A stretch of DNA of 32,665 nucleotides from contig JAPLQZ010000156.1 in the NCBI GenBank assembly GCA_026399415.1, positions 1 through 32,665 of the forward strand, given 5' to 3'. Position 1 is the first letter of the stretch; the number at the start of each line of letters is the position of its first letter. Source of the DNA: Rhodocyclales bacterium. Its GTDB lineage: Bacteria > Pseudomonadota > Gammaproteobacteria > Burkholderiales > Rhodocyclaceae. This document shows positions 1-32,665 of the stretch, one piece after another. The translations under genes and the position numbers were made by a program. The notes beneath the pieces were generated by a model that had not been told where the DNA came from, did not search any database, and saw only the letters and a program-made list of their open reading frames with translations.

Positions 1-1
1 T

Positions 2-1291
2 GCCGGAGTCGCGGCCGACGAAATCGCCGACCCCCGGCCGTGGGCGGAACTGCTGCGGCAGTGGTCGACCTTCCATCCGGAATTTGCCTATCTGCCGCGC
101 AAGTTCAAGGTGGCGATAAGCGGCTCCAGAGAGGATCGCACGGCACTCCTGGTACATGACCTCGGCCTGCAACTGGTAAGGAACGGCGGTGGCGAGCTCG
201 GCTTTGCGGTGCACGCCGGGGGAGGCCTTGGCCGCACTCCACTACTGGCGCAAAAGCTGGTCGATTTTCTGCCCTGGCAACATCTCTTGACCTATTGCGA
301 AGCGCTGCTGCGGGTGTACAACCGTTTCGGCCGCCGCGACAACATCTACAAGGCGCGCATCAAGATTCTGGTCAAAGCCATTGGCAGCGAAGAGTTCGCG
401 CGCCAGGTGGAAGCGGAATGGGCACATCTGAAGGATGGTCCTTCGACGCTCACAGAGGCCGAAGTAGATCGCGTCGCCGCACAGTTTGCCGCGCCCAACT
501 ACGAGAATCTTGCCAGCGAGGATCTCTGCCACATTGCCTTCCAGCGCGAAGACAAAGCCTACGCACGCTGGGTGGAACGCAACGTGCACCCGCACCGGGT
601 TCCCGGCTATGCCGCTGTCACTCTGTCGCTGAAAAAACCTGGGGCATCTCCCGGCGACGCCACTTCGGCGCAAATGGAAGAAGCGGCAGAACTCGCCGAG
701 CGCTTCAGCTTCGGTGAAATTCGCGTTTCCCATGAACAGAATCTGATTCTCGCCGACGTCCCGCAGCGTGATCTATACACGATCTGGCAGCGCGCCAAGG
801 CCACCGGACTGGCGAGCCCGACGGTGGGCCTGCTGGCCGACCTGATCTGCTGCCCCGGCGGTGATTTCTGCTCGCTGGCCAATGCCAAGTCCCTGCCGAT
901 TGCCGAGGCTGTCCTCGATCGCTTCGCCGATCTCGACTACCTGCATGACGTTGGCGAGATCGAGCTCAATATCTCCGGTTGCGTAAACTCCTGCGGCCAC
1001 CATTATCTGGGTGCGATCGGCATTCTCGGCGTCGACAAGCACGGCGAGGAGTGGTACCAGATCACCATGGGTGGCGCCCAAGGCAACGCAGCGGTCATTG
1101 GCGAAACCCTTGGTCCTTCCTTCGCCGCGGCAGACGTGCCGGATGTCATCGAGCAGCTGATCGAAACCTATCTTGTTTGCCGCCATGTCGATGAGAGCTT
1201 CAGTGACACCGTACGCCGTATCGGACTGGAACCCTTCCGTGCTTCGGTCTATTCCAACACCACCTCGCAAAGGAAAACTGCAAATGCGTAA
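2..1291 (+). CDS. cysI: Sulfite/nitrite reductase hemoprotein (CysI-like), 5' end outside window
   Basis: This is the siroheme and [4Fe-4S] enzyme that reduces sulfite to sulfide in cytoplasmic sulfate assimilation. The reading frame is open from base 2, so the ORF-track start (GTG at 110) is internal: codons before it read FHPEFAYLPRKFKVAI, a conserved stretch of the family. About 429 residues are present and the N-terminal part is missing. The cluster and siroheme ligands are visible as C-x5-C (CPGGDFC, near base 851) and C-x3-C (GCVNSCGHH, near 978). The gene heads a sulfate reduction operon and its end overlaps the DUF934 gene by 8 bases. A nitrite reductase role cannot be excluded from the motif alone, but the cysH/cysD/cysN neighbours favour sulfite. 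Confidence 0.93.
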   Translation, partial: AGVAADEIADPRPWAELLRQWSTFHPEFAYLPRKFKVAISGSREDRTALLVHDLGLQLVRNGGGELGFAVHAGGGLGRTPLLAQKLVDFLPWQHLLTYCEALLRVYNRFGRRDNIYKARIKILVKAIGSEEFARQVEAEWAHLKDGPSTLTEAEVDRVAAQFAAPNYENLASEDLCHIAFQREDKAYARWVERNVHPHRVPGYAAVTLSLKKPGASPGDATSAQMEEAAELAERFSFGEIRVSHEQNLILADVPQRDLYTIWQRAKATGLASPTVGLLADLICCPGGDFCSLANAKSLPIAEAVLDRFADLDYLHDVGEIELNISGCVNSCGHHYLGAIGILGVDKHGEEWYQITMGGAQGNAAVIGETLGPSFAAADVPDVIEQLIETYLVCRHVDESFSDTVRRIGLEPFRASVYSNTTSQRKTANA

Positions 1292-1820
1292 CTTGCAAAC
1301 CCATCGACTCATCAAGGAACGTCTTCTGCAGGAGGACGTATGGAAAGTCGTCACCCTGATCGACGGCCAGCCCGAACTTGACGTGTGCCTGCCGGTCGGC
1401 CCGCTGTTGGTGCCGATCTCGGTCTGGAAGGCGAAGAAGGACTGCCTGATCCATCGTGAATACGAGCATGGCACTCCGCTCGGAATCTGGTTGTCACCTG
1501 ACGACGATCCGGCCGAAATCGCCAAGGACGTCGACGACTTCACGGTTATTGCCGTGCATTTCCCGAAATTCACCGACGGCCGCGGCTATTCGACCGCCCG
1601 CCTGCTGCGCGAGCGCTATGGCTATGACGGCGAACTGCGCGCCTTTGGCGATATCGGCCGCGACCAGATCTTCTTCCTCAATCGGGTGGGCTTCGACAGC
1701 TTCCTGATCGGCGAAGGACGCAATGCTGAAGAGGCCCTTGCCGCATTCGACGACTTCCCCGAGGCCTATCAGGCGGGAGCCGATTTGCCTATTCCTCTGT
1801 TCCGCCGCCGCGCGGCCTAA
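1284..1820 (+). CDS. DUF934 family protein, sulfite-reductase-associated
   Basis: This is a 178-residue protein of the DUF934 family, whose members commonly sit next to cysI and cysH in proteobacteria and are often labelled oxidoreductase-like; the biochemical role is not established. The conserved core is seen around DGRGYSTARLLRERYGYDG and GDIGRDQIFFLNRVGF. The ORF track starts at 1173, inside cysI. The ATG at 1284 is chosen because AAAGGA lies just upstream, the protein then starts MRNLQTHRLI, and the overlap with cysI is only 8 bases, typical of translational coupling. The protein is acidic, with no signal peptide or membrane segment. A supporting role in sulfite reduction is inferred from context only. 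Confidence 0.88.
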   Translation: MRNLQTHRLIKERLLQEDVWKVVTLIDGQPELDVCLPVGPLLVPISVWKAKKDCLIHREYEHGTPLGIWLSPDDDPAEIAKDVDDFTVIAVHFPKFTDGRGYSTARLLRERYGYDGELRAFGDIGRDQIFFLNRVGFDSFLIGEGRNAEEALAAFDDFPEAYQAGADLPIPLFRRRAA

Positions 1821-1830
1821 CGAGAGCATC

Positions 1831-2595
1831 ATGATCCGAGAATCGCTGCCTGACCTGGCCAATCCTGAGTTGGTGGACATCGTTGCGGCAAAGGCCGCGC
1901 GAGCCATTACGCTCTTGCGCAACATAGCGCGCGACTACGCACCGGTAGTCTTCGCCAACAGTCTGGGTGCCGAGGACATGGTGCTGACCGACCTGATCTG
2001 GCGCGAGGAAATCAACATTGCGATATTTTCGCTGGATACCGGTCGTCTTCCGGTCGAAACCTACGATTTGATCCATCAAACGGAAAAACACTACGGACGC
2101 AAACTGGACATTTTCTTTCCACGTCACGAAGCGGTCGAAGCCTACGCCCGCCGCCACGGCAGCCACGGCTTTTACGATTCGGTGGAGGCGCGCAAGGCGT
2201 GCTGTCACGCGCGCAAGGTCGAGCCGCTGCAACGCGCGCTGGCCGGCAAGGGAGCCTGGGTCACCGGCCTGCGTGCAGGCCAGTCGGCGACGCGGGACAG
2301 GCTGAAGGTCATCAGCCAGGACACGACGAACAACCTGGTCAAGGCGAGCCCCCTGACGGACTGGAGCGAAGCCGAAGTCTGGGTTTATCTGAGAGCCAAC
2401 AACGTGCCCTACAACCGGCTGCATGATCGCAACTATCCGAGCATCGGCTGCGCTCCCTGCACCCGTGCCATCCAGCCCGGCGAGGATGTGCGCGCCGGCC
2501 GCTGGTGGTGGGAAACCCCGGAAACCAAAGAATGCGGCTTGCATCTGGTGGATGGCCGCCTGCAACGTACTTCAAGACAGGTGGCCGAGGCATGA
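1831..2595 (+). CDS. cysH: Adenylylsulfate (APS) reductase, thioredoxin/glutathione-dependent, Fe-S type
   Basis: This 254-residue cytoplasmic enzyme reduces activated sulfate to sulfite. Two cysteine pairs are visible, C124-C125 (KACCHARKV) and C207-x2-C210 (GCAPCTRA). In this family they bind a [4Fe-4S] cluster and mark enzymes that prefer APS over PAPS. The catalytic cysteine is C235 in KECGLH. The N-terminal FANSLGAEDMVLTDLI is the adenylyl-binding region of the PAPS-reductase fold. The ORF-track start at 1723 lies inside the DUF934 gene; the ATG at 1831 (MIRESLPDL), ten bases past the DUF934 stop, is preferred, though its ribosome binding site (GAGAG) is modest. The stop overlaps the cysD start as ATGA. 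No cysC is visible in the window, which fits direct use of APS. Confidence 0.93.
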   Translation: MIRESLPDLANPELVDIVAAKAARAITLLRNIARDYAPVVFANSLGAEDMVLTDLIWREEINIAIFSLDTGRLPVETYDLIHQTEKHYGRKLDIFFPRHEAVEAYARRHGSHGFYDSVEARKACCHARKVEPLQRALAGKGAWVTGLRAGQSATRDRLKVISQDTTNNLVKASPLTDWSEAEVWVYLRANNVPYNRLHDRNYPSIGCAPCTRAIQPGEDVRAGRWWWETPETKECGLHLVDGRLQRTSRQVAEA

Positions 2596-3515
2596 GTACG
2601 CTGGCCTTGCATCAGCGCGCTACGCTGTCGCATCTGGATTGGCTGGAGGCGGAGTCCATCCACATCCTGCGCGAAGTAGCCGGGCAATGCGCCAATCCCA
2701 CCCTGTTGTTTTCCGGCGGTAAGGACTCGCTGGTCCTGTTGCGCCTGGCTGAAAAGGCTTTTCGGCCAGGACGATTTCCCTTTCCTCTGCTCAATATCGA
2801 TACCGGTCACAACTACGACGAAGTAATCGATTTCCGCGACTCACGCGCCTGCCAGCTGAATGAACGGCTGATCGTGCGTTCGGTCGAGGATTCGATGCGG
2901 CGGGGCACCGTGGTGCTGAAATCGCCCGGCGAGTCGCGCAACAAACATCAATCCGTCACGCTGCTCGAAGCCATTGCCGAATTCGGCTTCGACTGCTGTA
3001 TCGGCGGCGCCCGGCGCGACGAGGAAAAGGCCCGGGCCAAGGAACGCATCTTTTCCTTTCGCGACGAATTCGGCCAGTGGGACCCGAAAAACCAGCGGCC
3101 GGAATTATGGGACCTGTTCAACGCACGCGTGCACAAGGGCGAGAACATCCGCGCCTTCCCCATTTCGAACTGGACCGAACTCGATGTCTGGCAATACATC
3201 GAGCGTGAAAAGCTCGCCTTGCCTTCGATCTACTTCGCGCACAAACGGCAGGTGGTCAGGAAGAACGGGCTGTTGCAGCCGGTGACTGAACTGACCCCGG
3301 CGCGCGCTGGCGACGTCGTCGAGGAACTGACGGTGCGTTTTCGCACCGTGGGCGACATTACCTGCACTGCGCCGGTCTTGTCGGATGCCGATACGGTCGC
3401 CCGCATCATTGAGGAAACGGCGATAACCACGATTACCGAACGGGGTGAGACCCGTCTCGACGACCAGACCTCGGAAGCCTCCATGGAACAACGCAAGAAG
3501 GAAGGATACTTTTGA
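2592..3515 (+). CDS. cysD: Sulfate adenylyltransferase subunit 2 (ATP sulfurylase small subunit)
   Basis: CysD carries the ATP-pyrophosphatase domain that joins sulfate to AMP, forming APS, in a complex with the GTPase CysN. The protein is 307 residues, close to the usual family length. The PP-loop is SGGKDS at residues 41-46, and the C-terminus is QRKKEGYF, typical of CysD. The ORF track begins at 2505 inside cysH. The true start is the ATG at 2592, which overlaps the cysH stop (ATGA), so translation is probably coupled; a GGCCGAGG stretch upstream may serve as ribosome binding site. The stop codon overlaps the cysN start by one base. Nothing in the sequence looks abnormal. Confidence 0.96.
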   Translation: MSTLALHQRATLSHLDWLEAESIHILREVAGQCANPTLLFSGGKDSLVLLRLAEKAFRPGRFPFPLLNIDTGHNYDEVIDFRDSRACQLNERLIVRSVEDSMRRGTVVLKSPGESRNKHQSVTLLEAIAEFGFDCCIGGARRDEEKARAKERIFSFRDEFGQWDPKNQRPELWDLFNARVHKGENIRAFPISNWTELDVWQYIEREKLALPSIYFAHKRQVVRKNGLLQPVTELTPARAGDVVEELTVRFRTVGDITCTAPVLSDADTVARIIEETAITTITERGETRLDDQTSEASMEQRKKEGYF

Positions 3516-4795
3516 TGAGCGCGCCTGAGCGTCTGCCGGCGATCGACAACGGCCTGCTGCGCTTCCTCACCTGTGGCAGTGTTGACGATGGCAAGAGCAC
3601 TTTGATCGGCAGACTGCTCTACGATACCAAGACCATCCTGGCCGATACTCTGCACGCCATCACACGCACCTCTGAGCGGCGCGGGCTCGAAACGGTCGAT
3701 CTCTCGCTGCTGACCGACGGACTGCAAGCCGAACGCGAACAAGGCATCACGATCGACGTGGCCTATCGCTATTTCACCACCGGACGACGCAAGTACATCA
3801 TCGCCGACGCCCCAGGCCACGAGCAGTACACACGCAACATGTTCACGGCGGCGTCGACCGCGAACCTGGCGATCATCCTGATCGACGCGCGCAAGGGAGT
3901 GCTGACCCAGACCCGGCGCCATTCCTATCTCGCGCATCTGCTCGGCATTCCACACATCGTGGTGGCGATCAACAAGATGGATCTGGTTGACTTCGATCAG
4001 GCCACCTACGAGCGAATCCGCGGCGAGTACCGCGAATTTGCAGCAACTCTTGGTATCGGTGACGTCAGCTTCATTCCGCTGTCGGCGCTCGACGGTGACA
4101 TGATTGTCGATCGCGGCGCCCGGCTGGACTGGTATCAGGGGCCGACGCTGCTCGACATACTCGAGGATGCACCCGGCGCACACAGCGAGCGCGACGAGCC
4201 TTTCCGCTTTCCGGTGCAGTTTGTCTGCCGGCCACAGAAGTCCGGAAATCCGAAACTCCACGATTATCGAGGCTTCATGGGCCGGGTGGAATCCGGCGAG
4301 ATCGGCGTGGGAGACGAAGTGTGGGTGTTGCCATCGGAGAAGCGCACGCGGATCAAGGCCATCGAAGTCCACGGCCACTCGCTGCCGCGGGCGATTCCCG
4401 AGCAGTCAGTCACACTCTTGCTCGAAGACGAAATCGATGTTTCCCGCGGCGACATGATCGTTCGTGCCGAAGAGTCGGCGCTGGTGACACGGCGCATCGA
4501 GACCATGCTCTGCTGGCTGGACGAAACACCGCTCGACCCGCAACGAAAATACCTGATCCGTCAGACCACGCGCGAAACCAGGGCGGTGATCGAGAGCATC
4601 GTCTACCGGCTGGACATAAACTCGCTGCTGCAGAAACCTGCCGAGCGTCTGGAAATGAACGACATTGCTCGCGTGTGCTTTAGGCTCGCTCAACCGCTGT
4701 GCGTCGATACCTACGTCGCGAACCGCTCCACCGGAGCCTTCATCGTCATCGATGAGACGGCCAACAGCACCGTGGGTGCCGGGATGATTATCTGA
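3515..4795 (+). CDS. cysN: Sulfate adenylyltransferase subunit 1 (CysN GTPase, no CysC domain)
   Basis: CysN is an EF-Tu-like GTPase whose GTP hydrolysis drives APS synthesis by CysD. Its 426 residues contain GSVDDGKST (G1, 21-29), DAPGH (G3, 98-102) and NKMD (G4, 153-156), followed by beta-barrel domains. It ends after VGAGMII with no APS-kinase extension, so it is a plain CysN and not a CysNC fusion. The ORF track uses a TTG at 3512; the ATG at 3515 is preferred because it forms the coupled TGATG junction with the cysD stop and has GAAGGA upstream. It is the last gene of the operon, followed 22 bases later by a terminator. Confidence 0.96.
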   Translation: MSAPERLPAIDNGLLRFLTCGSVDDGKSTLIGRLLYDTKTILADTLHAITRTSERRGLETVDLSLLTDGLQAEREQGITIDVAYRYFTTGRRKYIIADAPGHEQYTRNMFTAASTANLAIILIDARKGVLTQTRRHSYLAHLLGIPHIVVAINKMDLVDFDQATYERIRGEYREFAATLGIGDVSFIPLSALDGDMIVDRGARLDWYQGPTLLDILEDAPGAHSERDEPFRFPVQFVCRPQKSGNPKLHDYRGFMGRVESGEIGVGDEVWVLPSEKRTRIKAIEVHGHSLPRAIPEQSVTLLLEDEIDVSRGDMIVRAEESALVTRRIETMLCWLDETPLDPQRKYLIRQTTRETRAVIESIVYRLDINSLLQKPAERLEMNDIARVCFRLAQPLCVDTYVANRSTGAFIVIDETANSTVGAGMII

Positions 4796-4817
4796 TCACG
4801 CGGGACTCTCAGAGCGC

Positions 4818-4846
4818 AAAAAAGCCAGGCATCGCCTGGCTTTTTC
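4818..4846. terminator. Bidirectional rho-independent terminator between convergent cysN and rplQ
   Basis: A 7-bp perfect stem GCCAGGC / GCCTGGC with an ATC loop is flanked by six A on the left and five T on the right. Read on the + strand it ends the cys operon; read on the - strand it ends the alpha operon after rplQ. The A and T flanks can pair to lengthen the stem. Confidence 0.9.
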
Positions 4847-4863
4847 TTGGTGACCGCAGGAAC

Positions 4864-5256
4864 TTACTCGACGACCGGCGCCTCGGCGATCTCGCCAGCC
4901 GGACGGTCCAGCAGCTCAACAAAAGCCATTGGCGCATTGTCGCCGACACGGAAGCCCATCTTGAGAATACGCAGATAGCCACCGTTGCGGGCAGCATAGC
5001 GTGGGCCGAGCTCGTCGAACAACTTGCCGACGATTTCGCGGTCACGCGTGCGATCGAAGGCAAGACGGCGATTGGCCAAGCTGGGCTTCTTGCCCAAGGT
5101 GATCAGCGGCTCGACTACGCGGCGCAGCTCCTTGGCCTTGGGCAAGGTGGTCTTGATGGCCTCATGGCGCAACAGGGAGACTGCCATGTTGCGCAGCATC
5201 GCCTGGCGGTGCGAAGAGGTGCGATTAAGTTTGCGAAGTCCGTTACCGTGACGCAT
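4864..5256 (-). CDS. rplQ: 50S ribosomal protein L17
   Basis: L17 is a large-subunit protein that binds 23S rRNA near the exit tunnel. The 130-residue product opens with [20 protein letters not shown], the L17 signature, and has the usual length, including [14 protein letters not shown] in the middle. A GAGGAAA ribosome binding site precedes the ATG. It is the last gene of the alpha operon, 130 bases after rpoA, and runs into the shared terminator with convergent cysN. The short acidic C-terminal tail ([10 protein letters not shown]) is variable in this family. Confidence 0.97.
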
Positions 5257-5278
5257 TTTGATTTCCTCGTTTTTTTGC

Positions 5279-5302
5279 GGCCATCGCGCGATGCAAATGG
5301 CC
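5279..5302 (-). other. Hairpin in rpoA-rplQ intergenic region
   Basis: Inverted repeat GGCCAT / ATGGCC encloses a 12-base perfect palindrome CATCGCGCGATG at 5282-5293, just upstream of the rplQ ribosome binding site. In RNA, either pairing could affect access to the rplQ start. No promoter was convincing in this 130-base gap. Confidence 0.4.
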
Positions 5303-5386
5303 GGTTAATGGTTATCGAGAGTTGGTGAATCAGTGTTGCAAGTGAAACAAATGCTGCAAACGGGCCGAAACCCGGTGTTAGATCAA

Positions 5387-6370
5387 TCAGGCCAACTTCT
5401 CGAGCCCTGCGGGCGGCCAGCTTTCGAGCTTCATGCCCAGCGTCAGGCCGCGCGAAGCCAGCACTTCCTTGATTTCGTTGAGCGACTTGCGACCGAGATT
5501 TGGGGTCTTCAGCAGTTCTGTTTCGGTACGCTGAATCAGGTCGCCGATGTAATAGATGTTCTCGGCCTTCAGGCAGTTGGCGGAACGAACCGTCAGTTCA
5601 AGGTCGTCCACCGGGCGCACCAAAACCGGATCAACCGAATTTTGCTTGGGCGCTTCGGCAGACATCGGCGTCCCTTCGAGGTCGGCGAATACCGACAGTT
5701 GCTCCATGAGGATGCGGGCCGCAGTGCGCACCGCTTCTTCGGCATTGTCGATGGCGCCGTTGGTCTCGATGTCGAGAATAAGCTTGTCAAGGTCGGTGCG
5801 CTGTTCCACGCGCGCCGACTCGACGGAATAGCTGACGCGGCGCACGGGACTGAACGAAGCATCGAGCATGATCTGGCCGATGGCGCGGTTCTCGCGGGCG
5901 ATTTCGCGCTGGTTGGCCGGCACATAGCCGCGGCCGGACTCGACGCGGATCTGCATGTTGAGCTTGCCGCCGGGCGCAATGTGCGCGATGACGTGATCCG
6001 GGTTCACGATTTCTACGTCATGAGTGGTTTCGATATCGCGTGCAGTGACGACGCCTTCGCCGTTTCTGGAAAGAGTGAGCGTGGCCTCACGGCGGTTGTG
6101 CATCTTCAGCACCACACCCTTGAGATTCAACAGAACGTCGACTACGTCCTCGCGAACGCCGTCCAGCGTCGAGTATTCGTGGAGCACGCCTTCGATCGAT
6201 ACCTCGGTCGGAGCGACGCCTTCCATCGAGGACAGCAGAATGCGGCGCAACGCGTTGCCAAGCGTGTGGCCGTAACCGCGTTCGAACGGCTCCATGACGA
6301 CGCGGGCATGCAGCGGCGAAAGCTGCTGGACATCGATACTGCGGGGTTTCAGAAGTGTGTGCATGTGCAT
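5387..6370 (-). CDS. rpoA: DNA-directed RNA polymerase subunit alpha
   Basis: Alpha dimerises to nucleate RNA polymerase assembly, and its C-terminal domain contacts UP elements and activators. The 327 residues include the N-terminal signature [20 protein letters not shown] and a C-terminal domain with [19 protein letters not shown] and [13 protein letters not shown], the helix-hairpin-helix DNA-binding part. The length is as expected. Two starts are possible: the ATG at 6370 (MHMHTLL) sits directly against GAAGGA with no spacer, while the ATG at 6364 has a six-base spacer. The longer form matches the usual number of residues before LLKPR better. It lies downstream of a strong terminator-like hairpin after rpsD. 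Confidence 0.97.
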
Positions 6371-6388
6371 TCCTTCGAATGGAAAACT

Positions 6389-6433
6389 AAGCTTAGCGAA
6401 GCTTCAGTGCAGGCCAATGCCTGCGAAGCAGGC
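6389..6433 (-). other. Two small hairpins in the rpoA leader
   Basis: Two perfect 6-bp stems stand side by side: AAGCTT-AGCG-AAGCTT at 6389-6404 and GCCTGC-GAA-GCAGGC at 6419-6433. They lie between the large rpsD-distal hairpin and the rpoA ribosome binding site. A role in rpoA translation or mRNA stability is possible but is not shown by the sequence. Confidence 0.4.
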
Positions 6434-6442
6434 GTTATGCCG

Positions 6443-6478
6443 AAACTAAAACGCCTGGCGTCCGGTGGACGCCAGGCG
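6443..6478 (-). terminator. Terminator-like hairpin between rpsD and rpoA
   Basis: On the - strand, a perfect 12-bp stem CGCCTGGCGTCC / GGACGCCAGGCG with a three-base loop is followed at once by TTTTAGTTT. This is the form of a rho-independent terminator, 13 bases past the rpsD stop and inside the alpha operon. It may act as a partial terminator that lowers rpoA and rplQ expression relative to the ribosomal proteins, or as an mRNA end-protecting stem. Confidence 0.65.
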
Positions 6479-6490
6479 CAAAACCAGGTG

Positions 6491-7120
6491 TTAGCGCGAA
6501 TACAGTTCGACAACCAGACCCTCATTGATCGAGGGCGGCAAATCTTCGCGCGCAGGGTATGACTTGAAGACACCCTTGCCAGCCTTCACATCCACTTCAA
6601 GCCACACGGGAAAACCGCGTGACTCAGCCGCCTCCAGAGCAGCCTTGGTGCGCAAATGGCTGCGAGTGCTGTCGAGCAACTGGATGACATCACCCGGACG
6701 TACGTTGTACGACGGAATATCAACTCGCTTGCCATTGATCAGCACGCCATTGTGGCGAACCACTTGTCGTGCTTCCGCGCGCGATACGCCAAACCCCATC
6801 CGGTAGGCCACGGTGTCGAGGCGACCTTCGAGCAGCTTCAGCAGATTCTCGCCGGTCTGTCCCTTTTTGCGCTCGGCATCGCCGAACACTTTGCGGAACT
6901 GCCGCTCAAGAACGCCGTATATGCGACGGATCTTTTGCTTTTCGCGCAGTTGCGTACCGTAACCGGACAGGCGCTGTCCGGACTTTTGGCCGTGCTGGCC
7001 GGGCGCGTAGGCACGGCGCTCGACGGAACATTTGTCAGTGAAGCACTTCTCGCCTTTGAGGAACAGCTTTTCGCCCTCGCGGCGGCACTGGCGGCACTTG
7101 GCATCTAGGTTGCGGGCCAT
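6491..7120 (-). CDS. rpsD: 30S ribosomal protein S4 (zinc-binding C+ form)
   Basis: S4 is a primary 16S rRNA binder that starts 30S assembly; in enterobacteria it is also the translational repressor of the alpha operon. The 209-residue protein begins [12 protein letters not shown] and has four cysteines (C9, C12, C26, C31) in the pattern of the zinc-binding C+ version, unlike the cysteine-poor E. coli S4. The S4 RNA-binding domain is visible from about residue 97 ([14 protein letters not shown]). It lies between rpsK (20-base gap) and rpoA. No abnormality is seen. Confidence 0.97.
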
Positions 7121-7140
7121 GGTGTCGTATCCTTATTGCC

Positions 7141-7530
7141 TTAGATGCGGCGGCGCGTGGGCGGCCGGCATCCGTTGTGGGGAATCGGGGTAATGTCGGT
7201 GATACTGGTAATCTTCATGCCGAGCGCATTGAGCGCACGCACCGCTGATTCACGTCCGGGGCCGGGGCCCTTGATGCGAACTTCGAGATTCTTTACACCA
7301 CACTCCTGAGCAGCCTTGCCGGCAGCCTCGGCGGCGATCTGCGCGGCAAATGGGGTCGACTTGCGGGAACCCTTGAAGCCGGCGCCACCGGAAGTCGCCC
7401 ACGCCAAGGCATTGCCCTGGCGGTCGGTGATGGTGATGATGGTGTTGTTGAAGGAAGCGTGAACGTGCGCGATGCCTTCGGCGACGTTCTTCTTGACCTT
7501 CTTGCGAACTTTGGTTGCGGTCTTAGCCAT
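7141..7530 (-). CDS. rpsK: 30S ribosomal protein S11
   Basis: S11 forms part of the platform of the small subunit near the mRNA exit. The 129-residue product has the typical basic N-terminus ([15 protein letters not shown]), then [19 protein letters not shown] and the C-terminal [17 protein letters not shown]. The length matches the family. It is second in the alpha operon, 18 bases after rpsM and 20 before rpsD, and an ordinary member of the cluster. Confidence 0.97.
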
Positions 7531-7548
7531 GTATTATTGGTTCCTGGT

Positions 7549-7914
7549 TTACTTCTTGCCCATCGAAATCGCCTTGCGCGGCCCCTTGCGGGTTCGCGCA
7601 TTGGTACGGGTGCGCTGACCGCGCACCGGCAGGCCGCGACGATGACGCACACCACGATAGCAGCCGAGATCCATGAGGCGCTTGATGTTCATCGTCGTTT
7701 CACGACGCAAATCACCCTCGACGGTGAACTTGGCTACCTCCTCACGCAAGCGATCCATTTCGCTGTCCGTGAGTTCCTTGATCTTGGCTGAACGCTTGAC
7801 GCCGACCGCATCGCAGATCTTCTGTGCGCGGGTACGGCCAATACCATAGATCGCCGTCAGAGCGATCTCGGTGTGCTGGTGATTCGGGATATTGACGCCT
7901 GCAATACGGGCCAT
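7549..7914 (-). CDS. rpsM: 30S ribosomal protein S13
   Basis: S13 sits in the head of the small subunit, contacts the P-site tRNA and forms bridges to the large subunit. The 121-residue protein starts [19 protein letters not shown] and ends with the basic tail [14 protein letters not shown]. It is the first gene of the alpha operon, with a candidate promoter about 70-95 bases upstream. The start is supported by CAGGTAAGC just before the ATG. No alternative function is plausible. Confidence 0.97.
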
Positions 7915-7982
7915 GTGCTTACCTGTTCGTCGCCGTTAGTGAATGCGGTGTGGTGGGCTAGCTGAAAAATGCGAAACCATAG

Positions 7983-8011
7983 ATTGTATCTGATCTGAAT
8001 CGCTCGATCAA
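7983..8011 (-). promoter_or_regulatory. Candidate sigma70 promoter of the alpha operon
   Basis: On the - strand, TTGATC (-35, 8006-8011) and TACAAT (-10, 7983-7988) are 17 bases apart, with a predicted start near 7976 and a leader of about 60 bases to rpsM. The -35 includes the TGA stop of rpmJ. An rpmJ-rpsM promoter is also where the E. coli alpha promoter lies. Confidence 0.6.
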
Positions 8012-8121
8012 CCTTGACGCTGCTTGTGTCGCGGATCGGTACAGATGACCCTTACCACGCCCTTGCGGCGGATGACTTTGCAATTACGACAGATACGTTT
8101 GACCGAAGCCAGAACTTTCAT
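8008..8121 (-). CDS. rpmJ: 50S ribosomal protein L36
   Basis: This 37-residue gene is too short for the ORF track. I translated it directly: [19 protein letters not shown], then [18 protein letters not shown] and TGA. C11, C14, C27 and H32 form the zinc ribbon of the C+ type of L36, a small protein bound to 23S rRNA late in large-subunit assembly. GGAG lies eight bases before the ATG. It sits between infA and rpsM, the usual end of the spc block. Its stop codon falls within the -35 of the predicted alpha promoter. Confidence 0.96.
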
Positions 8122-8147
8122 TGGAGTTCTCCGGAAATATTGCCAAA

Positions 8148-8366
8148 CTACTTGGCGCGGAACACGATGCGACCTTTTGAAAAGTCGTAGGGCGTAAGTT
8201 GCACGGTGACCTTGTCGCCGGGAAGGATGCGGATGTAGTGCATGCGCATTTTTCCGGAGATATGGCCAAGAACCACGTGCCCGTTCTCAAGCTTGATGCG
8301 GAACGTGGCATTCGGAAGATTTTCGACGACCTCTCCCTGCATTTCAATAACGTCTTCCTTCGACAT
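8148..8366 (-). CDS. infA: Translation initiation factor IF-1
   Basis: IF-1 binds the A site of the small subunit during initiation. The 72-residue OB-fold protein has the family's exact usual length and motifs ([31 protein letters not shown]). The ATG comes only three bases after the secY stop, and no Shine-Dalgarno is visible in the few bases upstream (GCCCGCTGATTC), so initiation probably depends on coupling to secY termination. Location between secY and rpmJ is common in betaproteobacteria. An overlapping ORF at 8084-8347 is a shadow. Confidence 0.97.
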
Positions 8367-8369
8367 GAA

Positions 8370-9698
8370 TCAGCGGGCCGGGAAACCGGCTCCCTTGAAA
8401 TTGGCCTTCTTCAGGAGACTTTCATACTGATGCGACATTACATAGGCCTGCACCTGCGACATGAAGTCCATTGTCACGACAACGATGATCAACAGGCTGG
8501 TGCCCCCGAAATAGAACGGCACATTCCACTTCAAGATAAGAAACTCCGGTAGCAGACAAACCACCGTGATATAGATGGCGCCGGCCAGAGTCAGGCGGGT
8601 CAGAATCTTGTCAATGTAGCGAGCTGTCTGGTCGCCGGGGCGAATGCCGGGAACAAACGCACCGCTCTTCTTCAGGTTGTCGGCCGTCTCCTTGGAATTG
8701 AACACCAGCGCGGTGTAGAAGAAGCAGAAAAATACGATTGCAGTGGCGTAGAGCATCACGTAGATCGGTTGCCCGGGGGACAGCGTGGCCGCAATGTCCT
8801 TGAGCCAACGCATGCCGTCACCCGATCCAAACCAGCCGGCAGCAGTAGCCGGGAACAGGATGATCGAGGATGCAAAGATGGGAGGAATAACGCCCGACAT
8901 ATTGAGTTTCAATGGCAGATGGGAGCTTTGGCCGCCGTAGACCTTGTTGCCAACCTGGCGCTTGGCATAGTTCACCAGGATCTTGCGCTGGCCTTTTTCG
9001 ACGAACACCACGAAGCCTGTGACCAGAACCACCAGAACGCAAATGAACAACGCCGAAATCGGGTGCATCGCACCGGTACGAACGAGTTCGAAGAGGCCGC
9101 CCAGTGCATTCGGCAAACCAGCCACGATGCCAGCGAAAATAATGATCGAAATGCCGTTGCCCAAACCTCGCTCGGTAATCTGCTCACCAAGCCACATCAG
9201 AAACATTGTCCCGGTCAGCAAGGTCAGCACCGTAACGAAGCGGAACAGGCCGCCCGGGTCGAGCACCAGTCCGGCCTGCGATTCAAGTGCAATTGCGATA
9301 CCGAGCCCCTGGAATAACGCCAGGGCGACAGTGCCGTAACGTGTGTATTGAGTAATCTTGCGGCGCCCGGCCTCACCCTCCTTCTTCAAAGCCTCCATCG
9401 ACGGCACAGAGATCGTCATGAGTTGCATGATGATCGACGAAGAAATGTAGGGCATGATGCCGAGCGCGAATAGCGTGAAGCGCGACAACGCACCGCCCGA
9501 AAAAAGGTTGAAGACGCCAAGAATTCCGCCCTGCTGACCCTGGAACAACTCCGCCAACTTGACAGGGTCAATTCCGGGCACGGGGATGTGCGCACCGATT
9601 CGATATACCACCAGCGCGCCCAGCAGGAACCAGAGCCGGCGCCAAAGGTCGCCAAACTTGCCAGTCTTGCCGAGAGATGCTGCCTGGGGGCTTGCCAC
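8370..9698 (-). CDS. secY: Preprotein translocase subunit SecY
   Basis: SecY is the channel of the Sec translocon in the inner membrane and works with SecE, SecG and SecA. The 442-residue protein has about ten hydrophobic segments and typical stretches such as [21 protein letters not shown] and [19 protein letters not shown]. The start is a GTG at 9698, with GAGGA eight bases upstream. It follows rplO by 21 bases in the spc block and is coupled to infA downstream. Length and content are normal. Confidence 0.97.
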
Positions 9699-9719
9699 GT
9701 GTTTCGTCCTCGTTAGCTA

Positions 9720-10172
9720 TCAGGCTGCGGCGATGTCTGCGACAGAACCGCCGGCGGCTTCGATTGCGGCACGGGCTCCTTTGGTCGCGCCAACGCCTTT
9801 AAGTGCGATCTTGCGATTGAGCTTGCCGGACAGAATAACTTTGGCCGACAGGGCATCCGCAGCAATCACGCCGGCCTGCTTCAGCACCAGCAGATCAACT
9901 TCTTCGACCGGCAGTTTGTCCAACTCCGACAGGCGCACTTCAACATTGCGGCTCGCCGTCAATGAAACGAATCCGCGCTTTGGCAACCGACGCTGCAACG
10001 GCATCTGGCCGCCCTCGAAGCCTACCTTGTGGAAACCACCGGCGCGCGACTTCTGGCCTTTGTGTCCGCGCCCGGCCGTCTTGCCAAGACCGCTGCCAAT
10101 TCCTCGTCCGACACGCTTGGAAGCGTGCTTGGAGCCGGCACCCGGCTTCAGGTTGTTAAGTTCCATACTCAT
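9720..10172 (-). CDS. rplO: 50S ribosomal protein L15
   Basis: L15 is a late-assembly protein of the large subunit with a long, glycine- and arginine-rich N-terminal extension, seen here as [24 protein letters not shown] split over residues about 20-45, followed by [15 protein letters not shown]. At 150 residues it is of normal length. Two starts are possible: the ATG at 10172 has AAGGGG six bases upstream, while the ATG at 10166 (MELNNLKP) matches many homologues. I keep the first because of its spacing. It lies ten bases after rpmD. Confidence 0.96.
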
Positions 10173-10182
10173 CGATATCCCC

Positions 10183-10365
10183 TTAGCCTTCGCACTTGAC
10201 CAGATAGGCCACTTTGCGGATCATGCCGCGCACTGCGGGCGTATCCTCAAGCACAGCCGAACTGTTGAGCCTCCTCAGGCCAAGTCCGCGCACCGTCGCG
10301 CGATGATCCTGCTTGGTGCCGATGACGCTCTTTACCAGCGTGACCTTGATCGTCTTGTCAGTCAT
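10183..10365 (-). CDS. rpmD: 50S ribosomal protein L30
   Basis: L30 is a small protein of the large subunit. The 60-residue product has the expected length and the signature [27 protein letters not shown]. It begins three bases after the rpsE stop region (rpsE ends at 10369) and is followed closely by rplO, in the standard spc order. Its ribosome binding site lies within the rpsE end. Nothing unusual is seen. Confidence 0.95.
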
Positions 10366-10368
10366 GGC

Positions 10369-10896
10369 TCACTCCAGAATTTCAGCGATGGCCTTGCCGC
10401 GCTTGGCGGCAATCTCGGCCGGGGTACTCATGGCCAGCAAACCATGCAGCGTTGCGCGCACCACGTTGTAAGGATTGGTCGAGCCGATGGTCTTGGCCAC
10501 CACGTCGGTAATCCCCATCACTTCGAACACAGCGCGCATCGGGCCGCCGGCGATGACACCGGTACCAGGAGACGCAGGGGACATCAACACTGTGGTTGCA
10601 CCGTGCTTACCGGTAACCGAATGGTGCAGGGTGCCATCCTTGATATTGATTTTTGACATCTTGCGACGCGCTTCCTCCATCGCCTTCTGAACGGCAACGG
10701 GAACTTCACGGGACTTGCCCTTGCCCATGCCGATGCCGCCATCGCCATCACCCACCACGGTAAGCGCCGCGAAACCGAGAATCCGGCCGCCCTTCACCAC
10801 CTTGGTGACGCGATTGATGGACACCATCTTTTCGCGCATGCCGTCGTCGCGCTCTTCCTGGGCCTGCTGCTGTTTCCTGCCTTGAGGTTTAGCCAT
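10369..10896 (-). CDS. rpsE: 30S ribosomal protein S5
   Basis: S5 contributes to mRNA unwinding at the entry channel and to decoding accuracy; spectinomycin binds nearby. The 175-residue protein has the double-stranded RNA-binding domain ([21 protein letters not shown]) and the C-terminal domain ([32 protein letters not shown]). The N-terminus is rich in Gln, Arg and Asp, as is usual in betaproteobacteria. It starts 11 bases after the L6-L18 fusion frame ends and is intact, so the anomaly upstream does not extend into it. Confidence 0.97.
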
Positions 10897-10907
10897 GTCC
10901 GTCTCGC

Positions 10908-11261
10908 TTAGAACTTGAGTCCGCCCTCACGGGCGGCTTCAGCCAGCGCCTTGACGCGGCCGTGGTAGTGGAAACCGGAGCGGTCGAAAGCAACCTGCTC
11001 GATGCCGGCCGCTTTGGCCCGCTCGGCGATGAGTTTGCCAACCGTCTTGGCGGCATTGACGTTACCGCCATTCGGAACCTGGCTCCGCACTTCCGGCTCC
11101 ATGGTCGAAGCGGCAGCGAGCACACGGGTGCCGCAGCCGGAGAAAATCTGGGCAGAGATATGCAAGTTGCTGCGATGCACCGCGAGGCGCACCACTTTGA
11201 GCTCCGCAATTTTGGCGCGGGTTTTGCGCGCCCTGCGCAGACGAGCCTGTTTCTTTTCCAT
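10908..11261 (-). other. rplR: L18 moiety of the fusion, retaining its native ATG (rplR)
   Basis: The L18 segment is complete at 117 residues and begins with its own ATG at 11261. The bases before it (GGTATGCAATC) contain no purine-rich Shine-Dalgarno at normal spacing, and there is no L6 stop codon nearby to allow termination-reinitiation. Separate L18 production would therefore need weak internal initiation or proteolysis of the fusion. In other genomes this segment is the independent gene rplR. Confidence 0.85.
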
Positions 11262-11759
11262 GATTGCATACCGGACGCCCTTGCCCTTGTAGGGCTCCGG
11301 AGACCGGTAGGCACGCACTTCAGCGGCCACCTGACCAACCACCTGCTTGTCGATCCCCTTGATCAGGATCTCAGTTTGGGTCGGCGTTTCAACTTTGATG
11401 CCGTTCGGCATATCGTGCGCGACTGGGTGCGAAAAGCCGAGCGTTAGGTTCAGCTTGGTTCCCTGAGCCTGCGCACGATATCCAACGCCGACCAGGGTCA
11501 GCTTCTTCTCAAAGCCCTTGGTTACGCCAATCATCATGTTATTCAGCAGCGCGCGCATCGTGCCCGACATGGCGCCCGCGTTGGGAGCACCCTCTATGGC
11601 ACGACAGAGCAACTTTTCACCGTCTCTCTCGATTTTCACTGCCGGCAACAAGAACTGCTTCAGCGTCCCCAGCGGCCCCTTGACAGCGACCTCGGCATCG
11701 GAAAGCGTGACTTCAACGCCTTTGGGCACATCAACCGGATACTTTGCAATACGTGACAT
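10908..11759 (-). CDS. rplF-rplR: In-frame fusion of 50S ribosomal proteins L6 and L18
   Basis: One 283-codon frame encodes two ribosomal proteins. Residues 1-165 are L6 ([17 protein letters not shown] to [13 protein letters not shown]), which binds 23S rRNA near the factor-binding site. Residue 166 is a single Ile, and residues 167-283 are a full 117-residue L18 ([17 protein letters not shown] to AREGGLKF), which binds 5S rRNA. L6 is normally about 177 residues, with roughly 12 acidic and lysine-rich residues after RYA, then a stop and a separate rplR ribosome binding site; all of these are absent. Both neighbours, rpsH and rpsE, are intact and standard. The gene could be a real fusion, a recent in-frame deletion, or an assembly error. 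L18 could still start at its own ATG, though no good ribosome binding site remains. Confidence 0.9.
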
Positions 11760-11771
11760 GACAGCGGCTCC

Positions 11772-12167
11772 TTAGGCGACGATACAGAGAACTTCGCCGC
11801 CCATGTTGCCTGCCCGCGCCCGGCGGTCGGTCATCACGCCCTTCGGCGTGGAGACAATGGCAACACCCAGCCCGTTCATGACGCGGGGCAAATCGTCCTT
11901 GCCCTTGTAAACTCGCAGCCCTGGCTTGGAAACGCGTTCGATACGTTCAATTACCGGATGCCCGGCGTAGTACTTGAGCGCAATATCGAGTTCAGGTTTT
12001 GCGCCATTCTCGCGAATAGCGAAATCATCAATGTAACCCTCATCCTTCAGCACCATGGCAATTGCCACCTTGAGTTTGGAGGAAGGCATGGAAACGGAAA
12101 GCTTCTCCGCCATCTGCGCGTTGCGGATGCGGGTCAACATGTCGGCAACTGGATCGGTCATGCTCAT
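11772..12167 (-). CDS. rpsH: 30S ribosomal protein S8
   Basis: S8 is a primary 16S rRNA binder and, in E. coli, the translational repressor of the spc operon. The 131-residue protein begins [18 protein letters not shown] and ends [17 protein letters not shown], both typical. GGAGATCCAT precedes the ATG at 12167, supporting this start over the second Met. It lies ten bases after rpsN and 12 before rplF. Length and sequence are normal. Confidence 0.97.
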
Positions 12168-12177
12168 ATGGATCTCC

Positions 12178-12483
12178 TTACCAGCTTGCCTTGGTCATGC
12201 CAGGCACTTCGCCGCGCATCGCAACCTCGCGCAGCTTGTTACGGCACAGACCGAACTTGCGAAAGACACCGCGGGGACGCCCGGTCAATGCGCATCGATT
12301 GCGCTGACGGGACGGACTCGCGTTGCGGGGCAACTGCTGGAGTTTCAGCCGCGCATCCATGCGCTCCTCATCCGACAGCTTGACGTTGTTGATCACGGCA
12401 AAAAGTTCGGCACGCTTGGCAGCGTACTTCGCTACCATCTTTGCGCGCTTTTCTTCGCGGTTAATAAGAGCTAGTTTCGCCAT
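12178..12483 (-). CDS. rpsN: 30S ribosomal protein S14 (long, zinc-free form)
   Basis: S14 sits in the head of the small subunit. The 101-residue product is the long C- type: the two CxxC pairs of the short zinc form are missing, and the conserved core reads [19 protein letters not shown]. It therefore differs from S4 and L36 in this window, which keep their zinc sites. It lies between rplE (7-base gap) and rpsH, the standard spc order. Confidence 0.97.
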
Positions 12484-12490
12484 ACGTCCC

Positions 12491-13030
12491 TCAGTTCTTG
12501 AAGGGGAACTTGAATGCGGCGAGAAGCGCCTTCGCTTCTTCGTCGTTCTTCGCGGTGGTGGTGATACTGATATTCATGCCACGCAACGCATCGATCTTGT
12601 CGTACTCAACCTCGGGGAAAATGATCTGTTCCTTGACCCCGACGTTGTAATTGCCACGCCCATCAAAGCCTTTGCCGGAAATTCCACGAAAGTCGCGGAT
12701 ACGCGGCATAGCTATGGTTACCAGGCGGTCAAGAAATTCGTACATACGATTTCCGCGCAGCGTCAGCATGCATCCGATCGGGTAGCCCTCACGAATCTTG
12801 AAGACCGCGATTGCCTTGCGCGCCTTGGTTACGACCGGTTTCTGGCCCGCGATCTTGGTCATGTCACCAACCGCGTGATCCAGCACCTTCTTGTCACCGA
12901 CCGCCTCACCCACACCCATATTCAAGGTGATCTTGGTAATGCGCGGAACTTCCATGATGGACTTGTAACCGAACTTCGTCAGAAGTTCGGGGACCACCGT
13001 CTGTTTATAGAATTCCTGCAAGCGCGCCAT
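12491..13030 (-). CDS. rplE: 50S ribosomal protein L5
   Basis: L5 binds 5S rRNA together with L18 and forms part of the central protuberance, contacting the P-site tRNA. The 179-residue protein starts [16 protein letters not shown] and contains [17 protein letters not shown] and [17 protein letters not shown], with the typical end AAFKFPFKN. The length is normal. In E. coli the S8 repressor binds mRNA near the start of this gene; I could not establish an equivalent structure here. It follows rplX by nine bases. Confidence 0.97.
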
Positions 13031-13039
13031 GACTGATCC

Positions 13040-13357
13040 TTACGCGTCAACAACTTCGCCGTTCGACTTGAACACCCGAACCTTGCGGCCATCGTCGAGT
13101 TGCTTGAAGCCGACGCGATCCGCTTTCTGGGTGGCAGGATTGAACAGCGCCACATTGGAAACATTAATCGGCATTTCCTTCTCGACAATGCCGCCCTGAT
13201 TACCCTTAAGCGGGTTAGGCTTGGTGTGCTTCTTGACGCGATTGATGCCTTCAACAAGCAGGCGGTCTGCGTCGAGCCAGTTCAGCACAACACCGCGTTT
13301 GCCCTTGTCTTTACCTGTGGTAACAACCACGTCGTCACCCTTGCGAATCTTGTTCAT
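13040..13357 (-). CDS. rplX: 50S ribosomal protein L24
   Basis: L24 is an assembly-initiating protein of the large subunit that binds the 5' end of 23S rRNA. The 105-residue protein contains the KOW motif near its start ([19 protein letters not shown]) and the conserved [23 protein letters not shown]. It lies between rplN (22-base gap) and rplE in the standard order. Nothing unusual is seen. Confidence 0.97.
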
Positions 13358-13379
13358 GATCGAGTCCTTGATTGCCGGT

Positions 13380-13748
13380 TCAAAGAACCTCGGGAGCCAG
13401 CGAGACGATCTTCATGAATCGCTCGGTGCGCAACTCACGCGTCACCGGGCCGAAGATTCGTGTGCCGATCGGTTCCAGCTTGTTGTTCAGCAATACCGCT
13501 GCGTTGCCATCGAACTTGATGAGCGATCCGTCTGAACGACGCACGCCCTTGGCGGTACGCACCACCACTGCGCTATAAACCTCACCTTTTTTGACACGGC
13601 CACGCGGTGCGGCATCCTTGATGGTGACCTTGATGACGTCACCAATGCCGGCATAGCGACGCTTGGAACCACCAAGCACCTTGATACACATGACCGAACG
13701 CGCGCCAGTATTGTCGGCGACATCCAGCAGAGACTGCATTTGAATCAT
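13380..13748 (-). CDS. rplN: 50S ribosomal protein L14
   Basis: L14 lies at the subunit interface and forms a bridge to 16S rRNA. The 122-residue protein starts [19 protein letters not shown], the universal L14 signature, and ends [24 protein letters not shown] precedes the ATG. It is the first gene of the spc block: a 184-base gap separates it from rpsQ, and a strong candidate promoter lies about 110-140 bases upstream. A small hairpin AGCCC-CTAGC-GGGCT lies in its leader. Confidence 0.97.
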
Positions 13749-13860
13749 TTTTTCATCTCCAACTTAATCCGCGATTGACTCAAGTCCCGCGATCAGTCTT
13801 GGAGCCCGCTAGGGGCTGGGATGCCAGGAAGATAAAACCCCGGCGGAGCAAAGAGGCGAG

Positions 13861-13888
13861 ATTTTACATCCAGCCCTTACGTTGTCAA
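13861..13888 (-). promoter_or_regulatory. Candidate strong sigma70 promoter of the spc operon
   Basis: On the - strand, a perfect TTGACA (-35, 13883-13888) and TAAAAT (-10, 13861-13866) are 16 bases apart in the rpsQ-rplN gap, where the E. coli spc promoter also lies. The start region reads CTCGCCTCTTTGC, GC-rich before +1 as in stringently controlled promoters, and resembles the str and S10 promoters here. Confidence 0.8.
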
Positions 13889-13932
13889 CTACTTATTGCC
13901 GTATTGCAAGGTGCGCCACGACAAAGGTGCAA

Positions 13933-14205
13933 TCAGACCGCGCGGGCCTTTTCCACAACCTTGGCGACACGCCATGCCTTGGTCTTGGAAATTGGAGCGC
14001 ATTCCTCAATCTGCACCAGATCGCCGGCTACCGGCTCCGTGCCATCGACGTGCGCGTGATACTTTTTTGAACGCGTCATGATCTTGCCGATCACCGGGTG
14101 CTTGACCTTGCGTTCAACCAGTACCGTCACGGTTTTCTGCATCTTGTCCGAAACAACGCGCCCTTGGAGGGTGCGCCGCACGGTTTGAGTGGTCGCTTCC
14201 GTCAT
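13933..14205 (-). CDS. rpsQ: 30S ribosomal protein S17
   Basis: S17 is an OB-fold primary binder of 16S rRNA. The 90-residue product has the signature [22 protein letters not shown] and the core [19 protein letters not shown]. Its ATG overlaps the rpmC stop by four bases (ATGA), so the two are translationally coupled. It is the last gene of the S10 block, followed by the gap that contains the spc promoter. The length is normal, and no terminator is evident after it. Confidence 0.97.
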
Positions 14206-14396
14206 TTCGCCGCCGCCTTCTCACGCTGAATGGTTTTAACGCGCGCTATATCTTTGCGCACCTTGCCGACCTGGCTGGTATTGGTCAACTGTTGTGTAGC
14301 CACCTGCATGCGAAGCCCGAATTGCGCCTTGCGCAAGTCCAGCAACTCCTTTTGCAGATCCTCGTCGTTCTTAGCTCTAAGCTCACTTGTTTTCAT
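14202..14396 (-). CDS. rpmC: 50S ribosomal protein L29
   Basis: L29 is a small helical-hairpin protein near the exit tunnel, at the docking site of signal recognition particle and trigger factor. The 64-residue protein reads [26 protein letters not shown] at its start (shown here only to identify the family) and ends [15 protein letters not shown]. It begins three bases after rplP ends and overlaps rpsQ by four bases. The length is as expected. Confidence 0.96.
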
Positions 14397-14399
14397 GAC

Positions 14400-14813
14400 T
14401 TATCCCAAATGGCGGGTAACGAAGGTGGTTTCGAGCGGCAGCTTGGCCGCTGCAAGACGGAATGCTTCACGCGCAAGCGTCTCGTCGACTCCATCCATCT
14501 CGTAAAGGACCTTGCCGGGCTGGATCTCGGCGACCCAGTACTCAGGGGAACCTTTGCCGTTACCCATCCGAACCTCCAGTGGCTTCTTCGAAATCGGCTT
14601 GTCCGGAAAAATGCGGATCCAGATACGCCCGCCACGTTTGATATGACGAGTCATGGCGCGGCGCGCGGCTTCAATCTGGCGGGCCGTAAGACGACCGCGA
14701 CCGATGGCCTTGAGGCCGTATTCGCCAAAACTCACTTTGGCGCCTCGTGTCGCGAGCCCCGTATTGCGACCCTTTTGTTCCTTGCGATATTTTCTGCGGG
14801 CAGGTTGCAGCAT
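14400..14813 (-). CDS. rplP: 50S ribosomal protein L16
   Basis: L16 helps shape the A-site and the peptidyl transferase region of the large subunit. The 137-residue product opens [17 protein letters not shown] and contains [21 protein letters not shown] and [18 protein letters not shown], both hallmark segments; the Arg in EVRMGNGKG corresponds to the site hydroxylated in E. coli. It lies between rpsC and rpmC with gaps of three bases each. It is an ordinary member of the S10 block. Confidence 0.97.
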
Positions 14814-14816
14814 GTT

Positions 14817-15713
14817 TTACTCCTTGCCTTCTTTCGCTGCGCTATCGACACCCTCGGTCTTGGCCGGGGCCTTGCGAATACGCTTGACGGGGGTCTTTGG
14901 TGCTGCAGCAACGGCTTCCGGCTTGGCTTCCGGCTTAACTTCTGCAGCCTTCTTGGCCGGGGCGCGACGGGCGACGGGCTTGGCTTCGCCTTCGCCTTCG
15001 GTCCGGGGCTTCCCGGGAGGGCTGCGGCGCGGCTTGCGCTGATCATCAACAGCAGGCTCGGGAGTCGCCAGCAGAGCTTCACTGCGTGAAAGAATCTCGC
15101 CCTTGAACACCCATACCTTGATACCGATGATGCCATACGTGGTCTTCGCCTCGGCAGTACCGTAGTCGATGTCGGCACGCAGCGTATGCAGAGGCACGCG
15201 ACCTTCGCGATACCACTCCCTGCGGGCAATTTCGGCACCGTTCAGGCGTCCGGAACTCATGATCTTGATGCCCTGGGCACCGAGTCGCATGGCATTCTGC
15301 ATCGCCCGCTTCATGGCGCGGCGGAACATGATGCGCTTTTCGAGTTGCTGGGCAATCGAGTCGGCAATCAGTTGCGCATCGATTTCCGGTTTACGTATCT
15401 CTTCGATATTGACATGCACCGGCACGCCCATCTTGCGCTGAAGTTCAGCCTTCAGATGCTCGATGTCTTCACCCTTCTTGCCAATGACGACGCCCGGGCG
15501 AGCGCTATAAACCGTAACTCGTGCATTCTTGGCGGGGCGCTCAATCACGACACGACCGACAGACGCGTGTGCCAGTTTCTTTTTCAGGTATTCACGAACC
15601 TCAAGGTCTTCCTTGAGCATCTGAGGAAAAGTCTTGCTACTGGCGTACCAGCGGGAAGTCCAGTTGCGTGTGACCGAAAGACGAAAACCGATCGGATGAA
15701 TCTTTTGTCCCAT
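14817..15713 (-). CDS. rpsC: 30S ribosomal protein S3 with long basic C-terminal tail
   Basis: S3 lines the mRNA entry tunnel and has helicase activity. Residues 1-210 are standard: [12 protein letters not shown], the KH-domain loop [15 protein letters not shown] at about 74-88, and the C-terminal domain ending [13 protein letters not shown]. From about 211 to 298 there is an 88-residue tail rich in Lys, Ala, Pro and Glu, with repeating KPEA and APAK units, probably disordered. E. coli S3 has 233 residues, so this tail is long; extended tails are known in betaproteobacteria. No frame disturbance is seen. It lies between rplV and rplP. Confidence 0.97.
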
Positions 15714-15722
15714 GTGCCCTCC

Positions 15723-16052
15723 TTAATCGCCAACAGTCACGAAAATGTGACAAGTAGGCTTGAGGATGCGGTTGCCGCGTCCCTTGGCTCGCGCCGTGAA
15801 GCGCTTGAGCACTGTGCCCTTTTCGACATAGATACGCGTGATCTTCAGCGCATCGATATCTGCGCCATCGTTGTGCTCTGCATTGGCGATAGCCGACTCA
15901 AGCACTTTCTTGATGATTCCGGCACCCTTCTTGGGCGAAAATGCCAATATGCTGAGCGCTTGATCTACCGGCTTGCCGCGCACCAAGTCAGCAACAAGGC
16001 GCCCTTTTTGGGCGGAAAGTCGAACACCGCGCAAGTTTGCGTTAGTTTCCAT
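15723..16052 (-). CDS. rplV: 50S ribosomal protein L22
   Basis: L22 lines the nascent-peptide tunnel; its extended hairpin reaches the constriction. The 109-residue protein has normal length and the features [20 protein letters not shown] and, in the tunnel hairpin, [19 protein letters not shown]. No deletion such as those linked with macrolide resistance is apparent in the hairpin. It lies ten bases after rpsS and nine before rpsC. Confidence 0.97.
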
Positions 16053-16061
16053 CGTCGCTCC

Positions 16062-16343
16062 TTACTTCTTCGCGACGGCCTTCTTGCCGCCCGTGTGGCC
16101 CTTGAAGGTTCGCGTCAGCGCGAACTCGCCAAGTTTGTGACCAACCATGTTTTCCGACACATAGACCGGAATATGCTGCTTGCCGTTATGCACTGCAATG
16201 GTCAGTCCCACGAAGTCCGGAAGAATGGTTGAACGGCGCGACCAGGTCTTGATCGGACGCTTGTCGTTGGTGGCGCGCGCCGCATCAACCCGCTTCAGCA
16301 GGTGAGCATCAATGAACGGGCCCTTCTTGATAGAACGTGCCAT
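16062..16343 (-). CDS. rpsS: 30S ribosomal protein S19
   Basis: S19 is in the head of the small subunit and forms a complex with S13. The 93-residue protein begins [19 protein letters not shown] and contains [22 protein letters not shown] and [17 protein letters not shown], the full family signature. It lies three bases after rplB and ten before rplV. The length is normal. Confidence 0.97.
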
Positions 16344-16346
16344 GTC

Positions 16347-17180
16347 TTACCTCTTACCTTTCGGCCTGCGTTGGACAATCATGACGTCCGTGCGCTTGTT
16401 GTTACGGGTGCGATAACCCTTGGTCGGCTGACCCCACGGACTGACAGGAACGCGGCCTTCGCCGGTACGCCCTTCGCCACCACCATGCGGGTGATCAACC
16501 GGATTCATCGCCACGCCGCGGACAGTCGGCCGAATACCGCGCCAACGCATTGCACCGGCCTTGCCGATCTTGCGCAGACTGTGTTCTTCGTTGCCTACCT
16601 CGCCAATCGTCGCACGACACTCAACGTGAATGCGGCGGATTTCGCCGGACCGCAGCCGGATCTGTGCATAGGAGCCTTCACGCGCCAGCAGTTGCACCGA
16701 GGTGCCGGCAGAACGCGCAATCTGCGCGCCTTTGCCGGGCATCATTTCGACGCAATGAATGGTCGTACCGACAGGAATACTGCGGATCGGCAGCGCGTTG
16801 CCCGCCTTGATCGGGGCCTCGGGACCGCTGATGACGACCTGACCAGCCACCATACCCTTGGTAGCAATGATGTAACGGCGCTCGCCGTCGGCATACAGCA
16901 CCAGAGCAATATTGGCGGAACGATTCGGATCATACTGGAGGTTCTCGACCTTGCCCGGAATCCCGTCCTTGTCGCGGCGGAAATCGATCACGCGGTAATG
17001 CTTCTTGTGGCCACCACCCATATGACGAGTGGTGATATGGCCATGCGCATTGCGGCCTGCGGTTCTGGTCTTCTTTTCGACCAGTTTGTCGTGCGGGCGA
17101 CCCTTGTGCAGATTCGGGTTGACCACCTTGACGACACCACGACGACCAGGCGAGGTCGGCTTGACTTTTACGAGAGCCAT
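16347..17180 (-). CDS. rplB: 50S ribosomal protein L2
   Basis: L2 is needed for subunit association and sits near the peptidyl transferase centre. The 277-residue protein contains [13 protein letters not shown]-like C-terminal residues, the core [19 protein letters not shown], and [18 protein letters not shown], which holds the conserved functional His region. It starts directly after rplW with no gap. Length and motifs are normal. A 546-codon ORF on the opposite strand here is a coding shadow. Confidence 0.97.
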
Positions 17181-17495
17181 TTAAGCAGCCCCCCCTTCGG
17201 CAAAATTAATTTCCTGGCCAGGCTTGAGGCAGACAAATGCCTTCCTGATGTCGCTGCGACGACCAATATTGCGGCCAGCGCGCTTGACCTTGCCCTTCAG
17301 GTTGGCGATCTGCACCGACTTGACCTCGACTTTGAACAGCATTTCGACGGCCGCCTTGACCTCAGGTTTGGTCGCATCGGGTGTCACGATGAACACCACC
17401 TGCTCGTTTTTGTCGGCAATGTAGGTGGCCTTTTCGGATATCTGCGGGGCCACCAGCACTTGCAGCAAACGTTCTGGATTGAAGTTCTTGCTCAT
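17181..17495 (-). CDS. rplW: 50S ribosomal protein L23
   Basis: L23 is at the tunnel exit and docks trigger factor and SRP. The 104-residue protein has [20 protein letters not shown] at the N-terminus and the conserved [19 protein letters not shown] near the C-terminus. Its start overlaps the rplD stop by four bases (ATGA), so the pair is translationally coupled, and rplB follows immediately. It is of normal length. Confidence 0.97.
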
Positions 17496-18112
17496 GCCAG
17501 CATCTCCTCGATCTTGGCTACTGCCCCCTTGGTGAAAATCACTTTGGGGAAGCGCACCAGAGATACCGGATCAGCCTGCTGCGCCTCCAGCACCAGCACA
17601 TTTGGCAAGTTGCGCGAAGCCAGCGCCAGATTCTCGTCCAGACTGTCTGTCACCAGCAGGACCGAGCCCAAACCCATGGCCTTCAGTTTTTGCGCAAAAA
17701 GACGCGTTTTCGGCGCTTCCATGGTGAAGTCGTCAATCACCACCAGCCTGTCCTCGCGGGCCAACTGGGAAAGAATCGCGGCCAAACCGGCGCGATACAT
17801 CTTGCGATTGACCTTCTGGGTGAAGTTTTCTTCAGGCGTATTCGGAAAGATTCGACCGCCGCCCCGCCACAAAGGCGAGGAAGTCATACCGGCGCGCGCA
17901 CGGCCGGTGCCTTTCTGGCGGAACGGCTTCTTGGTGCTGTGATGCACCTCTTCGCGATCCTTCTGCTTGCGATTGCCGGCGCGTGCATTGGCCTGATAGG
18001 CGACCACTACCTGATGCACCAGCGCCTCGTTGAAGTCGCGACCAAACAGTGCGTCGGAAGCTGTGACGGTTGAAGCGGACTGACCCTGGTCGTCAATTAG
18101 TTTAAGTTCCAT
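17492..18112 (-). CDS. rplD: 50S ribosomal protein L4
   Basis: L4 contributes a tunnel-lining loop and, in gammaproteobacteria, represses the S10 operon through a leader hairpin. The 206-residue protein contains the loop [20 protein letters not shown] at about 61-80 and the core [16 protein letters not shown]. The S10 leader here appears short (see the S10 promoter), leaving little room for the L4-responsive leader of E. coli. It begins one base after rplC ends and overlaps rplW by four. Confidence 0.97.
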
Positions 18113-18113
18113 G

Positions 18114-18767
18114 TCATCCCCGCTCTCTGGGTGCCTTTACGGCCGGGGCGACAATCACATCACCCCCCTTGGCGCCAGGCACCGCCCCCCTAACGAGCAG
18201 GAGTTGGCGCGCCTCATCGATGCGAACGACTTCGAGATTCTGTGTCGTGCGCGCCACGTCACCGAGATGTCCGGCCATTTTCTTGCCTGGGAACACTCGC
18301 CCAGGATCCTGCGCCATGCCGATGGAACCGGCAGAATTGTGCGACAAGGAATTGCCGTGGGAAGCGCGGTTCGACGAAAAATGGTGGCGGGTGATCGCAC
18401 CGGCAAAGCCTTTGCCGATCGAGGTGCCGCTCACATCAACTTTTTGACCCACGCTGAAAATGCTTGCGGCGACCACATCCCCCGGTTTGAAACCGGCGAG
18501 TTGATCTGGCGCTACGCGAAATTCCCTGAGAACTTCACCGGCTTCGACACCGGCCTTGGCGAGATGTCCCGCTGCGGGCTTGCTTACCCGGCTTGCGCGA
18601 CGCTTGCCAAAGGTCACCTGAACGGCGGCATAACCATCCACCTCAGGCGTCTTTATTTGTGTGACGCGGTTATTCGACACATCGAGCACAGTCACCGGAA
18701 TGGAAGAACCATCCTCGGCAAAGACGCGCGTCATGCCGACCTTGCGTCCAACAAGGCCTAGACTCAT
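18114..18767 (-). CDS. rplC: 50S ribosomal protein L3
   Basis: L3 is an early-assembly protein near the peptidyl transferase centre. The 217-residue protein has [17 protein letters not shown] at the start and the loop [17 protein letters not shown], whose Gln matches the site methylated by PrmB in E. coli. AGGAG lies six bases before the ATG. It is separated from rpsJ by 103 bases containing two hairpins, an unusually wide gap for this block. The protein itself is normal. Confidence 0.97.
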
Positions 18768-18782
18768 TTTATTCTCCTAAAC

Positions 18783-18864
18783 CCCAGCTACGATTGGCTG
18801 GGCCCACTTTCACAATTCTGCGGCAACCGTCACCGCGACAGGCGCCATAAGTAGGCGCCCCTGT
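18783..18864 (-). other. Two hairpins in the rpsJ-rplC intergenic region
   Basis: In the 103-base gap, one stem is GGCGCC-(7)-GGCGCC at 18841-18859, with ACA/TGT pairing outside a two-base bulge. A second is CCCAGC-(8)-GCTGGG at 18783-18802, ending shortly before the rplC ribosome binding site. Neither is followed by a U-run, so they are not terminators. They could form a translational control site for rplC and the genes coupled to it. Confidence 0.45.
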
Positions 18865-18870
18865 TACGAT

Positions 18871-19182
18871 TTACTGCAACTTGATCTCGACATCCACTCC
18901 CGCGGGAAGATCCAGCTTCATCAGCGCATCAACCGTCTTGTCGGTCGGATCGATGATGTCCATCAGCCGCAGGTGGGTGCGAATTTCGAACTGGTCCCGC
19001 GAAGTCTTGTTGACGTGTGGCGACCGCAATACGTCGAAGCGCTCAATACGCGTTGGCAACGGCACCGGGCCACGCACAACAGCACCCGTGCGCTTTGCCG
19101 TCTCTACAATTTCAAGCGCCGACTGATCAATCAAACGGTAGTCGAAGGCCTTGAGGCGGATGCGTATCTTTTGGCTTTGCAT
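18871..19182 (-). CDS. rpsJ: 30S ribosomal protein S10 (NusE)
   Basis: S10 is in the head of the small subunit and, as NusE, links transcription antitermination (with NusB) and NusG to the ribosome. The 103-residue protein has normal length and motifs: [41 protein letters not shown] and [30 protein letters not shown] lies six bases before the ATG. It opens the S10 block, 79 bases after tufA, with a candidate promoter just upstream. Confidence 0.97.
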
Positions 19183-19215
19183 TACAAATCCTTAAAGAGC
19201 GGGTTCGCAAATCGC

Positions 19216-19242
19216 GAAAGGGCGAGATTTTATCGCCCTTTC
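19216..19242 (-). repeat. 10-bp perfect inverted repeat flanking the S10 promoter -10
   Basis: GAAAGGGCGA and TCGCCCTTTC are perfect complements separated by seven bases that contain the -10 hexamer TAAAAT (- strand). It may be an operator, or form an RNA hairpin in transcripts reading through from tufA. No U-run follows it in the tufA transcript, so it is not a standard terminator. Confidence 0.7.
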
Positions 19243-19255
19243 CGCTGTAGTGCAA
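19227..19255 (-). promoter_or_regulatory. Candidate sigma70 promoter of the S10 operon
   Basis: On the - strand, TTGCAC (19250-19255) and TAAAAT (19227-19232) are 17 bases apart in the tufA-rpsJ gap. The downstream CTCGCCCTTTCGC resembles the spc and str start regions. The predicted start near 19220 leaves a leader of only about 40 bases before rpsJ. The -35 is weak (three of six consensus bases). Confidence 0.6.
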
Positions 19256-19261
19256 CAAATG

Positions 19262-20452
19262 TTATTCGATGACCTTGGCAACGACACCGGCGCCGACGGT
19301 ACGACCGCCTTCACGGATGGCGAAACGCAGACCTTCTTCCATCGCGATCGGTGCAATCAGCTTCACCGTCATCGCAATGTTGTCGCCCGGCATGACCATT
19401 TCCGTCCCGGCCGGCAACTCGATGCTGCCCGTGACGTCGGTGGTGCGGAAATAGAATTGCGGACGGTAGCCGTTGAAGAACGGCGTGTGACGTCCGCCTT
19501 CGTCCTTCGACAGAACGTACACCTCGGAGTGAAAGTGCGTGTGCGGGGTGATGCTGCCCGGCTTGGCCAGCACCTGGCCACGCTCGACTTCCTCCCGCTT
19601 GGTGCCGCGCAGCAGGACGCCGACGTTGTCTCCGGCCTGACCCTGGTCCAGCAGTTTCCTGAACATTTCAACGCCGGTGCAGATGGTCTTGACGGTGGGT
19701 CGAATGCCAATGATTTCAATTTCTTCGCCGACCTTGACGACGCCGCGCTCGATACGCCCCGTTACCACGGTGCCGCGACCGGAGATGGAGAAGACGTCTT
19801 CGATGGGCATCAGGAAGGGTTTGTCGATGGCCCGCTCGGGCGTCGGGATGTAGCTGTCCAGCGCATCGGCGAGAGCCATGATGGACACTTCGCCCAGTTC
19901 GCCTTTGTCGCCTTCGAGGGCTTTCAGGGCAGAACCCTTGATGATGGGGATGTCGTCGCCGGGGAAGTCGTACTTGCTGAGCAGTTCGCGCAGTTCCATT
20001 TCGACCAGTTCGAGCAGTTCGGCATCATCGACCATGTCGCATTTGTTCATGTACACGACCATGTACGGCACGCCGACCTGGCGCGCCAGCAGGATGTGCT
20101 CTCGCGTCTGCGGCATCGGGCCGTCAGCGGCGGAACAGACCAGGATCGCGCCGTCCATCTGCGCCGCACCGGTAATCATGTTCTTGATATAGTCGGCATG
20201 CCCCGGACAATCAACGTGCGCATAGTGTCGCTTCGATGTCTCGTATTCCACGTGCGCCGTGTTGATGGTGATGCCGCGTGCCTTTTCTTCCGGCGCCGCA
20301 TCAATCTGGTCGTAGGCCTTCGCCTCGCCACCAAACTTCGCCGCCAGCACCGATGTCATCGCCGCCGTCAGGGTCGTCTTGCCATGGTCAACGTGACCAA
20401 TCGTCCCTACGTTTACGTGCGGCTTCGTCCGCTCAAATTTCGCTTTCGCCAT
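19262..20452 (-). CDS. tufA: Translation elongation factor Tu
   Basis: EF-Tu brings aminoacyl-tRNA to the ribosome as a GTP complex. The 396-residue protein has GHVDHGKTT (G1, 19-27), DCPGHADY (G3) and NKCDMVDD (G4), then the two beta-barrel domains, ending [14 protein letters not shown]. It follows fusA after 30 bases as the last gene of the str block and precedes the S10 promoter. A second tuf copy is common in betaproteobacteria but is not in this window. The 405-codon ORF on the other strand is a shadow. Confidence 0.98.
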
Positions 20453-20482
20453 GTCTGCTTTCCTTAAAGAACGATGGTTGGA

Positions 20483-22576
<2,094 letters not shown>

Positions 22577-22645
22577 TTGATTTACCTGCCTTATCTAAAC
22601 CAAACCGCCATGACACCTCGTTTGACGAAGCGACAGGGCGGCGGA

Positions 22646-22680
22646 CAAAAACGAAAGTCTCGGCGGACACCCGACGAGAC
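22646..22680 (-). terminator. Terminator-like hairpin between rpsG and fusA
   Basis: On the - strand, a stem GTCTCG-t-CGG / CCG-c-CGAGAC (nine pairs around one mismatch, GTGT loop) is followed by TTTCGTTTTTG. It begins ten bases after the rpsG stop and precedes fusA by about 70 bases. It may partly terminate str transcription or help balance S12/S7 against elongation factors. Confidence 0.5.
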
Positions 22681-22690
22681 GCGATACTGC

Positions 22691-23161
22691 CTAGAAACGG
22701 AAATGCGAGAACGCCTTGTTGGCTTCAGCCATGCGGTGAACTTCTTCGCGTTTCTTCATCGCTGCCCCGCGCCCTTCGGATGCCTCAAGCAACTCGGCGG
22801 CAAGACGCTGACCCATCGACTTCTCGCTGCGTTTCCTCGCCGCTTCGCGAAGCCAGCGCATGGACAGCGCCATGCGCCGGGAAGGACGCACCTCAACCGG
22901 CACCTGGTAATTGGCGCCACCGACTCGACGACTCTTGACTTCGACCAAGGGCTTGACGTTGTTCACCGCCAGGGTGAAAACCTCCAGCGGATCCTTGCCG
23001 CTCTTCGTCTGGATCTGCGCAAACGCGCCGTAGATGATGCGCTCGGCAACGGATTTCTTGCCACTAGCCATCAGCACATTGACAAACTTGGAAAGATCGA
23101 CGCTGCCAAATTTCGGATCAGGCAGGATGTCACGTTTGGGAACTTCACGACGACGGGGCAT
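22691..23161 (-). CDS. rpsG: 30S ribosomal protein S7
   Basis: S7 is the primary assembly protein of the small-subunit head and, in E. coli, the translational repressor of the str operon. The 156-residue protein begins [20 protein letters not shown] and contains [24 protein letters not shown], the family signature, ending [11 protein letters not shown]. It lies 21 bases after rpsL. Length and sequence are normal. Confidence 0.97.
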
Positions 23162-23182
23162 GGTATCTCCTTAAGACCCGGA

Positions 23183-23560
23183 TCAGGCGGCCTTAGGCCG
23201 CTTAGCGCCGTATTTGGAACGGCTCTGCTTGCGGTCCTTGACGCCCTGGGTATCCAGGCTACCGCGCACAATGTGGTAACGCACACCCGGCAGATCCTTG
23301 ACGCGACCGCCACGAATGAGAACCACCGAGTGCTCCTGCAGATTGTGGCCTTCGCCGCCAATGTAGGAAATAACCTCGAAGCCATTGGTCAGCCGCACCT
23401 TGGCGACTTTTCGCAACGCAGAGTTCGGTTTCTTCGGCGTGGTCGTGTAAACACGAGTGCAGACACCGCGCCGCGCCGGGCTGTTGCCAAGTGCGGGCAC
23501 TTTGCTTTTCGACTGCGGCGCCTGACGGCCCTTGCGCACGAGTTGGTTAATGGTAGGCAT
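23183..23560 (-). CDS. rpsL: 30S ribosomal protein S12
   Basis: S12 is at the decoding centre and affects accuracy and streptomycin response. The ORF track extends to 23596, but the real start is the ATG at 23560 ([12 protein letters not shown]), with AGGA seven bases upstream; this gives the standard length of about 125 residues. K43 (TTPKKPNS) and K88 (GRVKDLPG) are the streptomycin-sensitive residues, and D89 is the site methylthiolated by RimO in E. coli. It is first in the str block, with a strong promoter about 80-105 bases upstream. Confidence 0.97.
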
Positions 23561-23579
23561 GTATATGTCCTGAATGCTG

Positions 23580-23606
23580 TGCAAAATGCACTGCAAAATT
23601 GCAAAA
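23580..23606 (-). repeat. Three TTTTGCA direct repeats in the rpsL leader
   Basis: On the - strand, TTTTGCA occurs at 23600-23606, 23592-23598 and 23580-23586, between the str promoter and the rpsL ribosome binding site. The last copy is within a small dyad GTGCA-TTT-TGCAC. The function is unknown; the stretch is AT-rich compared with its surroundings. Confidence 0.5.
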
Positions 23607-23637
23607 AGTCGGCCCCTGCCAAGGGCAAAGAGGCCGG

Positions 23638-23666
23638 ATTATAGAATGGTCGCCTGCGAGCGTCAA
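23638..23666 (-). promoter_or_regulatory. Candidate strong sigma70 promoter of the str operon
   Basis: On the - strand, TTGACG (23661-23666) and a perfect TATAAT (23638-23643) are 17 bases apart, matching 11 of 12 consensus positions. The -35 contains the TGA stop of rpoC. The start region CCGGCCTCTTTGC resembles that of the spc promoter, and the GC-rich discriminator suggests stringent control. Confidence 0.82.
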
Positions 23667-26600
23667 CCTGCTTGCGCGTCTTCCGCTGCCACGGGAGCAT
23701 CTTCTGCGGTCGCCGGCAGATCGAACAGGTTCTGCGCCTCGGCCCCACTGCGCGACTGCTTGCGCCGCGTGCGGTGATACGCCATACCCGTACCCGCCGG
23801 AATCAGGCGACCGACAATGACGTTCTCCTTGAGGCCGCGCAACTCGTCACGCTTGCCCATGATTGCAGCCTCTGTGAGAACACGCGTGGTTTCCTGGAAA
23901 GACGCCGCTGAAATGAAGGAGTCAGTTGACAAGCTGGCTTTGGTGATGCCGTGCAACATGAAGTCGTAGATCGCCGGCGTCTTGCCGGCTGCAATCAGCC
24001 TGTCATTCTCGTCCAGCACCGCAGCGCGTTCGACTTGCTCTTCCTTGATAAAGGTCGAATCGCCCGGGTGCGCAATCACCACCCGGCGCAGCATCTGGCG
24101 CACGATCACCTCGATATGCTTGTCGTTGATCTTCACGCCTTGCAGGCGATACACGTCCTGAACTTCATCAATGATGTAACGGGCGAGTTCTTCCACACCC
24201 TTCAGGCGCAGAATGTCATGGGGATCTGCCGGGCCGTCAACAATCACCTCACCCTTGTTGACCACCTGTCCATCGTGGGCCATGACGTGCTTGTCCTTGG
24301 TGATCAGATACTCATGCGCCGTACCGTCGGGCTCGGTGATCACCAGACGCTGCTTGCCCTTGGTATCCTTGCCGAAAGACACGGTGCCGGTGACTTCCGC
24401 CAACACGCCGGCATCCTTCGGTATGCGCGCTTCGAAGAGTTCGGCAACGCGCGGCAAACCACCGGTAATGTCACGTGTCTTGGACGACTCCTGCGGGATC
24501 CGGGCGAGAATGTCGCCAACCGCCACGGGTTGACCGTCCTTTACGGTGATCAGCGAGCCAACCTGGAAGGTAATCGTCACGATGTGATCGGTACCATGAA
24601 TCTTGACTTCCTGGCCTGACTCGTCGATCAACTTGACCTGCGGACGTACTCCCTTGGATGCCTTGGCACCGCGCTTGGGATCGATAACGACCAGAGTGGA
24701 GAGACCGGTAACCTCGTCCATCTGTTCGGCGACCGTGGCGTTCTTTTCGACGTTCTCGAACTTGACCGTACCCGCATACTCCGTAACGATCGGACGGGTG
24801 TGCGGATCCCACATGGCCAATTGAGCGCCGGCCTTGACCGACTTGCCGTCGTCGGCCCGCAAAGTTGCGCCGTAGGGAACCTTGTGGCGCTCGCGCTCGC
24901 GACCGTTGTCGTCGGTAATCATCACTTCCCCGGAGCGGGAAATGACAATCTTCTCGTTCTTCGGATTGGTGACGTAGCGCATGGTTGCGGTAAAGCGGAT
25001 CACGCCCGAACTCTTGGCCTCGATACTGCTTTGCGCTGCGGAACGCGATGCCGCACCACCAACGTGGAAGGTACGCATCGTCAGCTGGGTACCTGGCTCG
25101 CCGATTGACTGGGCGGCGATGACGCCGACAGCCTCGCCGGCGTTGACCAATGAACCACGCCCCAGATCGCGGCCGTAACACTTGGCGCACAAACCGTAGC
25201 GAGTTTCGCAAGATAGCGGGCTGCGCACGCGAACTTCGTCGATGTCGAGAACTTCGATGGCATCGACGGCGTCCTCATCGAGCAGATACCCTGCGGCAAA
25301 CAGCACCTCCTGCGTATCCGGATGAATTACATCGGTGGTGGTGACGCGACCCAGAATGCGCTCACGCAACGGTTCGATCACTTCCCCGCCCTCGACCAGG
25401 GCCTTCATGGCGAAACCGTTCTGCGTGCCGCAATCGTCCACAATCACCACCAGATCCTGGGTGACGTCCACCAGACGGCGGGTCAGATAACCCGAGTTGG
25501 CGGTCTTCAATGCCGTATCGGCCAAGCCCTTGCGCGCGCCGTGGGTCGAAATGAAGTACTGCAGAACGTTGAGTCCCTCGCGAAAGTTGGAGGTGATCGG
25601 TGTTTCGATGATCGAGCCGTCCGGCTTGGCCATCAGACCGCGCATACCGGCCAGTTGCCTGATCTGTGCGGCAGAACCTCGCGCACCGGAGTCGGCCATC
25701 ATGTAAATGGAATTGAAAGACTCCTGGCTTACCTGCTTGCCATCGGCGCTGGTAACCGTCTGATGGGCAAGTTGATCCATCATGGCCTTGGCCACCTGAT
25801 CACCGGCACGACCCCAGATATCCACCACCTTGTTATAGCGCTCGCCAACCGTCACCAGACCCGAGGTGTACTGTTTTTCGATTTCCTTGACTTCGGTTTC
25901 CGCCGCCGCGATCAGGCTGTGCTTCTGCGTCGGCACCAGCATGTCATCGACGCAGATCGAAATACCAGCGCGGGTTGCCAGGCGGAAACCAGCCTGCATC
26001 AACTTGTCGGCAAAAACCACTGTCTCCTTGAGTCCGCAACGACGGAAGCTCTCGTCGATCAGCTTGGAGATTTCCTTCTTCTTGAGGGGTTTGTCGAGCA
26101 CCTTGAACGGCAGCCCGCGCGGCAGAATCTCCGACAGAAGGGCGCGTCCCGCAGTGGTTGAATAGCGGGTGATCTTTGGCTGCCATTGCTTGTCAGCGTC
26201 CAGTTCATACTCGCGAATACGTACCGTAATGCGCGCATGGAGGTCAATCTGGCGCGAGTCGATGGCACGGGTTATCTCGGCGATATCCGCAAACATCATG
26301 CCGTTGCCTCGGGCAGAAACGTTCTCGCGGGTAGCGTAGTAGAGGCCCAGCACGACGTCCTGCGAGGGCACGATAATCGGCTGTCCGTTGGCCGGCGAGA
26401 GGACATTGTTCGAAGCCAGCATCAAAGTACGGGCTTCCATCTGCGCCTCAAGCGAAAGCGGGATGTGCACCGCCATCTGGTCACCGTCGAAGTCGGCGTT
26501 GAATGCCACGCAAACCAGCGGATGCAGCTGGATCGCCTTGCCTTCGATCAAGGTCGGTTCGAAGGCCTGAATGCCAAGACGGTGCAGCGTCGGGGCTCGA

Positions 26601-27877
26601 TTCAGCATCACCGGATGCTCACGAATGACTTCTTCAAGAATGTCCCATACCACCGGAGTTTCTGCTTCGACTTCCTTCTTTGCGGCCTTGATGGTGCTGG
26701 CAATACCCATTTTTTCTAGACGCTCGAAGATGAAGGGCTTGAACAGTTCAAGCGCCATTTTCTTCGGCAGGCCGCACTGGTGCAGCTTGAGTTGCGGACC
26801 GACAACGATCACCGAGCGACCCGAATAATCGACACGCTTGCCCAGCAGATTCTGGCGGAAACGCCCGCCCTTGCCCTTGATCATGTCGGCCAGCGACTTC
26901 AGCGGACGCTTGTTGGCGCCGGTCATTGCCTTGCCCCGACGGCCGTTGTCCAGCAGCGAATCGACGGCCTCCTGCAGCATGCGCTTTTCGTTGCGAACGA
27001 TGATGTCCGGCGCCTTGAGTTCAAGCAGGCGCTTGAGACGGTTGTTGCGGTTGATGACGCGGCGATACAGATCGTTGAGGTCGGACGTGGCAAAACGTCC
27101 GCCATCCAGCGGAACCAGCGGACGCAGATCCGGCGGCAGCACCGGCAGCACCTCGAGAATCATCCACTCCGGTTTGATTCCCGACTGCTGGAAGCCCTCG
27201 AGGACCTTCAGGCGCTTGGAAATCTTCTTGCTCTTCGCTTCGGATCCGGTGGTCTCGAGTTCCTGGCGCAGCGTCTCGACCTGACGATTGAGATCAAGGG
27301 TGCGCAGCAATTCGCGCACGCCCTCGGCACCCATCACGGCGGTGAAATCGTCGCCGTATTCCTCGACCTTGGCGAGGTAATCATCTTCTGTCAGCAATTG
27401 CGCACGATTGAGCGGTGTCATGCCGGGATCAACCACGACAAAGGCTTCGAAGTAGAGCACGCGCTCGATGTCGCGCAGCGTCATGTCGAGCACCATGCCG
27501 AGGCGGCTGGGCAGGCTCTTGAGGAACCAGATGTGCGCGGTCGGCGAAGCCAGTTCGATGTGGCCCATGCGTTCGCGACGCACTTTTGACTGGGTGACTT
27601 CAACGCCGCACTTTTCGCAGATCACGCCGCGGTGCTTCAGGCGCTTGTACTTGCCGCAGAGGCATTCGTAATCCTTGACCGGACCAAATATCTTGGCGCA
27701 GAACAGGCCATCGCGTTCCGGCTTGAAGGTGCGATAGTTGATGGTCTCGGGCTTCTTGACCTCGCCGTAGGACCACGAGCGAATCTTGTCGGGCGATGCA
27801 AGGCCGATGGTAATGGCGTCGAATTCTTCTTCGGCCGCCAGGTTCTGCTTGAACAGGTCTGCAAACAGGCTCTTCAT
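23663..27877 (-). CDS. rpoC: DNA-directed RNA polymerase subunit beta'
   Basis: Beta' holds the catalytic magnesium and the clamp of RNA polymerase. The 1404-residue protein has the N-terminal zinc site C72, C74, C87, C90 ([14 protein letters not shown] to CEKCG), the catalytic [12 protein letters not shown] near residue 460, and the second zinc site in [27 protein letters not shown] precedes the ATG. It lies 29 bases after rpoB. Its stop codon is part of the str promoter -35, and no terminator separates rpoC from rpsL, so readthrough is likely. Confidence 0.98.
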
Positions 27878-27906
27878 ATTCTTGTCTCCAATGGGCAGCT
27901 ATCGGG

Positions 27907-30900
27907 TCAGTAACGCTCGAGATCGATATCGATCGCCAGCGAGCGAATTTCCTTGACCAGCACGTTGAAGGATTCCGGCATGCCGGCATCGATCTTGTGC
28001 TCGCCCTTGACGATGTTTTCGTACACCTTGGTGCGGCCGTTGACGTCGTCCGACTTGACCGTAAGCATTTCCTGCAACACATACGCGGCACCGTAGGCTT
28101 CCAGCGCCCAAACTTCCATCTCACCGAAACGCTGCCCACCGAACTGCGCCTTGCCGCCCAAGGGCTGCTGGGTAACCAGGCTGTAGGGGCCAGTGGAACG
28201 GGCATGCATCTTGTCGTCCACCAGGTGATGCAGCTTCAGCACGTGCATGTAGCCCACGGTTACCTGTCTCTCGAATGAGTCCCCGGTGCGGCCGTCATAC
28301 AGGTCTACCTGCCCGTTGCTGGGCAGGCCGGCCAGTTCCAGCATGGCCTTGATTTCGGACTCATTGGCACCGTCGAACACCGGTGTGGCGAAGGGCACAC
28401 CCCCTTGCAGATTTCCGGCAAGTTCGACTACTTCCTTTTCGCTCAGACTGTCAATGTCTTCGCTGCGGCCTGAAGCGTTGTAGATCTTGTTCAACAGCTT
28501 GCGAATCTCCACTGCGGCGGCCTGCCTGCGCAACATTTCACCGATCTTCTGGCCAAGGCCCTTGGCCGCCCAGCCGAGGTGGGTTTCCAGAATCTGGCCA
28601 ATGTTCATCCGCGAGGGCACGCCCAAGGGGTTGAGCACGATATCCATCGGCGTGCCGTCTGCCATATGTGGCATGTCCTCGACCGGAACAATTTTGGAGA
28701 CCACGCCCTTGTTGCCGTGCCGACCGGCCATCTTGTCGCCGGGTTGCAGGCGGCGCTTGACGGCGAGATACACTTTGACCATCTTCTGCACACCCGGCGG
28801 CAGTTCGTCGCCCTGGGTCAGCTTCTTCCTCTTCGCCTCGAAAGCGACGTCGAAATCCTTGCGGGTCTGTTCCACACTGTCGCGCAGATTTTCGAGTTGC
28901 TGCTGAGCCCCTTCGTCGGCGAGGGATATGTCAAACCAGTGATAGTGCTCGACTGATTCGAGATAGGCCTTGGTGATCTTGGTGCCCTTGACCAGCTTCT
29001 TTGGTCCCTTGCTGGCGACCTTGTTGGTCAACAGCTTCTCGATGCGAGCGAAGGTGTCGCGCTCGACGATGCGCATCTGGTCGGCCAGATCCTGCTTGTA
29101 GCCTTTCAACATGTCGTCGATGATCGACTGGGCACGCTTGTCGCGCTCGATGCCCTCTCGGGTAAACACCTGAACATCGATCACCGTGCCGATCATGCCA
29201 GATGGCACGCGCAGCGAAGTGTCCTTCACATCGGAGGCTTTCTCACCGAAGATTGCGCGCAGCAGCTTCTCTTCTGGCGTGAGTTGGGTTTCGCCCTTCG
29301 GCGTTACCTTGCCGACCAGCACGTCTCCCGCTTCAACTTCAGCACCAATGTAGACGATCCCCGACTCGTCAAGACGACCGAGCTGCGATTCGCCCAAAGT
29401 AGCGATATCGCGCGAAATTTCCTCCGCACCCAGCTTGGTATCACGTGCCACGACCGTCAGTTCCTCGATATGGATCGAGGTGAAACGATCATTCGCTACG
29501 ACGCGCTCCGAGATCAGAATCGAATCCTCAAAATTGTAGCCGTTCCAGGGCATGAACGCCACCAGCATATTCTGGCCCAGCGCCAGCTCACCCAGATCGG
29601 TAGAGGCGCCGTCGGCCACCACATCACCCTTGGCAATCAGGTCGCCGACCCTGACGATGGGCCGCTGGTTGATGTTGGTGTTCTGGTTGGAACGGGTGTA
29701 CTTGATCAGGTTGTAGATGTCGACGCCGACTTCGCCCGATACCGTCTCCGCGTCGTTGACTCGCACCACGATGCGATTGGCGTCGATGTAGTCCACCACG
29801 CCCCCACGCAAGGCTTGCACCGCCGTGCCCGAGTCGACTGCGACAGTACGTTCGATACCGGTACCGACGAAGGCCTTTTCCGGACGCAGGCAGGGAACCG
29901 CCTGACGCTGCATGTTGGCGCCCATCAAGGCGCGATTGGCATCGTCGTGCTCAAGGAAGGGAATCAGCGAAGCCGCGACCGAGACAATCTGACTCGGCGC
30001 CACATCCATGTACTGAACATCGGGCGGCTCCTTCAATTCAAATTCGCCCTTGAAGCGGCAGGACACCAGAGCGTCGCTGAGCTTGCCCTTCTTGTCCAGC
30101 TGGGCATTGGCCTGGGCAATGACGTACTTGCCTTCCTCGATCGCAGAGAGATACTCGATCTCGTCGGTGACGCGGCTGTTCTCCACCTTGCGATAAGGTG
30201 TTTCCATGAAACCGTACTCGTTGGTGCGCGCATACAGTGCCAGCGAGTTGATAAGACCAATGTTCGGGCCTTCCGGTGTCTCGATCGGGCAGACGCGGCC
30301 GTAATGGGTCGGGTGCACGTCGCGCACCTCGAAACCGGCACGCTCCCGGGTCAGTCCGCCCGGGCCGAGGGCCGAAACGCGACGCTTGTGTGTGATTTCC
30401 GACAACGGGTTGGTCTGGTCCATGAACTGCGAAAGCTGGCTGGAGCCGAAGAATTCCTTGATCGCTGCCGAGATGGGCTTGGCGTTGATCAAATCGTGCG
30501 GCATCAGATTGTCGCTTTCAGCCTGGTTCAGACGCTCCTTGACGGCGCGTTCGACACGCACCAGACCGGCACGGAACTGGTTCTCGGCGAGTTCGCCCAC
30601 CGAGCGCACGCGACGATTGCCCAGGTGATCAATGTCATCTACTTCACCGCGCCCGTTGCGCAGCTCGACCAGGATGCGGACGACGTCAACGATGTCCTCA
30701 TTCGACAAGGTACCGGCACCTTCAATTTCCTCGCGCCCGACGCGGCGATTGAATTTCATGCGGCCAACAGCGGAAAGATCGTAGCGCTCTTCCGAATAGA
30801 ACAAGCCGTGAAACAGATTCTCCACAGCGTCTTCCGTCGGCGGCTCGCCGGGACGCATCATCCGGTAGATTGCCACGCGCGAGGCCCACTGGTCGGCGCT

Positions 30901-31977
30901 CTCATCAATACGCAGCGTCGATGAGATGTAGGCGCCGCGGTCGAGATCGTTGACGTAAAGCGTCTGAACCTGCTCGATGCCGCTAGCCGCCAACTTGGCC
31001 AGCAGTTCCTCGGTAATCTCATCGTTGGCGTTGGCCAGCACTTCGCCGGTTTCGGCATTCACTATGTTGCGGGCTATGATGCGACCGATCAAAAACTCAT
31101 CAGGCACGATGATTTTCTTGATGCCAGCCTCGGCCATTTCGCGGATATGCTTGACCGTGATCCGCTTGTCTTTTGCGACGATGACCTTGCCGGCCTTGTC
31201 GAGGATGTCGAACTTCGCCACTTCGCCGCGAAGGCGTTCGGGCACCACCTCGAACAGAATGCCCTTCTTGGCAAAGTGAAAACTGTCGGACTCGAAGAAG
31301 GTAGCGAGAATCTGCTCGTGCGTCAGGCCGATCGACTTCAGCAGAATCGTCACCGGCATCTTGCGACGACGATCGATACGGAAATAAAGAATGTCCTTCG
31401 GATCAAATTCGAAGTCCAGCCAGGAGCCGCGATAAGGAATGATGCGCGCCGAGAACAGCAGTTTGCCTGAGCTGTGGGTCTTGCCCTTGTCGTGTTCAAA
31501 GAAAACACCCGGCGAACGATGCAACTGGGAGACGATGACCCGCTCCGTACCATTGATGACAAAGGAACCGGTCGTGGTCATCAAAGGGATTTCACCCATG
31601 TACAGTGGTTGGTCTTCCTTGACTTCCTTCACCGCCTTGGTGTCGCGGTCAAGGAGTTCGAGGCGAACCTTGGCACGCAGCGGACTGGCAAAGGTCAGGC
31701 CACGCTGCTGACATTCCTTGACATCGAAGGTCGGCTCGCCGAGCATGAACTCGACGAAGTGGAGGCGGGCATTTCCCGAATGCGCAACAATCGGGAATAT
31801 CGACGTGAACGCCGCTTGCAAGCCCTCGTTGCGCCGGTGTGCCGGTGGCACCTCGGCCTGCAGGAAGCGCGTGTAGGACTCGATCTGCGTCGCCAGAAGA
31901 AAGGGAACGTCGAGGACGTTGGCCCGCTTGGCAAAGCTTTTGCGAATGCGCTTTTTTTCTGTGTAGGAATACGCCAT
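27907..31977 (-). CDS. rpoB: DNA-directed RNA polymerase subunit beta
   Basis: Beta forms, with beta', the active-site cleft of RNA polymerase and the rifampicin pocket. The 1356-residue protein begins [18 protein letters not shown]. The rifampicin region reads [21 protein letters not shown], then [10 protein letters not shown], with the sensitive-type residues equivalent to E. coli D516, H526 and S531 all present. Other landmarks are [12 protein letters not shown] and, at the C-terminus, [19 protein letters not shown]. It lies 189 bases after rplL, a gap with a long hairpin, and 29 bases before rpoC. Confidence 0.98.
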
Positions 31978-32120
31978 GGTGGCTCCGTTCAGGATTCAGA
32001 CGTCGAAGGTCAAAGGACAGGGCTGAGGCAAAGCAATTCAGCACTCTCGTGTAACCCCCGGATTAAATGCAGCGGGGTAGATCTCAACTGGTACAACGTA
32101 CTTGTGTTTCTACAAGGACC

Positions 32121-32157
32121 AATAGCGGGTTGGCGGCGACGCCGCCAACCCGCTATT
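32121..32157 (-). other. 17-bp perfect hairpin between rplL and rpoB
   Basis: AATAGCGGGTTGGCGGC and its exact complement are separated by three bases, starting ten bases after the rplL stop. No U-run follows on either strand, so it is not a standard terminator. The rplL-rpoB gap of E. coli holds an attenuator and an RNase III processing site; this stem is a plausible counterpart. A small CTTGT/ACAAG stem (32101-32116) follows it. I found no convincing promoter in the rest of the 189-base gap. Confidence 0.75.
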
Positions 32158-32166
32158 GAATCGCAA

Positions 32167-32541
32167 TTACTTGACCTCGACCTTGGCGCCGACATCCTCA
32201 AGTTGCTTCTTGAGGGCTGCAGCGTCAGCCTTGGAAATGCCTTCCTTGACAGCCTTCGGAGCGCCATCAACCAGATCCTTGGCTTCCTTGAGGCCGAGGC
32301 CCGTGGCAGCGCGAACGACCTTGATGGCTTCGACCTTCTTTTCGCCCGCAGCCAGCAACATCACGGTGAATTCGGTCTGCTCTTCGACGGCAGCAGCGGC
32401 CGCGGCCGGGGCGGCAACGGCAACAGCAGCCGCAGCGGCGGAAACGCCAAACTTTACTTCCATTTCCTTGATCAGCTCGGACAGATCGAGAACGGTCATG
32501 CCAGCGATGGCATCGAGTATTTCAGCTTTGCTTACAGCCAT
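32167..32541 (-). CDS. rplL: 50S ribosomal protein L7/L12
   Basis: L7/L12 forms the flexible stalk that recruits translational GTPases. The 124-residue protein has the N-terminal dimerisation part ([20 protein letters not shown]), an alanine-rich hinge at about 35-52, and the C-terminal domain ([21 protein letters not shown] and [12 protein letters not shown]). AGGAG lies eight bases before the ATG. It is followed by the long rplL-rpoB hairpin. Length and sequence are normal. Confidence 0.98.
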
Positions 32542-32583
32542 GATTACAGCTCCTGAATGAATGTTTGGATCAATGAAAAACGA

Positions 32584-32643
32584 TTACGCAGTCTCTTTGG
32601 CGTCGCGCACAGCAGCGAGGCCCCTGACAAACTTCGTCGGGAC
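32584..32643 (-). CDS. rplJ: 3' end of 50S ribosomal protein L10 gene, partial, with an in-frame stop just upstream
   Basis: The last 19 codons before TAA at 32584 read VPTKFVRGLAAVRDAKETA, which resembles the C-terminus of betaproteobacterial L10, in the expected place upstream of rplL on the - strand (42-base gap). Going further upstream in the same frame, a TAA at 32644-32646 interrupts the frame, and the remaining bases to the window edge do not look like L10. Since this is 20 bases from the edge, a contig-end sequence error is the simplest explanation. It is too short for the ORF track. Confidence 0.7.
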   Translation of the reverse strand, partial: VPTKFVRGLAAVRDAKETA

Positions 32644-32665
32644 TTAGTTGAGTGTGCGGACAAAC

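Follow-up and report, generated by a model that had tools for sequence, protein, structure and literature searches.

Of the 34 upstream operon segments found to be stabilised in E. coli, 26 end just past a stable hairpin without a termination U tract, and such T-less hairpins at the 3' ends of the stabilised segments are credited with exonuclease resistance (PMC5927463). In an archaeon, internal termination within ribosomal-protein/polymerase operons controls the polymerase subunits (PMC10450193). In Bordetella pertussis no promoter has been mapped for rpoA, which begins 214 nt past rpsD; mutations that raise RpoA lie 48 and 9 bp before the gene (PMC7742992). How one transcript can yield many ribosomal proteins and fewer RNA polymerase subunits is an unsettled question outside E. 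coli. Here we describe a hairpin with compensatory changes at the rpsD-rpoA junction, which provides a concrete site to test it.

The rpsD-rpoA junction

The window, a stretch of 32,665 nt, is one entire contig of a Rhodocyclales assembly of 3.1 Mb that is 86% complete. Its minus strand, to which all features below belong, carries the alpha operon rpsM-rpsK-rpsD-rpoA-rplQ. The cistron 5' of the hairpin is rpsD (positions 6491–7120, stop codon TAA at 6493–6491), assigned from its open reading frame and translation; its product S4 is 91–100% identical to that of the congeners. The rpoA frame (5387–6370) begins with ATG CAC ATG (6362–6370), and the first ATG at 6370 probably lies two codons upstream of the true start, since the ATG at 6364 has a better spacing to the Shine-Dalgarno sequence AAGGA (6371–6375) and agrees with the start in sister genera. 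The final cistron, rplQ for L17 (4864–5256, likewise from frame and translation), is followed by the operon terminator AGCCAGGCGATGCCTGGCT TTTTT (4818–4841), which served as positive control. Between the rpsD stop (6491) and the first rpoA ATG (6370) lies a spacer of 120 nt, which opens with CACCTGGTTTT; the neighbouring gaps between ribosomal-protein genes in the window are mostly 1–22 nt long and free of hairpins.

An 11-nt linker (6480–6490), the length of which is kept in nearly all congeners, leads to the hairpin at 6479–6451, GCGCCTGGCGTCC-ACC-GGACGCCAGGCGT. The stem is followed by TTTAGTTT or, counted from the T of its terminal G-T pair, by TTTTAGTTT (6443–6451). The original prediction had seen here a perfect 12-bp GC-rich stem and a T tract, 13 bases after rpsD. 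Stem and tract are real, the stem having 13 bp made up of 12 Watson-Crick pairs and the G-T pair, but the 5' foot is located 11 nt past the rpsD TAA. With 10 G-C pairs among the 13 and a loop of 3 nt, the stem is as stable and G-C-rich as expected of a terminator. The fold of the 81 nt around it has a z-score of -4.6, and none of 200 shuffled sequences was equally stable. A consensus scan of the minus strand found no promoter-like site in the rpsD-rpoA interval, including the insert described below, which bears out the earlier statement that a clear promoter is missing between hairpin and rpoA.

A scan of positions 1–20000 of the window for terminator-like sites gave 17, with 20.7 expected, and hence no overall excess. 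A lone match of this type therefore means little, and the case rests on conservation, even though the rpsD-rpoA hairpin tops all 17 in total pairs and in G-C pairs. The window's genome has the exact core of the hairpin a single time, and other genomes rarely have it more than once, so we rejected a repeated palindrome. A search of Rfam gave no gathering-level match for the hairpin; the RmaA family remained below threshold (27.7 bits vs 57). The covariance model of the S4 leader, RF00140 (Alpha_RBS), did not match at the hairpin, nor was its gathering score reached by any reported match. At the rpsM start (7882–7921) there is a partial sub-threshold match to this model, with 29.9 bits vs 38. 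A second S4 site was also considered and rejected: the one proposed for E. coli precedes rplQ, is without strong evidence and is irrelevant here.

Conservation of the hairpin

Matches to the hairpin core, rarely more than one in a genome, were on contigs that bear the titles Sulfuritalea sp., Rhodocyclales or uncultured betaproteobacteria; the genus label Sulfuritalea is taken from these titles. The exact core was also present in three contigs titled Riflebacteria, Acidimicrobiaceae and Cloacimonadota (L053, L059 and L065), for which chance, other palindromes or misbinned contigs are candidate explanations.

Congeners with a readable junction retain the hairpin, mostly in a spacer of 55 nt. 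Across 27 different spacers of the genus and its sister genera, all 351 of 351 stem pair-cells form standard pairs, and changes on both sides were found at 6 of the 13 stem pairs, a result matched by 0 of 500 shuffles. When the structure is slid along this alignment, pairing drops to 28–50%. Within the genus, divergence per site is 0.023 and 0.035 in the two stem halves, compared with 0.534 in the loop, 0.19 in the flanks and 0.380 at four-fold sites of rpoA. The hairpin is thus strongly selected as an RNA structure. Covariation and slow divergence together constitute the conservation in related species that is expected of a protective hairpin.

Outside the genus, stems of 8–14 bp with unrelated sequence are found at the same location. 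Among the spacers of 54–85 nt in the family, 20 of 38 contain a stem of 10 bp or more without interruption, vs 0.63 after shuffling; much of the remaining family has spacers of 35–42 nt which lack a hairpin. Parsimony, applied to a tree of weak support, requires 12 changes. Similar hairpins occur in several further families of the order. Half of the family itself is without one, and so are E. coli-like operons. The distance from the rpsD stop to the 5' foot of the hairpin is 10–12 nt in the genus and 5–19 nt outside of it (median 10), whereas the distance from the hairpin to the rpoA ATG ranges from 15 to 218 nt outside the genus, and even where the spacer measures 104, 214 or 252 nt, the hairpin remains beside the rpsD stop. 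This close tie to rpsD and the variable distance to rpoA speak for a function that serves the upstream message.

The T tract and the inserted repeat

The T tract is not conserved along with the stem. In most congeners the tail reads TCGTCC or TTGTCC, the usual form being TCGTCCATTTGAAGGA or TTGTCC, and the T content after the hairpin is low (nT mostly 1.3–2.9). As a control, the tail of the rplQ terminator is T-rich in 20 congeners (nT 3.2–5.1, with a single exception of 2.2). A TTTT tail occurs in the window (L002) and five further genomes (L003, L004, L008, L013 and L024), and TTTTAGTTT in the window and L008. Outside the genus, at least five T in the next eight bases follow the stem in only 6 of 33 strong-stem genomes. 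According to a terminator-scoring formula, the window's hairpin reaches 39, the TTTT genomes 26–33 and the rplQ terminator 22; congeners without TTTT mostly range from -9 to +15, with one at 25.

In the window, 65 extra nt (6383–6447) separate the hairpin from the Shine-Dalgarno sequence, and the same insertion is present at the same site in genome G016 (L008). It is a copy of a dispersed palindromic repeat, the 5' end of which provides the AGTTT of the window's T tract and so lengthens the shared TTTT. The window's genome contains four copies at E <= 1e-4 plus weaker ones. The repeat was found in 21 of 23 genus genomes searched, usually with few copies per genome, many of them intergenic, and many copies fold as an imperfect palindrome. 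Genus-wide it has the form TTTAGTTTCGGCATAACGCC...GGCATTAGCCTGCACTGAAAC, with copies also in L083–L088 and L094–L123. A tree based on rpsD and rpoA is weakly supported and does not distinguish between a single and a repeated origin of the TTTT tail or of the insertion.

A second element upstream of rpoA

In four long spacers (L274, L286, L288 and L289) the sequence CAGCCTTATCGGTGTAACGAGCCGAGGGTATT stands beside the rpoA Shine-Dalgarno sequence; it is absent from the window. Of the order's 399 genomes searched, 53 contain the pattern, with one copy each; they belong to six other families. There were 0 control hits, and all 34 copies examined lie directly 5' of rpoA (L290–L319 in addition to the four above). 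Of 274 sampled genomes of the class only two contain it, both from this order. The element folds as GCCU-UA-UCGGU-GUAACGA-GCCGA-GGGU with 144 of 144 cells paired. One pair is changed on both sides (U-A to C-G); as the element is nearly constant, there is little covariation to be seen. Rfam gave no match for this leader hairpin, and the rpsD-rpoA junction of these bacteria is not among the new ribosomal leaders tabulated in 2020. The element is almost invariant, apparently undescribed and a candidate for a leader that would hold RpoA down. The spacer in L289 measures 214 nt, as in the Bordetella report, and the base about 48 upstream of its ATG is the 5' edge of the element. We infer from this spacer that the leader hairpin may explain the Bordetella mutation.

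Possible function of the hairpin

The best account of the conserved element, to which we assign a probability of roughly one half, is that of an intercistronic boundary or protective hairpin for the ribosomal-protein mRNA. It is drawn from the selection on the stem, its T-less state in most relatives, the closeness to the rpsD stop and the E. coli precedent. A permanent RNA hairpin would mark the border between the rpsM-rpsK-rpsD part and the rpoA-rplQ part of one transcript and, given the usual size of ribosome footprints, should fold clear of ribosomes ending rpsD or starting rpoA. Following cleavage in the less protected downstream part, the hairpin would halt 3'-to-5' exonucleases, so that the S13-S11-S4 messages might outlast the rpoA message and ribosomal proteins be made in excess over polymerase. 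In the window's genome the repeat insertion would have lengthened the T tract and pushed the hairpin away from the rpoA start, and may have added some leaky termination. Three points are to be set against protection: most relatives have a stable hairpin with no U tract behind it, but the copy in the window carries a T tract and scores as a terminator; half of the family manages without the hairpin, as do E. coli-like operons; and anchoring to the stop codon would equally be expected of a terminator.

The original prediction went further towards termination and suggested that the rpoA level could be tied to antitermination. At a leaky intrinsic terminator some polymerases would stop at the T tract, which would give less rpoA and rplQ than ribosomal proteins, and an antitermination complex might govern the readthrough; this is in our view rather unlikely. 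An archaeon offers an established case of internal termination at such a border of ribosomal-protein and polymerase genes (PMC10450193), the hairpins of the window and of the TTTT genomes have terminator-grade scores and a promoter downstream of the hairpin was not found; this last point cuts both ways, as rpoA and rplQ are presumably essential and have no other evident promoter. Moreover, most of the congeners and other genera that keep the hairpin lack the T tract although the rplQ tails of the congeners stay, and no antitermination signal was found in the rpsD-rpoA spacer, the sole perfect boxA-like sequence on the strand being that of the rpsJ leader about 13 kb upstream. The terminator-like appearance in the window thus holds by the scoring formula (39 vs 22), and leaky termination may occur in the window's own genome, but a terminator as general reading of the conserved hairpin is not supported.

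Two further explanations place the function of the hairpin on the side of rpoA. As a translation insulator it would isolate the rpoA ribosome-binding site from rpsD, so that rpoA is translated apart from the S4-regulated cistrons. The 3' foot lies 20–25 nt before the ATG in most genera, the E. coli alpha cistron escapes S4 repression (PMC10931766) and ORF-wise folding insulation is described for E. coli (PMC5318159). Yet long spacers keep the hairpin at the stop, 46–218 nt from the ATG, in the window it is 80 nt away from the rpoA ATG, and a good S4 leader was not found at rpsM, which makes insulation doubtful, too. Far less probable is a 5' protective hairpin of the papBA type, by which RNase E would cut the linker and leave the rpoA-rplQ message with a structured, stable 5' end: the Sulfuritalea linker GTAGTTTT does fit RN|WUU, the motif given for the RNase E of E. 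coli, but the linker sequence varies in other genera and in long spacers the hairpin is often distant from rpoA.

Some observations concern the gap between tuf and rpsJ (19183–19261), which contains the promoter-like sequence TTGCAC-17-TAAAAT (19255–19227). Its -10 element falls within a conserved palindrome, GAAAGGGCGATAAAATCTCGCCCTTTC, and 3' of the palindrome the boxA-like sequence GCTCTTTAA abuts the rpsJ Shine-Dalgarno sequence, an arrangement conserved in the congeners read. Because the palindrome overlaps promoter-like sequence, we no longer count this gap as a candidate for a second boundary hairpin. The rpsJ product, S10, is NusE, and so this leader sequence makes an autoregulation of S10 through boxA possible. 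A further boxA-like sequence with one mismatch, GTTCTTTA, is located shortly upstream of tuf (20465–20472).

Taking both elements at the junction together, we tentatively suggest, at less than even odds, that the rpsD-rpoA junction is a control point that evolved more than once in the order and uses RNA structure to balance RNA polymerase against the output of ribosomal proteins, through the stop-anchored hairpin in Sulfuritalea and its relatives and through the leader hairpin at the rpoA Shine-Dalgarno sequence in six other families. Rfam 15 and the literature searched yielded neither of them. Comparing the window with its T-less sisters offers a natural way of separating termination from protection.

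Comparison with known systems

With an intrinsic terminator the hairpin shares, in the window's genome, the G-C-rich stem, the short loop and the T-rich tail; here, however, the stem is conserved but the T tail is not, and two presumably essential genes for which no promoter was found lie downstream. The S4 leader of the alpha operon (RF00140) belongs to the same operon, where rpoA of E. coli is exempt from the repression that acts on its neighbours, but that leader is a pseudoknot at rpsM and not a hairpin before rpoA. The termination sites in archaeal operons for ribosomal proteins and RNA polymerase (PMC10450193) are situated at the same kind of junction and have the same presumed purpose, fewer polymerase subunits, although the mechanism is archaeal and there is no hairpin homology. 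The E. coli hairpins of Dar and Sorek 2018 (malE-malF type; PMC5927463) differ in that most of them lie inside the downstream gene, whereas here the hairpin is in the spacer right after a ribosomal-protein stop, its copy in the window has a T tract, and protection is proposed by analogy. In common with them, it is stable, intercistronic within one operon, mostly without a U tract in relatives, conserved across genera and placed at an expected step-down of expression.

Follow-up and report, generated by a model that had tools for sequence, protein, structure and literature searches.

The ribosomal proteins L6 and L18 sit in different parts of the 50S subunit, and we know of no earlier L6::L18 fusion, so that the one discussed below would be the first if real. 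In the spc operon of Escherichia coli (NC_000913, 3445244-3446140) both proteins are encoded separately by rplF and rplR, with a spacer of only 9 nt between the two genes. As for the quality of deposited sequences, uncurated metagenome-assembled genomes (MAGs) are known to carry local assembly errors which damage genes and through which wrong gene sequences enter databases (PMC7111523).

Here, we analysed a stretch of 32,665 nt (the window), which is contig C272 of a Sulfuritalea-like assembly (G000; 3.1 Mb, 315 contigs, estimated completeness 85.8%). The source organism belongs to Sulfuritalea or to a very close relative of this genus. In its contig, rplF and rplR are joined to a single open frame, which is probably a small local error of metagenome assembly and not a new fused ribosomal protein.

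Results

The original prediction of one continuous frame comprising L6, a single isoleucine and L18 was confirmed, and the strand, which it had not given, is the minus strand (Table 1). In profile searches, residues 2-165 match positions 1-164 of 175 of TIGR03654 (L6_bact) with 222 bits; the score of this core exceeds the cut-off of 168.55 bits, but the complete C-terminal tail and the own stop codon, both present in relatives, are absent in the contig. Residues 169-283 cover the whole of TIGR00060 (L18_bact; 1-114 of 114) with 121.9 bits, likewise above the cut-off (87.85 bits), and Pfam matches were consistent with the assignment of both parts. The contig reads ...CGGTATGCAATCATGGAAAAG... 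at the junction. A second copy of L6 or L18 was not found in the 315 contigs of the assembly at its 85.8% completeness.

Table 1. Features of the joined rplF-rplR locus (positions refer to the window).
Feature	Position	Strand	Evidence
Fused open frame, L6-Ile-L18, 283 codons plus stop	10908..11759	minus	Frame and translation
rplF part, L6 residues 1-165, ending KGKGVRYA, without the 12 residues that normally form the tail (relatives: DEVVVIKETKKK)	11265..11759	minus	TIGR03654; tails of relatives
Junction; 51 nt of comparable relatives absent between bases 11265 and 11266	11265..11266		DNA alignment to G001, protein comparison with 20 relatives, breakpoint mapping
Ile codon ATC, leftover of the rplR leader (relatives: GCTGAATC-ATG)	11262..11264	minus	Comparison with relatives
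rplR part, complete 117-residue L18 with native ATG; ribosome-binding site (GAGG) in the missing segment	10911..11261	minus	TIGR00060
Stop codon of the fused frame	10908..10910	minus	Read from the sequence

Alignment of the window to G001, a complete genome of the genus, revealed one large gap in a coding region, which is exactly 51 nt long and lies at the junction; the rest of the window differs by ordinary small indels, and no other gene is disrupted. Because this gap is the only large one in coding regions across the 32.7 kb, the fused frame of 283 codons is far beyond chance. The absent segment, which reads CGACGAAGTGGTTGTCATCAAGGAAACCAAGAAGAAATAATCGAGGCGCTG in G001, comprises the L6 tail of about 12 residues, the TAA stop codon, the spacer and the ribosome-binding site (GAGG). 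This bears out the earlier view that L6 lacks its tail, that neither stop, spacer nor ribosome-binding site precedes L18, and that tail, stop and spacer were lost in a single frame-preserving step. Correctly, too, the isoleucine codon had been tentatively traced to the old rplR leader, as relatives read ...GCTGAATCATGG at this position. The gap length is divisible by three, as expected for one in three gaps by chance. Between the TATGC/CGACG and GCTG/AATC ends seen in relatives, neither repeat nor microhomology was found at the join, i.e., no overlap which would explain a collapse of the assembly.

Two further regions of the window deserve mention on their own account. The S3 protein encoded at 14817-15713 has a long C-terminal extension rich in Ala, Pro and Lys, whose length differs among Sulfuritalea genomes via several in-frame indels. 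At 2-4795 on the plus strand, sulfate-assimilation genes resembling cysI, cysH, cysD and cysN by sequence adjoin rplQ-rpoA, and the DNA of G001 runs alongside here as well.

In every informative relative, rplF and rplR are separate genes, as the original prediction had assumed for bacteria in general. Within the genus (31 genomes including G000), none of the 28 other genomes with an L6 and/or L18 match carries the fusion, and a search of 299 genomes of the family gave no further full-span, stop-free L6/L18 match among the matches listed. Both genes are separate at all 80 loci examined in genome_contigs. In a phylum sample of 150 genomes, 144 of them with an L18 match, ten L18 loci whose open frames were conspicuously long (reaching 377 aa) were read individually and rejected as true fusions, the upstream part being either another frame over L6 or closed by the own stop codon of L6. 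In all of 5,395 complete E. coli genomes, rplF-rplR is essentially complete and free of a gap like that of G000, and the weakest among the matches listed was still full length (98.7%). Consequently, G000 stands alone in the genus, family, phylum and genome_contigs samples read, and independent occurrence in a further genome or clade, as expected of a natural fusion, was not observed.

Two other MAGs carry in-frame gaps of their own in L6. In G012, another Sulfuritalea MAG (contig C483; L6 gene from 7560), an independent gap of 24 nt affects the L6 tail (YKGK|VAIKETKKK) and the stop codon is kept. HGW-Betaproteobacteria-7 (L145; PHCE01000034.1, L6 gene from 2001) lacks 45 nt just before PEPYKGKG, again independently; a match of 852 nt had suggested a second fusion in this genome, which was rejected since L6 tail and stop codon are retained.

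The surroundings of the breakpoint were characterised by counting exact k-mers of the S10-spc-alpha operon which recur in any of 19 relatives, with G001, not the true G000 sequence, as reference. At k = 51, exact sharing peaks at the site of the L6 tail and L18 start, where 14 of the 19 relatives share the sequence (operon mean 0.38); this level is unique in the operon at k = 51 and 61. In a stepwise scan, 1-2 relatives share the sequence immediately to the left of the breakpoint, compared to 8-10 from CCGACGAAG onward. The left end of the deletion is located 1 nt from a jump in sharing from 2 to 8 relatives; this comparison was made post hoc, and at k = 51 the 13.1 kb contain 11 jumps by 4 or more relatives, this one included. 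The left breakpoint hence lies at sequence shared between genomes, as an assembly error would predict. A chimera of two species at the join was considered and rejected, because both sides share their closest relative: L064 is among the nearest on either flank.

A further gap was detected on contig C220 of the same assembly (L225, about 9336-9349), where 52 nt are absent from a thiolase gene together with the catalytic motif NVDGGAIALGHPVGAS. As this gap is out of frame, the Thiolase_C match of the broken frame ends at position 61 of 123. It is likely a second assembly error and possibly a real pseudogene. Candidate frame breaks in C95 (L212) and C285 (L186) were dismissed as intergenic variation or reverse-strand frames, and no further convincing ones were found in the approximately 95 kb of sampled G000 contigs aligned to G001. 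The L6/L18 and thiolase gaps are thus the only two of this kind in conserved genes there, leaving one additional gene-breaking gap in about 95 kb. In the original prediction, the intact neighbouring genes were taken to speak against poor sequence quality. The neighbours are indeed intact in comparison to G001, but the argument drawn from them is weakened by the position of the breakpoint at a branch point and by the thiolase gap in the same assembly.

Discussion

We favour a local assembly error as the origin of the fused frame, because the breakpoint lies at a shared block, the assembly contains a second damaging gap, and a fusion would burden a single-copy gene pair, in which the cell would have to cope with both the loss of the L6 tail and the one-residue tie to L18. 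Cross-species branch points are prone to assembler failure, and at the shared block the assembly graph would bring together contigs of related species that occur side by side. In a community with several Sulfuritalea species, reads from different genomes could converge on this block, the contig could end there, and an imperfect join or a local reassembly might then lose 51 nt at the start of the block. The organism itself would possess ordinary separate rplF and rplR genes, with L6 ending at about DEVVVIKETKKK and L18 being translated from its own ribosome-binding site. Since a simple k-mer collapse would need a repeat and the join has none, one has to invoke chimeric reads or a step of gap filling or scaffolding. 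Against an artefact also speak the common nearest relative of both flanks, the possibility that the thiolase gap marks a real pseudogene, and the fact that the L6 gaps of G000, G012 and HGW-Betaproteobacteria-7 are in frame in three out of three cases, which is more than errors alone usually give. Altogether, an assembly error is probable and not proven, because the coincidence at the breakpoint was sought post hoc, the k-mer reference was G001, and the error rate derives from one further gap.

A real deletion in some form is unlikely, with a minor but appreciable chance. It could be a recent in-frame event that fused rplF to rplR and led to one L6::L18 polypeptide, which the cell either tolerates intact or cleaves once it has been made; we infer each of these steps beyond the DNA sequence and regard this course of events as improbable. 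The preserved reading frame with intact L6 and L18 cores would fit, as would the junction without repeat, the status of both genes as sole copies in the assembly and the integrity of all other genes in the window. Moreover, several bacteria are viable with a uL6 truncated at its C-terminus (PMC12572303). However, the breakpoint and a cross-species branch point are 1 nt apart, the thiolase gene shows another damaging gap in G000, and no relative examined, the closest included, carries fused genes, so that the claim of the original prediction that the organism truly possesses the fusion is not supported and probably wrong. Furthermore, a linker of one residue would be hard to accommodate between L6 and L18 because of their location in different parts of the 50S subunit. 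That a fused polypeptide, or a polyprotein cut later, is the sole source of both proteins in this Sulfuritalea-like betaproteobacterium appears similarly doubtful.

A deletion which merely cut the L6 tail, with L18 produced mainly via internal initiation at its native ATG and an L6 lesion like those of drug-selected uL6 truncations, seems very unlikely. The native ATG of L18 is retained, and in-frame L6 gaps do occur in the two other MAGs (G012 and HGW-Betaproteobacteria-7). In addition, rplF was mutated during tobramycin evolution (PMC5549691), and C-terminal truncations of uL6 confer aminoglycoside resistance in different bacteria (PMC12572303). Yet the ribosome-binding site is lost, and the best anti-SD pairing at the L18 ATG, as judged by a pairing calculation, amounts to -3.7 kcal/mol in G000, compared to -6.5 kcal/mol for the majority of the Sulfuritalea relatives tested. 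The remaining pairing is weak; L18 could still start there if the deletion were real. The read-through frame would, however, still give a fusion product, and everything that points to an artefact applies here equally. Finally, the deletion might exist in a minor strain whose path was picked by the assembler, while rplF and rplR are separate in the dominant strain. MAGs commonly combine several strains, and real reads spanning the join would explain why it is free of repeats. Still, such a scenario requires a viable fusion-bearing strain, and it is the most remote of the options considered here.

If the fused frame is an assembly error, as we consider probable, it cautions that strongly conserved short stretches in ribosomal operons can silently lose bases in assemblies of mixed communities, and that an error which stays in frame mimics biology. 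If true, the fusion would in turn test whether two proteins from different regions of the 50S subunit can function while linked or need to be separated by cleavage.

With respect to known systems, the locus resembles the local assembly errors described for MAGs (PMC7111523) in being a short, gene-damaging lesion of an uncurated assembly. The decisive sign of such errors is, however, a consensus without any supporting read, whereas the case of G000 is judged from the assembled sequence. With the truncated uL6 (rplF) alleles of bacteria resistant to aminoglycosides or fusidic acid, it has the loss of the L6 C-terminus in common. These alleles are laboratory- or drug-selected truncations, and the report citing them mentions no fusion to L18, unlike the frame in G000 (PMC12572303). 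Compared to the separate rplF and rplR genes of E. coli and the Sulfuritalea relatives, which retain L6 tail, stop codon, spacer and ribosome-binding site, G000 lacks all four elements and displays the same gene order and strand, the same L6 core and a complete L18.
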